A DNA stretch of 64,000 bases, from assembly GCF_001522865.1 (NCBI RefSeq), contig NZ_LOWB01000116.1:248001-312000 (forward strand), given 5' to 3'. Positions 1-64,000 of this stretch are shown piece by piece. The stretch's first letter is position 1. Every line of letters starts with the position of its first letter. The notes under the pieces were generated by a model that had not been told where the DNA came from, did no database searches, and saw nothing but the letters and a program-made list of their open reading frames with translations. This DNA is from Burkholderia sp. TSV86. Its GTDB lineage: Bacteria > Pseudomonadota > Gammaproteobacteria > Burkholderiales > Burkholderiaceae. The translations under genes were made by a program, and so were the position numbers.

Positions 1-2475
1 TTGGCGCTGACTCAATTCGTGAATCCGTTGATCGGCACTGCGGTATCCGGAGACAGCGGATACGCGGGCAATGTCAACCCTGGCGCAAAAGTGCCGTTCG
101 GCATGGTGAATTTCGGACCGAACACGCCGCGCCAGGATTTCAACGGATCAGGCGGCTATCTCTCTGCTGTGTCGTCGCCGAACGGAACCATCGATTTTTT
201 CAGCATGACGCATCTGTCCGGCGTCGGCTGCCCTGGCCAGGGCACGGTTGCTATGCTGCCGAACGATAACGGCGCTCCGATCATGGGCGCGTGGGGGCCC
301 TCCGGCGTAGGCTACAGCCATCGCAACGAGGCCGCGGAGCCGGGCTACTACAAGGTCAAGCTTGACACCGGGATCATGGTCGAGTTGAGTGCGACCGCGC
401 GAACCGGCAGCGCGCGCATCCGCTACACCGACAAAAGCAAGGGGTTTTTGTCAATCGATACGACGCTCAACGGCAATAGCGATGCATCGGGCGCGACGCC
501 GATCTCCCCGTCCAACGTTGCGTTGACCGTGGGCCGCGACGGCAAATCGATATCCGGCCAAAGCGTGGCGCCCGCGTTCTGCACGCCCTATGGCACGCCC
601 TGGAACTCGCCGGTGTACTTCCATGCGACTTTCGACAAGCCATTGCGCACGCAACCGGGTTCGTCGCGGCTCAATACCGCGAGCAACGGCGCCGCAATCC
701 TGCAATTTGATCTGACCGACGCGGACAAGACCGTTCACGTGAAAATCGGCATCTCGGCCGTCAGCGTCGACAACGCGAAACGCAACCTGCAAGCGGAGAA
801 TGCGAACGCGTCATTCGACGACGTGAGGAAGCGGGCGTCGCTCGCTTGGAACGACCGGCTGAACACTGTGCAGATCGATCAAGCGGCGGATCCCGCCAAG
901 CTGACCAGCGCGCAACGCGACAATCTGATCAAGTTCTATACCGCGCTTTATCATGTGTTCGGCTCGCCGACTGTCTATAGCGACGTCAACGGCGATTTGC
1001 GCAGCATGCGCCAGCCGAAGATCGGCGGTGGCTATCCGAGGCGGGACCCGGCGGGCTCGGTTCCCGTTCGCGACACCGTCAATGTGGCGGACTATCGTTA
1101 TCGCCAGGTGGACGGCAAGCCGGGATCGTATCGCACGCATTACACGGGATTTTCGCTTTGGGATACGTACCGTTCGCAGGCACAGTTGCTGGCATGGCTC
1201 GCGCCGCGCGAATCCAGCGACATGATGCAATCGCTGACGGCGGACGCGCTGCAGTGCGGCGCATTTCCGCACTGGGTCGATGCGAGCGACGATTCGACGC
1301 CGATGGCGGGCGACAACGCGCTGAACGTGATGGCAGGCGCGTACAAGTTTGGCGCAACGCATTTCGATGTGGTGGCTGCCGCGCGTTTGATGAAGCAGTC
1401 GGCGTTCAATCCGGCAAGTGCCTGCAATAACAATGCGAGCGCGCCGAATTTGGCCGACTATTTGACAACGCATTACTACACGAGTGCGAATTCCGGACAT
1501 CCTTCATCCGAGCAGATCGAGCGCATCAATAGCGACCGTTCCGCTGCCGCATTCCTGCAAGCGCTACCGGCCAGCGTGCTGGCCGATCCATCGGTTCAGG
1601 TGAAGCAAGCCGATATCGACTCGCTGTTCAAGCGCGCGTCATGGTGGACCAACATCTATGATCCGGCCAGCAAAACGCTCGCCGCCCGCGCGGCGCCGCC
1701 ATCCGGTTCCGCGCCTGGCACGCTGGGGCCGTTGACCGCAGGCTCGTTTCACGAGTCGACCGAACCCAACTACTTCTGGAGTTTCGCTCACGATTGGACG
1801 GCGTTGATCCATGCGATCGGCGGCAAGGCCGCCGCCGTCGCGCGGCTGAACAAGCTGTTTTCGATCGATACGGCGTTTTCGGTTACGCCCGGCTCCGCGG
1901 AGCTGAACGGTGGCGAAAGCTCGAACGGCTACTACATCGGCAACGAGCCGTCGTTTCAAGCGCCGTGGGCCTATAACTGGGCGGGCGCGCCGAGCGCGGC
2001 GCAATACGTCATCCCGATTGTGATGAGCAAAGCGTTTTCGGCCGGGCGCGACGGCCTGCCGGGCAACGACGACATGGGCGCGACGTCGAGCTGGTATGTG
2101 TGGGCGGCCCTCGGCATGTTTCCCGTCATTCCGTCGGAGGCCGGGCTGGCATTGTCGACGCCGCAATTCGACGGCGTGACCGTCTGGTTCGGCGATGGCA
2201 AGAAGTTGCGCATCGAGACCGACAAGCCGGCCGTCGACGAAACGGGCCGCGCATCGCAGCGGTTCATCCGCTCGCTGAAGCTCAACGGCGCTGATTACGC
2301 AGGTTCGTGGTTGCCGCTGGGTTCGATCGCGAATGGCGGGACGTTGCGTTACGCGTTGTCGCCGGTGCCGACCGATTGGGCGGCCGCGGACAGTCTGACG
2401 CCGCCGTCCGGAGCGAATGCGGACTATGCGCGCATGACCGCGAGCGCTCCGCCGGACGCGGCGCGAACGCGCTGA
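1..2475 (+). CDS. GH92 family alpha-mannosidase, 5' partial
   Basis: Glycoside hydrolase family 92, a calcium-dependent exo-acting alpha-mannosidase family that trims mannose from N-glycans and mannans. The visible 824 residues open with an ALTQFVNPLIGTA stretch, which is where the mature GH92 beta-sandwich begins. The expected signal peptide is missing, so the true start lies before base 1 and the TTG at base 1 is only the first visible codon. The (alpha/alpha)6 domain has the STEPNYF region with the likely acid Glu near residue 588 and the GNDD motif (residues about 688-691), followed by SSWYVWAALGMFPV, which resembles the usual GNDDxGxxSAWYV block. The downstream GH2 beta-mannosidase-like gene begins about 100 bases later on the same strand, so the two probably act on the same mannose-rich glycan. 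The protein is expected in the periplasm or outside the cell. Confidence 0.92.
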   Translation: MALTQFVNPLIGTAVSGDSGYAGNVNPGAKVPFGMVNFGPNTPRQDFNGSGGYLSAVSSPNGTIDFFSMTHLSGVGCPGQGTVAMLPNDNGAPIMGAWGPSGVGYSHRNEAAEPGYYKVKLDTGIMVELSATARTGSARIRYTDKSKGFLSIDTTLNGNSDASGATPISPSNVALTVGRDGKSISGQSVAPAFCTPYGTPWNSPVYFHATFDKPLRTQPGSSRLNTASNGAAILQFDLTDADKTVHVKIGISAVSVDNAKRNLQAENANASFDDVRKRASLAWNDRLNTVQIDQAADPAKLTSAQRDNLIKFYTALYHVFGSPTVYSDVNGDLRSMRQPKIGGGYPRRDPAGSVPVRDTVNVADYRYRQVDGKPGSYRTHYTGFSLWDTYRSQAQLLAWLAPRESSDMMQSLTADALQCGAFPHWVDASDDSTPMAGDNALNVMAGAYKFGATHFDVVAAARLMKQSAFNPASACNNNASAPNLADYLTTHYYTSANSGHPSSEQIERINSDRSAAAFLQALPASVLADPSVQVKQADIDSLFKRASWWTNIYDPASKTLAARAAPPSGSAPGTLGPLTAGSFHESTEPNYFWSFAHDWTALIHAIGGKAAAVARLNKLFSIDTAFSVTPGSAELNGGESSNGYYIGNEPSFQAPWAYNWAGAPSAAQYVIPIVMSKAFSAGRDGLPGNDDMGATSSWYVWAALGMFPVIPSEAGLALSTPQFDGVTVWFGDGKKLRIETDKPAVDETGRASQRFIRSLKLNGADYAGSWLPLGSIANGGTLRYALSPVPTDWAAADSLTPPSGANADYARMTASAPPDAARTR

Positions 2476-2573
2476 CGCGAGGCGCGGGCAAGCATACGCA
2501 CACGTATTCGGCCTGATGCGGGCCCAATGCCGGACAGGCGTTGGCTCTGGCAGCGCGAGCACGAGCGAGAGCG

Positions 2574-5459
2574 ATGAAATCGACACAACGCCGCAAATTC
2601 CTGGCGCACAGCGCTGCGCTGATCGGTAGCGGTTGGCTGGCCGCCTGCAACGACGGCGCAGGCGATCCGGCCGCGACACCGGAACGCCTGGCACGCAGGG
2701 CGCGCGAGAATCCCGCCGATGGCCAGCCGGGCGAGATCCCGGCGACGTCGCCGACGAACCTTGCGGCATCGGGTGAAATCTCCGGGCGATGGACGTTCGC
2801 CGCCGCGTCGGATTATCCCGGCCTCGACGGCGCGCGGCTCGCGAGCGACGGCGGCATGGCGCGCATGTCGGCCGCGACAGTGCCGGGCACCGCGTTGAGC
2901 AGCATGATCGCCAACGGGAAATATCCCGACCCGCTATACGGCAGGATCGTGACCGACACGATTCCCGACACGCTGAAAGATACCGACTACTGGTATCGCA
3001 CGACGTTCACCACGCCTGCGTTGCGGCGGGGCCAACGTCTGTGGCTGCGCTTTGACGGGGTCAATTACAGGGCGGCTATCTGGCTCAACGGCGCGTTCGT
3101 CGGCACGCTCGAGGGCGCATTCAAGCACGGCTATTTCGACGTTACCGAGCTTGTCGCGGTAGCGGGCGGAACCGCCTATTTGGCGGTTTGCGTGATCAAG
3201 CTCGATTTCTCGGAAGGGCCGCTGAAACCCAGCTATTCGAGCGGCGTGACGCGCGGCGGGCGCAATGGCGGCCCGAGCGGCGTCACACTGAAAAACGGCC
3301 CGACGTTCTTTTGCTGCGCCGGATGGGACTGGCTGCCGACGATTCCCGACCGCAACCTCGGCATCTGGCAGCCGGTGTCGTGGTTCACGACGGGCGCGGT
3401 GCGGATCGCCGACGTGCGGGTCGACAGCGCGCTGTCCGACGACTTGGGCCACGCGACGCTGCGGCTCGACGTGTCGCTCGATAACCGCACTCGCCAATCC
3501 GTCGCTGCGGTCCTGATCGGCAAGATCGGCAACGACATTGCATTCAGGCGCGCGATCATCGTTGAGGCTGCCGATCAGCCGGTGACGTTCTCGCTGACGC
3601 CAGCCGAGATACCGGTGCTCACGCTGTCGAACCCGAAGCTTTGGTGGCCTAATGGATATGGCGAGCCGCATCTCTATGCGGTGTCGGTCGCAATCGAATG
3701 GCGCGGGCGGATTTCCGACGAGCGAACCGTGAACGTCGGGCTGCGGCGCATCGAGTACGCGCGTGACATCGGCTTCGGTCCGCAGTTGAGCATCACCGTC
3801 AACAAACTGCCGATTCTCGTGATGGGCGGCAACTGGGGGCTCGATGAGGCGCTCAAGCGAATCCCGCGCGAGCGGCTGTTTCATCAAGTCAGGCTGCATC
3901 GCGACGCGAACCTGAATCTGATTCGCAACTGGAATGGCCAGAGCACGAGCCGCGATTTCTTCGATGCATGCGACGCCTACGGCATCCTGGTATGGCAGGA
4001 TTTTTTCTACTCGACCGAAGGGCCCGCGGCGGAAAATGTGATGCGCGATCTCGACAACGTGCGGGACGTCATCGTTCATTACCGCAACCATCCGTCGATC
4101 CTGCTGTGGTGCGGCGGCAATGAAGGCTCGCCGCCGCCCGCGCTCGTCAGCGGCCTCGACGCGTTGGTGAGGGAGCTGGACCCCAAGCGCCTGTGCCTGA
4201 CGAGTTCGGCGGGCGACACCGGCGCTGGCGCGGTGAATGGCTATTCGTCCGGCGGCCCGTACAACTGGGAAGCGCCGCGCGCCGCCTTCGGGCGCGGCTA
4301 CGGCGCATCGCAGGTCGCGTTCCATAATGAAGTCGGCTCGCATTCGATTCCGGCGCTCGAATGCGTCGAAGCCATGCTGCCGTCATCTTCGTGGGAATGT
4401 CCCGACGATTTCTGGGCGGATCGTGACATCAACGGCAATGGCGCGTATTACGCCCAGGTGGGGCTGCAAGGCGGCGCGGGATATATCGCGACGACGGGCG
4501 CGCGTTACGGCGAGGTTCGGAATCTTGCCGATTTCGTCCGCAAGTCGCAGATGATGAATTACGAATGCATCAAGTCGATTTATGAGGCGAACGCCGCCGT
4601 GATGATCGGGCCGGCAACCGGCAAGGTCACGTCGCCCGCGACGGGCGTGATCATGTGGATGACGAATCCCGCGCAGCCGAGCTTCGTGTGGCAGATGTAC
4701 AGCCATGACCTCGAGCAGCATTCGTCGTTCTTCGCCGTCCGACGCGCTTGCCGGCGCGTCAACGTGATTCTCGATGCGAACACGTTCGACGTCACGATCG
4801 CCAACCATACCGCGAACGCGGTATTGGGGCGTGTCGAGACGCGCGTGTACAACCTCGACGGCACCCCGAGCGGCAAAGCCGCATGGAGCGACGGACACGT
4901 TGCGCCGGCGTCCTATCGGATCGTTGCGAATCTTCGCGCACAGATCGCGTCGGCCACGTCGGACGTTTGCATCGTGACGCTCGTGCTGCACGATGCGATT
5001 GGCTCGACGCTTGTCGAAAATCTCTACTGGTGTCAAAGGAACGGGCAGGACGCTGCCTACGCATCGCTCGATACGATGCCGCCGGCCGCTCTCGCGATCC
5101 GCGCATCGGCGACGGAAGCGGACGATAGGGCCGCGCGCATCATCGCCGACGTGAAGAACATCGGCCGCACGATCGCGCTCATGATCCACCTGCAGCTATT
5201 CGATCAATCGAGCGGCCAGCGCATCTTGCCTGCGTTTTATAGCGACAACTATCTAAACCTGTTGCCCGGTGCGTCCACGCAGATCGTCATCGACGTGCCT
5301 CGTGCGGCGATGCGGTCGCTTTCCCGTGCGGGGCTGCGTGTCGATGGTTGGAAGATCGACCGCGCCAATTCCAGATTGGGCGCGCATGGCGTGCCGGTAA
5401 CCTTCAACGAGCGCGCGCTTGCGATCGCGCCCGTGACGAGCGTGTTTGGCAAATGCTAG
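2574..5459 (+). CDS. GH2 beta-mannosidase-like Tat lipoprotein
   Basis: 961-residue glycoside hydrolase family 2 protein (exo-beta-mannosidase / exo-beta-glucosaminidase type). The in-frame ATG at 2541 gives an Ala/Arg-rich leader, so I prefer ATG 2574. From there the N-terminus reads QRRKFLAHSAALIGSGWLAAC, a twin-arginine signal ending in a lipobox Cys, so the enzyme should be exported folded and lipid-anchored. Domains in order are an N-terminal jelly-roll sugar-binding domain (about 55-240, with DTDYWYRTTF), an immunoglobulin-like domain, a TIM barrel (about 400-700) and C-terminal beta domains. The barrel holds the acid/base in CGGNEGS (Glu about 517) and the likely nucleophile in FHNEVGSHS (Glu about 586). 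Substrate is inferred from the GH92 neighbour; beta-glucosaminidase activity is also possible. An inverted decayed copy of its 3' end lies at 7906-8090. Confidence 0.9.
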   Translation: MKSTQRRKFLAHSAALIGSGWLAACNDGAGDPAATPERLARRARENPADGQPGEIPATSPTNLAASGEISGRWTFAAASDYPGLDGARLASDGGMARMSAATVPGTALSSMIANGKYPDPLYGRIVTDTIPDTLKDTDYWYRTTFTTPALRRGQRLWLRFDGVNYRAAIWLNGAFVGTLEGAFKHGYFDVTELVAVAGGTAYLAVCVIKLDFSEGPLKPSYSSGVTRGGRNGGPSGVTLKNGPTFFCCAGWDWLPTIPDRNLGIWQPVSWFTTGAVRIADVRVDSALSDDLGHATLRLDVSLDNRTRQSVAAVLIGKIGNDIAFRRAIIVEAADQPVTFSLTPAEIPVLTLSNPKLWWPNGYGEPHLYAVSVAIEWRGRISDERTVNVGLRRIEYARDIGFGPQLSITVNKLPILVMGGNWGLDEALKRIPRERLFHQVRLHRDANLNLIRNWNGQSTSRDFFDACDAYGILVWQDFFYSTEGPAAENVMRDLDNVRDVIVHYRNHPSILLWCGGNEGSPPPALVSGLDALVRELDPKRLCLTSSAGDTGAGAVNGYSSGGPYNWEAPRAAFGRGYGASQVAFHNEVGSHSIPALECVEAMLPSSSWECPDDFWADRDINGNGAYYAQVGLQGGAGYIATTGARYGEVRNLADFVRKSQMMNYECIKSIYEANAAVMIGPATGKVTSPATGVIMWMTNPAQPSFVWQMYSHDLEQHSSFFAVRRACRRVNVILDANTFDVTIANHTANAVLGRVETRVYNLDGTPSGKAAWSDGHVAPASYRIVANLRAQIASATSDVCIVTLVLHDAIGSTLVENLYWCQRNGQDAAYASLDTMPPAALAIRASATEADDRAARIIADVKNIGRTIALMIHLQLFDQSSGQRILPAFYSDNYLNLLPGASTQIVIDVPRAAMRSLSRAGLRVDGWKIDRANSRLGAHGVPVTFNERALAIAPVTSVFGKC

Positions 5460-5527
5460 AAATGCGGGTCGAGGCGGCTTGTGCCGGACATGGCGATGTG
5501 TTGTTCGATTAACCAGTCGCCTCGAGA

Positions 5528-5542
5528 GCGGCCTTCGGCCGC
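5528..5542 (+). terminator. hairpin after the GH2 gene
   Basis: GCGGCC-TTC-GGCCGC forms a perfect 6-bp stem with a 3-base loop 69 bases after the GH2 stop. No T-tract follows, so factor-independent termination is uncertain. Confidence 0.3.
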
Positions 5543-5836
5543 CGGGCACAGGGTTCGACGTGTTCGAGAGCGCCGCCGTGCTGCCGCGTCTATCCGCTCC
5601 GATCAAGTCGCCTTATATTGGAATATTGCTATGGAATTATTAAAAGACTAGGGTTGCTGATTTGCCGTTTTTTCAAAATTATGATTGATCGAATTCAGTA
5701 GTTTAAAATAGAATAAATTATCTACCGGTAAAATAAGAATTTGCTTCTCGATAAACCTGGGTTGCTTGAATATGCTCTCACTCCAATCAATAAAAATGTG
5801 AGTGAAAACTAAAATTCAATCGCAAGGAGCACGAAA
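5543..5836. other. AT-rich intergenic region before the 5837 lipoprotein gene
   Basis: No gene is supported here. Composition drops sharply in A/T-rich sequence from about 5630 to 5820, unlike the flanking GC-rich genes. It presumably carries the promoter of the gene at 5837, whose AAGGAG ribosome-binding site is at 5824-5829. Confidence 0.6.
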
Positions 5837-7792
5837 ATGAAACAGCAACTCGTGATTACCCTGGCAACATATACCCGGCGTCAATTGAAAATCTGTACAA
5901 TAGCCCCGTTGTTGGCGGTCTTGGCCGGTTGTGGCGATGACAATGCGGGTTCGCCAGTTTCGATTGCCTCGATGAAGTCGGCCGCTCCCGTCAATACGAG
6001 CGGCATATACATGAGTTCCAGCGAGCCTCTGCCGACGAGTCCGGACCAAGAAACCATCGCAAATGGCTTCAATGCGGCGGTCAACGAGGCGGCCAAGCTT
6101 GCATTCACCGATGCCAATTACAGTTGGCTATACAATCGATTCTATTGGGCCGATGCGATCAATGCCGATTGCAGCCAGCAAGGCATGGATAGTGGAGGGG
6201 GCGGGTATTTTGCGTCCTTGCCGGCTCGATGCGCATATTATTCGCGGGATTATGCGCATTATCTCATCGGCGCATACTATATGGGTTACCATAACCAGAA
6301 TCTGAACATGGCACTGAAATTTTCAACGGTGCTCGATTATAATGATCCATCCAATCCCAGGCCCTGGTGGGCTTTTGGTATTAACGGAAAGTCCTACGAA
6401 TCCAAGGCGGTGCAGCCCGCAATATTCGAGATCGGGGATAGTATTCTGACGCTATACAAAATGACGGGAGATCAAAACTATCTTAGGTTGTCGTCATATA
6501 TTAACAATGAAGTGAATTCCATCTATTGGAATGCCTTGGATGGAAATGGAAATCAGTTTATATCGGCCGACGGATTTAGAATAACAAAAAATCCTTCCTA
6601 TGACGTGGCTACCTATAACGAGTTTGCTTATAATCCATCCGAGGCAAATATCATACCGGCTGGATATGATATTTTTTTAGGAGGGGATTCGGCCGCATCG
6701 CAAATTTCCTATTTTTGCAATCTGGCAAGCCATCCGGAGTTCTTGGGTAATCCTGGCGCTGCTTCAATTTATGTAAACCGCTGCAATACGCTTCGATTCA
6801 ATTTTAATGATAACTGGTGGGCCAGTGCTCGGAATGTATTTGCCATGGCGCAGATCGGCCTGAAGAATTATGTTTACACGACGCAAACGACATCGAATGG
6901 AACGTCTAAACCTGCTTCGGATCTGAAACCTCTTTACGGCTATGTGGAAGAACCCAATTTTTTTCCTCTCTACAAGAATATCATTATCGGAGAGCAGAAA
7001 TCGATCGGGCAAGCAGAGTTCGTAAACTCTTCGGCTGAAAGCAAGTACGTCAATAGTAATAACAATTACACGCCAGGGATCGAAAGCTTCACTTATCTTC
7101 CGTCATCATTTTTCAACGTCAGCGATGGTTCGGCAAACCGTTACGACTACGCATGGAAGTGGATGCGCCGGCTTGCACATACTCAGTACGCGAATGCATC
7201 GAATAGCAGTGATGGGATTGCAGCTACCTACCCGGAGGTTCCATTCGTCTTGATCTCGGATGCCGTTACGAAAATCATAGGCTTGGATTTCGACGGCATC
7301 CATAATGCATTCTCGACACTCCCGCGCCTGCCTTCGAATTTTTCGGCAAGCCACTATATTTCGCTGCACAACGTACCGCTCTACAGCAATGCACCGAACT
7401 CTCTTTACAGTCTGCCCGTCGACATCATCGCCCAGAAGGTCGATTCGAATAACAGCTATGCTATTCAGCTCGCTTTCAACGGGCTGAAACCTTGGCAGAT
7501 AACGAGTTCGTCGGCATCGCTCACGTGGACGCCAAAATTCTCAATGGCGGTTGTCGCGACCGGGTGCGCGATTCAAACGACATACGATGACGGTACTGTT
7601 TCGCAGAAAACCTATACCGTCAGCAACGCACCGGGCTATTACACTTGCATAGATTCGTCGGGAAAGGTTGTGACGGTGAATATCCCGATCGGCAGCGCGG
7701 CATCCACGCATGTGTCGAAGATCATTGCCATGACTTATTACAACGCCTCGGCGACGAGCATTTTGAAAACGGGGCTGCCGGCCAATCAATGA
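5837..7792 (+). CDS. Lipoprotein, putative six-hairpin glycosidase-like
   Basis: 651 residues starting at an ATG with AAGGAG eight bases upstream. The N-terminus is a lipoprotein signal (LLAVLAGC, Cys about 32) with a Ser/Gly-rich tether. The body is rich in Trp, Tyr and Asn, with segments such as DANYSWLYNRFYWADAI and RYDYAWKWMRRLAH. These recall the helical hairpins of (alpha/alpha)6-toroid glycosidases and lyases, and the C-terminal 150 residues look like a beta-sandwich. No catalytic motif could be assigned, so the enzyme class is inference from fold character and from the GH92 and GH2 neighbours. The gene is clearly more AT-rich than its surroundings, with AAT, AAA and TAT codons common, suggesting separate acquisition. 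A G/C hairpin follows the stop. Confidence 0.75.
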   Translation: MKQQLVITLATYTRRQLKICTIAPLLAVLAGCGDDNAGSPVSIASMKSAAPVNTSGIYMSSSEPLPTSPDQETIANGFNAAVNEAAKLAFTDANYSWLYNRFYWADAINADCSQQGMDSGGGGYFASLPARCAYYSRDYAHYLIGAYYMGYHNQNLNMALKFSTVLDYNDPSNPRPWWAFGINGKSYESKAVQPAIFEIGDSILTLYKMTGDQNYLRLSSYINNEVNSIYWNALDGNGNQFISADGFRITKNPSYDVATYNEFAYNPSEANIIPAGYDIFLGGDSAASQISYFCNLASHPEFLGNPGAASIYVNRCNTLRFNFNDNWWASARNVFAMAQIGLKNYVYTTQTTSNGTSKPASDLKPLYGYVEEPNFFPLYKNIIIGEQKSIGQAEFVNSSAESKYVNSNNNYTPGIESFTYLPSSFFNVSDGSANRYDYAWKWMRRLAHTQYANASNSSDGIAATYPEVPFVLISDAVTKIIGLDFDGIHNAFSTLPRLPSNFSASHYISLHNVPLYSNAPNSLYSLPVDIIAQKVDSNNSYAIQLAFNGLKPWQITSSSASLTWTPKFSMAVVATGCAIQTTYDDGTVSQKTYTVSNAPGYYTCIDSSGKVVTVNIPIGSAASTHVSKIIAMTYYNASATSILKTGLPANQ

Positions 7793-7818
7793 TATCTAAA
7801 TAAGAATGTCGAACGCAC

Positions 7819-7841
7819 GCCGCGGCAGAAGTGGCCGCGGC
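7819..7841 (+). terminator. hairpin after the 5837 lipoprotein gene
   Basis: GCCGCGGC (7819-7826), AGAAGTG loop, GCCGCGGC (7834-7841): an 8-bp perfect stem 26 bases after the stop codon. It lacks a following T-run. Confidence 0.4.
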
Positions 7842-7905
7842 TGGTCGATAGGCAAGACCGCGTGGCCTCGGCGGCTCGGCCGAAAGCCCACAACACACTG
7901 GTCTT

Positions 7906-8090
7906 TGCCGAGCATGCCCGTCATGGGCGCAACCGCAAGCGCCCGCTTACTGACGATCACTGGCACGCCATGCGATCCGAACGGGGATTGACACGATCGA
8001 TTTTCCCGCCATCGACATGCAGCCCCGCGCCGGAAAGCGGCTGCATCGCTGCATGACGCACGTCGATGACTGCCCGCGACTGCGAAGAAG
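7906..8090 (-). pseudogene. Decayed inverted copy of the GH2 gene 3' end
   Basis: Read on the minus strand this segment encodes AVIDVRHAAMQPLSGAGL, then HVDGGKIDRVNP, then a frame break. It matches the last 60 or so codons of the GH2 gene at 2574-5459, which reads IVIDVPRAAMRSLSRAGL and RVDGWKIDRANS. The base-level match runs through the region equivalent to the GH2 stop, with roughly three quarters of bases identical by eye. The remnant has lost its reading frame and original stop. Upstream of about 8090 the similarity fades. It appears to be what is left of a second, convergently oriented GH2 paralogue rather than a recent exact duplication. Confidence 0.75.
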
Positions 8091-8275
8091 AGGCAAGCGG
8101 GTCGGCGGGCCTGCAGCCGATCCGTTGATCGCGCCCTCGGAAAATCGTGTGTGGTGCCGCTTCGGTTCGTGGAAGCAGGGGGCTGATCCAGATAGACGGA
8201 TCAACGTAAAAGCACGGAATCCTTACGATCAACGGCCCGCTGCTTGCCCGAAAGTCCTGCTTCTTCTGTGGTTTC

Positions 8276-8292
8276 TAGACGACCGGTCTAAT
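8276..8292. promoter_or_regulatory. Putative TetR-type operator, copy 1
   Basis: TAGAC-N5-GTCTA inverted repeat. The 16-base core AGACGACCGGTCTAAT recurs exactly at 8415-8430. Both lie upstream of the old-yellow-enzyme gene at 8505. The motif resembles the TAGACC/GGTCTA operators known for TetR-family repressors such as NemR that control flavin reductases. No such regulator is encoded nearby in the window. Confidence 0.55.
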
Positions 8293-8414
8293 CTATGGCT
8301 ATCATCACGGTTCGTCACGGCGGCGGGGTTTGCAATACCCTCGGCACTGCGCCCGGCAATCCGCGCCGGGCTGTACAACGAGGGCCCGCGAGCCGCATTT
8401 TTATGTGATTTTTG

Positions 8415-8430
8415 AGACGACCGGTCTAAT
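8415..8430. promoter_or_regulatory. Putative TetR-type operator, copy 2
   Basis: Exact second copy of AGACGACCGGTCTAAT, 138 bases after copy 1 and 74 bases before the ATG of the flavin oxidoreductase gene. Two identical sites suggest cooperative or loop-forming repression. This is inference from repetition and palindromy. Confidence 0.55.
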
Positions 8431-8504
8431 AGACTCGCGCGTCATCGTGCAACCGACCGGCAGCCGTCGCGTCAACTGCAACCTGCAGCAAATAGGAGCA
8501 TTAC

Positions 8505-9602
8505 ATGCCTGCATTGTTCGAACCGTTTCAACTGAAAGATATCAAGTTGCGCAACCGCATCGCCGTTCCGCCGATGTGCCAGTACGTTGCCGAGGAAGGC
8601 GTCGTCAACGAGTGGCATCATTTGCACCTCGCGGGCCTTGCGCGGGGCGGCGCGGGGCTGGTGATTGCCGAGGCGACGGCGGTGTCGCCCGAAGGCCGGA
8701 TCACGCCGGGATGCGCTGGCCTGTGGAACGACGCACAGGCACAGGCGTTTGCGCGCTCGGTCGACGCGATCAAGGCCGCGGGCGCGGTGCCCGGCATTCA
8801 GCTTGCGCACGCGGGCCGTAAGGCGAGCGCGAACCGCCCGTGGGAAGGCGACGATCATATTCCCGACGGCGATCCGCGCGGCTGGCAGACGATCGCGCCG
8901 TCAGCGGTGCCGTTCGGCGCACACCTGCCAAAGGTGCCGCGCGCGATGACGCTCGACGATATCGCACGCGTCAAGGCCGATTATGTCGCGGCGGCGAAGC
9001 GTGCGCTCGACGCGGGCTTCGAATGGCTCGAGCTGCATTTCGCGCATGGCTATCTCGCGCAGAGCTTTTTCTCGGTTCATGCCAACCGCCGCGACGACGC
9101 ATACGGCGGCTCGGCGGAAAATCGCGGCCGCTTTCTTGTCGAGACGCTCGCAGCGGTGCGCGAGGTCTGGCCGGAGCGTCTGCCGCTTACCGCGCGTTTC
9201 GGTGTGATCGAGTACGACGGCCGCGACGACGAAACGCTCGCCGAATCGATCGAGCTGACGAAAAATCTGAAGCGCGAAGGGCTCGACATGCTGAGTGTCT
9301 CGATCGGTTTCTCGACGCCGGATGCGAACATTCCGTGGGCGCCGGCCTTTCTCGCGCCGGTTGCGCAGCGGGTGCGCCGCGAAGCGCAGATTCCGGTCGC
9401 CTCGGCATGGGGGATCGATCAGCCCGAACTCGCGGAACGCGTCGTGGCGAACGGCCAGCTCGATCTCGTCATGGTCGGGCGCGCGCATCTGGCCGACCCG
9501 CATTGGCCGTATCGCGCGGCGCGCGAACTTGGTGCCGAGCGGCCGTCGTGGACGCTGCCCGCACCTTACGCACACTGGCTTGAACGTTATCGCGTGGCCT
9601 GA
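8505..9602 (+). CDS. NADH:flavin oxidoreductase, old yellow enzyme family (YqjM-like)
   Basis: 365-residue FMN-dependent ene-reductase that reduces activated C=C bonds of alpha,beta-unsaturated carbonyls and other electrophiles in the cytoplasm. The start ATG follows AGGAG at 8493-8497. The N-terminus has PPMCQY with Cys about 25, the redox-tuning cysteine of the thermophilic-like OYE class. The LHFAHGYL segment (about residues 175-182) gives the substrate-binding His-x-x-His pair. The C-terminus has the phosphate-binding WGID and VGRAHLADP segments. Length fits the YqjM/xenobiotic reductase subgroup. It stands alone behind two identical operator-like palindromes, so electrophile-responsive TetR control is likely; the regulator must be encoded elsewhere. 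Confidence 0.93.
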   Translation: MPALFEPFQLKDIKLRNRIAVPPMCQYVAEEGVVNEWHHLHLAGLARGGAGLVIAEATAVSPEGRITPGCAGLWNDAQAQAFARSVDAIKAAGAVPGIQLAHAGRKASANRPWEGDDHIPDGDPRGWQTIAPSAVPFGAHLPKVPRAMTLDDIARVKADYVAAAKRALDAGFEWLELHFAHGYLAQSFFSVHANRRDDAYGGSAENRGRFLVETLAAVREVWPERLPLTARFGVIEYDGRDDETLAESIELTKNLKREGLDMLSVSIGFSTPDANIPWAPAFLAPVAQRVRREAQIPVASAWGIDQPELAERVVANGQLDLVMVGRAHLADPHWPYRAARELGAERPSWTLPAPYAHWLERYRVA

Positions 9603-9618
9603 GTGCCCGAGCGCCTGA

Positions 9619-9658
9619 CCGGCCGACGGAGCGCGCGTGTTTCGGCGCGCGCGGCCGG
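9619..9658 (+). terminator. Long GC hairpin after the flavin oxidoreductase gene
   Basis: Outer stem CCGGCCG (9619-9625) pairs with CGGCCGG (9652-9658). Inner stem CGCGCG (9632-9637) pairs with CGCGCG (9646-9651). It starts 17 bases after the stop. No T-tract is present, so it may be a mRNA 3'-end structure rather than an intrinsic terminator. Confidence 0.4.
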
Positions 9659-9981
9659 CAAGCCGGGCAAGGGCGAAGAAGGGCGAAGTGCGACGCATGC
9701 GCGGGAAGCGCGGTCGGCATGGCGTGCACGCTGCGCCGCACGCGCATCACGAAAATCGCCATGATGGAAACTGCTACGCGCAAGGCCGGCAGAATTCATC
9801 CGCGACGTTGCGCGGCAGCGGAATCGGCGGCGAAGTGCCGCAGCCGGCAGCTGCCTGCTCGATACCCCGCCCTCGGCACCGCGACTGGCGCGACGGTTGC
9901 CGATCGCACCGGCCGGGCCGCGCGCGTCCATTAAGATGAGGGCTTCGCTGACATCGAGCCCTTCTTCTTTCAGGCATCCTC
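9659..9981. other. Intergenic region, no gene recognised
   Basis: GC-rich sequence with overlapping Arg-rich open frames on both strands that have no start signal or recognisable protein character. It probably contains the promoter of the transporter gene at 9982 near its right end. Confidence 0.5.
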
Positions 9982-11052
9982 ATGGTTCAGAACGCTAGCG
10001 CTGCCCCGGATTCGCCCGGCCGCCCAAGCCGGCAGTCGATCGCACTCGGCGTGTTGTATACGGCGCTCGTCGCGCTTGCATTGTGGGTGATCCGCGATTT
10101 CGTTCCCGCGATCGCGTGGGCAGGCGTGGTCGCGATCGCGCTGTGGCCGGCGTTGCGCCGCATCGATGCGCACCGATGGTTTCACGGCCGCACGACGCTC
10201 GTCGCGGCGGCGTTGACAACGGCCGTTGCGCTGCTCGTCGTCGTGCCGATCGCGGTGGGGCTTGCCGAGGCGGTCGATCAGAGCCATGAGCTGTTCGGCT
10301 GGCTGCATCGCGTCCAGGAGACCGGCATTCCGGCGCCGGACGCGCTGTCGCATTTGCCGTTCGGCGCGCAGCAGGCGCGCGCATGGTGGCAAGCGCATCT
10401 GGCCCAGCCGTTGCATCCGGCGACCGCGGTCAAGGGTGTCGACGGCGGAGCGGTGGTGACGTTCGGCCGGCATTTCGGTTCGCGGCTCGCGCACGCGGCG
10501 ATGCTGTTCGGCTTCATGTTGGTTACGCTGTTCGTGATCTTTCAGGCGGGGCCGCGCCTGTCGAGCGCGCTGCTGACAGGCGTGCAACGCGCGTTCGGCG
10601 AAAATGGCGCCGCGCTGCTCAAGCGAATGGCCGCGGCGGTCTACGGGACGGTGACGGGGCTCGTCGTCGTCGGTCTCGGCGAAGGCGTGCTGCTTGGCAT
10701 TGCCTATGCGCTCGCCGGTTTGCCGCACGCGGCGCTGCTCGGGCTCGTGACGGCCATCGCGGCGATGCTGCCGTTTTGCGCGCCGCTCGTATTTTGCGGT
10801 GCCGCATTGTGGCTGTTCGCCCAGGGCGCGGTGGGCTGGGCGATCGGCCTGGCGGTGTTCGGTTTCGTGGTGGCATTCGTCGCCGAGCATTTCGTGCGGC
10901 CGGTGTTGATCGGCAGTTCGGCGCGGCTGCCGTTCCTGCTGGTGCTGTTTGGCATCCTGGGTGGCGCGGAGACGTTCGGGCTGCTCGGATTATTCGTCGG
11001 CCCGGCATTAATGACGGTGCTGACTGTATTGTGGGTCGAATGGGTCGATTGA
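9982..11052 (+). CDS. AI-2E family transporter (UPF0118/YdiK-like membrane protein)
   Basis: 356-residue polytopic inner-membrane protein of the AI-2E/UPF0118 family (PF01594). There are paired hydrophobic helices near residues 15-60 and 70-95, a soluble segment about 95-155, then four to five helices to the C-terminus. The conserved central region GLVVVGLGEGVLLGIAYALAGLP and the C-terminal RPVLIGSSARLPFLLVLFG with LGLFVGPALMTV are family hallmarks (the first motif is quoted without its last residues in most members). Family members have been linked to quorum-signal export or Na+/H+ exchange, so the substrate cannot be told from sequence. It is transcribed alone. Confidence 0.88.
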   Translation: MVQNASAAPDSPGRPSRQSIALGVLYTALVALALWVIRDFVPAIAWAGVVAIALWPALRRIDAHRWFHGRTTLVAAALTTAVALLVVVPIAVGLAEAVDQSHELFGWLHRVQETGIPAPDALSHLPFGAQQARAWWQAHLAQPLHPATAVKGVDGGAVVTFGRHFGSRLAHAAMLFGFMLVTLFVIFQAGPRLSSALLTGVQRAFGENGAALLKRMAAAVYGTVTGLVVVGLGEGVLLGIAYALAGLPHAALLGLVTAIAAMLPFCAPLVFCGAALWLFAQGAVGWAIGLAVFGFVVAFVAEHFVRPVLIGSSARLPFLLVLFGILGGAETFGLLGLFVGPALMTVLTVLWVEWVD

Positions 11053-11179
11053 TCGTTGAAACGGGATGAGTTTGCGTTGTTTTTCGGACTCCTTTTAGAA
11101 ATTCAATAAAAGGCAGCCGAAACGTCGATTACGATCGGATTTTTCACTGCGACGGCGTTGTGCCGCATGGTTACGCAGC

Positions 11180-11578
11180 ATGGCATTCCAGACGACGATC
11201 CGAACCGCCTCCGCCCAAGCGCTCGCTTGGCCGCTCGCCGCTGCGTTGGTGGTCAGCGGCTGCTCGTGGTTCGGCGGCGCCGAAACGTTTTCATACGCGA
11301 AGCTGCCGGTGCCCAGGGCGGCTGCTCAGCCGGGCGCCACACAGACGCAAATCGTGAAGGCCGGCGGCAATTCGGCGAGCGTGCGGATGATGCGCAACGG
11401 CGCAGGCGTTTGTTACAACTACGAGCTGTATCACGGCTACGAGCATCGTTCGTACTATGTCGTGTTCGACCGGCGCGGCGCGGTGGCGCGGCACGGTTTC
11501 GCGACTTGCGCGGAGGCGGACCGCAAGGCATTGCTGCGCGACAGCGGTAACGGCGGCCGTCCGGCCGCGCATACGTGA
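11180..11578 (+). CDS. Small conserved lipoprotein
   Basis: 132 residues. The N-terminus has a hydrophobic signal AWPLAAALVVSGC with a lipobox Cys near residue 28, so the mature protein of about 105 residues should be membrane anchored. The mature part contains one Cys in AGVCYNYELYHGYEHRSYYV and another in FATCAEADRKALL, which could form a disulfide. The Tyr/His-rich centre followed by a predicted beta-hairpin (YVVFDRRGAVARHGFA) is compact and looks folded. I do not recognise the family. It lies 127 bases after the AI-2E transporter gene and is probably separately transcribed. Confidence 0.7.
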   Translation: MAFQTTIRTASAQALAWPLAAALVVSGCSWFGGAETFSYAKLPVPRAAAQPGATQTQIVKAGGNSASVRMMRNGAGVCYNYELYHGYEHRSYYVVFDRRGAVARHGFATCAEADRKALLRDSGNGGRPAAHT

Positions 11579-11709
11579 GCGCAGACGGCCGCTCGCGGCG
11601 GGCAGCCTGCCTCGCAGACTGCTGATTCGGCGCGCGGCGCAATGCCGAGCGACGGCCGCCGAACGCCGGGCGTTCTGCTCGTCCGGCACGGCGCACGCAG
11701 CAGCCTGCG

Positions 11710-12509
11710 TTACGCGATCGTGTCGATGACGCCGCCGTCCACACGCAGTGCGGCCCCCGTGGTTGCCGACGCCTGCGGAGAGCACACATAGACGACGAGA
11801 TTCGCCACCTCCTCGGCGCTGGCAGGCCGTTGGATGATCGAACTCGCGCGATGCGTGCGGACGAACTCGAGGGCGACCTGCTCGATCGTCTTGCCGGTTT
11901 CGTCGGCCGCGCTCTTCAACACAACATCGTTTTCACGCCGTCGGACATCGTCGGGCCGGGCAGCACCGCGTTGACGGTCACGCGGGTGCCTGCCGCGAGT
12001 TTCGCAAGCCCGCGCGAGATCGAGAGCTGAGCGGTTTTCGTGAAACCGTAGTGGATCATGTCGGCTGGAATGTTGAGCGCCGATTCCGACGAAATGAACA
12101 CGACCCGACCCCAGTCGCGCTCGATCATCGTCTTCAGATAATGTCGCGCGAGCCGCACACCCGACATGACGTTGACCTGGAAGAAATGTTCCCATTCGGC
12201 GTCATCGATATCGAAGAACGGCTTCGGGCCGTAAATGCCCGCGTTGTTCACGAGGATATCGACGACCGGCGCGGCGTCGATCACGCGTTGCGAGCCTTCG
12301 GCACTCGACAAATCGGCGGCGACGCCCTGTACGCTCGCGCCAGGCGAGGCCACGCGCAAATGCGCGAGTGCGGCTTTCACGGATTCGTCGCTACGGCCGT
12401 TGATGATCAGGTGCGCGCCGGCACGCGCAAGCCCTTCGGCGATCGCCAGGCCGATGCCTGCGGTCGAGGCGGTGACGAGGGCGGTTTTACCGGTCAAATC
12501 GATATGCAT
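11710..12509 (-). pseudogene. SDR family oxidoreductase, frameshifted
   Basis: Classical short-chain dehydrogenase interrupted by one frameshift. The 5' part (ATG 12509 preceded by GGAG) has the cofactor motif TASTAGIG, the NNAGIYG segment, the catalytic Ser region VVFISSESA and the Y-G-F-T-K catalytic Tyr/Lys pair. After GPTMSDGVKTML the frame ends at a TGA at 11916. The remaining 70 codons (KSAADETGKTIEQVALEFV to the GGVIDTIA C-terminus) follow in another frame. Joined, they make a normal SDR of about 265 residues. The break lies in TGTTGTGTTG near 11920-11930, a short repeat suited to slippage. All catalytic residues precede the break but the C-terminal cofactor and dimer segment is lost, so I expect no function unless this is a sequencing error. 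Confidence 0.85.
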
Positions 12510-12830
12510 GGGCAGACTCCGCAAATGGATCGAATGGCGCGCCGCGCGCCGCGCGGCGGCGGGACGATTAGCTTAGACGAAAGCGGAAATGTCGGTTGGC
12601 TGCGGGATCGGCGGGTTTTGCGGCGTTGAGTTTCGCAGCGGATTTCGTCCGGCGCGTGCGCATGCGCGTTGCATCGGGCGCACGCGGGCGTTGGCCGGAG
12701 CGTTGTGGCACGCGTGACCGCGCGCGCTGCAGCCGCCGTGCGCTATGCACGGTTTTTCAACGCTTGGGAGGGCGCGGCGCACCGCGCCGGCAAGCCGCGC
12801 TTGCCCTGTATCGGGCGGTGCGCGTGGGCA
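12510..12830. other. Intergenic region, no gene recognised
   Basis: Lies between the stop of the MocR gene and the start of the broken SDR gene, both on the minus strand. It is very GC-rich with only Arg-rich open frames. It should contain the SDR promoter; no clear hexamers were found. Confidence 0.5.
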
Positions 12831-14342
12831 TCAAGCCCGGCGTCGCGTGCGCCGCGCATCGTCGATTGCCGCGCCGAGCCGCCGCACGCATGCGTCGATC
12901 TGCTCGGTGCGCACCGCGCCGTAACCGAGCACGAAGCCGTTGTAAGCGGCGCTCGCGGAGGCGCCCGTCGCCGGGTCCGGCATGCAAAAGCGCGATAGCG
13001 CGCGAACCGTGATCGAGTGTGCGCCTGCCGTGCGCGCGACGTCGGTGTCAGCGACATCCGTATCGAGGCGCGCGGATAAATGCATGCCTCCCGCACCGCC
13101 CGATACCGTCAGCACGCCGCCGAGATGACGTATCAGCGCGTCTTGCAGCGCGTCTCGGCGCTCAGCGTACAGCCTCCGCATCCGGCGCAGATGGCGCGTG
13201 AAATGGCCGGCGTCGATGAAATCGGCGAGCGCGAGCTGCTCGGCCAAGCGCCCGCGCGGCGCGAGCGCGCCGACGGTCTTGCGCAACGCCGGCTCAAGTG
13301 CCGGCGGTGCGACGACGAAACCGATCCGCAACGCAGGAAACATCGTTTTGCTGAACGTGCCGAGATAAACGGCGGGCGCGTCGTCGCCAAAGCTTTGCAG
13401 CGCGGCGAGCGGCGCGCCGTAGTGGCGGAACTCGCTGTCGTAGTCATCCTCGACGATCCACGCGCCTGCTGCTCGTGCGCGACCGACGAGTGCGATGCGC
13501 CGCTCGACGCTCATCACCGCGCCGAGCGGATATTGATGCGACGGCGTGATGTAGATGAGCCGAGGCGGGCAGGTGCGCCAATGCCGCTCGGTCGGCGCGA
13601 GCCCGTCGGCATCGACGGGAATCGGCACGAGCCGCAAATCGGCCGCTGCGAACGCGGCGCGCGCGCCGCCATAGCCGGGGTTTTCGATCCAGGCGGTGTC
13701 GCCCGCGTCAGCGAGCGTGCGCGCGCACAGGTCGAGGCCGTGCTGCGTGCCGTCGGTGATGAATACCTGCTGCGCGTCGCAGCCGATGCCGCGCGACACG
13801 CGCAGATACTCGGCAATCGCCTGACGCAGCCGCAAATTGCCGCCGACGCTCGCATACCGGAGCTGCCCGGCGCTGATGCGCCGCCATGCACGCTCGAGCG
13901 CGCGCCGCCACGATGCGAGCGGAAACTCGTCGAGTGCCGGCATGCCGGGCAGAAACGGCAGCGGGTCGTCGTGATCGTCGAGCTCGCCGTCGGCATCCGG
14001 CAACTGCGCGATGCGGCGCGACAGCGCGGGTTTTACATAGGCCGTGCGCGCGCCGGGGACGGGTGCGCACAGGCCCACGCGCGCGACCATCGTGCCTTGT
14101 CTGGTCGCGACGGCGAAGCCTTCGGCCGAAAGCCGCTCATATGCATACAGCACCGAATTGCGCGCGATGCGCAGCGTCTCGGCGAGCGCGCGCGACGACA
14201 ACAGAAACGTACCCGGTTCAAGTGTGCCGTTCAGGATCGCCGCGCGCAGGCACGCATACAGCCGATGCTGCTGCGATGCACGTGCGAGTGCGTCATTCGC
14301 GTCATCGCGCTCGAAGTTCGACAGCAACACGCCATAGTCCAT
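12831..14342 (-). CDS. MocR/PdxR family transcriptional regulator (GntR HTH + aminotransferase domain)
   Basis: 503-residue chimera typical of the MocR subfamily. An N-terminal winged helix GntR domain (about 20-95, with LRIARNSVLYAYERL as recognition region) is followed by a fold-type I aminotransferase-like domain (about 120-490). The PLP-binding Lys is in LGTFSKTMFP near residue 332 and the phosphate/Asp segment is IVEDDYDSEFRH. Such proteins bind PLP as effector and usually control a divergently transcribed gene of B6, amine or GABA metabolism. The divergent neighbour at 14451 is a split-barrel flavoprotein of the pyridoxamine oxidase superfamily, the standard partner arrangement. The putative operator repeat at 14376-14393 lies between them. 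Confidence 0.92.
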   Translation of the reverse strand: MDYGVLLSNFERDDANDALARASQQHRLYACLRAAILNGTLEPGTFLLSSRALAETLRIARNSVLYAYERLSAEGFAVATRQGTMVARVGLCAPVPGARTAYVKPALSRRIAQLPDADGELDDHDDPLPFLPGMPALDEFPLASWRRALERAWRRISAGQLRYASVGGNLRLRQAIAEYLRVSRGIGCDAQQVFITDGTQHGLDLCARTLADAGDTAWIENPGYGGARAAFAAADLRLVPIPVDADGLAPTERHWRTCPPRLIYITPSHQYPLGAVMSVERRIALVGRARAAGAWIVEDDYDSEFRHYGAPLAALQSFGDDAPAVYLGTFSKTMFPALRIGFVVAPPALEPALRKTVGALAPRGRLAEQLALADFIDAGHFTRHLRRMRRLYAERRDALQDALIRHLGGVLTVSGGAGGMHLSARLDTDVADTDVARTAGAHSITVRALSRFCMPDPATGASASAAYNGFVLGYGAVRTEQIDACVRRLGAAIDDARRTRRRA

Positions 14343-14375
14343 CGTGGCTCCAAAATTAATTGATTACGTGGGTCT

Positions 14376-14393
14376 ATGAATGGTGCCATGAAT
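14376..14393. promoter_or_regulatory. Putative MocR operator direct repeat
   Basis: ATGAAT occurs at 14376-14381 and again at 14388-14393, a 12-base direct repeat flanking GGTGCC, in the short divergent region between the MocR gene and its presumed target. MocR regulators often bind direct repeats here. Support is positional only. Confidence 0.3.
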
Positions 14394-14450
14394 TTTTTAT
14401 TGTTGCGCCTGTTCATGACACATCCGTTCAATCAGATAGGGACCACGCCG

Positions 14451-15152
14451 ATGACTTCACCCGCAACCGATTTGCCGGGCACCGAGCCCGCCGAAGCTTC
14501 CGCGCCGGCTGCTGCCAGCCCGCGCACCCGCGTGCGTCGCGAAGCGCATCGCGCGCATTACGACCGCGCGAGCCTCGATGCGATTCTCGACGATGCCTAC
14601 GTGTGTCACGTCGCGTTTGCCGACGCATCCGGCATCCATTGCATTCCGACCGCCTGCTGGCGCGAACGCGATCATCTGTATATTCACGGCTCGAACGGCA
14701 GCCGGATGCTCAAGCTCGCGGCGACGGGCGCGCAGGTCTGCGTGACCGTGACGCATCTCGACGGCATCGTGCTCGCGCGCTCGGCATTCAATCATTCGAT
14801 GAACTATCGATCGGCCGTGATCTACGGCGTATTCGAGGTCGTGCCGGACGCGCGCAAGGCGGCGGCGCTCGACGTGTTCGTCGAGCGGATCGCGCCGGGC
14901 CGCAGCCGCGACGCGCGGCCGGGCGACGCGAACGAGCTTGCGGCTACCACCATACTGCGTATTGCACTCGACGAGGCCGTGGCGAAGATTCGCACGGGAG
15001 GCCCGAGCGACGACGAAGCGGATCTGAATCGGCCGGTATGGGCGGGCGTGCTGCCGCTGAGGGTCGCGCGCTTCGCGCCGCTCGCGGATGCGGCGCCGGC
15101 CGGCACGCCCGATTATGTGCGCCGCTGGCAGGACGCGGCGCCGTTGGCCTGA
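14451..15152 (+). CDS. Pyridoxamine 5'-phosphate oxidase family protein (FMN split barrel)
   Basis: 233 residues from ATG 14451. In-frame ATGs at 14376 and 14388 would translate through the presumed operator, so I reject them. The core (about 30-190) is a split-barrel flavin-binding fold of the NimA/PNPOx-like type: VCHVAFADASGIHCIPTACW, IYIHGSNGSRMLKL, then VCVTVTHLDGIVLARSAFNHS and MNYRSAVIYG. These proteins bind FMN or F420-like cofactors and are often called pyridoxamine oxidase-related though the true substrate is unknown. The first 25 residues are Pro/Ala/Thr-rich and probably disordered. It is divergent from the MocR regulator at 12831-14342, which probably activates it. Cytoplasmic. 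Confidence 0.85.
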   Translation: MTSPATDLPGTEPAEASAPAAASPRTRVRREAHRAHYDRASLDAILDDAYVCHVAFADASGIHCIPTACWRERDHLYIHGSNGSRMLKLAATGAQVCVTVTHLDGIVLARSAFNHSMNYRSAVIYGVFEVVPDARKAAALDVFVERIAPGRSRDARPGDANELAATTILRIALDEAVAKIRTGGPSDDEADLNRPVWAGVLPLRVARFAPLADAAPAGTPDYVRRWQDAAPLA

Positions 15153-15471
15153 ACTGGCGCGGCGCTCCGGCTGGCTCGCTCGTTCAGGTTCGCCGCGCGC
15201 GCCCGGTGAACCCGATCAGGGGTTCGAAGCATCGAAGCATGGCCGGCGTGCGATCAATGGCAAGAGCTATGCAAAGGCATGTGCTTGCGCCGAAGCTGTC
15301 CTATGCACGGGGATCAAATCGGACACCTCATTTCGTGCGATGCATGATGCATTTCGGAATGCGCACGCGAACGTTTGCGATTTATCGATTAGGCTGTTTC
15401 CCGATGATTTTTCCGCCTCTCGCATGGTGCGTGCGGGAAAGAAAATGGGAAGTTTTATTGGGGATTTCTAA
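15153..15471. other. Intergenic region before the coiled-coil orphan gene
   Basis: No gene recognised. Composition becomes more AT-rich toward 15350-15470 where the promoter of the gene at 15472 must lie. No clear hexamers or repeats were found. Confidence 0.5.
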
Positions 15472-17058
15472 ATGCCGACGACAATGAATTCGAGCAGCCA
15501 CTTGAGCGGCGTGCGCGTATCCAACGCCCCGAGCTTGCAAGATCAGGCGCAAGCAGGCATAAGCGAGACGGTATCGATGGGGGCCGTCCAGGGGCTGAAT
15601 CCTGGCGTGTCGCAACATCTGAGGCAAACCGTTTATGCCGATGGAGCGACAAGTCCGCAAGCGCCGGATCAAGGGGCGCTCCAAGGGGATCAGGTGCCGC
15701 GGCAGCGCACTAGGCGGGGCGGCTACGATCACTATCGAGTCAATCCCTCGTCGGGAGCCTTGCCAGCGTCGGTTCATCGCGTGATGGACGAAGCCGGGCA
15801 GATTTACGATGAGGCGAGGGCCATTATCTTGCCTGGCCGCCAAACAGTCGGGCAGGTTCAGGAGATTGTCGAGCAGACCAATCACGCAACGCATCTCGTC
15901 ACAGATGTGCAGAGCGAGACCAATGAGGCCACCAGCCTAACTAATGAAGCGATGATGTTGTCTAGTCAGCGCGGCCCGTCACAACGGATATGGCTGGCCA
16001 TCCACGCCGCGCGGCACAACATCGATCTGGCTCGCGCGCATATGGCGCAGGCCCGCGCTTATATGGACCAGGCCAGGCCACGGATTCAACCGGCGCGCGG
16101 CGTGGTCGATCAAGTGCTGGATAGGCTCGCGGCTCCCGCGGAACAGGCGCGGCGCGAACAGGCGCAGACCGACGTTCAGCGTGTACTGCAGGATATCGAT
16201 CATGAAATCAATAACGCGCCTATCAATTGGGATCTGTCGGGCTTGCGAGCCGGTCGGCAGCACTTGCGGCAGGCGCGCAATAATTTGATTGCTCTTCAGC
16301 CCAGTTTGACCGACGCGCGCGCTAGGCTTCAGGAAGCCGATGACAGGCTGACGGCGTTGCAGCGGGAACTGGCAAATGCCGAGGAAATTTTGCGCACGGA
16401 CGAGCAGAATCTTCAGCACGTTCTGCAAACGCTGGAAACCACGCAGGATCGTGGCGCGGGACCAGGACCGGGACCAGGCGGTTCCGGTTCCGGTTCCGGC
16501 CGCGTGGACGCACCAAGCGGCGGTTCGCGGTCTAAAAAACCGCGGATCGATGCCGGCCGTCAGGAACCTGGCGCCGCGGCTGAACCGTCTTCCCGTGGCG
16601 CAGGTTCGAGCCAGGGCGATTCGGCATTGGACTCGTCCTATGGCCGGCGCATTCATAGCAGCACGTCGGAAGATCCCGCGGGCGAATTTGCCGCGCCTTC
16701 GCCGTTGGGGCGGGCCGAGCGGGTGGACCATTTGCTGGACGAAGGTGCGGCCGGATTCGAGCCGGTGCAAAGACAGCGACTGAGAAGCGCGCTGCTGAGA
16801 ACGTTCGATGATCAACATGGCCAGATATTGATCGATAACGCCGATCCGGCGATACAGGATGGCCGGATCCGCTTCAACTTGATGAGCGGCCTCCAGAAAA
16901 GCGGCATGAACGTGGTGGACGCGGGCAATCATCACGCATGGGTGAACGTCGATTTTCCGAACGGCGATGCCGAACACAATTCGGACATGCTTCGGGGGCT
17001 GCTGCAGCAGGCGCTCGATATCAGCACGGGCATCGATATCGTGCCGATGTCACGGTGA
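15472..17058 (+). CDS. Hypothetical coiled-coil protein, candidate secreted effector
   Basis: 528 residues, no family recognised. The N-terminus is Ser/Asn/Thr/Gln-rich with no Sec or lipoprotein signal, as in type III substrates. Residues about 110-215 and 230-325 are long amphipathic helices with heptad-like spacing, including RARLQEADDRLTALQREL, and likely form coiled coils. A Gly-Pro-Ser-rich hinge (about 328-350) leads to a basic SRSKKPRID patch that resembles a eukaryotic nuclear localisation signal. The C-terminal 120 residues look globular (LRSALLRTFDD, HHAWVNVDFPNGDAEH). The gene stands alone between GC-rich blocks with no partner chaperone. Secretion is inference from composition; a structural or phage-related role is possible. 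Confidence 0.65.
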   Translation: MPTTMNSSSHLSGVRVSNAPSLQDQAQAGISETVSMGAVQGLNPGVSQHLRQTVYADGATSPQAPDQGALQGDQVPRQRTRRGGYDHYRVNPSSGALPASVHRVMDEAGQIYDEARAIILPGRQTVGQVQEIVEQTNHATHLVTDVQSETNEATSLTNEAMMLSSQRGPSQRIWLAIHAARHNIDLARAHMAQARAYMDQARPRIQPARGVVDQVLDRLAAPAEQARREQAQTDVQRVLQDIDHEINNAPINWDLSGLRAGRQHLRQARNNLIALQPSLTDARARLQEADDRLTALQRELANAEEILRTDEQNLQHVLQTLETTQDRGAGPGPGPGGSGSGSGRVDAPSGGSRSKKPRIDAGRQEPGAAAEPSSRGAGSSQGDSALDSSYGRRIHSSTSEDPAGEFAAPSPLGRAERVDHLLDEGAAGFEPVQRQRLRSALLRTFDDQHGQILIDNADPAIQDGRIRFNLMSGLQKSGMNVVDAGNHHAWVNVDFPNGDAEHNSDMLRGLLQQALDISTGIDIVPMSR

Positions 17059-18051
17059 GAATGAGGATCGCTAACAAAGCGTGCGCGGCGGCGGCTATTT
17101 CTCACGTGGTGCAGTGAAGCCAGGCATCGTCGCGCACGCCGGCGCGTCCGGTGCGACATCGAGCGCATGCATAATCGGTCGGCACGCGCACGATTCGTCC
17201 GTTCGGCGGCTGGAGCGCGGATTTGTGCTTGACCGATCGACACGCCGACGTCCGCACCCGTCAGCGGCGGAATCGTCGGGATCCGGCTGACATGCCGGAT
17301 CATGCGCGGCTCGAACCGGGGCGCGCAAGCGGACGATATGATCATGCAAGCCCGGCGCGCGCCGGCGTATCAAAAGCGATCAGCCGCGGATTGCGTCTAA
17401 CCGAAGCCGTGGCCCACTTGGCCATTAATCGCGCGATGATGGGCGCGAGCCGGCTCAACAGTAGGCGTCGATGCGATAATCCCGCCTGCACCGGCCGTCT
17501 GACGAATCCCACCTGTAAGCTACCTTCCAATCGACGTTGCATCTGCTTGGCCACGATAGGCCGCTCGGAGCGGCGTCCCCGTACTGAAAGCGGGCTCGGA
17601 GGCGCGGGAGCACGCGCGGGACGATCTCGCTAACCGGGAAGCTCAAGCCGATCGCGCACTGACCAGCTTTGCCGCGTCCGGCGCGGTGGCCCTGACCGGG
17701 AAAGACGCGTCGCAGTGATCTCCGGTTCGGCTCGTGCGTTCGGGGTGCAGGAGCGGCTCGCCGTCTTGTCGCGCCGCTCGATCTGTTTCGTCAGCGCCGG
17801 TCGCAACAGGCGCGGTGCGTGCGACGCATTGTCGGGGTGCGATGATGCAGCGAGGCTCGCGGACGATTTTAGGGCGTGCAAGTGCATGGCTGACAGTGAT
17901 CGCCGGCCGCCAGCGATGCCATGGACAAATCTCGGCGCGTATCGCCGAACCGGTGTCGCGTATGCCGCCAAGCAACTGGGCAGCGCGCTTTCGAGCCGTT
18001 GGCGGGATAGTTTGCATCTCGAATGAATGGATTTGTATATTCCGGATCAAG
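17059..18051. other. Long region without a recognised gene before the TonB receptor
   Basis: About 990 bases. Open frames in it are short, Arg/Ser-rich and without homology I can recall. The open frame of the receptor extends back to 17734, but that part lacks protein character. The last 50 bases before the receptor ATG contain TTGCAT and TATATT in AT-rich context and may be a promoter. The GGGGTGC stretches at 17738-17748 and 17834-17840 do not continue into a complete riboswitch core. No Fur box was recognised. Confidence 0.5.
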
Positions 18052-20292
18052 ATGAAGAGTGGAAAGTCGTGGTCGTTACGGCATAGGCGGAGTTGGGGGT
18101 GGCATGCACGGCTCGGGGTCGGGCTCGGCACGACGATGATCGCCGCACAGGCGGTGGCGCAGGCGGAGGCGAGCGTTTCCGCGTCTCAAGCCGACGCGAA
18201 TGCGCGCAGCCAGGTATTGCCGACCGTCGTCGTGAACGGCGAGCGTGACAATGCGTGGCGAGCGCGGCGGGCGTCGATCGCGGGCTACGATGATGCGTTG
18301 TTGCGCGATACGCCCGCCTCCGTCAGCGTCGTCACGCGCGCGCAGCTCGACGATCAGCAGGCGAAGCGGTTGAGCGACGTCGTCAAAAACGACGCATCGG
18401 TGAACCATGATTACGCACCGATCGGCTATTACGAGGGTTTTTCGATTCGCGGTTTCGCGATCGATCCGGCTAGCGCTTACCGGATCGATGGGCTGACGAT
18501 CTCCGGCGAGCAGAACGTGCCGCTCGAAAACAAGGAGAGCGTCGAGATCCTGAAGGGGCTTGCTGGTATCGACAGCGGCGTGATCGCGCCCGGCGGCGTC
18601 GTCAATTTCGTCACCAAGCGCTCGGCGAACGTCGCGAGCGTGACAGCGGGATTCGATAGCCGCGGATCGGCGTCGGCCGTGCTCGATTTGGGCAGGCGCT
18701 TCGGCGTCGACAATCAGTTCGGCATCCGGATCAATGCGGCGAAGGAAAACATGCACTCGTATGTAGACGGCGCGAACGGGCGGCGCAGTTTCGCGTCGAT
18801 CGCGGCCGATTGGGACATCAGCCCGCGCGCGAGCCTGCAGCTCAATGCCGAATTTCAGCAGTGGATTCAGCGCTCGGTGCCGGGCTATCAATTGCTCGGC
18901 GGCGAGATCGTGCCGGGCGTCGCGGCGCGCTCGAAGCTGCTCGGCGCACAGCCGTGGGCGAAGCCGCTGACGACCGATGCGCTGAATTTGAACGGCCGCT
19001 TCGACTACCGGTTCGACGACGCGTGGCGCGCGTATGTCGCGATCGGCCGCAGCCGCACGATGATCGACGACAACGTCGCGTTTGCGTATGGCTGTGCGTA
19101 TGTGCCGACTTGCGGCGCGGGCGGCACCTCGCCGTTTTTCTTCGGCGCGAACGGTGATTACGACGTCTACGATTTTCGCAGCCCCGGCGAGTACCGTCGC
19201 AACGACGACGCACGCGCCGTGGTGACGGGGAAGTTTTCAAGCGGCGCGATCCGGCACGAGTTGACGTTCGGCATGGGGGTGCAGCGGCGAGTGGTGCATC
19301 TGGCCGAGGCGGTGTACGACTATGTCGGCTCCGAGAACGTCTATGGGCCGGACCAGACCTTCTCGCCGTCGCAGAACCTCGCGGGAGCGTCGTATCCGCA
19401 ACTCGACGCATGGCAGTACACGGTGTTCGGCATCGACCGGATTTCATTCAACGATCGTTGGCAAGTGCTCGCCGGCGGCAAGCAAGTATGGTTGCGCCAG
19501 AAGAGTTGGACGAGTATCGGCGGCGCGGCGTCGCGTACCGATCGCACCAAGTTCTTGCCTCAGTTGGCGCTCGTCTACAAGCCGGCCCGTGCGTTGTCGC
19601 TCTATGCGTCGTATAGCGAAGCGTTGTCGCTCGGCGAGCAGGCGCCCGTGCGCGCGAGCAACGCGTATGCGTTTTTGCCTCCTGTCGAGTCGCATCAGTA
19701 CGAGCTTGGCGCGAAATACGATTGGCTGAACCGGTTGAGCTTGACGGCGGCGGTGTTCTCGATCGACAAGCCGTTCGAGTATGCGCGGCCCGATGCGTCG
19801 AGCGCCGGTTATACGTTCGTGCAGCGTGGCACCGAGCGTCATCAGGGCATCGAACTCGGCGTGGCCGGGCGGGTGACGCAGCGGCTATCGCTCACCGCGA
19901 GCGTGGCGGCAATTCGCGCGCGTGCGCATGATTCGGGCACGCCCGCTTATGAAGCCCATCAGGTGATCAACGTACCGGCGCTGCGCGCGTCGCTCTACGC
20001 CGATTACGCGATGCCCGGCGTTGCGGGGCTCGATTTGCTCGGCGGCGTGAACTACAGCGCGAGCCGCAACGCGAACGAAACGGGAACGGCGCGCGTGCCG
20101 TCGTGGTTCGTGTTCAATGTCGGCGCGCGCTACACGACGAAGCTCGGCGCTCACCGGGCGGTAGTGCGTCTATCGATCGATAACCTGTTCAACAAGACCT
20201 ACTGGCAGGACGCGGGAGAACAACAGGGCGACGCGTATCTGTTTCTCGGGGCGCCGCGCACCGCGCGCGTGTCGGTCACGTACCATTTCTGA
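18052..20292 (+). CDS. TonB-dependent siderophore-type receptor
   Basis: 746-residue outer-membrane receptor from ATG 18052. The open frame continues 106 codons further upstream but only the sequence from MKSGKSW has a signal peptide, a basic start then LGVGLGTTMIAAQAVAQAEA. The plug (about 60-170) has LRDTPASVSVVTRAQLDDQ and the typical VEILKGLAGIDSGVIAPGGVVNFVTKR segment (split here for length). The 22-strand barrel ends in ARVSVTYHF with the terminal aromatic Phe. Overall it fits the FhuE/FoxA-like siderophore receptor class. Its followers are PnuC and an APH-type kinase, so the ligand may be a vitamin precursor (nicotinamide riboside or thiamine) rather than an iron chelate. Energy comes from TonB-ExbB-ExbD encoded elsewhere. 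Confidence 0.9.
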   Translation: MKSGKSWSLRHRRSWGWHARLGVGLGTTMIAAQAVAQAEASVSASQADANARSQVLPTVVVNGERDNAWRARRASIAGYDDALLRDTPASVSVVTRAQLDDQQAKRLSDVVKNDASVNHDYAPIGYYEGFSIRGFAIDPASAYRIDGLTISGEQNVPLENKESVEILKGLAGIDSGVIAPGGVVNFVTKRSANVASVTAGFDSRGSASAVLDLGRRFGVDNQFGIRINAAKENMHSYVDGANGRRSFASIAADWDISPRASLQLNAEFQQWIQRSVPGYQLLGGEIVPGVAARSKLLGAQPWAKPLTTDALNLNGRFDYRFDDAWRAYVAIGRSRTMIDDNVAFAYGCAYVPTCGAGGTSPFFFGANGDYDVYDFRSPGEYRRNDDARAVVTGKFSSGAIRHELTFGMGVQRRVVHLAEAVYDYVGSENVYGPDQTFSPSQNLAGASYPQLDAWQYTVFGIDRISFNDRWQVLAGGKQVWLRQKSWTSIGGAASRTDRTKFLPQLALVYKPARALSLYASYSEALSLGEQAPVRASNAYAFLPPVESHQYELGAKYDWLNRLSLTAAVFSIDKPFEYARPDASSAGYTFVQRGTERHQGIELGVAGRVTQRLSLTASVAAIRARAHDSGTPAYEAHQVINVPALRASLYADYAMPGVAGLDLLGGVNYSASRNANETGTARVPSWFVFNVGARYTTKLGAHRAVVRLSIDNLFNKTYWQDAGEQQGDAYLFLGAPRTARVSVTYHF

Positions 20293-20634
20293 TGGCGCTG
20301 CTTACCGAAGCTTCACGCATGAGGCGTGTGATGCTGGTACACGGGTACATCCATTCGTGGACCCACGCCGCGAGTTTTTATGTCGCACGCGACGCGGGGA
20401 GAGGCGATGCCGCCAGGCCCGGCGTCGAAATCGCCGTGCGAGGTCCGGCGTTCGGCGGTGCGCTGTCGCATTTTGCACGGCAGTGCTGTTGCGTCCCTAT
20501 GTGCAGTGGCTCGCGTCGCACGGGGTGCTACGTTATCCTGAGCAAAGCGTCCGCGCGGCGGCTCATGCATTCGTGCCGGGTGCGGGCGGTCGGCGGCGCG
20601 CCGGCGCTCTTCCGAAACCGGAGATCGATAGATC
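20293..20634. other. Intergenic region between the receptor and pnuC
   Basis: No gene recognised in about 340 bases. Short Arg/Cys-rich frames only. The gap is long for an operon, so pnuC could have its own promoter; none was identified. Confidence 0.45.
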
Positions 20635-21273
20635 ATGTCGATAGTTGAAATAGTCGGCGTAGCGGTCAGCGCGCTCGCGATCTGGCTCACCGCGCAGCGG
20701 CGGATGTGGTGCTGGCCTGTGGGGCTCGTGTCGGTCGCGCTGTACGGGTGGATTTTCTTTGATGCGAAGCTGTATTCCGACATGCTGCTGCAGGGCGCGT
20801 TTGCGGCGCTGCAGATCTATGGCTGGCACCGCTGGCTCGCACAGCGAGGCAGTGACGGCGCTAGCGATGGCAGTGCCGCGGGGCACGGCGACGTTGCGCC
20901 TGCCGCCGATGTCGGAATCGCGAAACTGGTGCCCGACATACTCGCGGCAATTGTCGGCAGCGTTGCGCTTGGTGCTGCGATGGCGCACTGGACCGACGCC
21001 GCGTTGCCGTTTATCGATGCGTCGCTGACTGCGTTCAGTCTGGTTGCGCAATATTGGACCGCGCGCCGCTATATCGCGTCGTGGGTGTTGTGGATCGCCG
21101 TCGATATTGTCTACGTCGGGATGTTCGTGTTCAAAGCGCTTTATCCGACAGCGGGCCTGTATGCGCTGTTCGTGGGCCTTGCCGTGATCGGCTGGCGTGA
21201 CTGGCGCCGCGCGCTCGCGCGCGCTGCCGATGCCGGTTCGCACGCGCATTCGCATTCCGCCCGCCATTCGTGA
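20635..21273 (+). CDS. pnuC: PnuC-family vitamin-precursor transporter
   Basis: 212-residue inner-membrane protein of the PnuC family, facilitators that import nicotinamide riboside (PnuC), thiamine (PnuT) or riboflavin (PnuX) without energy input, with trapping by phosphorylation inside. Seven hydrophobic helices are visible. The N-terminal IWLTAQRRMWCWPVGLVSVALYGW (shortened motif WCWPVGL) and LQIYGWHRWL match the substrate-pore WxxxN/W region of the family. The segment about 75-100 is a poorly conserved loop. The gene is followed after 31 bases by an APH-type kinase and preceded by a TonB receptor, a layout known for vitamin salvage in Gram-negatives. Which vitamin is carried cannot be decided from the sequence. 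Confidence 0.88.
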   Translation: MSIVEIVGVAVSALAIWLTAQRRMWCWPVGLVSVALYGWIFFDAKLYSDMLLQGAFAALQIYGWHRWLAQRGSDGASDGSAAGHGDVAPAADVGIAKLVPDILAAIVGSVALGAAMAHWTDAALPFIDASLTAFSLVAQYWTARRYIASWVLWIAVDIVYVGMFVFKALYPTAGLYALFVGLAVIGWRDWRRALARAADAGSHAHSHSARHS

Positions 21274-21304
21274 CGCTCAGCCGGATTATCGAGGAAATCA
21301 GTTC

Positions 21305-22537
21305 ATGTCGATTCCATCCACGCGCGCCGGGCACTGCCCGCGCAACATCGGCGATGCGGCTGCTCGTGCCGACACGCCGCCGCAATTCGGCGTGTATGGC
21401 GAGCAGGCCGAGCGCGACTGGCCGTTGATCACGCACGACGAGGTGTCGGCCGTGCTCGCGAACTATGCCCAGCCCGGACCGCTCGCGGCGCTGTCGTGGC
21501 ACAGCCCGCGGCCGTTCTCGGCGGCCGTGCTTGCAACGACGGCCCGCGGCGGCGAGTGGTTCATCAAACGCCATCACGTGAGCATTCGCGACGTCGCAGG
21601 GCTCGAAGAGGAGCATCGATTCATCGCGCATCTGCGCAGCCGGGGCGTGCCGGTTGCGGACGTGCTGTCGGCGCGCGACGGCGCGAGCGCGATCACCGTG
21701 GGCGATTGGACCTACGAAGTGCATGCGGCCGCGCCGGGCATTGACGTCTATCGCGGCGTGATGTCGTGGAAGCCTTTCGCGTATCCGTCGCATGCATATG
21801 AGGCCGGCCGCGCGCTGGCCCGGCTGCATCGGGCAGCGTCGGACTACGCCGCACCCGCGCGCCCCATCCGGCCGCTGTTGTCGAGCTTTCGGGCGTTGGC
21901 TTCGGCGGATCTGATGGACGCGCTCGATCAGTGGGTGGGCGCGCAGCCGACTCTAGTTCGCGCGCTCGCCGCATACGATTGGCGCCGCGATATCGCGCGA
22001 ACGATCGGACCGTTTCATGCCCGCCTCGTGCCGCTATTGCCGGCGTTGCGCTCGTTGTGGACGCATGGCGACTGGCATGCGTCGAATCTGCTCTGGACCG
22101 ATGGCGCACCCGGCGCGCAGGTGCGCACGGTGCTCGACTTCGGGCTGTCGGACCGGACCTGCGCGGTGCACGACATCGCGCTCGCGATCGAACGCAATAC
22201 GATCGACTGGCTCGCTCCGGATGATGCCCGCTGCGTTGAGCGCGAGCAGATCGATGCGCTGCTCGACGGCTACGAATCGCTCGCGCCGCTCACGGACGAC
22301 GAATATGCGGCGCTCGTCGCGTTGCTGCCGATCGTGCATGTCGAATTCGCGTTGTCCGAGGTTGCGTATTACGACGGCATTCTGAATTCGCCGCAAACGG
22401 CTGCCGAGGCTGCTTACGACGGCTATCTGCTTGGGCACGCGCGCTGGTTCTGCGCCCGCGACGGCATGCGCTTGCTCGATTGGCTGCGCGATCGTCCACG
22501 TGGGCTGGCCGGTGCGGACAACGCGGCGGCACGATGA
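21305..22537 (+). CDS. APH-type phosphotransferase, putative vitamin kinase
   Basis: 410 residues from ATG 21305; the open frame starts earlier but overlaps pnuC. The fold is that of aminoglycoside phosphotransferase/choline kinase-like enzymes. Motifs are GGEWFIKRHH (ATP-binding Lys near residue 83), the catalytic loop HGDWHASNLLW (about 255-265, catalytic Asp and Mg-binding Asn) and the DFG-equivalent VLDFGLSD (about 276-283). A C-terminal helical lobe follows. ThiK, the thiamine kinase of enterobacteria, belongs to this superfamily. With PnuC directly upstream, the enzyme is likely to trap the imported compound as its phosphate. Nicotinamide riboside or thiamine are both plausible substrates. 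A resistance function is less likely given the context. Confidence 0.82.
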   Translation: MSIPSTRAGHCPRNIGDAAARADTPPQFGVYGEQAERDWPLITHDEVSAVLANYAQPGPLAALSWHSPRPFSAAVLATTARGGEWFIKRHHVSIRDVAGLEEEHRFIAHLRSRGVPVADVLSARDGASAITVGDWTYEVHAAAPGIDVYRGVMSWKPFAYPSHAYEAGRALARLHRAASDYAAPARPIRPLLSSFRALASADLMDALDQWVGAQPTLVRALAAYDWRRDIARTIGPFHARLVPLLPALRSLWTHGDWHASNLLWTDGAPGAQVRTVLDFGLSDRTCAVHDIALAIERNTIDWLAPDDARCVEREQIDALLDGYESLAPLTDDEYAALVALLPIVHVEFALSEVAYYDGILNSPQTAAEAAYDGYLLGHARWFCARDGMRLLDWLRDRPRGLAGADNAAAR

Positions 22538-22743
22538 GCGGGCGGCCCGGCGAATTGCAACACGCCGGCGGCTCTCCGGCGGCTCTCCGGCGGCGCGTGC
22601 GCTATTGATTGACGCGGATGCGCGGGCGCGGCGGCTGCGGCCGCCGCCAGTCGCCGCCAGTTGCCGCTCGCCGCCGCTCGGCATGCCTGTCGATTGTCTG
22701 CCGCCAATCTCTTGCACCGCATAACGAAAGCTGAAATTCATGG

Positions 22744-22772
22744 TTCGAGCGCGACGCGTGCGTTTCTATACT
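22744..22772 (+). promoter_or_regulatory. Putative sigma70-type promoter of the SfnB-like gene
   Basis: TTCGAG and TATACT separated by 17 bases, ending 71 bases before the ATG at 22844, in a locally AT-richer stretch. The -10 is close to consensus and the -35 is weak, as expected for an activator-dependent promoter. Confidence 0.4.
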
Positions 22773-22843
22773 GTTGGTCCCATCATTGGCGCGCTTGCGG
22801 TTCCTACGCAAGCGCGCCTCATTCAACGACAAGGATTCCACGC

Positions 22844-24061
22844 ATGAATGCCCCTCACGTCGCCATTGCGGACAACCGGCTGCAGGCGGCGCTCGACGCA
22901 TTGCCCACGCTTGCAAAAGCGATCGGTACGGATGCGGCGGCGCGCGAAATGAGAAGGGAACTGCCGTATGACGGCTTCAAACTGTTTCGCCGCTCCGAGC
23001 TGGGGCAATTGCGCATTCCGGCGGAGTGGGGCGGGCTTGGCGGATCGCTCGAAGATCTGTTTCAGGTGATTACGGCGCTTGCCGCCGAAGATTCGAATCT
23101 CGCGCACGCGCTGCGCATTCATTACGACGTGACCGAAACACTGCGCCTGTCGCCGCGCACGCCATTCAACGATGTGCAGACACGGCGCGTGCTCGCGGGC
23201 GCGATCTTCGGCGGTGCGTCGACCGAGCGCGGCACGGCTAGGCCGGGCGAAAACACCGCGCGGCTGCGGTGCGACGGCGAGCATTTTCGTGCCACGGGCA
23301 AGAAATACTACGCGACCGGCACGGCATTTTCCGACTATGCGCGCATCAACGTGCAGGACGAGCAAGGCACTGACGTCGCGATCGTGATTCCAGTCGATCG
23401 AGAAGGCGTGCAACTGCTCGACGACTGGGACGGGATGGGGCAGCGGATGACCGCGAGCGGCAGCCTGTTGCTCGACGACGTGCTGGTTCACGCCGACGAG
23501 TTCGTCGAGCGCGACGGCTCGACGCTGATCGGCCGGCATACCGGCGCGTTGCGGCAACTGCATCTCGTCGCGACGGCAGCGGGTATCGTGCGCAACGTTG
23601 TTGCCGATGCGCGCGGCTACGTGATCAAGCATGGCCGGCCGGTGTTGCACAGTCCGGCGCCATCGGCGCGCGAGGATCAGTTCATTCAGCAGGTGATCGG
23701 CGAGCTGTCCGCGCATAGTCATGCGATCGATGCACTGGTGCGCGACAACGCCCGCGCGCTCGATCGCTCGTCGGACGCGATTCGCGCGAATGTCGCCGAT
23801 GCCGATGCACTCGTGCTCGATAGCGCACTTGCCACCGCACGCACGCAACTCGTTGTCGGCAAGCTGGCATTACACGCGGCCGAGCGGATGTTCGAGGCGG
23901 GCGGCGCGTCGGCGACGTCGCGCGCGCATAACTTCGATCGCCATTGGCGCAATCTGCGCACGATCTTCAGCCACAATCCGCTGCTGCATAAGGCGCGGGT
24001 GGTGGGCGATTATGAATTGAATGGCGTGACGACGCATTTGAACGAAGGGCGCGTGTTTTGA
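22844..24061 (+). CDS. SfnB/DszC-type acyl-CoA dehydrogenase-fold flavoprotein
   Basis: 405 residues from ATG 22844. The protein has the acyl-CoA dehydrogenase fold: N-terminal helical domain (1-120), beta domain (about 125-235, with GGASTERGT and ATGKKYYATGTAFSDY) and C-terminal four-helix domain (about 245-400). It lacks the catalytic Glu environment of true dehydrogenases and belongs to the sulfur-acquisition group that includes SfnB and the dibenzothiophene monooxygenase DszC. These use reduced flavin and O2 to oxidise organosulfur compounds. A second member of the same superfamily lies at 26263-27444 beside a desulfinase gene, supporting the sulfur role. The C-terminus NGVTTHLNEGRVF is typical for the subgroup. 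Expression is probably induced by sulfate starvation. Confidence 0.85.
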   Translation: MNAPHVAIADNRLQAALDALPTLAKAIGTDAAAREMRRELPYDGFKLFRRSELGQLRIPAEWGGLGGSLEDLFQVITALAAEDSNLAHALRIHYDVTETLRLSPRTPFNDVQTRRVLAGAIFGGASTERGTARPGENTARLRCDGEHFRATGKKYYATGTAFSDYARINVQDEQGTDVAIVIPVDREGVQLLDDWDGMGQRMTASGSLLLDDVLVHADEFVERDGSTLIGRHTGALRQLHLVATAAGIVRNVVADARGYVIKHGRPVLHSPAPSAREDQFIQQVIGELSAHSHAIDALVRDNARALDRSSDAIRANVADADALVLDSALATARTQLVVGKLALHAAERMFEAGGASATSRAHNFDRHWRNLRTIFSHNPLLHKARVVGDYELNGVTTHLNEGRVF

Positions 24062-24239
24062 TTCGATAGTCGGAGGCGCCACTGCCGGAACAAAACTTCA
24101 TGCTTAACTGGTGAGCAAGTCCGAAACAATTTTTTGACGTTCTATCACTCATTGCTGCCGGCAACTGCCTCGGAAAGACGGCAGTCGTCGCGGCCAAGGG
24201 TTGCGAGGTTCCGTCGCCTGGGCCCCTTGAGATTAATGA

Positions 24240-25955
24240 TCATAAATCGCTCATGGCCTGAGTGACCGCATTCCCTCTGACTTGCTCTTCGGACGTCGCG
24301 GCCGGCGTCGCATTCAGTACGCCGGTTAGCCCATATTCTTCTTCGCTGGCTATTCCCTCTTCGTAAGCCGATTGCTCTTGATTAATCGCGAGCGTTTCTC
24401 CAGCGGAGTTCCGGGGCTCGGCTGGCGAGTCCGGCCACTCACCCTCTTCGTCAGGCTTGGTCGCAGAGCTTACACGTCTGCTCTGATCGAAGGCGCTTCG
24501 CAAATTCGTATCCATTGTGTAAGGATCGTTATGCAGCAGCGGGCTTCCATATTCTTTGTCCTGCGATACGGCATCCGGCTCCGGATGCCAAGAGGGAACG
24601 GGGTGATCGCCGATATCGAGAGTGGAGCCGAGCGCCGTTATGGGAACGGACTTGCCGGTCGGAATTGAATTCCAAATGACGTCGTCAATTATATTTTTCG
24701 GGTAATTTCCTCGGATATAGCCAGGGGTGGGGTTTGTGGAGTTTTTTACGAAGTTCGGGTCCGCATATAAATTAGGAAAATATTTTTGGAATGAGGCCTG
24801 GAAGGCTCGATTTTCTCCCCAGAATGGATCGCTGCCCGGGGCAGGCGATTGCCAGTTTTTTGTGCGATTTGGATCCGCAGTATCGACTTCGTGCCGTATG
24901 TCATATGGTAAATTCAATTGAGTATTAAAAGGCGACGCGCCTTCTTGAATCCGCTTGGTTTGATCCTGAGCCACCATCTTCTGTACCTGCTGTTGTTGGG
25001 CAGGAGAGAGTAGGCTGTAATAGGGATTGTGCTGGAGATTGGAATTAATCGCATCCTGATTGACCGAGCCATCCTTATTAAATGCCCATAGCAGAGATCC
25101 GTTATAGCTGGGTTGATTGGTCGGTATGACCGGGTTGACATTATCTCTGCTGGCGTATCGGTTGATGGTTTGCCAGGCCCATCCTCTTCCCCAATCTCCC
25201 GTTCCCTGCGCATTTCCATCGAATTCCATTGCCTTGCCATTGTATGCGTAGTGCCAGCCACTAGGGAGATCGCTAAAACCGGTGGCAAAGTACTGGCCGC
25301 CCGCCAGCAGAGGTTTTTGTTGGGTAACGGCATTGGCGGTGACTGGGAATAGGGCCGATTGAACTTCATTCCTGGCCTGTTGAGGGGTCTTTCCGTTTTG
25401 AATCGCCGTCGAGTATATATCTTGAAATTGATGGTTCGCTTGATTGACTGCGTAATCACGCTCCCGGTCATCCAGGGTTCCTGAGTTCGGATTGGTCGCT
25501 ATATTGGCGCGCGTTATCTTCGGATCGATTTTTCCGTCTGCTGTGACAGGGTTTTGTAAATTATACCGAGAGTATCCAGGTAGCGATTTGCTGGAATAAT
25601 TAAATTCGGAAGATGAATTATAGCCATTTCCGGGTTGTGAGATTATGGAATTTTGTTGTGGTTGCGAGATGGTCTTGTTGTTCGGGCCGGATGTTTGTTG
25701 GTTTAAATTAATTGAGCCGGTATTCGGTGCACTCTGGCGGATCGGCTGATTTGATAGGCTGTTGCCTGTGCCATGCTGGGCGGTTGGAAAAGCACCTTAC
25801 TTGATTTGTTGTGTAACATCAGTTTTCATGCCTTGCATTGCTTGATTTGGTTTGTTTCTATTTGAGGTGAGATTTTGATTGGATTGGTGATTGGCCAGGT
25901 TGGGCGCGCCTGCCACATTATTCGATTGATTGCTGGAATTAATCTTGGACGACAT
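24240..25955 (-). pseudogene. Q/N-rich orphan protein gene with one in-frame TAA
   Basis: ATG 25955 follows AAGGAG seven bases upstream and opens MSSKINSSNQSNNVAGAPN. The frame stops at TAA (25799-25797) after 52 codons, then continues open in the same frame for 519 codons to the stop at 24240. No other ATG occurs in that frame until 25229, 190 codons on, so the downstream part has no start of its own near the break. Joined, the product has about 570 residues: a Ser/Asn/Gln-rich N-terminal 200, then a Trp/Tyr-rich globular part (GWHYAYNGKAMEFDG, GDWGRGWAWQTINRY) and an acidic Glu-rich tail. No signal peptide or known family was recognised. The gene is AT-richer than its neighbours, as horizontally acquired effector-like genes often are. 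Confidence 0.75.
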
Positions 25956-26262
25956 GTTCGGCTCCTTGAGAGATCGCACGTTTCCCTGTGAGCTATGTGT
26001 CAACTCAAACTCAGAGAGGGGAGGGAATCGATGCTCGAAACAACGATTCACGTGATCAATCTATGCCACTGCTATCGGTCTCTCATCGGAACTGCGAAAT
26101 CACATGTTGAAAATACGAAGAGGCGAGTGGGTATCGAGCGATTCCGGGGCGATGATGATTTGGTGATTAAATAATATTTAATATGTGAAAATAATTTGTC
26201 CTGTCATGAATTTATTTTTATGAGGCTGGGGATATCAAAATTACCGATATATTGCCCGCTGG
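25956..26262. other. AT-rich intergenic region
   Basis: No gene recognised. It separates the Q/N-rich gene (whose promoter it must carry) from the 3' end of the desulfurisation operon. The part from 26140 to 26240 is notably AT-rich. Confidence 0.55.
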
Positions 26263-27444
26263 CTAACCCAACGCCGCACGCCCCGCCTGACTGCGCAGCA
26301 ACGTATTCGACGGCGCATGAATGCCGCCGCACAGCACATTGCGGTGATGCCGTTCAAGCGGATTGCGCCGCGCGAGACCGTGATTGCCCGCCAATTCGAG
26401 CGCGAGATCGACGGCGCGCGTCGCGTTGTCGATCGCGGTTTGCTTGACGACGGCGGCGAGCGACGATGGCGCGTCGCCGGCGTCGAAGTGCCGCGCATGG
26501 CTGTCGAGCAGCCATTCGTTGACGGCGAGCAGCGTCTCGATACGCCCGACGTGTTCCTGCACGCTCGGCAGGCTCGCGAGCGGCGCGCCGCCGAGCGCGC
26601 TCGGGCGGCGCTCGTTGAGAAAGCCAATGAGCCAATCGCGCGCGGCGCGTGCGACGCTGTCGTACACCGTGCTCACCAGGCTGAAGTACCACGCGGTGGC
26701 GTGCGGATCGCGTTGCAGCCCGAGCCGCGCGGGCCGCAAGCCGACGACGTCGTCGAGCGAAACCGCGACGTCGGCAAGAATCACGTCGTGGCTTACGCTT
26801 GCGCGCATGCCGATCGGGTCCCAGGTTTCGACGATTCGCACGCCGCCGGCATCGCGCGGCACCAGAAAATGCCCGAGACGCGGCTCGGGCTCGTCGGTTC
26901 GCGCGAGCACGCTGATCCACGACAGCAGCGGCCCGCCTGTCACGTACAGCTTGCGCCCGGACAACCGCCACGTATCGCCGTTACGGCGCGCGACGGTATC
27001 CGGCAAGCCACCGTGCGACGGCGAACCGAGTTCCGGCTCGACCTGGGCGGCGTTGACGAGCGCGCGGCCGTCGACCGATTGGCGTGCGAGACGGCGCGCG
27101 AGCGCGACGGGCCAGTCGCCGTTGCCGGAGCGCGCGGACTGGGTGATCGCCGCGTGTTGGCAATAATGCATCGACAGAATCAGCGCGACCGACGGATCGC
27201 CGTATGCAATCGCGCCGATCACTGCGCGCGCGGCTGCGAGGCCCGCGCCGTCGCCGCCGTATTCGCGATCGACGGTCAGGCGCAGCAGGCCGGCTGCCTG
27301 CAGTGCATCGAATTGCGCGGCGGGCGGCTCGCCCGTCGCGTCGTGATGGGCCGCGGCTTCGGCGAATTGCGCGGCGAGCTGTCGCGCACGCGCGAGCGGT
27401 GCGGGATCGGCGGCGGGATTCGGCAGAGGCGGGGTCGAACTCAT
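26263..27444 (-). CDS. DszC/SfnB-like flavin-dependent oxidoreductase (acyl-CoA dehydrogenase fold)
   Basis: 393 residues from ATG 27444, preceded by AAGGAAG. The longer open frame to 27702 starts in Arg/Cys-rich sequence and is rejected. It has the acyl-CoA dehydrogenase fold: N-terminal helices with REYGGDGAGLA, the flavin-contacting beta domain WRLSGRKLYVTGGPLLSW, and a C-terminal helical domain ending in GNHGLARRNPLERHHRNVLCGG. The catalytic Glu of dehydrogenases is absent, as in DszC-type monooxygenases. It is the last gene of a minus-strand group with a binding protein (27638), a DszB-type desulfinase (29430) and an FMN monooxygenase (30542). It probably oxidises an organosulfur substrate using FMNH2 supplied by a separate reductase. 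Confidence 0.85.
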   Translation of the reverse strand: MSSTPPLPNPAADPAPLARARQLAAQFAEAAAHHDATGEPPAAQFDALQAAGLLRLTVDREYGGDGAGLAAARAVIGAIAYGDPSVALILSMHYCQHAAITQSARSGNGDWPVALARRLARQSVDGRALVNAAQVEPELGSPSHGGLPDTVARRNGDTWRLSGRKLYVTGGPLLSWISVLARTDEPEPRLGHFLVPRDAGGVRIVETWDPIGMRASVSHDVILADVAVSLDDVVGLRPARLGLQRDPHATAWYFSLVSTVYDSVARAARDWLIGFLNERRPSALGGAPLASLPSVQEHVGRIETLLAVNEWLLDSHARHFDAGDAPSSLAAVVKQTAIDNATRAVDLALELAGNHGLARRNPLERHHRNVLCGGIHAPSNTLLRSQAGRAALG

Positions 27445-27637
27445 CGTGGCTTCCTTGTCGAACGAAGAGATATCGCGCGCGGGCACGGCGCGCGCAGTGG
27501 AAAAATCGGCCGCGTCGCGGCGGCGGCGGGCCGGGCTGCGGCGGCAACCGCAGCGGTAGCTGCGACGGCGGCGGCAACCGCAGCGGCAACCGCAACAACA
27601 ACCCCGCTCCCGGGCCGCCCCGCCTGGGGCGCGGCGT

Positions 27638-29224
27638 TCATCGCTGCAACCACAGATCGGCGAAGCTCGCGCCGACGCCGTCCGGCGACACCGTATGGCC
27701 ATGAACCGCGCGCGACGCCACCGTCACATATTGCGGCGCGACGAGATTGATATCGGGCAGATCGCGCTCGACGATGCGCTGAATGCGGACGAACGTCGCC
27801 TTGCGCTCGCGTTCGTCGGTCTGCTCGGCGGCCTGCGCGAACAGGCGGTTGACTTCGGGGTTGCGGTAGCGCGAGCCGTTCGTAAACGGCACGCCGGGTC
27901 GGAAACCGTCCGTCGTATATAGACGCGCGACGCCGACCACCGGATCGAACAGATTGCTCATGCCGTTGATGCTGAAATCGAAATCGCGATCGGTGTAGAC
28001 ACGCTTCAGGTACGCGGGCAGATCCTGTGTGCGCACCGTCACCGCGATGCCGGCGCGCGCGAGCGCCGATTTCACGTAAGCAGCGGTGCGCGCCGGAATG
28101 TCGCCGATCGGCAGCGCATCGGCGACGAGCGCGAAGCGCGTGCCGTCGGCCTTACGCGGATAGCCGGCCTCGTCGAGCAGCGCGTTCGCGTGGGCCAAGT
28201 CGAACGGATACGGATTCGGCGCCGGATCGTAATACCGGTTGCCCGGAATGATCGGGCTGACGATCGGCGTCGCGTAGCCGTAATAGATCACCTTGCGGAT
28301 CACTTCCCGATCGAGCGCCGACGCGATCGCCTGCCGTACCTTCAAATTGCGCAGCACCGGATGATCGAGATTGAACTCGATGCGCGCGACGCCCGCCTGG
28401 AATTCGTAGCCGCGCGTATCAAGCGCGAGCTTCGGATTCGCCTTTAGCCGCGCGAGTTCGGACAGCGGTACGGGCGTGTCGCCGGCGAGATCGGCCGAGC
28501 CGCTTTCGAGCGCGGCCACGCGTGCGGCCGGATCGTCGATGATCTTGACGAACAGGCGGTCAAGCCACGGTTTGCCTTTGTCCCAGTAATCGTCGTTGCG
28601 CGCGTATTCGATATAGTTGCCGCGCACCCATTTGACGAAGCGGAACGGACCGGTGCCGATGGGCGCGTTGTTGGCCGGATGGGTCAACGGATCGCGGCCG
28701 TCGTACACGTGTTTCGGCAGGATCGGCGTTTCGGTCGCGGAAAACGCGCTGATCAGATACGGCGCGGGCTTCGACAGCGTCAGCACGACGGTGTACGGAT
28801 CGGGCGTCGCCACGCTCGCCAGGTTCGCGAACGTGGTTTTCGCGCGCGGATGGTAGCGGCGCAGCGTGGCTAGCGAATAGGCGACGTCCGCGGCCGTCAG
28901 CGGCTGGCCGTCGTGCCATTTGACGCCGCGCCGCAGGTGGAACACGTAGCGGCGCGCGCCGTCGCTCACTTCCCACGACGTCGCGAGCGACGGCTTCGGC
29001 TTCAGGTCGAAGCCGTAGTCGAGCAGCCCTTCGATGACCTTCGGGCTCACTTTCAGCACGTTGACCGCGGTGGTCGCGAAATCGACGAGCGTGGTGGGCT
29101 CGGGCGTCACGATGAAGTTCAGCGTGCCGCCGCGCGTTTGCGCGAGCGACGAGCCGTGCGGCGCGACGATCGCGGCGGCGGCGGCGACGCACAGCGTGCC
29201 GGCCGCTCGCTTGGCCGCGCGCAT
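27638..29224 (-). CDS. ABC transporter substrate-binding protein, family 5
   Basis: 528-residue periplasmic solute-binding protein of family 5 (DppA/OppA/NikA type). From ATG 29224 a Sec signal is visible (RAAGTLCVAAAAAIVAPHGSSLAQ). An in-frame ATG at 29281 would add 19 residues and remains possible; starts further upstream run into the next gene. Family signatures are WHDGQPLTAADVAYSL, NNAPIGTGPFRF and the DYWDKGKP region. It is about half identical by eye to the binding protein at 44568-46169, so the two are paralogues with related ligands. No permease accompanies it, so it may use the membrane components encoded at 46263-50346. Its place between the desulfinase and flavoprotein genes points to an organosulfur ligand instead of a peptide. 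Confidence 0.9.
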   Translation of the reverse strand: MRAAKRAAGTLCVAAAAAIVAPHGSSLAQTRGGTLNFIVTPEPTTLVDFATTAVNVLKVSPKVIEGLLDYGFDLKPKPSLATSWEVSDGARRYVFHLRRGVKWHDGQPLTAADVAYSLATLRRYHPRAKTTFANLASVATPDPYTVVLTLSKPAPYLISAFSATETPILPKHVYDGRDPLTHPANNAPIGTGPFRFVKWVRGNYIEYARNDDYWDKGKPWLDRLFVKIIDDPAARVAALESGSADLAGDTPVPLSELARLKANPKLALDTRGYEFQAGVARIEFNLDHPVLRNLKVRQAIASALDREVIRKVIYYGYATPIVSPIIPGNRYYDPAPNPYPFDLAHANALLDEAGYPRKADGTRFALVADALPIGDIPARTAAYVKSALARAGIAVTVRTQDLPAYLKRVYTDRDFDFSINGMSNLFDPVVGVARLYTTDGFRPGVPFTNGSRYRNPEVNRLFAQAAEQTDERERKATFVRIQRIVERDLPDINLVAPQYVTVASRAVHGHTVSPDGVGASFADLWLQR

Positions 29225-29429
29225 GGCGCGGGGCGGGCGTGAGCCGCGCGGCGCGGCGCGCGTAAGCGCGATGAACGGCATGGCGGAAACGGGCGCGGCG
29301 CGCGATAAGCGCAACAGCAACGCGGACAGCGGCGAAGCGGCCGCGATAGCCGGACCGAACGAAATGGCAGAGTCGGCCGGACCGATCGATCCGGCCGGCG
29401 CGCGCATGAGGCGGACGATGCGCACGGCG

Positions 29430-30491
29430 TTACGCGGCCGCGTATTGCGCATGCGCGCGCCGTGCGTGCGCGGCGGCGAGCGGCGCGGGATCGATCCAGC
29501 TTGCGAAATCGAAGTCGGTCGCAATGAATCCCCATTGATGAAGGAACGATTTGAAGTCCTCGAGCGCGGCGAGCGCGTGCGGATCGAGTCCGATCGCAAG
29601 CTGCCGATGCAGGTCGGGCCCATACGCGCGCCGAACCCAGTGTTCGGCGCTGCGTGTCTCGCGCGCGACATAGCCGACGGCGTCGTCCGGATGCGCGCGC
29701 GCCCAGTCGTCGACGTCGAGCGTGCGCGCGAGCACGCGCTCGACGAGATCGGGGCGCTCGTCGAGCAGGCGCGCATCCACCGTCAGTGGGCGCGGCGTGC
29801 CGTTGTTCGCGTGTTTGCGCCGGTCGGGTTGCGCGCTGATGTCGACCAGCACGGTCGCGCCGAGCAGGTTGACGATGTCGAGGCCAGGCGCACCTTTGAC
29901 GAACACCACGTCTGCATCGCCGCGCAGCAGCGCCCGTACCTCGCGCGAATATTCGTGCGGCCGCTGCGCGGCGAGCCATTGCGCGAGCGGCGCGTCGGCG
30001 GGCGGGGCGGCATCGGCGAGATTGAGCGGCGAATGCGGCAGATCGACGAGTGTGACCGCTTCGAGCGGCACGTCGAGCGCGCCGAGCAGCGACGAAAATC
30101 CGCGCAGCGCGGTTGCGCGATGGAAATCGACGATGCCGGGCCGCGTGTTCAGCGGCAGCCCGAACCGCGCGCGGGCGAGCGCGGCGGGCGTCGGTTCGAG
30201 TGCGGGATCGAGCGTGATGAGCGCCTGGAATTCGTCGACCCAATTGAGCGCGATCACGCGCGTATCGCTGCCTTGCGCACGCGCCCACAGCGCGGGAATA
30301 TTGCCGCCTTGCCGGAACGACCACGGCTGGCTGTGCGTGAAGTGCGAGCGGCGGATGGCCGGATCGTCCGCATCCTGAAGCGCGCGGATGTCGAGGCCGT
30401 CCGGCGCGAATTCGTCGCGCAGCCAGCCTTTTTGGATGGCGATGCCGAATGGCGTCGGCGCGGGGCAGCGGGTGTACCAGAGCAGGTTCAT
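29430..30491 (-). CDS. DszB-family sulfinate desulfinase-like protein
   Basis: 353 residues from ATG 30491. The protein resembles 2'-hydroxybiphenyl-2-sulfinate desulfinase (DszB), an enzyme with the fold of periplasmic sulfonate-binding proteins but located in the cytoplasm. The catalytic set of DszB is Cys27, His60 and Arg70. Here the same elements appear as YTRCPAP (Cys9) and HFTHSQPWSFRQGGNIP (His50 and Arg60, same 10-residue spacing). A C-terminal segment GPDLHRQLAIGLDPHALAAL also matches the DszB pattern. No signal peptide is present, which argues against a transport role. The gene lies 50 bases after an FMN monooxygenase and upstream of a binding protein and DszC-like gene. The expected reaction is C-S cleavage of a sulfinate to release sulfite. 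Confidence 0.8.
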   Translation of the reverse strand: MNLLWYTRCPAPTPFGIAIQKGWLRDEFAPDGLDIRALQDADDPAIRRSHFTHSQPWSFRQGGNIPALWARAQGSDTRVIALNWVDEFQALITLDPALEPTPAALARARFGLPLNTRPGIVDFHRATALRGFSSLLGALDVPLEAVTLVDLPHSPLNLADAAPPADAPLAQWLAAQRPHEYSREVRALLRGDADVVFVKGAPGLDIVNLLGATVLVDISAQPDRRKHANNGTPRPLTVDARLLDERPDLVERVLARTLDVDDWARAHPDDAVGYVARETRSAEHWVRRAYGPDLHRQLAIGLDPHALAALEDFKSFLHQWGFIATDFDFASWIDPAPLAAAHARRAHAQYAAA

Positions 30492-30541
30492 GGTGTGGTC
30501 GGATCGAAAATAAGCATGAAGGAAAGACGAACGCAACGCGC

Positions 30542-31747
30542 TCAGCGGCGCAGGCCCGCTTCGCGCAACAGCGGCAGCACGCGCTGGCCGAAGAAATCGA
30601 GGTCCGGCTTGAAATCGAAGAAACTCAGCTGGATGCCGTCAATGCCGGCGCGATGCAGCCGCACGATCGCATCGGCGACTTCGTCCGGCGAGCCGACGAT
30701 CGTGATGTTGCCGCCGAGCGCACGTGCCGCCGCTTGCGTGCGCTGCGCGTGGCCGCCGCGCCATGCGTGCGCGTCGCTGTCGAAGCGGTGGAAGCTGCCT
30801 TCGTCCGCGTGTGCGACGATCGCATCGCGGTACGCGCGCGCTTCGGCGGCGGTTTCGCGGCAGATCACCATCGGGTTGATCAGCGTGCGGACCGTGCGCC
30901 CGTGCGCGGCGGCGGCGGCTTTCACGCGCGCGGTGTGCGCGGGCAGCGCGGCGAGCGCGGGTTCGATGTCGGGGCCCGCCGGGCTCGTGACGAACACGAT
31001 GTCCGAATAGCGCGCGGCGAATGCGATGCCGGCGTCGGAGCCGGTGGCGTTGATCAGCAGCGGGCGGCCGTAGCGCGGCTTCGGCGTGACGAACGCGCCG
31101 CCGAGCCGCCAGCTCGACAGTTCTGGCGTGAACGTGAAGTTGTCCGGCTGCGCCCACAGTTGTTGAACTGCGTCGACGAATTCGGCGGCGAGCCGGTAAC
31201 GCGTATCGTGCTCGATGCGCGGCCAGCCGAACATTTCATGTTCGACTGCGCGGTGCCCGGTGACGATGTTGATACCCCAGCGGCCGTTCGAGATGTGATC
31301 GAGCGTCGCGGTGAACTTCGCGAAATGCAACGGATGCCACGGCCCGTACAGCACGTGGCTCGTTGCGACGAGGATGATGCGTTCGGTGCGCGCGGTGAGC
31401 GCGGCGAGCGTCATGAACGAATCGAGCGCGTCGCCGTTGAACACGCCGCCGTAGCCGCCCTTGGGCAGCCATTGCGACAGCGCGAACACGAAGTCGAAGC
31501 CGAGCGCTTGCGCCGCCAGCACGAGTTCGGCGTTGTAGTCGAATGACCAGTCGGTCGTGCGCGGCAGCGTCGACGCGCTCCAGCCGCCGGCCTGAATCGG
31601 CAGGAACAGGCCGAGCATCAGTGGTTGCGCGAACGCGCGCGCGACGGGGCTATCCGGGAAATCGGCCGGCGCGCGAATGTCGACGAAAGGTGTCGGCGCG
31701 ACGGGCGGCACAGGGAATTCGGTTTCGACGAACGGTGCGTGACTCAC
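30542..31747 (-). CDS. FMNH2-dependent LLM-class monooxygenase (SfnG/RutA/DszA-like)
   Basis: 401-residue luciferase-like TIM-barrel monooxygenase, first gene of the minus-strand desulfurisation group. Recognisable blocks are DWSFDYNAELVLAAQALGFDF, the ILVATSHVLYGPWHP strand, GRWGINIVTGH (binding the flavin phosphate) and EHDTRYRLAAEFV. C-terminal IVGSPDEVADAIVRL is also typical. The pattern is closest to dimethylsulfone monooxygenase SfnG and pyrimidine oxygenase RutA, with DszA (sulfone monooxygenase) in the same family. The first 35 residues are Pro-rich and extend beyond the barrel. In this context it should insert oxygen next to sulfur, producing a sulfinate for the DszB-like enzyme 50 bases downstream. 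FMNH2 must come from a reductase not seen in the window. Confidence 0.88.
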   Translation of the reverse strand: MSHAPFVETEFPVPPVAPTPFVDIRAPADFPDSPVARAFAQPLMLGLFLPIQAGGWSASTLPRTTDWSFDYNAELVLAAQALGFDFVFALSQWLPKGGYGGVFNGDALDSFMTLAALTARTERIILVATSHVLYGPWHPLHFAKFTATLDHISNGRWGINIVTGHRAVEHEMFGWPRIEHDTRYRLAAEFVDAVQQLWAQPDNFTFTPELSSWRLGGAFVTPKPRYGRPLLINATGSDAGIAFAARYSDIVFVTSPAGPDIEPALAALPAHTARVKAAAAAHGRTVRTLINPMVICRETAAEARAYRDAIVAHADEGSFHRFDSDAHAWRGGHAQRTQAAARALGGNITIVGSPDEVADAIVRLHRAGIDGIQLSFFDFKPDLDFFGQRVLPLLREAGLRR

Positions 31748-32089
31748 GGCGGGTTTCCAGGGGTGGGCGGTACGCGTTGGTGCAACGGTTCAACGGCAAG
31801 CGACGCGACGCGTTGCCGTGACTTGACGACGGCGGGCGGCGATCCGGTTTCGATCGCGAGAGTTAAGCATGCGGGTGCGGTGTACCGCAAAGAACGATTT
31901 CTGCTTTTTATTTGAAACTAGACGTGCGCGCCGGTGCGATCGCATGCGCGCGTGGGCGCGTTGCGCATGAAGGCGTGGCGAGCCCGGCTTGCAGCCCTCG
32001 TTGACCGGCATTTCGGCGCGCTGATCGGGCAGTCCAGGGAGCCGCGCTGACTTTGCGTTCCATTCGGTATGGCCGCCATGGCCGGCTTG
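31748..32089. other. Divide between the desulfurisation operon and the NRPS operon
   Basis: No gene recognised. The part at 31885-31925 is AT-rich (minus strand TTTCAAATAAAAAG) and may hold the promoter and CysB/SsuR-type control of the desulfurisation operon. The left end of the biosynthetic operon, the stop of the P450 gene, is at 32090. It may also be one boundary of an inserted segment. Confidence 0.5.
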
Positions 32090-33316
32090 TCAATCGAGGC
32101 TGACCGGCAGCGTGCTGAAGCCGTGCAGGAAGTTGGAATAAATCGGGGTTAGCTGCCCGGCGGGGGTGATGCGGGTTACCGCCGTGCGCACCGCGTCCAG
32201 CAATGTAACGAGTTCGAGCCTGGCCAGTTGAGCGCCGATGCAGAAGTGCGGTCCGTACCCAAACGACAGGTGCGGATTGGGCCTCCGGTCCAGACGAAAT
32301 GAGTCGGGATCGGCAAACCTGCGCTCGTCCCGGTTCGCGGAGACATTCCATAGCGTCACGATGTCGCCCGCGCGGATTCGATGCTGGCCGAGCTGAACGT
32401 CGGTGAGCGCGATCCGGCCGAAATGCATCGTGGGAACGTGCCAGCGGACCACTTCCTCGGCCACCCGTTCGAGATCCACGGGCGCGAACCGGAACGCGCG
32501 CCATAGCTCGGCGTGTTGCGCGAACGTATGCATCGCGCCGATCATGGACAGCCGGCTGGTCTCGTCCCCGCCGAGCAACAGGCTGTAGCAGTTGGTCACC
32601 ACTTGCTCGTCGGTCAGTCTCGCTCCGTTCACCTCGGCCTGGACCAGCCTGCCGACCAGGTTCTCGCCGGGGTGGCGGCGTTGCCGTGCCACGTGCTCGA
32701 GAAAATAGAGCAGAATGTCCTGCCGCGCGGCTGCCCCGTCCGGATCGGCTTGATCCTCGTGCTCGCTGCTCAGCGCCTGTTTGTCCCAGGCGATCAGCAG
32801 CTCATGGTCGTCCTCGGGCACGCCGAGCAGCTCGCAGATGGTCCAGATCGGCACTCGGCAGGCGATGGTGTGGGCAAAATCGAAAGCGCCGGCGCCAACG
32901 TGTTCGGCGAGCAACGCCCCGGTTCGGCGGCGAAGCAGGTGCTCGATGCGCGCGATCGCGTCCTTGGACAGCGCGGGGGCGATCAGTTTGCGCAACTCGC
33001 CGTGCCGAGGCGGATCGGTGACGGCCAGCATCTGGCCGGCGGCGGAATCCCCGCCGGCCAGCAGAGTCAGCAGCACGTTGCCGCGCTGCGAGCTGAACCG
33101 GCCGGGGTCCCGGTACACCGAGATCAAGTCGTGGTAGCCGGCCAGCACCCAAAACCCGGGCGCGGCCCCATTGACCGCCGGGTGCCAGCGCACCGGCTGG
33201 TGGGCGCGCGCCCATCGCCAATACTCGGTCATATCGGCACGCAAGTGCGTTCGCGGATCGGTGAGGTCGAGGTCGACGAACGCCATCGTGCATGATCGTT
33301 CAGTGGGCATAGCCAT
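32090..33316 (-). CDS. Cytochrome P450
   Basis: 408-residue bacterial class I P450, last gene of the biosynthetic operon. The heme-binding loop is FGYGPHFCIGAQ with the thiolate Cys near residue 359. The K-helix ExxR is in ERVAEEVVRW. The I-helix is LLLGGDETSR, where the usual acid-alcohol pair is Glu-Thr. The first 18 bases overlap the end of the NRPS gene, indicating translational coupling. ATG 33286 (MAFVDLDL) is an alternative start. P450s in NRPS clusters usually hydroxylate a carrier-bound amino acid or tailor the released product. No ferredoxin or reductase gene is present nearby, so electrons must come from general partners. Confidence 0.93.
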   Translation of the reverse strand: MAMPTERSCTMAFVDLDLTDPRTHLRADMTEYWRWARAHQPVRWHPAVNGAAPGFWVLAGYHDLISVYRDPGRFSSQRGNVLLTLLAGGDSAAGQMLAVTDPPRHGELRKLIAPALSKDAIARIEHLLRRRTGALLAEHVGAGAFDFAHTIACRVPIWTICELLGVPEDDHELLIAWDKQALSSEHEDQADPDGAAARQDILLYFLEHVARQRRHPGENLVGRLVQAEVNGARLTDEQVVTNCYSLLLGGDETSRLSMIGAMHTFAQHAELWRAFRFAPVDLERVAEEVVRWHVPTMHFGRIALTDVQLGQHRIRAGDIVTLWNVSANRDERRFADPDSFRLDRRPNPHLSFGYGPHFCIGAQLARLELVTLLDAVRTAVTRITPAGQLTPIYSNFLHGFSTLPVSLD

Positions 33317-36300
33317 GGCTGAATTCGGTCCGTTCCAGTTCGTCGGCCAGCACTTGTCCGATCTCCGCGAGGCTGGACTCCGTGCTCAGGCCGTTGTGCG
33401 TTCCGGTGACCGGCCGCTCGACGGTGTTCCCGTCTACGTGGGCTGCCCATTGTTCAGCCTTGCGCTGCGGGTCCGGGGCGCCTGGCTGGTGCGTCTCCAG
33501 CGCCCGGACGTAGATCAGCCGGCCCCGGAACTGGCCACGCGGCACGTATCGCCGGGAGAGCACGTAGTTCCTCTTGTGCAGATCGAACATTCGCTGGAAA
33601 TGGTCGTCCGACAACAACGCGTATGGGCTGCCAAGACGATCCAACTCCACCTTGATCTCGGACAGCGGCGCGGTGTCCCAGAGACCTGGCTCGATCGGCG
33701 TGGTTTCCGCGAGCATGGTCAGGAAGTATCGGCGCAGTGTCTGGTTTCGATCGAAGTCGTCGGTGGACGCGTCGAACGGTGTCGGCGGCGGCGGCGAGCT
33801 GTCCAGCAGGATCACCGAGCCTACCTGCTGCCCGGCCCGCTGCAACGCGACAGCCATTTCGAACGCCACTCGCCCGCCGAACGACCAGCCGAGCAAATGG
33901 TATGGCCCGGCGGGTTGGAATGCGCTGATCTGCGCGAGATAGTCGGCGGCCAGTTCCTCCACCGATTCCGGCCAATAGCCGGCGTTGCTGAGGGTCCTGG
34001 CCTGAAGCCCGACGATTGGCCGATCCGGCAGGTGCCGCAACAGGCCGGCGTAGCCCCAGCCCAGGCCGGTTGCCGGATGCATGCAAAACAACGCCGGCCG
34101 TCGGCCGGTCCGGCGTAACGGCAGCAGCACGTCCAGCGAATCGGTCACGCTGCCCGGCAGATCGAGCGATGCGGACAAGGCCTGCGGCGATGGGGCTTCC
34201 AATAGCGATCTCATCGACAGGTCCGCGCCCAGCATGGTTCGCACCTTCAGCACGAGCTTCGCGGCGAGCATCGAATGCCCGCCCAGTTCGAAGAAATTGT
34301 CCGCGCGGCCCACTTGGGCCCGGCCCAGGACTTCGGCAAAGATCTGGCAGAGCAGATGTTCCTGCGGAGACTGGGCCAGCGCCTGCGCATCCATGCGCGG
34401 GTGGGCAGGGGCAAGCGCCGGGGCGGGGGCCAGCTCGGGCAAAGCGTGATAGTCGATTTTGCCGTGCCGGGTGCGGGGCAGACGATCAACGGCGATGACC
34501 CGGTCCGGAGTCAGGTAGCGTGGCAGCCGGTGCGCCAGATAAAGCACCAGCGCTTGGGGCGTGGCTTCACCGGCGAGCACCGCATACGCGAGCAGTTGCT
34601 CGCCGGTGGCGATCACCGCTGCTTGCCGGACGTCGGGGTGCGTTTGCAGCGCGGCCTCCACGTCGCCAGGTTCGATCCGCCGGCCGCGCAGCTTGATCTG
34701 CCGGTCGCACCGGCCGACGAATTCCAACTGGCCGTCCGGCAACTGCCGGACCCGATCGCCGGATCGGTAACGGCGTGTCCCATCCGGTCCGGTGACGAAC
34801 TGCTCGCCGGTCAATGCGGGATGGTGCAGATAGCCGAGCGCAACGCCGTCGCCGCCGATCAGCAACTCCCCGATCGTTCCGGCGGGCACCGGCCTGAGCC
34901 GCTCGTCCACCACTTGCGTGGTGCAGCCGGGAATCGCCCGCCCGATCGGCACGATGGCGAGATCGTCGAGTTCTTCGCTGATCGTCGCGCACACGGTGGC
35001 TTCGGTCGGCCCATAGGCGTTACGCAACCGGTGGCGCGTGCGCCACCGGCGCAGCAATCCCAGGCCGGGGCGCTCGCCGGCTACCATGATGCGCAGCCCG
35101 GCGGGCACCCGCTCCTCAGGGACGGTCGCCAGTACCGACGGCACCATGATCAAGTGCGAGACGCCATGAGCGGTGATGGCGCTGGCGATGCCGTCACCGT
35201 GGCTCAACTCGTCGAAACCCGCGAACACGGCGGTCGCGCCGCAGCACAATGCGAGCGTTAGTTCCGCGATCGACGCGTCGAATGTGATCGGCGCAAACTG
35301 CAACACTCTGGCTCCCACGCCAGCGTTCATCGCGTCCGCATGCGCGTGCGCCATGCCCAAAATCCCCCGGTGGCTCACCATCACGCCCTTGGGATAGCCC
35401 GACGAGCCCGAGGTGAAGATGAGATAGGCGGGGTCCTGAGGGTGGAGCGCAGACGGGGGCATCGCGGTGTCGGCATCGGCGGCATCGGCGTCGGCGGCAT
35501 CGGCGTCCGCCTCGGCGCCTGCTTGCGGCATTGGTTCGGCGGTGAGGGTAGGGATGTCCGCCAACGCCGGCGTGCCGATGGTGTCCGGTTCGACGATCGC
35601 GATGACCGGCGCGGCCATGTCGAGCACGTGCGTCAGCCGCAACGTCGGCCGCCCGAGATCGAGCGGCAGGTAGATCGCACCGAGCCGCCAGACGGCCAGC
35701 ATCGCCGCGGCGGCGAGCGGCGAGGGGCCGCTGGTCACGGCGACTACGTCGCCTTTCACGACGCCGTGCTGCGCCAGCCGTCTGGCCAACCGTGAGCACC
35801 ACGCTTCAAGCGCCTGATAGGTCAACGATCGCGAACCAGCGGCGACTGCGGGCACAAACGGGGTCCGCCGCGCCTGTTGCGCAAATGCGGCTGGCCAGCT
35901 CTGCCATGCCGGCACGGGAGACGATGGCCGCTGGCGAGGCGTGTGCGCGTCATGCGCGACATTCAGCTCGCGCACGATGCCGCGCGGCGAGTGCACCGCC
36001 TGCTCGATCAACGCGCACAGTCGGTCCAATAAACCACGCAGCCGCGCGACCGGATATTGCGCCGGATTCCCGGCCAATTGCAGTTCCAGCGAACCGCCGG
36101 CCGCCGGTCTGCATACAGTCAGTTCCAATCCGGGCACCGGCCCGTAATTGCACGGATGGATCGTTGCGTTCACCGCGCCGAAATCGGGCCGCAACTCGTC
36201 GAACAACATCATGTTCAGCCCGGCCCCGGTGGGAGCGGGCCGGCCCGCGGCAAGCAGATCACGCCGGATATCTTCCCTGCGGTATCTCTGATGCCGCAAC

Positions 36301-37253
36301 GCCGCCCGGATCGCCGCACGCGCCGATCCGATCACCGACTCGAGTGTGTCGTCGGAGCGCATGGGCACCCACAGCGGCACCCGATTGACCGCGACGCCGG
36401 CGGTACGCCGTAGCGCGTCGGAATTGCGGCCGCTCACACTCAACTCCAGCAGTGCGTTGCCGGCGCCAAGCAGTACTGCCAGGCAACCGGCGATGACCGC
36501 CGTGGCCCCCGGCCGCCGCTCGCTCACCGATTCCACCGCGTCGGACAGCGGCTTCGGCAACCGCCGGCGGACTCGCGCCGGCGCATCGTCCGCAGGCGCA
36601 GGGGCAATCAACGGTTTGGTCACGGCGCCCATGGCGGTCAACCAGTAATCCCTGTCACGAAGGAACGCGTTGGACTGCCGGTAGTCCGCTTCCGCTCGCA
36701 AAAGCGTGGCCACGCCGGTGTTGTCGATCAGCGGCGCGCGCGCGCCGGCGCAGAGCGCGCGGTAAGTCCGCGCGATCCACCATAGCCGCCAGCGGGCGGC
36801 ATGGCCGTCCACCACCGCATGATGGCCGCGCGACGCTAACAGGTGCAGGTGCGGCGATACCCGGATCAATACGAGCGTCCAGGCGCGCTGATCGGCAGTC
36901 AGGACCGGCTTCGACATCCATGTCGACAGCCATCGCCATCCCGACGTGAGTGCGTCCGGCCGGCCGGTCATATCGACGACTTCGAGGACGTTTGGCGGCG
37001 AGCCGCACTCGGTCATACGCGTGCGGTCTGCGTCTTCGACCACAATCCATTGCGCGGTTTCGTCGTGCTCGACTACCCACCGAGCCGCGTCGACTAGCCG
37101 ATCCACATCCAGGCTCCCGGTCAGCACGACGATCTCTGCCACCAAGTAAGGGTCCGCCCGCCCCAGCGGCGCCTGCGCGAGCCAGATTTCCTCCTGCGCC
37201 CGGGACAGCTGATGGACGGAGGGCTGCCGTGGCCTTGTCCGTGCGGCAGTCAT
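33300..37253 (-). CDS. Single-module NRPS, C-A-T-TE
   Basis: 1317-residue nonribosomal peptide synthetase from ATG 37253, which overlaps the previous stop as ATGA. Domains in order: condensation (about 12-430) with the complete active motif HHAVVDG near 143-149; adenylation (about 450-930) with TSGSSGYPKG, NAYGPTEAT, YRSGDR and the catalytic Lys in RHGKIDY; thiolation with FFELGGHSML (phosphopantetheine Ser near 992); thioesterase (about 1075-1310) with GWSFGG (nucleophile Ser near 1122). A hand alignment to GrsA gives a tentative specificity code of D-A-A-I-M-A-A-V-C-K, suggesting a hydrophobic residue. An Ala/Asp repeat (ADADAADADAADAD) lies before the A3 motif. The intact leading C domain implies that an acyl or amino-acyl donor is supplied by another carrier or as a thioester. 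Confidence 0.94.
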   Translation of the reverse strand: MTAARTRPRQPSVHQLSRAQEEIWLAQAPLGRADPYLVAEIVVLTGSLDVDRLVDAARWVVEHDETAQWIVVEDADRTRMTECGSPPNVLEVVDMTGRPDALTSGWRWLSTWMSKPVLTADQRAWTLVLIRVSPHLHLLASRGHHAVVDGHAARWRLWWIARTYRALCAGARAPLIDNTGVATLLRAEADYRQSNAFLRDRDYWLTAMGAVTKPLIAPAPADDAPARVRRRLPKPLSDAVESVSERRPGATAVIAGCLAVLLGAGNALLELSVSGRNSDALRRTAGVAVNRVPLWVPMRSDDTLESVIGSARAAIRAALRHQRYRREDIRRDLLAAGRPAPTGAGLNMMLFDELRPDFGAVNATIHPCNYGPVPGLELTVCRPAAGGSLELQLAGNPAQYPVARLRGLLDRLCALIEQAVHSPRGIVRELNVAHDAHTPRQRPSSPVPAWQSWPAAFAQQARRTPFVPAVAAGSRSLTYQALEAWCSRLARRLAQHGVVKGDVVAVTSGPSPLAAAAMLAVWRLGAIYLPLDLGRPTLRLTHVLDMAAPVIAIVEPDTIGTPALADIPTLTAEPMPQAGAEADADAADADAADADTAMPPSALHPQDPAYLIFTSGSSGYPKGVMVSHRGILGMAHAHADAMNAGVGARVLQFAPITFDASIAELTLALCCGATAVFAGFDELSHGDGIASAITAHGVSHLIMVPSVLATVPEERVPAGLRIMVAGERPGLGLLRRWRTRHRLRNAYGPTEATVCATISEELDDLAIVPIGRAIPGCTTQVVDERLRPVPAGTIGELLIGGDGVALGYLHHPALTGEQFVTGPDGTRRYRSGDRVRQLPDGQLEFVGRCDRQIKLRGRRIEPGDVEAALQTHPDVRQAAVIATGEQLLAYAVLAGEATPQALVLYLAHRLPRYLTPDRVIAVDRLPRTRHGKIDYHALPELAPAPALAPAHPRMDAQALAQSPQEHLLCQIFAEVLGRAQVGRADNFFELGGHSMLAAKLVLKVRTMLGADLSMRSLLEAPSPQALSASLDLPGSVTDSLDVLLPLRRTGRRPALFCMHPATGLGWGYAGLLRHLPDRPIVGLQARTLSNAGYWPESVEELAADYLAQISAFQPAGPYHLLGWSFGGRVAFEMAVALQRAGQQVGSVILLDSSPPPPTPFDASTDDFDRNQTLRRYFLTMLAETTPIEPGLWDTAPLSEIKVELDRLGSPYALLSDDHFQRMFDLHKRNYVLSRRYVPRGQFRGRLIYVRALETHQPGAPDPQRKAEQWAAHVDGNTVERPVTGTHNGLSTESSLAEIGQVLADELERTEFSHGYAH

Positions 37254-38023
37254 AGGAGGGTCTCCCCGCCGACGCGCGCTGTCAGGCTGAGCACGCCCTT
37301 CAGCAGGCAGCGTTCCCCCCAGAACGCGTACCGCCCGTGCAGGACCCGGCGGTTGTGCATGAATACCGCATCGCCCGCCATCAACGGGATCGGTGTCACC
37401 AGGCCGCCATCCACCAGCCGTTGTTCGCAGAACCCGGCGAACCGGGCGCACATGTCAATGACCGGGGCCGGGTTGTCCGGCGCGACCCGGGTGCTGCTCC
37501 AATTCAATACCGGACCCGCGCCGTCATATTCGATCACGCGCCTGGTCACGGTGCGCTCCCCCTTGGTGAACCGCACGTTCACCTCGCGCAGCGACCGCAG
37601 CAGCGCGGGATCGCAGGCCGCAAGGTAGTCCGTGACGAGCGCGTCGTCCACCGCGAACGTCGCGCCGCCGAACCGGGCAGGGGTTTCGCAACACAGGAAG
37701 AAGACGTCGAACGCCACGTCGCTGTATGCGCCGTCGACATGCAGCGGCATCCGGCCGTTGCCGTACCGGTATTGCGCGGTGGCCGCCAGCGTGGCGTCGT
37801 AACGGATGTCCAGCCAGCCGGCATGGTCCAGTCCACCGGTCACCGGGTCCTCGTCGCGGAAATGAAAGTCGCCGATCTCGCCGGCCAGCTTCTGATAGAA
37901 GGCGTCGCTGTCGGCGTGCGACGCGCGTCGCAGCACCACCACCTTGTGCCCGGTCAGCGCGGCGCGCAGCCGCTCGCCGGTGCTGGCGCTGCGCGATTCG
38001 CGGATCTCAGTGAGAAATCGCAT
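37250..38023 (-). CDS. TauD/TfdA-family Fe(II)/2-oxoglutarate dioxygenase (third of three)
   Basis: 257 residues from ATG 38023, overlapping the upstream dioxygenase gene by 17 bases and the downstream NRPS by 4. The iron site is visible as PLHVDGAY (His-x-Asp) and the distal His in MHNRRVLHGR. The sequence AFWGERCLLKGVLS lies where the 2-oxoglutarate-binding Arg usually is. The protein is shorter and more divergent than the other two dioxygenases of the operon. It resembles clavaminate-synthase-like and amino acid hydroxylases of natural product clusters. It probably hydroxylates, desaturates or halogenates an amino acid; halogenation is unlikely because the Asp of the His-x-Asp motif is present. 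Confidence 0.88.
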   Translation of the reverse strand: MRFLTEIRESRSASTGERLRAALTGHKVVVLRRASHADSDAFYQKLAGEIGDFHFRDEDPVTGGLDHAGWLDIRYDATLAATAQYRYGNGRMPLHVDGAYSDVAFDVFFLCCETPARFGGATFAVDDALVTDYLAACDPALLRSLREVNVRFTKGERTVTRRVIEYDGAGPVLNWSSTRVAPDNPAPVIDMCARFAGFCEQRLVDGGLVTPIPLMAGDAVFMHNRRVLHGRYAFWGERCLLKGVLSLTARVGGETLL

Positions 38024-38879
38024 GGCTTGCCTCCCGTTGTCGTGCCCGGCTCGGCGCGATGCCGTCACTGACCAGCACGCGATGAATCTCGCGCCGCTGC
38101 CCGTGATAATCGTTGAGCGCGTAGTGCTGCACGCAACGGTTGTCGATCACCACGAGCAAGCCGCGCGTCCATTGAACTCGGCCGACAAACCGCGTGTCGA
38201 CGATTTGCTGGGACAACTGTTTGATCAACCGCTCGCTCTCGAGCACGTTCATGCCGACTATGCCGGTCATGTGGCAGGCGCTGACATAGAGTCCGTTGCG
38301 GCCAGTCGACGGATGCGTCCGCACGATGGGATGGATGTACGTCTGGTCGGCACGCGCCCGATCGTCGATTCGTTGTACGTCGCCGATGGAAAACCGGGGC
38401 GTACCGCTGCCGTGAACCTTCGACGCGGTGAAAATCCCGTCGAGCGACGCAATCCGTTCCTTCATGTCGGCCGGCAACGCTTCATACGCTGCGCGCATGT
38501 TCGCGACCAACGTGTCGCCGCCGTGGCGAGGAATGTCCACGCCGCGCAGCACGGTGTAGGCCGGCGGGATCTCGTGGTACGGCGAATCGGTGTGCCACAC
38601 GCCGCCGAAGTTGCTGGTCGAATCGCGTTCCTTGACGATGCGGAAGATTCCCGGATAGCCATTCAATGGCTTGCCGAACGGATATTCGGCGATCGTCCCC
38701 AAGCGCCGTGCGAACGACAAGTGCGCACCGGGATCAAGCGCCTCCCGCCCCTCGATACACACCACATGCCGGTCCAGCAGCACCTGCATGATCTTGCCGA
38801 ATTCGTCCGGCTCCAGCCGGTCGATCCGCACGCCACTGATCCGCGCACCGATGGCCGGTGCGATATCGACCACCTGCAT
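38007..38879 (-). CDS. TauD/TfdA-family Fe(II)/2-oxoglutarate dioxygenase (second of three)
   Basis: 290 residues from ATG 38879, with a strong GGAGG ribosome-binding site. The longer open frame to 39116 lacks such a site and overlaps the neighbour's end closely, so I reject it. This is a canonical TauD-type enzyme: APAIGARISGVRI start, VWHTDSPY (His-x-Asp iron ligands), the distal His in NRCVQHYALNDY and Arg residues in GQRREIHRV for 2-oxoglutarate. The substrate is unknown; TauD relatives oxidise taurine, herbicides, sulfonates and free or carrier-bound amino acids. The third dioxygenase gene overlaps its end by 17 bases. A 241-base gap separates it from the radical-SAM-like gene upstream, the only sizeable gap in the operon. 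Confidence 0.92.
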   Translation of the reverse strand: MQVVDIAPAIGARISGVRIDRLEPDEFGKIMQVLLDRHVVCIEGREALDPGAHLSFARRLGTIAEYPFGKPLNGYPGIFRIVKERDSTSNFGGVWHTDSPYHEIPPAYTVLRGVDIPRHGGDTLVANMRAAYEALPADMKERIASLDGIFTASKVHGSGTPRFSIGDVQRIDDRARADQTYIHPIVRTHPSTGRNGLYVSACHMTGIVGMNVLESERLIKQLSQQIVDTRFVGRVQWTRGLLVVIDNRCVQHYALNDYHGQRREIHRVLVSDGIAPSRARQREASHAISH

Positions 38880-39120
38880 TGCAACCTCCGCATTTCTTTG
38901 TCGATTCGTTGTTGAACGTCCCGGCCGGGCATACGGCACGGGGCCGGACGCGCGAGCGGCTGCGCAGCGCAGCGGCGCGCTGAACGAAGCGAGCCGGCGC
39001 GGTGCGCGACAGGGCGCTCTCCACGCCGTGGACGGCCGCTGCACAAGCCGAATGCCGCTGCCCGTGCCGCAAGCCTGCTTTCTGCGCGCCAACATGCCAG
39101 GTGAATGCCTGGCCACGTGC

Positions 39121-40140
39121 TCAGATTTCCCGCATGGGCTGCCATGTCTGGAAGACTCCGCACTGCCGCGGCTTGGCCAACTGCCGGCCGGACCTCACTT
39201 CGTCATGAGTCGGCACCGGGTCGCGCCGCCAGGCGTCCAATTGATCGAGATCGAGCGTCGAACGGTGTCGCCACGGCAATCCCGGATAGTCGGCGGGCAT
39301 GGACGTGATGGTCGGCACGGGCAGCCGGCCAGCGTAGAGGCGGCCCGCCCATAGATCGCCGCTGCCTTCGAGCACGCCGACGCGATCGCGGTCCAGCAAC
39401 CGGCTCACCGGCAGATCCGGCGGAATGCGCAAACTGTTCTCCGCGCCCGGAAGGTCATGCCGCCAGATCCACTCGACCAGTTCGTCCTGCCGCCGGTTGA
39501 GCCGCTCATCGGCGAAAACCGAACTCATCACCACCGGCACAGCCACGCCGCCCGCCTGCCGGTAGGACAACAGGCCCGCCAACCGTTGCCGCAGTTGACC
39601 CGGCGTGTCCAACGCGCTCACGGACACCCGCAGTTCGGCACCCACCTGAACTAATCCGGATTGCGTGTCCGGGGCGATCACCCGAAAGTACTTCGTGACG
39701 AACACGGTGCATCGGCCGGCATCGCGGATCAGCTTCGCGAGCGCATACGCTTTGGGCCAGTTCCACGACGCGTCGCTGTTCCAGCCGTTGCGCAAAAAGC
39801 GCTGCTCCGGCGGCAACGAAAGGAGATCCGCCTGCAGCTGATCCGCGTCGAGCAGGTTCTCCACGCGAATGCCGAAGTCGTAGTCCGCGGCGAACGCACC
39901 ACGGGCGGCGAAGCAGCTGCCATAGCAAATCTGCGATGCGGGCAGACAGCCCATGTACAGATCGGTCGTGAGGCTGTCGAATGGAAGCCCGCCATGCCGT
40001 CCGGCCCGAATCGCGACCGGCGTGGGGGATCGCAGCGCGTGGCCTGCCGTCATGCTGCGACCGCTTTCGGCGATCAACGAATGCGCGTCGTGCAGCACCG
40101 CGATGGGGATGATGGGCACGGTGTCTGAGTGATGAGACAT
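39121..40140 (-). CDS. Radical-SAM-like protein with C-x6-C-x3-C motif
   Basis: 339 residues from ATG 40140 (AGAGGAA upstream). Not a clearly recognised family. Around residue 62-75 it has YMGCLPASQICYGSCFAARG, giving C-x6-C-x3-C. The flanks resemble the cluster motif of SplB-like radical SAM proteins (GC-x3-C-x2-CYA) with insertions between cysteines. Further blocks look like radical SAM barrel strands: YALAKLIRDAGRCTVFVTKYF, ELRVSVSALDTPGQLRQRLAGL (shortened) and GVAVPVVMSSVF. If it binds a [4Fe-4S] cluster the geometry would be atypical; zinc binding is the alternative. It is 25 bases after the first dioxygenase gene and part of the same operon, so it should act in making the precursor or tailoring the product. 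Confidence 0.7.
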   Translation of the reverse strand: MSHHSDTVPIIPIAVLHDAHSLIAESGRSMTAGHALRSPTPVAIRAGRHGGLPFDSLTTDLYMGCLPASQICYGSCFAARGAFAADYDFGIRVENLLDADQLQADLLSLPPEQRFLRNGWNSDASWNWPKAYALAKLIRDAGRCTVFVTKYFRVIAPDTQSGLVQVGAELRVSVSALDTPGQLRQRLAGLLSYRQAGGVAVPVVMSSVFADERLNRRQDELVEWIWRHDLPGAENSLRIPPDLPVSRLLDRDRVGVLEGSGDLWAGRLYAGRLPVPTITSMPADYPGLPWRHRSTLDLDQLDAWRRDPVPTHDEVRSGRQLAKPRQCGVFQTWQPMREI

Positions 40141-40165
40141 GGTGGCTGTTCCTCTGTCGTCGGAA

Positions 40166-41005
40166 TCATCGTTGAATGTCCAGATTTGCAACCGCTTCTC
40201 CGCCAGGCACCGCGAACATGTCCGTGGGGGCGAAGATTTTGGTGGCCTTCAGCCAACGTCGGCCACGAAAGGCTTCGCGCCGATGCAGCAACTGGGCGTT
40301 GTCGTAAAGCGCGAAATCGCCGGTGGCCCACTGATGAGCGTAGATGCGCTCCGGCCGCAGCATTCGGGCCAACACGCGGTCCTTCAGCGCGGCCGATTCG
40401 GCGGCATCCAAGCCGGTAAAGCCCTGGGTGTTCTCGCTGACGTAGGCGAAGCGTTTGCCCGATGTTGGACTCACGAGCAATGCCGGGTGCGACACTCGGA
40501 GTTTGGGCACGTTGTCATGGTTGTACGCCGGCTCATAGGCCGCGCGCCGAGTGGCAAGATTCGCGATGGTAGTCTCGTCCAGACTGGCCGTCGCGACATC
40601 GGTCGACACGAAGCTGGTCGCTCCGCCGGAACTCGCGGGAATCACGCAATACAAGATCGCGAGCGTCGCCGGATTTTGCCGATGCTGCTGATCCGAGTGC
40701 CAGCAATCCGTGTCGGCTCCGGCGAAACCGATGGGCTTGCCGTGTTCGTCGCGCAAATTGGATAAATAGCTGATTGCCGGATAGTCGGGGGACAAGCAGA
40801 TTCTCCGCGACGACTCTTCCAACGGACCAATCCGTCGCGCCAATGCGTGCAGTTCCCGATCGTCGAGACATTGACGCCGGAATATCACCAAGCCGGCCTG
40901 CGCGACCAGCCGCAGAAAGCCTGCCTGATCGTCGGGCGAACACGCCTGGAGTGCGACACCACTGACCTGTAGGCCGAGCGTGTCCGATAGTGGCTCTACT
41001 TTCAC
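40166..41005 (-). CDS. TauD/TfdA-family Fe(II)/2-oxoglutarate dioxygenase (first of three)
   Basis: 279 residues, first gene of the biosynthetic operon. I choose GTG 41005 because AGGAGA lies six bases upstream and the protein then begins VKVEPLSDTLGLQVSG, the normal family N-terminus. An ATG at 41071 would add 22 residues without a ribosome-binding site. Iron ligands are in DCWHSDQQH (His-x-Asp) and LLHRREAF (distal His), with Arg residues in FRGRRWLKATK for 2-oxoglutarate. The segment SGGATSFVSTDVA matches amino acid-acting relatives. It may prepare the unusual amino acid used by the NRPS. The AT-rich region upstream should contain the operon promoter. Confidence 0.9.
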   Translation of the reverse strand: MKVEPLSDTLGLQVSGVALQACSPDDQAGFLRLVAQAGLVIFRRQCLDDRELHALARRIGPLEESSRRICLSPDYPAISYLSNLRDEHGKPIGFAGADTDCWHSDQQHRQNPATLAILYCVIPASSGGATSFVSTDVATASLDETTIANLATRRAAYEPAYNHDNVPKLRVSHPALLVSPTSGKRFAYVSENTQGFTGLDAAESAALKDRVLARMLRPERIYAHQWATGDFALYDNAQLLHRREAFRGRRWLKATKIFAPTDMFAVPGGEAVANLDIQR

Positions 41006-41635
41006 GGTATCTCCTGAGCCGGGAATGAGAACCGAATGCCGGCGGCGAGCGCCTCGGGATTCGGGATTCAAAGTGCGGCTGCTGCGGGATGCATCTAATT
41101 AAGGTTGATCGAATAAGATGGATGGATTTCTGGTATTAATATTTTCGGGGTTTAATTATTTTAATGAATTTAACACAAGCTTCCTTTGTTTGCCTTTGGC
41201 GGTTGGGGCGATGGCCTTATATAGGTTGCAATGCAATGGCATGATTCGTGTGGCCAATTCATAATAAGTAGATTAGACGGGGCGGGAAAGATATCAAGAA
41301 TTTATTCAAATAAAAAAGTGTGTGAGCGGTGAATAAAGGGATGGAATTTTCGTGAATTGAGATGCGGGTAATTTCCTATGTTCGGGCGATGTTTGATTTG
41401 CGGATTAATGTCTGGCTGATGGATTTGGCTTGGTTTTATCGAAGATCTTCGATCGCTCTATTGCCGTGGCTTTCGATTTCATTCTTTCTCTCTTTCATTT
41501 GCCTGCGCTAATCCGCTTAATGCGAAAAGGCATCCGAATCACAGCCGTGAGCGGCGGCCCATTCAACGCGCAACGCGTCCGGCGGAACTGCGCAACATTC
41601 ACCGGCTGGCGCGTGAAGCTCCAAGTTGTCCGGGC
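41006..41635. other. AT-rich promoter region of the biosynthetic operon
   Basis: No gene recognised. The part from 41090 to 41450 is strongly AT-rich compared with both flanks, consistent with a promoter/silencing region such as H-NS targets. The right part from about 41540 shares sequence with the region after the inverted YVTN copy. Confidence 0.6.
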
Positions 41636-41662
41636 AAAGCCGCGCGCAAGCGGCGCGGCTTT
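41636..41662 (-). terminator. Hairpin downstream of the intact YVTN gene
   Basis: AAAGCCGCGC (41636-41645) and GCGCGGCTTT (41653-41662) form a perfect 10-bp stem with a 7-base loop, about 100 bases after the stop of the minus-strand YVTN gene. The T-run is only three long. A related hairpin is found after the second copy at 44220-44235. Confidence 0.55.
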
Positions 41663-41758
41663 GTCGCATCGAATCGGCGGGATCGGGCGAACGGAGGCGA
41701 AACGGGATGAGGGCGGCTCGCTCGCCGAGCCCAGGCCCGCTTGCCGGCTATATCGGTC

Positions 41759-42913
41759 CTATCGGCCAAACGGCATCAAAAGCATCGCGCCGCTCGCTGG
41801 CGCCGTATTGGCTCCACCGAAAGTTGTCGAGCCTCGCACGCGAATGACCGACACGCTGGCCGATGTCCCATTGACGACATAAGCCGTCACCCCGTCCGGC
41901 GTGAATGCAACGCCGTTAGGCCTCTGGCCGGTGAAGTTGGTCACGACGCCGGTCTGTGTATTCGACGCGACGTCGATCACCGAGACCGTGTTGGAGTTCG
42001 CGTTGGTCACATATGCGGTATACGCGATCGTTCCCGCGCTCGTCGGGGCGGATGTGAAGGCGACGGCCAAGGGCGCGACGCCGGTGAAGCCGGAAACAGT
42101 GCCGATCTGGGTGTTCGACGCGACATCGATCACCGAGACCGTATTCGAATTGTAGTTGGTGACATAGGCTTTCTTTCCGTCCGGCGTAATCGCGATGTTC
42201 GCGGGCGCCGCGCCGGTGAAGCCCGCGACGGTGCCGATCTGAGTGTTCGCGCCGACATTGATTACCGAGACCGTATTCGAACCGTAGTTGGCGATGAAGG
42301 CTTTTGTGCCGTCCGGCGTAATCGCGATGCTGCTGGGCAAGAGGCCGGTGTAGCCTTTGACCAGGTCAATCACGGTTTTCGACGCGACATCGATGACCCC
42401 GATCGCGCTCACCGGCGAGGTCGAGTAGGCCACATAGGCTTTCTTTCCGTCCGGGGTGAACGCGATGCCCTCGGGTGTTCCGATGGGGCCGGAAACGGTG
42501 CCGATCTGGGTGTTCGACGCGACATCGATTACCGAGATCGTGCTCGATCCTGCATTGACGACATACGCTTGCGTTCCGCTCGGCGTGAAGGCGATGTCAT
42601 AGGGAAGCCGCCCGGCGAAGTTGAGAATGGTGCCGGTCTGCGTGTTCGACGCGACGTCGATCACCGAGACCGTGCCTGAGAACAGATTGGTGACGTAGGC
42701 GCGCTTGCCGTCCGGCTTGATTGCGATTTTCGTGGGCGTATCACCGGAGAACGAGGCGACCGTGCCGATCTGGACGTTGTTGGCCGCGTAGGCGGCCACC
42801 GGCGCGGTTGCCGCCACCACGGCGGCCAGCGCGAGCGCGGAGCACTTTGCGGCGAATCGTCCGGCATTCATTGGCTGACGCGGCCGCGCCAGCGGCATGA
42901 GTTGTCGACGCAT
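41759..42913 (-). CDS. Secreted YVTN-family seven-bladed beta-propeller protein
   Basis: 384 residues from ATG 42913, with AAAGGAAA just upstream. A Sec signal (FAAKCSALALAAVVAATAPV then AAYAANN) is followed by seven repeats of the YVTN type. Each has a GTKAYVTN-like strand and a TVSVIDVASNTQIGTV-like strand. Repeats end at blade seven with SVSVIRVRGSTTFGG and the protein closes with LLMPFGR. Such propellers occur in surface-exposed or periplasmic binding proteins with unknown ligands. The gene is part of an inverted duplication: a second, mutated and internally deleted copy lies at 43677-44154 on the plus strand with a nearly identical upstream region. Confidence 0.9.
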   Translation of the reverse strand: MRRQLMPLARPRQPMNAGRFAAKCSALALAAVVAATAPVAAYAANNVQIGTVASFSGDTPTKIAIKPDGKRAYVTNLFSGTVSVIDVASNTQTGTILNFAGRLPYDIAFTPSGTQAYVVNAGSSTISVIDVASNTQIGTVSGPIGTPEGIAFTPDGKKAYVAYSTSPVSAIGVIDVASKTVIDLVKGYTGLLPSSIAITPDGTKAFIANYGSNTVSVINVGANTQIGTVAGFTGAAPANIAITPDGKKAYVTNYNSNTVSVIDVASNTQIGTVSGFTGVAPLAVAFTSAPTSAGTIAYTAYVTNANSNTVSVIDVASNTQTGVVTNFTGQRPNGVAFTPDGVTAYVVNGTSASVSVIRVRGSTTFGGANTAPASGAMLLMPFGR

Positions 42914-43110
42914 GATGTTTCCTTTTTACCGATGAGTGGAATTCCGCGCTGGCTCGGACGGAGCCGAGGCGACTGAAAGGCTTGACCGTTCGCAGCCTTC
43001 TTTCCGATGGGTTGATCGACCGGTTCGGGTAAGAACGCCGCCCATCGGATTTAAAGCGTTTTTTTCTCCAATATCACCGGCTATCTTCTGGAGGATAACG
43101 TCCAAATATA
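42850..43110. repeat. Inverted repeat, left arm (5' end and upstream of the YVTN gene)
   Basis: The reverse complement matches 43480-43740; position x pairs with 86590 minus x around a centre at 43295. Matching is nearly complete from the YVTN ribosome-binding site through about 170 bases upstream and becomes patchy at the outer end near 43081-43110. Confidence 0.85.
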
Positions 43111-43479
43111 AAGCGAAATACCGTTCTCTATCCTATGAGTCGATGAACAAGCCATGATTTATTTAAACGCCTTTTTAATGAGGATGGTGTCGGCGTGGCG
43201 GCATTGGGCTTGGGAAAAACGGCCGATCGCGGTTGCATGGTCCGAGTCGATTCGAAAACGGAAGCGAATTCCGTTTGATTAAACGTTTGCTTAAGCAGCT
43301 TGCCTTATCTGTGCGAGTGGCTTGCCGATTCGTTGCCTGAGCGTTGCCGATTCGGATAACGCGTGTTCCAGGTGCGCTGCGCAGTCAAGAATGATTTCTG
43401 TTTATTTGAAATTCGATACTTGGGGGCGCTGGTATGCGGAGGGCATGAGGGGGCACCGCGGCGGCGGAAGGCGCTGCGT
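43111..43479. other. Spacer between inverted repeat arms
   Basis: About 370 bases with no recognised gene, AT-richer than the arms. It should carry the divergent promoters of both YVTN copies. Confidence 0.5.
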
Positions 43480-43740
43480 TGTATTTAGCGTTTATCCTCC
43501 CGCAGGTGACCGGTGATATCGGAGAAGAAAACGCTTTAAATCCGATGGGCGGCGTTCTTACCCGAATCGGTCGATCAACCCATCGGAAAGAAGGCTGCGG
43601 ACGGTCAAGCCTTTCAGTCGCCTCGGCTCCGCCCGAGCCAGCGCGGAATTCCACTCATCGGTAAAAAGGAAACATCATACGCCGACAACTCATGCCGCTG
43701 GCGCGGCCGCGTCAGCCAATGAAGGCTGTGCGGTTTGCCG
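43480..43740. repeat. Inverted repeat, right arm
   Basis: Right counterpart of 42850-43110. Landmarks shared in opposite orientation include GATTTAAAGCG, CCCATCGGAAAGAAGG-type sequence and the AAAAAGGAAACATCAT ribosome-binding region. Confidence 0.85.
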
Positions 43741-44154
43741 CGAAGCGCTCCGCATGCGTCTTGGCGGCGGGTGGTCCACAACCGCGTCGATGGAGGGCAC
43801 GCGGCCGACGACGCTCAGATCGGCGCGGTCGCCGAATACTCGGGCACGATGCCATGGGCGGTGGCCGTCACGCTGGACGGCAAGCGTGCGTATGTTGTTA
43901 ACACGAGTTCGAACACGGTCTCGGTGATCGACGTCGCGTCGAACACGCAGACCGGCGTCGTAAGCAGTTTCACTCGCATTTGGCCCGTTAGAGCCACGTT
44001 CACGCCTAACGGGACGAGCGCCTATGTCGTCAATCCCGCATCGGCCAGCGTGCCGATCATTCGCGTGCGCGGCGCGACGACTTTGTGGAAATCCGATACG
44101 GCACCCGCGAGCGGCGCGACGCTTTTGATGCCGTTTGGCCGGTATGGCCGATAA
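43677..44154 (+). pseudogene. Truncated, decayed second copy of the YVTN propeller gene
   Basis: At the position of the intact gene's ATG this copy has ATA (43677-43679). A later ATG (43692) reads MPLARPRQPMKAVRFAAKR, like the intact signal peptide, but the frame shifts in the signal region near 43770. From about 43815 another frame gives DAQIGAVAEYSG, one blade with VSVIDVASNTQTGVV, then directly the last blade (TSAYVVNPASASV) and LLMPFGRYGR. Blades two to six are missing, as expected from recombination between the near-identical repeat strands. It is therefore a pseudogene by start loss, frameshift and internal deletion. Its flanks on both sides still resemble those of the intact copy. Confidence 0.85.
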
Positions 44155-44219
44155 GCGATCCTGGGTTGAGCGATCGCGTCCGGCCACGTTTTACCCCGCC
44201 TTCGCCCACTCGAAGCGAC

Positions 44220-44235
44220 GAAGCCGCGCGGCTTC
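44220..44235 (+). terminator. Hairpin after the YVTN pseudogene
   Basis: GAAGCCGCGCGGCTTC is a perfect 16-base palindrome, the counterpart of the hairpin at 41636-41662 in the intact copy. Confidence 0.4.
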
Positions 44236-44567
44236 GCCAGTGTCGCCTGAGCCGACCGCATCGGCTTCATGCCCGGGCTGCACGATGTTAGAACGGCGCA
44301 GCCCACCCGATCCCGCCCGTTGACGACGGCGACGCGCAACGCCGGCAACCGCATGGTCACGTCGATCGTCGAATGCATTTACGCGTGCTTGCGGCACTCG
44401 TCGCGAGTGGGGAGCCTAGGCCGCGAGCCATGTGAGACGTAAGCCGTCATATCGATAGCACGATGTGTTGGTTCGTTCCGCCCGGCCGCATTGCTACGAT
44501 TTTCGGTCTGTCCGTCGCGCGATGCGACGGCCTGAGGCCCACGCATTCCCGATAGGAACGACGACGC
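44236..44567. other. Intergenic region before the family-5 transporter operon
   Basis: No gene recognised. This marks the right boundary of the inverted duplication and contains the promoter of the transporter operon starting at 44568. Confidence 0.5.
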
Positions 44568-46169
44568 ATGTCTTGGCTGACCCGACGCGGCTTTCTCATC
44601 GCATCCGGCGCAACGCTCGCGAGCGCGGGCCTTCCCGCCGCCGTGCTCGCGCAAACGAACGGCGCGGCGCGCAAGCGCGGCGGCACGCTGAACGTTTCGA
44701 TCAATCCGGAGCCGCCCGTGCTGGTGTCGATCTTTCAGACCACCGGCCCGGCTCTGCTCGCGAGTTCGAAAGTGCACGAAGGGCTGCTCGCATACGATTT
44801 CGATCTACGGCCGAAGCCGCAGCTCGCGACCGCGTGGCAGGTGAGCTCCGACGGTCTCGCATATACGTTCACGCTGCGAAGGAACGTCAAATGGCACGAC
44901 GGACAGCCGTTCACGTCGGCGGACGTCGCGTTCTCGATCGAGCTGCTGAAGGCGATTCATCCGCGCGGGCGCAGTACGTTCGCGAACGTCGCCGGCATTC
45001 GCACCCCCGATGCGCACACGGCAATCGTCGAGTTATCGAAGCCCGCGCCGTTTTTGATTCGCGCGCTGTCGGCCGGCGAATCGCCGATCGTGCCGAAGCA
45101 TCTGTACGCGGGCGGCGATCCGCTGTCGAACCCGCACAATAACGCGCCCATCGGCACAGGCCCGTTTCGCTTCAAATCGTGGACGCGCGGCGCGAGCATC
45201 GTCTATGAGCGCAATCCGGATTACTGGGACGCGGGCAAGCCGTATATCGACACGCTCGTGTTCAAGGTGATCCCGGATCCGGCCGCGCGCTCGGCCGCGT
45301 TCGAGACGGGCGCGCTCGATCTGGGCGGCGAAAACCCGGTGCCGCTCACCGAACTGCCGCGCCTGAGCCGGCTGCCGCAACTCACCGTCGAGACGCGTGG
45401 CTACCGGTTTCTCGCACCGCAGACCGAGATCGATTTCAATCTCGATCATCCGGTGTTGAGGGACCGGCGCGTGCGGCAGGCGATCGCGCAGGCGATCAAT
45501 GCGCAAGTTGTGCAGAAAACGATTGCTTATGGTTATGCGGACGTGTCGCCGACGCCGATCACGCCCGCCTCGCCGTATCACGATCCGACGCTCGCGCCTT
45601 ATCCGTTCGATCCGGCGGCGGCCGGCAAGCTGCTCGATGCGGCGGGCTATCCGCGCGGGGCGGCCGGCGTGCGTTTTCGGCTCACGCACGACTATCTGCC
45701 TTATGGCGACCTGTTCCGGCGGCTCGCCGATTACACGAAATCGGCACTCGCGCGCGTCGGCATCGATGTGACGGTGCGCTCGCAGGATCTGCCGTCGTTC
45801 CTGAAGCGGGTCTACACCGACCGGCAGTTCGATTTCGCGAGCACCGGCGTCAACACGCTGTTCGATCCGAGCGTCGGCGTTCAGCGACTGTATTGGTCGA
45901 AGAATATCCGGCCCGGCGTGCCGTTCTCGAACGCGCCGCACTACAGCAATTCCGACGTCGACCGGCTGCTCGAGGCGGCGTCGATCGAGCCGGACGAGAG
46001 CCGGCGTGTCGCGCTGTACCGGCAATTCCAGCAGATCGTCCATCGCGATCTGCCGATCCTGAACCTGATCGCGCCACGCTCGATCACGCTCGCAAACCGG
46101 CGCGTGCGCGATCACACGGTGTCCGCGCAGGGGCTCGAAGGTAATTTCGCTGACGTCTATTTGATTTGA
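44568..46169 (+). CDS. ABC transporter substrate-binding protein, family 5, Tat-exported
   Basis: 533-residue periplasmic binding protein of the DppA/OppA/NikA family. The N-terminus LTRRGFLIASGATLASAG is a twin-arginine signal, unlike the Sec signal of its paralogue at 27638-29224. Typical blocks are WHDGQPFTSADVAFSIELL, NNAPIGTGPFRF and NPDYWDAGKPY. It heads a four-gene operon with two permeases and a fused ATPase. The strong similarity to the binding protein inside the desulfurisation group suggests organosulfur ligands (for example sulfonates, sulfones or thioether peptides), but the family also carries peptides, nickel chelates and glutathione. The ribosome-binding site is AGGAA ten bases before the ATG. 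Confidence 0.92.
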   Translation: MSWLTRRGFLIASGATLASAGLPAAVLAQTNGAARKRGGTLNVSINPEPPVLVSIFQTTGPALLASSKVHEGLLAYDFDLRPKPQLATAWQVSSDGLAYTFTLRRNVKWHDGQPFTSADVAFSIELLKAIHPRGRSTFANVAGIRTPDAHTAIVELSKPAPFLIRALSAGESPIVPKHLYAGGDPLSNPHNNAPIGTGPFRFKSWTRGASIVYERNPDYWDAGKPYIDTLVFKVIPDPAARSAAFETGALDLGGENPVPLTELPRLSRLPQLTVETRGYRFLAPQTEIDFNLDHPVLRDRRVRQAIAQAINAQVVQKTIAYGYADVSPTPITPASPYHDPTLAPYPFDPAAAGKLLDAAGYPRGAAGVRFRLTHDYLPYGDLFRRLADYTKSALARVGIDVTVRSQDLPSFLKRVYTDRQFDFASTGVNTLFDPSVGVQRLYWSKNIRPGVPFSNAPHYSNSDVDRLLEAASIEPDESRRVALYRQFQQIVHRDLPILNLIAPRSITLANRRVRDHTVSAQGLEGNFADVYLI

Positions 46170-46262
46170 GCCGGGCGCCGCCGCGCGTTCGCGCGAAGAA
46201 TACGCGCCGGACGCATCCGGGCGGCGCATTTCGGCCGCGTTGAAACCACACAAGGAGAACCC

Positions 46263-47243
46263 ATGAGGCGAAACGCGCGCTGGGGCGCGATCTTGCGCCG
46301 GACCGCGTGGCAGGCCGTGCCGACGGTGATCGGCATCGTGATCGTCAACTTCTGCCTGCTGAAACTGATGCCGGGCGACGCCGCCGACGTGCTCGCGGGC
46401 GAATCGGGTTCCGCGAGCGCCGAGACAATGGCGATCATGCGCGCGAAGTTCGGCCTCGATCAGCCGCTCGTCAGCCAGCTCGGCGCGTATCTGTCGCATC
46501 TCGCGCACTTCAGCCTCGGCTATTCGCCGCGCTACGACATGCCGGTGATGCAGCTCATCCTGTCGAGGCTGCCCAACACGCTGCTGCTGATGGGCGCGGC
46601 GCTCTCGCTTGCGCTCGTCATTGGCGTCGCGCTCGGCGCGGTGATGGCGCATTGGGCAGGCAAATGGCCGGATCGCGTGCTGTCGGTGCTCGCGCTGCTG
46701 TTCTATTCGACGCCCGGTTTCTGGATTGGCTTGCTTGCGATCGTGCTGTTCTCGGTGCGGCTCGGCTGGCTGCCGAGCGGCGGCAATCTGACGATCGGCG
46801 CGCCGCTGCACGGGCTCGCGTATGCGGCCGATCTGGCCAGGCACGCGCTGCTGCCCGCGACGACGCTCGCCACCTTCTTCGTCGCGATCTACGCGCGTCT
46901 CACGCGCGCCGCGATGCTCGAAGTCGAGCAGCAGGATTTCGTGCGCACCGCGCGCGCGAAAGGGCTGTCGGCCGCGCGCGTGAGCGTGCGCCACGTGCTG
47001 CGCAACGCGCTGATGCCGCTGTCGACAGTCGTCGGCATGCACTTCGGCACGCTGCTCGGCGGCGCGGCCGTCACCGAGACCGTGTTCAGTTGGCCGGGGC
47101 TTGGCCGCCTTGCGCTCGACGCGGTGCTCGCGCGCGATTTCAGCGTGCTGCTCGGCGTGCTGCTGCTGTCGTCGCTGCTCGTGATCGTCGCGAACGCGCT
47201 CGTCGATCTGATTCAGGCGTGGCTCGATCCGCGCGTCGGCTGA
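46263..47243 (+). CDS. ABC transporter permease, DppB type
   Basis: 326-residue inner-membrane permease, six helices. The start ATG 46263 follows AAGGAGAA. The N-terminal helix VPTVIGIVIVNFCLLKLMPGD and the following long periplasmic loop with MRAKFGLDQPL are hallmarks of the DppB/OppB subgroup. The EAA loop is VRTARAKGLSAARVSVRHVL followed by RNALMP, the site that contacts the ATPase. It pairs with the DppC-type permease 46 bases downstream. Confidence 0.92.
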   Translation: MRRNARWGAILRRTAWQAVPTVIGIVIVNFCLLKLMPGDAADVLAGESGSASAETMAIMRAKFGLDQPLVSQLGAYLSHLAHFSLGYSPRYDMPVMQLILSRLPNTLLLMGAALSLALVIGVALGAVMAHWAGKWPDRVLSVLALLFYSTPGFWIGLLAIVLFSVRLGWLPSGGNLTIGAPLHGLAYAADLARHALLPATTLATFFVAIYARLTRAAMLEVEQQDFVRTARAKGLSAARVSVRHVLRNALMPLSTVVGMHFGTLLGGAAVTETVFSWPGLGRLALDAVLARDFSVLLGVLLLSSLLVIVANALVDLIQAWLDPRVG

Positions 47244-47289
47244 TGCCCGCCCGCGCACTCCGATACCTGTTTGTATGGAGAGATATCCG

Positions 47290-48342
47290 ATGACTGTCGA
47301 TTCGTCGAATTTCGGTTCCGTGCCGTCCGATGCGCGCCGTGCCGCCCGGCGGCGGCGCGCGTCGCCGTGGCGGCGGCAGCTCGCGGGCGCGCTGTCCGGG
47401 CGGCGCGGCCACGCGGGCGGCGAGAGCGCTGCGCTCGAAGCGGCCGTGGCGGCGCGGGCCGGTGCCGATGCGTGGGCCGAGCCCGGCGTGGCGCCGACGC
47501 ATGCGCGCCGCTCCGCATGGCGCGCGTTGCTGCGCAATCCATCGGCGCTCGCTGGCCTCGTGCTGCTCGCGGTGTTCGCCGCGCTTGCGCTGATCGCGCC
47601 CGTGTGTTTTCCCGGTGATCCGCTCGACATGGTCGCCGCGCCGTTCGAATGGCCGTTTGCCGATCCAGCCTACTGGCTCGGCACCGATTCGCTTGGCCGT
47701 GACGTCGCCGCAGGCATCGCGCACGGCGCGCGCGTGTCACTGCTGATCGGCGCGTCGGCCGCCGCGCTCGGGCTGGTGATCGGCACGCTCGTCGGCGCGC
47801 TCGGCGGCTATTTCGGCGGCGTGGTCGACAACGTGTGCGTGCGCGTGACTGAACTGTTCCAGACCGTGCCGTCGTTTTTGTTCGTCGTCGTGATCGTCGC
47901 GATCGGCCGGCCGCAGGTCACGGTGATCGCGTTTGCGATCGGCGTCGCATCCTGGCCGGGCGTCGCGCGGATCGTGCGCGCCGAATTCCGTGCGCTGCGC
48001 CATGCGGATTTCGTGCTTGCCGCACGCAGCCAGGGCTTTGGCAACGCGCGCATCATCTTCGGCGAGATCCTGCCGAATGCGCTGCCGCCCGTGATCGTCA
48101 CTGCGTCGGTGATGGTCGCGAGCGCGATCCTGATCGAATCGTCGCTGTCGTTTCTGGGGATGGGCGACCCGAACGTCGTGAGCTGGGGCGCGATGATCGG
48201 CGCGGGGCGCGACGCGCTGCGCACCGCGTGGTATTTGAGCGCGATTCCCGGCGCGGCCATCGTGCTCGCGGTGCTCGCGCTGAATCTGCTCGGCGACGGC
48301 TTGAACGAAGTACTGAATCCGCGTTTGCGGCAACGGGCTTGA
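47290..48342 (+). CDS. ABC transporter permease, DppC type
   Basis: 350 residues from ATG 47290, chosen because GGAGAGA lies just upstream; the ATG at 47275 would overlap that site. The N-terminal about 75 residues are an Arg/Ala-rich cytoplasmic extension longer than usual for DppC. The conserved DppC entry is RALLRNPSALAGLVLL with the DxxGRDV block GTDSLGRDVAAGIAHGARVSL. The EAA loop is VLAARSQGFGNARIIFGEIL. It ends with LNLLGDGLNEVLNPRLR, typical for the family. Confidence 0.92.
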   Translation: MTVDSSNFGSVPSDARRAARRRRASPWRRQLAGALSGRRGHAGGESAALEAAVAARAGADAWAEPGVAPTHARRSAWRALLRNPSALAGLVLLAVFAALALIAPVCFPGDPLDMVAAPFEWPFADPAYWLGTDSLGRDVAAGIAHGARVSLLIGASAAALGLVIGTLVGALGGYFGGVVDNVCVRVTELFQTVPSFLFVVVIVAIGRPQVTVIAFAIGVASWPGVARIVRAEFRALRHADFVLAARSQGFGNARIIFGEILPNALPPVIVTASVMVASAILIESSLSFLGMGDPNVVSWGAMIGAGRDALRTAWYLSAIPGAAIVLAVLALNLLGDGLNEVLNPRLRQRA

Positions 48343-48351
48343 GGGGGCGGC

Positions 48352-50346
48352 ATGGTGAGCCACGATAGTCAAAACCCGCTGCTGGAAGTGCGCGATTTAC
48401 GCGTGAGCTTCGGTGCGCACGACGCGGTGCGTGGGATCAGCTTCGACATTGCGGCGGGCGAGACGCTCGCACTCGTCGGCGAATCGGGCAGCGGCAAGTC
48501 CGCGACGGCGCTCGCGCTGATGCGGCTCTTGCCCGAGCCGGCGCGGGCGAGCGGCAGCCTGCGCTTCGACGCGCGGGAACTGCTCGCGTTGCCTGAGCGC
48601 GATGCGCGCGACGTGCGTGGCCGGCAGATTTCGATGATTTTCCAAGAGCCGATGACGTCGCTCAATCCGGTGCTGACGATCGGCGCGCAGATCGTCGAGA
48701 CGCTGCGCGCGCACGAGCCGCTGTCGAAAGCCGCGGCGTCCGCGCGCGCGGTCGAGCTGCTCGATCTCGTCGAAATGGCCGAGCCGCGACGCCGCGTGCA
48801 CGATTATCCGCACGAACTGTCGGGCGGTCAGCGGCAGCGCGTGATGATTGCGATGGCGCTCGCATGCCGGCCGCGTTTGCTGATCGCCGACGAGCCGACC
48901 ACCGCGCTCGACGTGACGATTCAGTCGCGCATTCTGTCGCTGCTCGATACGCTGCGGCGCGAGTTGCGCATGGCGCTGCTGCTGATTACGCACGATCTCG
49001 GCGTAGTCGCGGATCGCGCGGATCGGGTCGCGGTGATGCTGGCCGGGCGCATCGTCGAACAGGGGAGCGCCGCGCGGATGTTTTCGGCGCCCCGGCATCC
49101 GTATACGCGCGGGTTGCTGCATGCGTCGCTGACGCTTGCCGACGAGCTGCATTATCGCGACGGGGCGTTGCCGGAGATCCGGCATCGCGTGTCGGCTGAT
49201 GGCGCGATGGCATTCGAGCGGCGCGAGGGCGGCGAGCGAGGGGCTGACGCGGTGTACGGTCAGGATGCCGAACTAGAGGTGGGCGTGATCGCCGGCGTGA
49301 CTTCGATACGTCCGGCATCCGTCACGGCGGGCACCGGGCCCGCGTCGAACGACGCGGCGAGCGAGCGCCGCGAGCGGATTGACGGCGACGCTGAGGGCAG
49401 TTTGAAAGCCGTCGCGGCCGATGTGCGAGCTTTGACGCGCGAGACGGCGCGCGATCGAAGTGACGACGGCGGCGATGCGCTGCTGCCGAGATACACGGCA
49501 GGCCCGGTGCGAGAGCCAGCCGCCGCCGCTGATGGGCAGCCTGCCCAGCGCGATGCCCCGATCCTGCTTTCGATTCGCGGTCTGCGCGTCGATTATCCGC
49601 AACGCAACGGCCACGGCGCGCGGCGTGCGCTCGACGGCGTGTCGCTCGACATCGCGCGCGGCGAGTCGGTCGGGCTTGTCGGCGAATCCGGTTGCGGCAA
49701 GTCGACGCTTTCGCGCGCAATCATGCGGCTCGTGCCGGCCGAGCAAGGCGAGATCCGGCTGCATGGCGTGGATCTCGCGCCGCTGCGCGAGCGCGCGTTG
49801 CGTGCGCTGCGCCGGCGCGTGCAGATGGTGTTTCAGGACCCCTACGCATCGTTGAATCCGCGCCGCACGATTGGACAGATGCTCGATGCGACGCTTGCCG
49901 TCAACGGTGTAGCCGATACGCGCACGCGGCGTATTCGCGCACGCGCGATTCTCGAGCGCGTGCGCCTGCCGGCGTCGGCGCTTGGCCGCTTTCCCCACGA
50001 ATTTTCCGGCGGCCAGCGGCAGCGGATCGGGATCGCGCGCGCGCTCGTGCTGGAGCCGGAACTGCTGATTTGCGACGAGCCCGTTTCCGCACTCGACGTA
50101 TCGATCCAGGCGCAAATCCTCAATCTGCTCGTCGAGCTGAAGGCGGAGCTGGGGCTCGCGCTGCTGTTCATTTCGCACGATTTGTCGGTTGTCCGCTATA
50201 TCGCGGATCGGGTGCATGTGATGCGGCAAGGACGAATCGTCGAAAGCGGCGATCATCGGTCGATCTGGCGTGCGCCTCAGCATCCGTATACGCGCGCGTT
50301 GCTAGGCGCGATTCCGGGCCGCGCACGCACCGCGCGCCTGGCGTGA
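48352..50346 (+). CDS. Fused double ABC ATPase (DppD-DppF type)
   Basis: 664-residue protein with two complete ATPases. The first (about 5-265) has Walker A GESGSGKSA, signature LSGGQRQRVMIAMA and Walker B LLIADEPTTALD. The second (about 405-655) has Walker A GESGCGKST, signature FSGGQRQRIGIARA and LLICDEPVSALD. Each ends with the oligopeptide-transporter C-terminal extension (PRHPYTRGLLHAS; PQHPYTRALLGAI). The approximately 120-residue linker (about 285-400) is Ala/Gly/Arg-rich and low in complexity. Most relatives are two proteins; fusions occur in GsiA/YejF-like systems. The start is nine bases after the permease stop. It completes the importer with the upstream three genes. Confidence 0.93.
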   Translation: MVSHDSQNPLLEVRDLRVSFGAHDAVRGISFDIAAGETLALVGESGSGKSATALALMRLLPEPARASGSLRFDARELLALPERDARDVRGRQISMIFQEPMTSLNPVLTIGAQIVETLRAHEPLSKAAASARAVELLDLVEMAEPRRRVHDYPHELSGGQRQRVMIAMALACRPRLLIADEPTTALDVTIQSRILSLLDTLRRELRMALLLITHDLGVVADRADRVAVMLAGRIVEQGSAARMFSAPRHPYTRGLLHASLTLADELHYRDGALPEIRHRVSADGAMAFERREGGERGADAVYGQDAELEVGVIAGVTSIRPASVTAGTGPASNDAASERRERIDGDAEGSLKAVAADVRALTRETARDRSDDGGDALLPRYTAGPVREPAAAADGQPAQRDAPILLSIRGLRVDYPQRNGHGARRALDGVSLDIARGESVGLVGESGCGKSTLSRAIMRLVPAEQGEIRLHGVDLAPLRERALRALRRRVQMVFQDPYASLNPRRTIGQMLDATLAVNGVADTRTRRIRARAILERVRLPASALGRFPHEFSGGQRQRIGIARALVLEPELLICDEPVSALDVSIQAQILNLLVELKAELGLALLFISHDLSVVRYIADRVHVMRQGRIVESGDHRSIWRAPQHPYTRALLGAIPGRARTARLA

Positions 50347-50538
50347 GCGCGCGGTGGTTTCATCATGGTGCGATCGTTTTGCCGCCAGGTTCGCGCACGC
50401 GCGGGGCGGGTTGTTCGGCATCGGTCGAACGCGCGGGGCAGCGGCGCTATTGCCGTTCATCGATGGCACGGCATCGCCGCCCGCGACGAGAGGCAGCGCA
50501 TTGTCGCGCCGCCGCTCCCGCCTCCATTAGACCGCCGC

Positions 50539-51723
50539 TCAAAACTTCACGCGCAACCCGCCGAACATGGCCACCTGGCGATCGCTCGACGACGGTGCGC
50601 CGGCGTCGGCAATCGACGCGATCTTCCGGTAGCCGCCCGGCGTCGACGTCGACGCGTCGCCGGCCGCGAGCTGATAAACGCCCGACAAATACAGGTCCGT
50701 GCGTTTGGATAGCGCATAGTCGACGCCGAGCGTGAACTGATGCCAGCGCGGCTTGAGCGTGCGGCCGTTCGTGTTCGGCAGGCCGCACGCGCGGGCATCG
50801 GTGAACGTGTAGACGCCGATCAGCGTCGTTGCCGGCGTGAGCTGATAGCGCGCGTTCGTATCGTAGTTGTTGAACTTGCGCGACGAGCCGTCGACGTAAT
50901 CGAGCTGCGTGTGGCTCCACGCGAAGCCGAGCCGCGTGGCGCCGATCGTGTAGTTCGCGCCGGCCGCCGCGATCTGCTGCTTCAGCACGCCGCCGTTGAG
51001 CCCATAGAAAAATGCCGGGTTGTAGTCGTTGCCGGTCGTCGAGGTCGCACCGCCGACCGCGCCGTTCGCGTTCGATGCCGCGCTCGGGTGATGCAGCACG
51101 ACATAGCCGCCGCCGATCGACAGCGGGCCGTTCGTGTAGTTTGCCGCGGCTCCCCATGCGTTGTTGTTCGAGAAACCGGTGCCCGTGTCGCCACTCGCCT
51201 GGTTGCTGAACGCGTACAGCAGATCGAACGCGAAGCCGCCGAGTACTGCGCTGCGGAACTTGACCGCGTTGTTGATGCGAAACGACTGGTTCAGATTGTC
51301 GTTGTCGCCCACGTGCGTCGCCGGGCTCCAGAAGCCCGGCCCGGCGTATTGCGCGACGAGATCGGCGAGCGGTTCGTATTGACGGCCGAGCGTCAGCGTA
51401 CCGACGCCGGTTTTCGACAATCCGACCCACGCTTGCCGGCCGAATTCGCGCCCGCCCTGGCCGAATGTGCCGTCATTGGTCTTGAAGCCGTTTTCCAGCG
51501 TGAACAGCGCCGAGAGCCCGCCGCCCAGATCCTCGACGCCTTTGAGGCCCCAACGGCTGCCGTTGAGCTTGCCGCTCGACTGCTGAAAGTTGCGCGCGCC
51601 GCCCTGATTATTTGTATACGCGATGCCGGCATCAACGATTCCGTACAGTGTGACGGAGCTTTGTGTGTGTGCTGCGGTGGATGCCAGCGAAGCCAAACCC
51701 AGTGCGATCGATTTCCTGATCAT
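50539..51723 (-). CDS. Gram-negative porin (Burkholderia OmpC-like)
   Basis: 394-residue trimeric general porin of the beta-proteobacterial family. The signal MIRKSIALGLASLASTAAHTQ is followed by SSVTLYGIVDAGIAYTNNQGG, the standard first strand. Conserved elements include LNGSRWGLKGVEDLGGGLSA with the GFKTNDG turn, the PEFG-like loop and the C-terminal strand ending MFGGLRVKF with terminal Phe. The ribosome-binding site GGAAAAC precedes the ATG. It follows the transporter operon convergently. It may supply outer-membrane passage for the organosulfur ligands, but such porins are usually general. Confidence 0.92.
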   Translation of the reverse strand: MIRKSIALGLASLASTAAHTQSSVTLYGIVDAGIAYTNNQGGARNFQQSSGKLNGSRWGLKGVEDLGGGLSALFTLENGFKTNDGTFGQGGREFGRQAWVGLSKTGVGTLTLGRQYEPLADLVAQYAGPGFWSPATHVGDNDNLNQSFRINNAVKFRSAVLGGFAFDLLYAFSNQASGDTGTGFSNNNAWGAAANYTNGPLSIGGGYVVLHHPSAASNANGAVGGATSTTGNDYNPAFFYGLNGGVLKQQIAAAGANYTIGATRLGFAWSHTQLDYVDGSSRKFNNYDTNARYQLTPATTLIGVYTFTDARACGLPNTNGRTLKPRWHQFTLGVDYALSKRTDLYLSGVYQLAAGDASTSTPGGYRKIASIADAGAPSSSDRQVAMFGGLRVKF

Positions 51724-52438
51724 TTTGTTTTCCTTTATTTTTTTGAATAAATTATTGAGGAAACCGATGCTATTAAAGTCTTATACGGGATTAAACGTGC
51801 AAATTCCGATTAGAAAATCTGCGATTCGATGCTTAACAAATTCGCACGCCGCCCGGTGCACCGATAGGAGCAGATGTTGCCGGGGGGCGCGGTAGCGGCC
51901 GGAGATTCGCGGTACGGGCAGATGGTTGGGGCGCGGCACGCGTTGGCGGCCGCATATCGATAAAAGAAAATGATCGTAGTGCGCGTGCGGGAAGTGATGC
52001 GTCGGCGCAACATGGCGCTTGGTGGGGAGAAGCGCCCGACGGCCTTGGCACGTGCGGCGGATCTCGGAGGGTGCGACGGAGTTTGGGAGCGATTCGCGGG
52101 AAATCGGGCGGGGGGGGGGGGGGGGGGGGGGGGGCGGCGCTCGATGCGTCTGACGATAGTGCCGCGTGCGAGGTTTTCGGATCGCGCAGGAACTGCGGAT
52201 GCGCATACCGCATTCCTTCACTGACGGTACTTCGCGAGCCTGGGGCTGGCCGGAAGACGACGGACGACGGCCCCACGACCTAGCCAACGGACGATCACCC
52301 GGCAGGCGCGGGATGTACGGTCCACGCATCCGGTACGCAGTGCTAGAATTTTTCCCATTTTGTTCAACTGGCGGGCCGAAACATCGATTCTCACGCGCCG
52401 GCGTGACTTTCCGGCTTCATTTCCGCGGCGAAGACGAC
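51724..52438. other. Divergent intergenic region with a poly-G tract
   Basis: Contains the porin promoter (AT-rich 51724-51850), the poly-G tract at 52110-52134 and the upstream region of the AraC gene. Small open frames here, including one translating the tract as poly-Gly, have no protein character. Confidence 0.6.
52110..52134. repeat. 25-base poly-G homopolymer
   Basis: An uninterrupted run of 25 G, 305 bases before the ATG of the AraC regulator gene and about 390 before the porin start. Runs of this length are rare in bacteria and are prone to slippage. It lies outside any supported coding region. Confidence 0.9.
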
Positions 52439-53299
52439 ATGGAAAACGAGGTGTGCAGCGCAATGCCGGGCGAGCCGCTGGGCAGCCCCGTTCCCGGTAC
52501 GCGTGCCGATTGGATTCATCGGACGTCGCACGGCGGCATCGAGCGTATCGAAGCTTATTTCCATGCGCACGCTTACGACATGCACCGGCACGATACCTAT
52601 GCGATCGGTTGTACGCTGTCCGGCGTGCAATCGTTCCATTATCGGCGCAGCTTCGTGCACAGCCGGCCCGGCCGCACGATCGTCATTCATCCCGACGAAC
52701 CGCACGACGGCGAAGCTGGTACGGATCGGGGATTTCGCTACCGGATGATCTATGTGGCGCCGGCGCTTGTCCAGCAGGTGCTCGGCGGACGGCCGCTGCC
52801 GTTCATCGATGGCGGAATGTCGGACGATCCGCGGCTGCACGCCGCCGTCGGCACGCTGCTGCTACAGCTCGACGGCGGGGGCGATTCGTTCGAGCAGGAC
52901 GACGCGCTGTTCGATCTGGCGATGGCGCTTGACGCGGCGTGCGGCGCGAAACGCGCGCGCCGCACCGGAGACTATCGCGCGGCGCAACTCGCGCGCACCT
53001 GTTTGCACGATGCGCCCGATTGCGCGATGTCGCTCGACGATCTCGCGCGCGTGGCGGGACAGGACCGTTGGAACTTGTGCCGCGATTTCCGCCATTTCTT
53101 CGGCACGAGCCCGTATCGATATCTGACGATGCGACGCCTTGAGCGTGTGCGCGCGCTGATCGTCCGGCAGGTTCCGCTCGCTGATGCGGCCGCGAGCGCC
53201 GGTTTCGCGGACCAGAGCCATATGACGCGCCATTTCAAACAGGCTTACGGGTTGCCGCCGGCGAGGTGGCTCAGGATGCTGTCGGCTCACACCGAGTGA
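52439..53299 (+). CDS. AraC family transcriptional regulator
   Basis: 286 residues from ATG 52439; the open frame begins earlier at 52166 but the extension runs through intergenic sequence. The N-terminal cupin-type sensing domain (about 20-165) has MHRHDTYAIGCTLSGVQSF and PDEPHDGEAG. The C-terminal two-HTH AraC domain (about 185-284) has MSLDDLARVAGQDRWNLCRDF and the second helix set AAASAGFADQSHMTRHFKQAY. This architecture is common among regulators of amino acid exporters and catabolic genes. Downstream cupin and DUF2000 genes on the same strand are the nearest candidate targets. The poly-G tract upstream might modulate its expression. Confidence 0.92.
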   Translation: MENEVCSAMPGEPLGSPVPGTRADWIHRTSHGGIERIEAYFHAHAYDMHRHDTYAIGCTLSGVQSFHYRRSFVHSRPGRTIVIHPDEPHDGEAGTDRGFRYRMIYVAPALVQQVLGGRPLPFIDGGMSDDPRLHAAVGTLLLQLDGGGDSFEQDDALFDLAMALDAACGAKRARRTGDYRAAQLARTCLHDAPDCAMSLDDLARVAGQDRWNLCRDFRHFFGTSPYRYLTMRRLERVRALIVRQVPLADAAASAGFADQSHMTRHFKQAYGLPPARWLRMLSAHTE

Positions 53300-53508
53300 G
53301 CGCCGGCCGGCTTGGGCTGGCCGTCTGGGGCGGCCGGTCCGCGGCCAGCGCGTATGCATGTCTGCGTTACCTCGACGTATGCGCGTGGGATTCAGGCTTG
53401 CCACATCCGCCACTTTCCGCCGCGACGAATGCACGATCGTTCAAGACGGTCAAGTCGCGCCGCCGGTACGATCGGCTCGATTTCATCCGACAGTGAGCAA
53501 AACGCCCC

Positions 53509-53913
53509 ATGACAGTGACCGAGTCTGCACGCGCATCGTGCGCGCCCGTGGAGTATGCGCCAGTCAACCTCGACGAGAAATTCACACGAATCCATGATCT
53601 TTGGCAGCCGCGCGTCGTGGCGGAGATGAACGACTATCAATTCAAGGTCGTCAGGATCGAGGGCGATTTCGTCTGGCATGTTCATTCCGATACGGATGAA
53701 GCGTTCATCGTGCTGGATGGCGCGTTGCGTATCGATTTCCGCGATGGCGCCGTGCATCTTTCGAAAGGCGAAATGTTCGTCGTGCCGAAAGGAAAAGAAC
53801 ACAAACCCTATGCCGAGCGTGAAGTAAGGCTGATGCTGATCGAGCCGCGCGGCGTGCTCAATACCGGACAGGAAACGAACGAGAGGACGGCGAAGAATGA
53901 TGTCTGGATCTGA
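53509..53913 (+). CDS. Cupin-domain protein
   Basis: 134-residue single-domain cupin. Cupin motif 1 is WHVHSDTDEAFIVLDGALRI (two His and Glu metal ligands). Motif 2 is PKGKEHKPYAEREV with the third His. The start ATG is supported by its position and by the normal family N-terminus VNLDEKFTRIHDLW. Such small mannose-6-phosphate isomerase-like cupins bind a metal but their substrates are rarely known. The end overlaps the DUF2000 gene by 17 bases, so the two proteins are probably made together. Both follow the AraC gene by about 200 bases. Confidence 0.85.
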   Translation: MTVTESARASCAPVEYAPVNLDEKFTRIHDLWQPRVVAEMNDYQFKVVRIEGDFVWHVHSDTDEAFIVLDGALRIDFRDGAVHLSKGEMFVVPKGKEHKPYAEREVRLMLIEPRGVLNTGQETNERTAKNDVWI

Positions 53914-54367
53914 ATGCTTGCCGGTTTGGTCCGAGGCCTCGCCGAACTTGGCGCCGGCGGCGTTCAGCACCAAGATCGCGATCGTGGTTCGAGACGATCT
54001 TGCCGTCTGGCAGAAGCTCAATGTCACGGCGTTTTTGATGAGCGGCGTTGTTGGCGCGGCGCCGGAGATCGTTGGCGATCCGTACCGGGATGCAGACGGG
54101 CACGTTTATCACAGCCTCTGCGTGCAGCCGGTGATCGTGCTGTCGGCGGACCAGGCGACGATGCGCACGATTCAGCGGCGCGCCCTGGAGCGCAATGTGC
54201 GGCTGGGGGTTTATATCGAGGAAATGTTCACGACCGGCCACGATGCGGCGAACCGGGCAGTATTTGCCGAGTATGCGCCGGCCGATGCAAAGGTGGTCGG
54301 GCTTGCACTGCGCGAGCACAAAAAACTCGTCGACAAGGTGACGAAAGGTGCGCGCATGCATGCCTGA
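53897..54367 (+). CDS. DUF2000 family protein
   Basis: 156 residues, overlapping the cupin gene by 17 bases. The FSTKIAIVVRDDLAVWQKLNV start, VTAFLMSGVVGA segment and QPVIVLSADQATMRTI block match the DUF2000 family (PF09391), structurally related to peptidyl-tRNA hydrolase II-like folds. No biochemical role is established for the family. Translation coupling with the cupin suggests a shared task, possibly metabolism of a small molecule sensed by the AraC protein upstream. Confidence 0.82.
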   Translation: MMSGSECLPVWSEASPNLAPAAFSTKIAIVVRDDLAVWQKLNVTAFLMSGVVGAAPEIVGDPYRDADGHVYHSLCVQPVIVLSADQATMRTIQRRALERNVRLGVYIEEMFTTGHDAANRAVFAEYAPADAKVVGLALREHKKLVDKVTKGARMHA

Positions 54368-54780
54368 TATGAGCCGGCCTGACATAAATCATGCATACAG
54401 GCAAATGGAGGAGCGGTAACGAATTTCCGGACGAGCGAATTGGGAATTGATCTTATCCCCATTTAACTGGTTTGAAAATTATGGGCGGAAGGTCTAATTT
54501 AGACGGCCGTCAATTTTAATTTGATGTTTATAAATATCTGGAAAATATAATGGAAGAGCGGAAAATGCATCAGGCGAAAATTTTAGAGACATTTGCCGGC
54601 GGCCTTCGGGCGGCATGTGTGACATTAAAAATAGGTGGCTGGCTCGGGTTATATTGTAGATTATATTTCCGCATTCTGTAAATAAAAAGGACGCGGCCGG
54701 GAGGACCGCGCCGATCAATGATTCTGATATTGACTTGCCACGGGGAGAGGCAAGCCGGTCCGATATTAGTGGCTGAAATG
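54368..54780. other. AT-rich intergenic region
   Basis: No gene recognised. Strongly AT-rich in 54470-54680, separating the DUF2000 gene from the 3' end of the recombinase gene. A weak GC hairpin lies near 54690-54712. Confidence 0.5.
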
Positions 54781-55443
54781 CTATTCGTCAACGGATTGAG
54801 AAAAATTGCACGCATGGATCAATCGCTTGACGGTACGGGGGTGAACATTGAATTGCGCGGCGACTTCATTGATCGACACGGTTTGAATGAGTTGTAAAAC
54901 CTCCGCGCGCTGATGTGCGGATAACGCAGAGCGGCGGCCGAGCCGTTTGCCGCGTGCGCGGGCGGCGGCGAGGCCGGCGCGGGTGCGCTCGCTGATGAGG
55001 CTGCGCTCGAATTCCGCGAGGGCGGCCATCAGATGGAATACCAACACGCCGCCCGGCGACGCGGTATTGATGGATTCCGTGATGGACACGAAGTCGACAT
55101 CGCGCCGGCTCAGAAAATTGACGAGATCGACGAGCTTTGCCAGCGAGCGGCCGAGGCGGTCGAGCCGCCAGACGACGAGCGTATCGCCCGGTTTGAGCAA
55201 CTCGAGCGCACTGTCGAGGCCGGGACGGGAGAAATCCATGCCGGAAATGCCTTGGTCGGTCAAAATATGTTCGCAACCGCAGCATTGCAGCGCGTCGATT
55301 TGCAATTGTAGATTTTGTTCGTCAGTCGAGACGCGGGCATAACCGATTTTAACGGGCGGGCGGTGGTTCGGAATAACAGACTGCAGAGGGCGACTGGCGT
55401 GGTTTTGACGCATGCGTGAAGGGTGGGCAGATTGACTGGTCAT
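54781..55443 (-). CDS. Serine recombinase, resolvase/invertase (Pin-like)
   Basis: 220 residues from ATG 55443; the open frame reaches 55506 without a better start. The catalytic domain begins VKIGYARVSTDEQN with nucleophile Ser about 39. It continues with LVVWRLDRLGRSLAKLV and the GVLVFHLMAALAEFERSLI and RTRAGLAAARARGKRLGRR segments that form the long E-helix. A C-terminal Hin-type HTH (about 175-215) contains VSINEVAAQFNVHPRTVKRLIH. The 30-residue basic N-terminal extension is unusual. No transposase, cargo or recognisable inversion sites were found beside it, so its target is unknown. It sits in AT-rich DNA typical of acquired segments. Confidence 0.92.
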   Translation of the reverse strand: MTSQSAHPSRMRQNHASRPLQSVIPNHRPPVKIGYARVSTDEQNLQLQIDALQCCGCEHILTDQGISGMDFSRPGLDSALELLKPGDTLVVWRLDRLGRSLAKLVDLVNFLSRRDVDFVSITESINTASPGGVLVFHLMAALAEFERSLISERTRAGLAAARARGKRLGRRSALSAHQRAEVLQLIQTVSINEVAAQFNVHPRTVKRLIHACNFSQSVDE

Positions 55444-56288
55444 TGGCGTACCGAGGTGACGAAGACAGCACAAAGGAATAGCCCATAAATGGAGCGCGTC
55501 GGGCATCGACGAGTGGATTGAATTTCTTCGAGCAGATCATGCATCGCATCGAAGATGCGCGTTGTCACGCAATAAGCAAATAGATTGTTCAACAAAGATA
55601 GGCTTGCGGGTAGGGGCAAAATCCTCTAGACAAAAAGGTCCGTTTTTGTCGAGCGGTCGAAATTTACCACGAACAGTTGTTAAATCAATCAGATGGTCGT
55701 GACGTCAGTGCTCGAATCCCGTGGTGATAAAGACTGAGTTTTTCTGCATTATATTCAATTTTATTGAATAGTGTTCATGAGTAATTCATTGAATGATGGT
55801 TTTGATGATTGTTTCGAGCGGCGCTGAGCTTCTTATGCAATGGCGCGGTAAAGAGAATGAATGCCGGCAATATCGATGAACTCGACGAATGCAGAAGATA
55901 AGCTAGACGAGAAAGAGGTTGAGCGAGATTTGCGCCGAAGGCGGGCGCCAGGATCGCAGTACGCGAATAGCAGCCTTCCAATAATCGGGTGTTCCGTTCA
56001 ACGCGTTGCGCCCGCGGTTCCGATCGGGCAGTGGCGTGCGTCACATGAAAGCGTGCTGGGAGCAGGCGGGCTCGCGTCGAGCAAACGGATAAGAGGGGAT
56101 TTCTACTTTTGTTTTGGGTTGCGGCGAACATCACTGACCGAGTGCCGGTGATGCTGGGCGAGCCGTTCCACGGGCGGCGAAATACGTGGATGAAACCGAA
56201 CGGGCAACTCGCAGGCGGCGATCGATGCGCGCGTGCGAGCCCGTTATGACCGGGCGTTTTCGTGATACCCGGGGAGGCGAGGCCGATG
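55444..56288. other. AT-rich region around the recombinase, no gene recognised
   Basis: About 845 bases. The part 55550-55860 is AT-rich and should carry the recombinase promoter. Only short frames occur, none with recognisable protein character. I looked for paired inverted repeats that might be crossover sites and saw none. Confidence 0.5.
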
Positions 56289-57941
56289 CTAACGTCCAAG
56301 CTCTTCGAAGACCGCACATTTGATTGCGTGAGAGATGATGTTGCGATAGACGTGATTGGAATGAGCGAAGCCGCGCGTGTTCCGCAGAAAGGCCCGATCC
56401 TTGTTACGTTGTGCTTGAACGAAGCGCAGGATCTCAGCCAACTGCGGATCACCGCACGCGTTGGTTGCCGGATCGAAGTCCTCGTAGCGGTAGATCTTGT
56501 CGATCGCTACTTGAATCGAGTCCTTCGCTTTTTTTTCGTTGACAAAATGACTGAGAAGATTTTTGACGAACGTTTTTTCGTCTTCATCGGACAACGTATG
56601 GCCGCCGAGCTGGCGCGCGATGTGCGCATCGGCAAAAGACCTGCTCAACTGCGGGACGATGATGTTTCCGAAATCCACGTCGTAAGTCGCGGCGATCTTT
56701 TGCTGAAGGAAAAGCATCGCGGCTCGCGCGCGTGCGCTATGGTGCTCGCTGTTCGCCGCCAAGCCTTCGGCGATGGCGCTGCGGTCCGTGTTGAATTCGG
56801 AGAACGGCGGCTCGCCTTTGGTCGTGTGCAGTACAAACGAGCCGAGCAGCATCGCGAGCAGCGGAAAGACCGCCGGATTGCGCGCGGAACCGCCGTTGGT
56901 GACCGCGTTGACCATATTGAGTACTAAAAAGCCGGACTGCGCGCCGAACTCATGCATGAAATCCAGCGCGGCGTGCAAACCCTGGTCGACCAATCCATGG
57001 TTACGCGCAAAATTGGTGAATGGGTGCGTTTCGGCGGGGAAGCGGGTTTTTTTGAGTTGGGCCCATTCGTAACCGTGATGCAGGATTTCCGGCAAATGCG
57101 CCATCATCAGCAGGTTGCCTGCCGAACCGGCAATCGCCGATGAAAGGTCCCGTCCCAATGCGGCCATCGTTGGATTGAGCGTCATCGCGGTAATCGACAT
57201 GAGCGACAGCGCGGGCAGGATGGCGTCCTTATAGCGCTTGTCCCGCACGGCCGCCATGAGGATCGGCAGGTTCTTGCCGATGGTGGGCACGAGCATGAAA
57301 AGAGCCGTCAATGCCGCCGAGGCGATATTGGCGTTCGTCAGCGTGTTATTCGTGCCGATCTTGTCGAAAAAATAAGTATTGACGGTGGAAATCAGATCGT
57401 CGATTGCCAAATCCCGGCCGCCGAATGCCGTCAGGTATTTTCTGGCGAGTTCTTTGACCGACTCCTTCAAACTGCCTTCCATCTTGCAATCCTCGATGTA
57501 TTCGAGGAGTTGCGCATTGATGACCGGCAGAAGCGCCGCGGCGATGTCCAGTTTCGCCGGCGTCGGCTCCATCGTCATCAATGCCTGGCAGACCTGCGCG
57601 AGAACTTGTCCCGACGGCGGATATTGAGCCTCGGCCGCTTCGAGATCGCGATGGCGGGTCACGATCAATTTGTTTTCACGAAGTGCCAGATCGAATCCCG
57701 CATTCTTCAAAAAACTGTTCGCGACGTCGTTGGCTAGATTCCTCGGCGATACGAAACGGCCATATGGCCTTGCCAGGCCGATGGGGCGTCGTGCCGGGAG
57801 ATGATCGATGGAAATCCTGGCTGGCAGACTTTCCGAGCGTTTCGCCATTCTTGCTGGGGTGGCGGCGGTGCTGGGAATGGGAGGCACGCTGGGCGCAAAC
57901 GCCGGACATGGCATCGCAGTGGTGTTGGTGGTGGTCGGCAT
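56289..57941 (-). CDS. Hypothetical helical protein with hydrophobic segments, candidate effector
   Basis: 550 residues if ATG 57941 is used; later in-frame ATGs (for example before AKRSESLPARIS) are possible and no start has a good ribosome-binding site. The first 70 residues are Thr/Pro/Ala/Arg-rich and disordered-looking, without a signal peptide. The remainder is almost entirely alpha-helical. Hydrophobic stretches such as ASAALTALFMLVPTIG, ALSLMSITAMTLNP and FPLLAMLLGSFVLH could cross or associate with membranes. No catalytic motif or family was recognised. Composition and architecture are reminiscent of membrane-associated type III effectors or translocator-like proteins, but no secretion genes lie nearby. 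The recombinase upstream hints at mobility. Confidence 0.65.
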   Translation of the reverse strand: MPTTTNTTAMPCPAFAPSVPPIPSTAATPARMAKRSESLPARISIDHLPARRPIGLARPYGRFVSPRNLANDVANSFLKNAGFDLALRENKLIVTRHRDLEAAEAQYPPSGQVLAQVCQALMTMEPTPAKLDIAAALLPVINAQLLEYIEDCKMEGSLKESVKELARKYLTAFGGRDLAIDDLISTVNTYFFDKIGTNNTLTNANIASAALTALFMLVPTIGKNLPILMAAVRDKRYKDAILPALSLMSITAMTLNPTMAALGRDLSSAIAGSAGNLLMMAHLPEILHHGYEWAQLKKTRFPAETHPFTNFARNHGLVDQGLHAALDFMHEFGAQSGFLVLNMVNAVTNGGSARNPAVFPLLAMLLGSFVLHTTKGEPPFSEFNTDRSAIAEGLAANSEHHSARARAAMLFLQQKIAATYDVDFGNIIVPQLSRSFADAHIARQLGGHTLSDEDEKTFVKNLLSHFVNEKKAKDSIQVAIDKIYRYEDFDPATNACGDPQLAEILRFVQAQRNKDRAFLRNTRGFAHSNHVYRNIISHAIKCAVFEELGR

Positions 57942-58759
57942 GGCATTCGTTTACGCAGGTTGAGGGTTGCGCTGATCCGCCGAACTTCGTCCGGCATCGA
58001 TCGTTTGCGCCGATATGACATCGAATAACCATATCTGGCGCGACGGCATTTTTAATTCGGTTTTATCTAAAATTTAATTTTCAATGTTTAACAAATACGA
58101 ATCAATGATGATAGTTTTACTTTAATGGTGCGAAATTGACAATGTGACCGATACGCGAAATCGATTTAACACATGCGAAAAGCCGAATATGATCCGCGGT
58201 GTGCCATCTGTTGCGGCAGTGACTGTATAAAACCGCGGATAAGGACGCAGGCGCCGCGCACGAAACGGCTTGGCGGTGCATGGTAAGGGCGGTGGTTCCG
58301 CTAGCGGATGCCGGAGTAAATGTGCGGCGGCTTCGCAATAAATCTGCCGATGCGGTGCCGGAAGTGATGCTGCTGGCCTGGCGGTGTGCGTGTTCCGGTT
58401 TGGATTAAGAATGAAACCGTCGATTCAATCCAGGCAAGCTTGGTTCCATCGTGGTTTTCGAAAGTGAATTGCGTTTCGTATCGAAGGAAGGGGGCAGGCA
58501 TTCGCGGGGTATTCGCGAAGGCTTTTATCGATCGGCCGGCGTTATACCGGTTCGATACGGAACGACTTTGTCGGTGTTGTCGTTCTGAACCCGGTGCGCG
58601 TGCGCGCCGGATTTTCGTGGATCGATCCGAAGACGTGACGCCGAGGAGCAACGCGCCGCGGGCCACGGGGCGCCCATGCTGGGTGCCCCGGCAATAGATA
58701 AACCTCGCTATTTTCAACTGGCCTTTGCCGTCTCTTCGACGAACGGACCGGCGCGGCGG
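57942..58759. other. Intergenic region, no gene recognised
   Basis: About 820 bases with an AT-rich part at 58020-58140. Open frames are short and overlap without protein character. The 56289-57941 gene's promoter should lie near its left end. Confidence 0.5.
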
Positions 58760-59815
58760 TCAAAGATTCAGCGCGGACAGGAATCGCTTGGTGAATCCAA
58801 GCGTTCCGGCTTGTCCATAGCTGTTACAGGTGGGTGATGCATAGCCGGGCGGGCAATCGTTGTCGCGATCGAACGACCAGAAATGGATGCCAGCGAGGCT
58901 ATTTTGTTGTGCAAAGGACGAGATGGTGTTGACGTCGGCGAGTGTAAACGTTTCGTCCTGCGTATCGTTTCCTCCAATCATTGGTGTCAGTTCGATTTGC
59001 GAATACGGGGTGCCATAGTAATTATGCAGATTGACGGCTGCCTGGATGGCGGATTTTCCCATGTCGCACAACCCATTGCTGCCGATCACGCAGTTGCCGG
59101 GATTGGCACTGCCGTAATCCATCGTCATCAAATTGATGGTGTAATTGGTCAGCCCGAAGGTCTTGATTGCGTTCATGACCATGGCGCCGGTCTGATTCAG
59201 GCTTTGCGCAGAGTTGCCGCCGAGCGTCGCGAGCGTGAAGCTGAAGCGCAATTGCGGGTAGATCCGCGAAGCGTTGATCACGCGTTGAACGAGATTGTTG
59301 ATCGCGTCCTGACTCTGGCCTGCTTCGATGTCGAAGTCGACGCCCACCAGGTTGGCAGAATAGTAGGTTTGAATGAATTTCTGAAAGCCGGCATCCGAGC
59401 TACAGGTAAACGAGCCAGCCGCGCCGCCGGTCGACAGAATGTATTTCTTTCCGGCATTCACCATGTTTTGCACGTTGGCGCTGGCCACCATTGCAGGTTG
59501 AAGGCCCCCCCAGTTCTCGCTGCCGCACTCTCCGGTGGCGAATGCCCAAGTCAAGGTGTCCAGATTGCTTGGCATGACGTTGAGGATGGGCTGAAGCGAA
59601 CCGGTCACGTTGGTGGAGATGACATTCGTGTTCCAGTTCATGCTGATCGTGATGTCTTTATAAGGACTAAATATCAATCGGGGCGTGGCCGCCGCTACCG
59701 CCTTCATCGATTTTTGCGCCATGCCCGATATACCGCTGGAACCGCCATCTCCACATGCTGCCAGCACACATCCGGCAAGAATCGAAACGACGCTTTTTAG
59801 CATTTCTTTTCTCAT
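58760..59815 (-). CDS. GH18 chitinase-like lipoprotein
   Basis: 351 residues from ATG 59815 with AAGGACG upstream. The signal SVVSILAGCVLAAC carries a lipobox Cys, so the protein is lipid-anchored. The catalytic domain is a glycoside hydrolase family 18 barrel. The barrel strand LVGVDFDIEAG near residue 160 has the D-x-D-x-E catalytic motif with Glu as acid. Other blocks are KKYILSTGGAAGSF, INLMTMDYGSANPG (the YxMxYD-like strand) and the C-terminal GIHFWSFDRDNDCPP, typical of chitinases related to bacterial ChiD/exochitinases. Substrate may be chitin or peptidoglycan-like GlcNAc polymers. It adds to the glycan-degrading theme of the window but is transcribed alone. Confidence 0.9.
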   Translation of the reverse strand: MRKEMLKSVVSILAGCVLAACGDGGSSGISGMAQKSMKAVAAATPRLIFSPYKDITISMNWNTNVISTNVTGSLQPILNVMPSNLDTLTWAFATGECGSENWGGLQPAMVASANVQNMVNAGKKYILSTGGAAGSFTCSSDAGFQKFIQTYYSANLVGVDFDIEAGQSQDAINNLVQRVINASRIYPQLRFSFTLATLGGNSAQSLNQTGAMVMNAIKTFGLTNYTINLMTMDYGSANPGNCVIGSNGLCDMGKSAIQAAVNLHNYYGTPYSQIELTPMIGGNDTQDETFTLADVNTISSFAQQNSLAGIHFWSFDRDNDCPPGYASPTCNSYGQAGTLGFTKRFLSALNL

Positions 59816-60701
59816 GATCGTCCTTGTTGGGGGGGAAGCTGCGGTTATTTCGTCCTACATAACTTATACAAAACTTCTATGTTGTCAAATTATTTTGTGT
59901 GGATTTTGAGGGTGGATAATTGGGAGGCAGAAATAATTTCTTATCGATTGCCGGAGACAGTTGGGTTTTCCTGGGTTGTGATGCTGGATGGTTTGTTAAA
60001 TTTTGCGCTCCAAATTTAGGTGCAAGATGATTTATGAAAATTATTGAGCAATTCGAATCGATGGGAAGATCTGGCTGACATAAATCGTTTTTTTAAAATT
60101 ATCGATATTTTCCGGATCGTATGAGATGAACTATGTAGCCCATAAAAATTAACTCGGATTTCCCTTGTTTGAATGGCTGTTTGTCACACTGGATTTTTAA
60201 GTGTGTCGGATATTGAATTCGCCTGGTGGCTTGCGTTTTGGCAGGTGGCGTTGCGGAATGGTTTTCCGCCCCGAATCAACGGGCATCGAGTAACAATTTC
60301 CGGAATGCCTGGGCACGTTGGTTTGCGCTAAATTGGCGGCACCTCGACGCGGATGGCGCCAACCACGGCCCGTAGGCTGCTTCGACCGATGCTCACAAGT
60401 ACGCGCAGGTTCGGCGCGGTTCCGAGAGCCGGGCATATCGATACTTAGGTGGCCAGGAATCCTGATCATCTGGCGAAGCGGAAAATGTCGAGAAATGCGT
60501 GCCCGCCGGCTTTCCCGATGATGCCGGCGCTATCCTTCCTGCACATGTTTCCGAAAGCGGCTACCCTCGAGTATGCGTCTTCTCGTTACGGCCTGTTTCG
60601 CGAGCGCCGTTGCGCGGCCTCGTAAAGATCAATCGGTTCGCCGATGGCCTTGTGCGGCGAATCGAAGCGCGCGCCGGTGGAATGTCCCGCTGGCGGCCGG
60701 G
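59816..60701. other. Long intergenic region, no gene recognised
   Basis: About 890 bases. The first 370 are AT-rich with the presumed chitinase promoter at 59816-59900. The remainder is GC-rich with short Arg-rich frames. Nothing further could be recognised. Confidence 0.5.
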
Positions 60702-61169
60702 CTACAGCGGTACCGCGCTCGTGCATTTGATCTCGTCAAGGCATACGCTCGAATGCACACCGCTCACGCCGGGAATGCGCATCAGCGTATCGAGCAGGAA
60801 TGTCGACAGTCCTTTCAGATCTGCGGCGACGACCTTCAGTACGTAGTCGATATCTCCGGTGACGGAAAAGCATTCCTGGATTTGCGCGAGTTCCGACACA
60901 AGCTTCTGGAACGTCGACAAATCGCGGATATGGCCGCGCTCCATCGTGACCTGCACGAACGCGGTGACCCCAAAGCCCAGCATGCCGGCATCGAGCCGGG
61001 TTTCGTAGCGTTTGATTGCGCCGATTTCCTCGAGCCGGCGATGCCGCCGCAATGTTTGAGCGGGCGACAGTCCAACTGCGCTTGCCAGCTCCAAATTGGA
61101 GATTCGCCCACGTTCCTGCAGGATATCGAGCAATTGGCGATCGATGCGATCTAGAAGCACTTCTTGCAT
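60702..61169 (-). CDS. Lrp/AsnC family transcriptional regulator
   Basis: 155 residues. The N-terminal HTH (about 5-60) reads LDRIDRQLLDILQERGRISN then LELASAVGLSPAQTLRRHRRL. The C-terminal RAM/ligand domain (about 70-150) has FVQVTMERGH and CFSVTGDIDYVLKVVAADL. These proteins form octamers that sense amino acids. It is divergent from the amino acid permease gene at 61412, with 240 bases between the starts, and likely regulates it together with the aromatic aminotransferase that follows. Ligand is probably an aromatic amino acid given that enzyme. Confidence 0.94.
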   Translation of the reverse strand: MQEVLLDRIDRQLLDILQERGRISNLELASAVGLSPAQTLRRHRRLEEIGAIKRYETRLDAGMLGFGVTAFVQVTMERGHIRDLSTFQKLVSELAQIQECFSVTGDIDYVLKVVAADLKGLSTFLLDTLMRIPGVSGVHSSVCLDEIKCTSAVPL

Positions 61170-61411
61170 TTTTGTTTCCTAATTTGTCTCCTGCATGCAA
61201 TTTTATCTCATAATGTAGGGTTTGCATGAAGGGTGTACGAAACCCGATTTCGTCCCGCCAGCGATAAACTGAGCGCCGGCTTTTCGGCAGTCCCCAGCCC
61301 GGTAAGCCCGGCGTGAAACCGCGACCGGCCGCCGGAAACACTATATAAGGCGCCCCGGCCGGTCTGGATGCGCGCCGCCGCTCCGCCGCGGGCGGGCCCA
61401 ATGGAGAAGAC

Positions 61412-62797
61412 ATGGTTTTGGATCAGAACGACGATGGCCTCAAACGGGGGTTGAAGAATCGTCACATTCAATTAATCGCGTTAGGCGGCGCGATCGGCAC
61501 CGGGCTTTTTCTCGGTATTGCTCAGACGATTCAGACGGCGGGGCCGTCGGTGCTGCTCGGCTATGCGCTGGCGGGCGTCGTTGCGTTCTTTATCATGCGG
61601 CAGCTTGGCGAGATGGTCGTCGACGAGCCCGTCGCCGGTTCGTTCAGCCATTTCGCGTATAAATACTGCGGACATTTCACCGGCTTTCTGTCCGGCTGGA
61701 ACTATTGGGTGTTGTATGTGCTCGTCAGCATGGCCGAGCTTTCCGCGGTCGGCATCTACGTTCAGTACTGGTGGTCGGTCGTGCCGACCTGGATATCTGC
61801 GCTAGTGTTCTTTTGCGTGATCAACGCGATCAATCTCGCGAGCGTCAAGTCTTATGGCGAGACGGAGTTCTGGTTCGCGCTCGTCAAGGTGGCCGCGATC
61901 GTCGGGATGATTGTCTACGGCGGTTATTTGCTAGTGTCAGGGCACGCTGGGCCCGATGCCGGCGTGTCGAATCTGTGGCGGCACGGCGGTTTTTTCCCCA
62001 ACGGCGCCGGCGGGCTCGCGATGGCGATGGCGGGCATCATGTTCTCGTTCGGCGGGCTCGAGCTTGTCGGCATCACGGCCGCCGAGGCGGACGATCCTAG
62101 CCGCAGCATTCCGCGCGCAACCAATCAAGTGATCTATCGGATTCTGATTTTCTACATCGGCGCGCTCGGTGTGCTGCTCGCGCTATATCCGTGGCAGAAG
62201 GTTGTCACGGGCGGAAGCCCGTTCGTGATGATCTTTCATGCGTTATCGAGTGATGTCGCGGCGAATGTGTTGAACGTTGTGGTGCTGACGGCCGCGCTGT
62301 CGGTCTACAACAGCGGCGTCTATTGCAACAGCCGGATGCTGTACGGGCTTGCGCAGCAGGGCAATGCCCCGCGCGCGCTCGCGCATGTCAACCGGCGCGG
62401 CATTCCGATCGCGGCGCTCGGCATGTCGGCGCTCGCGACCGCGCTGTGCGTGCTGATCAACTACTTCATGCCCGGCAAGGCATTCGAGCTGTTGATGGGG
62501 CTCGTCGTATCGGCGATCATCATCAACTGGGCGATGATCAGCGTGATTCATCTGCGTTTTCGCCGCGCCAAACGTGCTGAGGGCGCCGAAACGCGCTTCA
62601 AGAGCATTGGTTATCCTCTGACGAATTACCTGTGTCTTGCGTTCATGGCGGCCATCCTCGTCATCATGTACCGGACGCCGGATCTGCGCCTGTCGGTCTA
62701 TTTGATTCCGGTATGGCTTGCGGTGCTCGCGATTGGCTACCGCCTCCGGCCGCGCGGTGCGCAGTATGTGCTGACGGACGGCGCTTCGGCGCGTTGA
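61412..62797 (+). CDS. Amino acid permease, APC family (AAT subgroup)
   Basis: 461-residue inner-membrane amino acid:proton symporter with 12 helices. The N-terminus KRGLKNRHIQLIALGGAIGTG then LFLGIAQTIQTAGPSVLLGYA is the family signature. AGSFSHFAYKYCGHFTGFLSGWNYW and the MFSFGGLELVGITAAEADDP segment are also characteristic. It falls with transporters such as PheP, AroP, ProY and AnsP, which cannot be told apart from the sequence alone. The aminotransferase gene begins 37 bases downstream, so uptake and transamination of an aromatic amino acid are probably co-expressed. An Lrp regulator is divergent. Confidence 0.92.
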   Translation: MVLDQNDDGLKRGLKNRHIQLIALGGAIGTGLFLGIAQTIQTAGPSVLLGYALAGVVAFFIMRQLGEMVVDEPVAGSFSHFAYKYCGHFTGFLSGWNYWVLYVLVSMAELSAVGIYVQYWWSVVPTWISALVFFCVINAINLASVKSYGETEFWFALVKVAAIVGMIVYGGYLLVSGHAGPDAGVSNLWRHGGFFPNGAGGLAMAMAGIMFSFGGLELVGITAAEADDPSRSIPRATNQVIYRILIFYIGALGVLLALYPWQKVVTGGSPFVMIFHALSSDVAANVLNVVVLTAALSVYNSGVYCNSRMLYGLAQQGNAPRALAHVNRRGIPIAALGMSALATALCVLINYFMPGKAFELLMGLVVSAIIINWAMISVIHLRFRRAKRAEGAETRFKSIGYPLTNYLCLAFMAAILVIMYRTPDLRLSVYLIPVWLAVLAIGYRLRPRGAQYVLTDGASAR

Positions 62798-62834
62798 CCC
62801 GATTTCCCTTTCCATTCATCAGTCAGAAACCGCC

Positions 62835-64000
62835 ATGTTTGAACATATCGATGCGTTTCCCGGCGATCCGATTCTCACGTTGAACGAGAATTTTCAGCAA
62901 GATCCGCGCGCGCGCAAAGTCAACCTGTGCATCGGCATTTACTTCGACGACGAAGGCCGCATTCCGGTGCTGAACGCTGTGCGCGAAGCCGAGGCGATCG
63001 TGCAGCGAGAAGGCGGGCCGAAGCCGTATCTGCCGATGACGGGATTCGCACCGTATCGTGACGCAGTGCAGACGGTTCTGTTCGGTGAGGACAGCGAAGC
63101 GCGCGCGGCCGGCTGCATCGCGACGGTGCAAACGCTCGGCGGATCGGGCGCGTTGCGGATCGGCGCGGATTTCATCAAGCGCTATTTTCCCAGCGCGCAA
63201 GTATGGATCAGCGATCCGAGCTGGGAGAACCATCGGTTTATCTTCGAGCGCGCAGGGCTGACGGTCAACACGTATCCGTACTACGACGACGAGACGGGCG
63301 GCCTGAAGTTCGACGCGATGCTTGGGGCGATCGACGCGCTGCCGCCGCGCAGTGTCGTGTTACTGCACGCATGCTGCCACAACCCGACCGGCGTCGATCT
63401 CGACGAGGCGCAGTGGCTCAAGCTGATCGATGTCGTGCAGGCGCGTGAGCTGCTGCCGTTCGTCGACATCGCATACCAGGGTTTCGGCGCGGGGCTCGCG
63501 GCCGACGCGTTCGCGGTGCGCGAGTTGGCGCGTCGCGGTGTGCCGGCGCTTGTTGCGAATTCGTTCTCGAAGAACTTCTCGCTGTATGGCGAGCGCGTCG
63601 GCGCATTGTCGGCTATTTGCGACGATGCGGCGGTTGCGCAGCGCGTGCTCGGTCAGCTCGCGGGCGTCGTGCGCTCGAACTACAGCAGCTCGCCGATCTA
63701 CGGCGCGAAGATCGTTGCTCAGGTGCTCACGACGCCCGCGCTGCGTGCGCAGTGGGAAGAGGAGCTCGCGGCAATGTGCCGGCGCATCGCGAAGATGCGC
63801 GCCGCGATTCACGACGGCCTGCGCGCGCACGTGCCGGCCGATGCGCTTGCCCGCTACGTGAAGCAGCGCGGGATGTTTACGTATACGGGGCTGAGCGCGT
63901 CACAGGTCGACCGGCTGCGCGAAGAGCACGGCGTGTATGTGCTGCGCTCGGGGCGGATGTGCGTCGCCGGATTGAACGAGGCGAATGTCGGCATCGTGTC
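62835..64000 (+). CDS. tyrB: Aromatic amino acid aminotransferase, 3' partial
   Basis: The first 388 residues are visible; the gene runs past the window end, with about 10 to 15 residues missing. It is a fold-type I, class I aminotransferase. The N-terminus MFEHIDAFPGDPILTLNE matches TyrB/AspC. PLP contacts include LGGSGALRIGADF, HACCHNPTGVD, DIAYQGFG and the Schiff-base Lys in SFSKNFSLYGERVGAL. The RXGRMC-type substrate-carboxylate Arg region is at LRSGRMCVAGLN. The reaction transfers the amino group of Tyr, Phe or Asp to 2-oxoglutarate in the cytoplasm. It probably forms an operon with the amino acid permease. AspC-type specificity cannot be excluded. Confidence 0.93.
   Translation, partial: MFEHIDAFPGDPILTLNENFQQDPRARKVNLCIGIYFDDEGRIPVLNAVREAEAIVQREGGPKPYLPMTGFAPYRDAVQTVLFGEDSEARAAGCIATVQTLGGSGALRIGADFIKRYFPSAQVWISDPSWENHRFIFERAGLTVNTYPYYDDETGGLKFDAMLGAIDALPPRSVVLLHACCHNPTGVDLDEAQWLKLIDVVQARELLPFVDIAYQGFGAGLAADAFAVRELARRGVPALVANSFSKNFSLYGERVGALSAICDDAAVAQRVLGQLAGVVRSNYSSSPIYGAKIVAQVLTTPALRAQWEEELAAMCRRIAKMRAAIHDGLRAHVPADALARYVKQRGMFTYTGLSASQVDRLREEHGVYVLRSGRMCVAGLNEANVGIV

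Follow-up and report, generated by a model that had tools for sequence, protein, structure and literature searches.

The natural-product operon found in the window (the whole 64,000-nucleotide stretch of DNA analysed here) is real, and it is not assigned to any known pathway. What sets it apart most is the pair formed by its first two genes, TauD1 and CxC, which becomes visible as a separate unit only when the operon is set beside its relatives. We read the whole, tentatively and with a confidence that stays a little short of probable, as a laterally acquired operon of two sub-modules for a small, oxidised, peptide-like metabolite.

The six genes and their counterpart in Burkholderia singularis

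The preliminary description had placed six minus-strand genes at 32090-41005, and all of them were confirmed, namely TauD1, CxC, TauD2, TauD3, a C-A-T-TE NRPS and a P450 (Table 1), with Pfam recognizing the three TauD proteins, the NRPS domains and the p450. TauD1, TauD2 and TauD3 all match PF02668 over the cut-off and carry the HxD...H metal triad of the TauD/TfdA family: the HxD and the distal His are conserved in all 10 aligned homologues of TauD1 and are present in TauD2, and in TauD3 the HxD is present and the distal His was identified by eye. The nearest solved relatives of TauD2 are phenoxypropionate dioxygenase and TauD (PDB 6d0o, E = 6e-53), and the PDB relatives of TauD3 are weak. 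The four NRPS domains were found over their cut-offs with their core motifs, the P450 exceeds the PF00067 cut-off and has the heme-Cys motif, and no stop or frameshift interrupts any of the six genes. The earlier interpretation as a natural-product operon of redox enzymes and one NRPS module is supported. The overlaps of 4 and 17 bases that had been ascribed to the set hold for three junctions (17 bases at TauD2/TauD3, 4 at TauD3/NRPS and 17 at NRPS/P450), but TauD1/CxC and CxC/TauD2 are separated by gaps of 25 and 241 bp, so that cotranscription across the latter is putative.

Table 1. Predicted features of the six-gene set, with starts read from the upstream sequence and differences from B. 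singularis LMG 28154 (small counts for TauD1, CxC, TauD2 and TauD3)
Feature	Position	Strand	Start	Properties	Difference from LMG 28154
TauD1	40166..41005	-	GTG 41005	Fe(II)/2OG dioxygenase family; first gene; partner of CxC; PF02668, 138 bits	3 nt; dN/dS 0.17
CxC protein	39121..40140	-	ATG 40140	orphan family; four invariant Cys (P0005 C82, C89, C93, C344)	2 nt; dN/dS 0
CxC CX6CX3C motif	39913..39948	-		position +3 after third Cys is an invariant Ala, not Cys (alignment)	
TauD2	38007..38879	-	ATG 38879	Fe(II)/2OG dioxygenase family; PF02668, 190 bits	2 nt; dN/dS 0
TauD3	37250..38023	-	ATG 38023	divergent TauD-superfamily oxygenase; PF02668, 81.6 bits	5 nt; dN/dS 0.52
NRPS C-A-T-TE, 1317 aa	33300..37253	-	ATG 37253	Condensation, AMP-binding, PP-binding, Thioesterase	dN 0.0066; dS 0.0173
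NRPS C domain	35946..37211	-		PF00668, 80.6 bits; HHAVVDG (HHxxxDG intact)	
NRPS A domain	34458..35885	-		PF00501, PF13193; alignment to LgrA	
NRPS T domain	34170..34355	-		PF00550; GGHS	
NRPS TE domain	33381..34094	-		PF00975; GWSFGG and GTHNGL	
Cytochrome P450	32090..33316	-	ATG 33316	last gene; PF00067, 65.7 bits; FGYGPHFCIG	41 nt; dN/dS 0.17

Outside the six genes, oligopeptide-type ABC transporter genes (27638-29776 and 44568-50346) flank the operon, and their link to the product is a candidate one only. For the start region of a YVTN beta-propeller gene (41759-42913), a near-copy in inverted orientation was noted by eye at about 43.5-43.7 kb, and inverted cross-matches at 80-83% were recorded in 42900-43700.

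Over 12.9 kb that include the operon, the identity to B. singularis LMG 28154 (locus L004) is 98.3%, and so the host, whose genome comprises 5.8 Mb in 135 contigs, would be a B. singularis-like Burkholderia. All six genes recur in LMG 28154 with protein identities of 96.6-100%, all frames are open, and the genes differ by 2 to 41 nucleotides each, with dN/dS of 0 to 0.52, values that for TauD1, CxC, TauD2 and TauD3 are drawn from small counts of differences. When 29491-41990 of the window was compared with the same strain, 0-2 differences per 500 bp were counted from 41990 to 37491, 0-19 across the NRPS gene, and 5-22 from 33490 down, that is, in the P450 gene and beyond; such a profile may point to a boundary of recombination inside the NRPS gene. 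A study of 263 Burkholderia isolates (PMC7912996) reports activity of another B. singularis strain, LMG 28155, which was retained by no fraction, and nothing links that activity to the six-gene operon.

Two linkage groups and lateral transfer

Twelve loci spanning two Burkholderia lineages, Streptomyces and one enterobacterial genus were compared: the window (with L004 counted together with it), L005 of Streptomyces violaceorubidus, G014 (the other Burkholderia), G129 (L011), G117 (L012), and seven of 13 enterobacterial loci (L018 and L031-L036), the remnant in G256 (L013) and the match in G130 being excluded. TauD1 and CxC occur together in all 12, adjoining each other in 11 and standing one gene apart in G117, mostly without a nearby NRPS; they form the first linkage group. 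Around the pair, no match to the NRPS, TauD2 or TauD3 was found in the stretches read from the seven enterobacterial loci, G129 and G014, some of which are short contigs or are cut by a contig end (9.9 kb in G014). Since the pair is found without these matches in nine loci, it is taken to have a function of its own.

The second linkage group consists of TauD2, TauD3 and T-TE, which lie beside TauD1 and CxC in two Streptomyces-genus loci, L005 and G117. In the former the gene order is that of the window (TauD1-CxC-TauD2-TauD3-T-TE, at 65-75% identity, with 75% for TauD2 and 66% each for TauD3 and T-TE), and in the latter an RlmN-like gene is inserted (TauD1-RlmN-like-CxC-TauD2-TauD3-T-TE-MFS; 57% for TauD2, 53% for TauD3 and 49% for T-TE). 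TauD3 was sought in the Streptomyces genus and the fetched loci, and at E <= 1e-30 it was recognized in two of 392 Streptomyces-genus genomes, both times at a CxC locus (chance about 1.3e-4). Beyond the window and L004, the compared stretches, in which the C domain, A-domain orthologues and the P450 were sought, contain no relative of C-A or of the P450 save a 24% P450 match in L013. Conservation of the six genes as a unit holds for LMG 28154, but in the two Streptomyces-genus loci only TauD1, CxC, TauD2, TauD3 and T-TE are kept.

These distributions bear on the preliminary proposal that the five oxidative genes build one amino acid, which they do not support as it was put: TauD1 and CxC occur without NRPS matches, and TauD2 and TauD3 go with T-TE in L005 and G117. 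In its fuller form this alternative has all five oxidative genes acting in series on one amino acid, which the module then activates, condenses and releases. In its favour, the window and LMG 28154 both retain the complete set, with dN/dS below 1. Against it, the pair is found elsewhere apart from NRPS matches, and the C domain, the A orthologue and the P450 are unmatched in L005 and L012; we consider the series unlikely.

Homologues of CxC are scarce. At E <= 0.001 they were found in three of 65 genomes of the window's genus (the window counted), one of 100 in its family (the window) and two of 398 in its phylum (the window and G1151), in 13 of 30 genomes of the genus of G1151 (11 long and two partial matches) and one of 119 in the family of G1151 (the centre genome), and in five of 392 Streptomyces-genus genomes (the centre genome counted; of these, G256 has only a fragment, and the match in G130, of 22 bits, contains a stop) and one of 396 Actinomycetota (the centre genome itself), counts from which distant relatives may be missing, as several of the searches scored few candidates per genome. 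No CxC match was found in plasmids with either the window or the enterobacterial query, no relative of CxC or of the RlmN-like proteins was confirmed in viral contigs, and the operon DNA gave a single match of 2% to plasmids, in the P450 gene.

The TauD1 and CxC proteins of the window are 70-75% identical to Streptomyces sequences, whereas their identity to those of the other Burkholderia is 45-50%. In maximum-likelihood trees of 12 sequences for each protein, the window joins the two Streptomyces-genus loci L005 and G129 (100/99 for both genes), and the other Burkholderia, G014, groups with the enterobacterial sequences (92/93 and 95/95); according to a warning of the tree programme, G117 and G014, which have long branches, are possibly misplaced, and the branches that unite the window with L005 and G129 are short. 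Because the pair of the window groups with Streptomyces and not with the other Burkholderia, it is judged from these trees to have crossed phyla, the cluster being partly acquired from Streptomyces-type bacteria.

The surroundings of the pair vary. MFS genes were found in the stretches read from L005, G117, G129 and six of the seven enterobacterial loci, and none is in the operon of the window. In L031 and L033-L036 the pair lies near fnr-like and universal-stress-like genes, and in L032 it occupies another chromosomal site, near flagellar-type genes (both seen by eye). A class I methyltransferase match was recognized in L018, L033, L034 and L036. By eye, the TauD1 gene of L031 is shortened at its start and lies beside a transposase-like gene, and G256 has only fragments of TauD1 and CxC (L013:9284-9885), a decayed copy.

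The CxC protein

The label 'radical-SAM-like', which CxC had been given at the outset, found no library match: there was none in Pfam (to E = 10), NCBIfam (to 0.001) or, by profile, the PDB (to E = 10), and nothing significant in PHROGs, where one of four proteins, a relative, gave a chance-level match (E = 0.28). The family is conserved. CX6CX3C is invariant in 12 of 12 aligned homologues, the same alignment keeps C82, C89, C93 and C344 together with RxGWNSDxSW, FxTKxF and ENSLR, and the spacing of the conserved positions is near-constant in 17 sequences. Probably, CxC is a metal enzyme, of the Fe-S or another type, that relies on these four invariant Cys.

A canonical radical SAM enzyme was considered and rejected, as neither PF04055 nor another radical SAM profile matches CxC, which has no CX3CX2C and in which no Cys stands at +3 after CX6CX3C in any of the 12 sequences; radical SAM families with motifs other than CX3CX2C are known. 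The Cys motif of the phage-type GP88 proteins (PF17338) looks like that of CxC, but it is spaced CX5CX3C in 83 of 84 GP88 sequences as against CX6CX3C, and the profile comparison was negative, with scores at or below those of shuffles. With RlmN, CxC shares the C-x6-C-x3-C layout (C-x6-C-x3-C-x2-C in RlmN) and a C-terminal Cys-Gly, but it differs from RlmN/Cfr in that the fourth Cys of the cluster is absent and the profile similarity is not significant: the hhalign score of 17.5 compares with a median of 14.8 and a maximum of 22.6 in 40 shuffles, and in hmmsearch the RlmN-like proteins did not outrank shuffled letters. A forced local alignment, with a score within the shuffled range, pairs the four invariant Cys of CxC with four of the five invariant Cys of RlmN-like proteins, the fifth position being Ala in CxC (or Ala/Ser if the one-residue gap of the aligner is kept). 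Four C:C pairs arose in none of 150 column shuffles and three pairs in three of them, and the Cys are not paired in a global alignment. By eye, the CxC segment SVSALD...QAGGVAVPVVM gives the impression of strands from the later part of a radical SAM barrel.

An RlmN-like radical SAM gene accompanies the pair in six of the 12 loci (L011, L012, L018, L032, L033 and L036), and no such match was found in the window, L004, L005, L014, L031, L034 or L035. The four RlmN-like proteins aligned have five invariant Cys. Because the two that were scanned start only at position 67-71 of the RlmN profile and score 203 and 235 bits, below the NCBIfam cut-off of 290, these two are unlikely to be housekeeping RlmN. 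In G129 (L011:6659-9290), TauD1-CxC is directly followed by an RlmN-like gene without the RlmN N-terminal part and then by a B12-type radical SAM gene, an arrangement that would represent a different route from the same pair.

A bolder view, which we regard as possible but doubtful, makes CxC the first representative of a metalloenzyme family that has not been described, a radical-SAM/RlmN-type barrel minus one cluster Cys (C-x6-C-x3-C-x2-Ala, with the C-terminal Cys-Gly kept) and obligate partner of a TauD oxygenase. Together the two would transform a small metabolite by new C-H or C-C chemistry, and they would be a mobile biosynthetic part moved between Streptomyces, Burkholderia and an enterobacterial genus.

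The assembly line and the predicted pathway

No described pathway of the same composition was found in the open-licence PMC literature, in agreement with what had been stated before. AMB biosynthesis, in which a template-bound residue is the substrate of two Fe(II)/2OG oxygenases, resembles the operon in combining a small NRPS set with two such oxygenases and a TE, and differs from it in that the five amb genes described include no CxC, third TauD or P450 (PMC4357302). By analogy it is the closest model known to us. The operon of the window differs further in consisting of a single C-A-T-TE module and lacking an A-T-C protein. It has one NRPS and three TauD proteins as against the two NRPS proteins and two Fe/2OG oxygenases of an AMB-type set. 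In L005 the assembly line is split into an A-T-C protein, a stand-alone A and T-TE, with three TauD proteins; this recalls AMB biosynthesis, where AmbB has the domain order A-T-C. The A domain of the window is 31-32% identical to either A domain of L005, and its C domain has no match there at 1e-4, so the residues joined may differ between the two. The A-domain code of the window, read by eye against the GrsA positions, is D-A-A-M-M-A-A-V-C, which is not known to match any substrate and was set aside.

The external donor proposed earlier seems to be needed, with no A-T upstream of the C domain in the operon; in S. violaceorubidus the A-T-C protein is separate and one A domain stands alone. C-domain matches number 27 in the genome of the window, 26 of them exceeding the cut-off and that of the window itself counted, so it is possible that the donor is supplied in trans. 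In 19.9 kb of L012 there is a T-TE, but nothing that matches the C or A domain of the window, so its T-TE would need to be loaded in trans. This locus, with TauD2, TauD3, T-TE and an MFS gene following the pair, agrees with another alternative, namely that T-TE is a platform on which a single modified amino acid, an antimetabolite, is oxidised and released, the C domain of the window being vestigial or adding a blocking group; at 82.5 bits this domain has the second lowest score of the 26. However, its HHxxxDG is intact, and L005 retains an A-T-C protein with a recognizable C domain, and we rate this alternative as still less likely than the series. That the cluster is decaying or silent, with no active product in Burkholderia, is improbable: the degraded remnant in G256, the shortened TauD1 of L031 and the greater divergence of the NRPS and P450 genes between strains are set against six uninterrupted genes, intact tested motifs and dN/dS of 0 to 0.52 between two strains.

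For the reading that we prefer, the operon of two sub-modules, we infer every chemical step, substrate, order and product as follows. TauD1 and CxC probably supply a small peptide-like compound with an unusual building block, which they would form by acting in sequence on a free small metabolite. The A domain would load an amino acid, either this block itself or a residue attached to it, onto the T domain, and there TauD2 and TauD3 would oxidise the carrier-bound residue, as AmbC and AmbD do on the Amb template, a role suggested by their linkage to T-TE and by analogy. The C domain would couple the T-bound residue with a donor, acyl or aminoacyl, that is formed elsewhere, the TE would release a dipeptide-sized product, and the P450 would finish it.

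In short, a conserved family that is absent from the searched libraries lies here in a compact gene set, which may mean new chemistry and offers a handle for genome mining. Moreover, as the pair occurs without a nearby NRPS in the enterobacterial genus, its reaction could be studied with these two proteins alone, without an assembly line.
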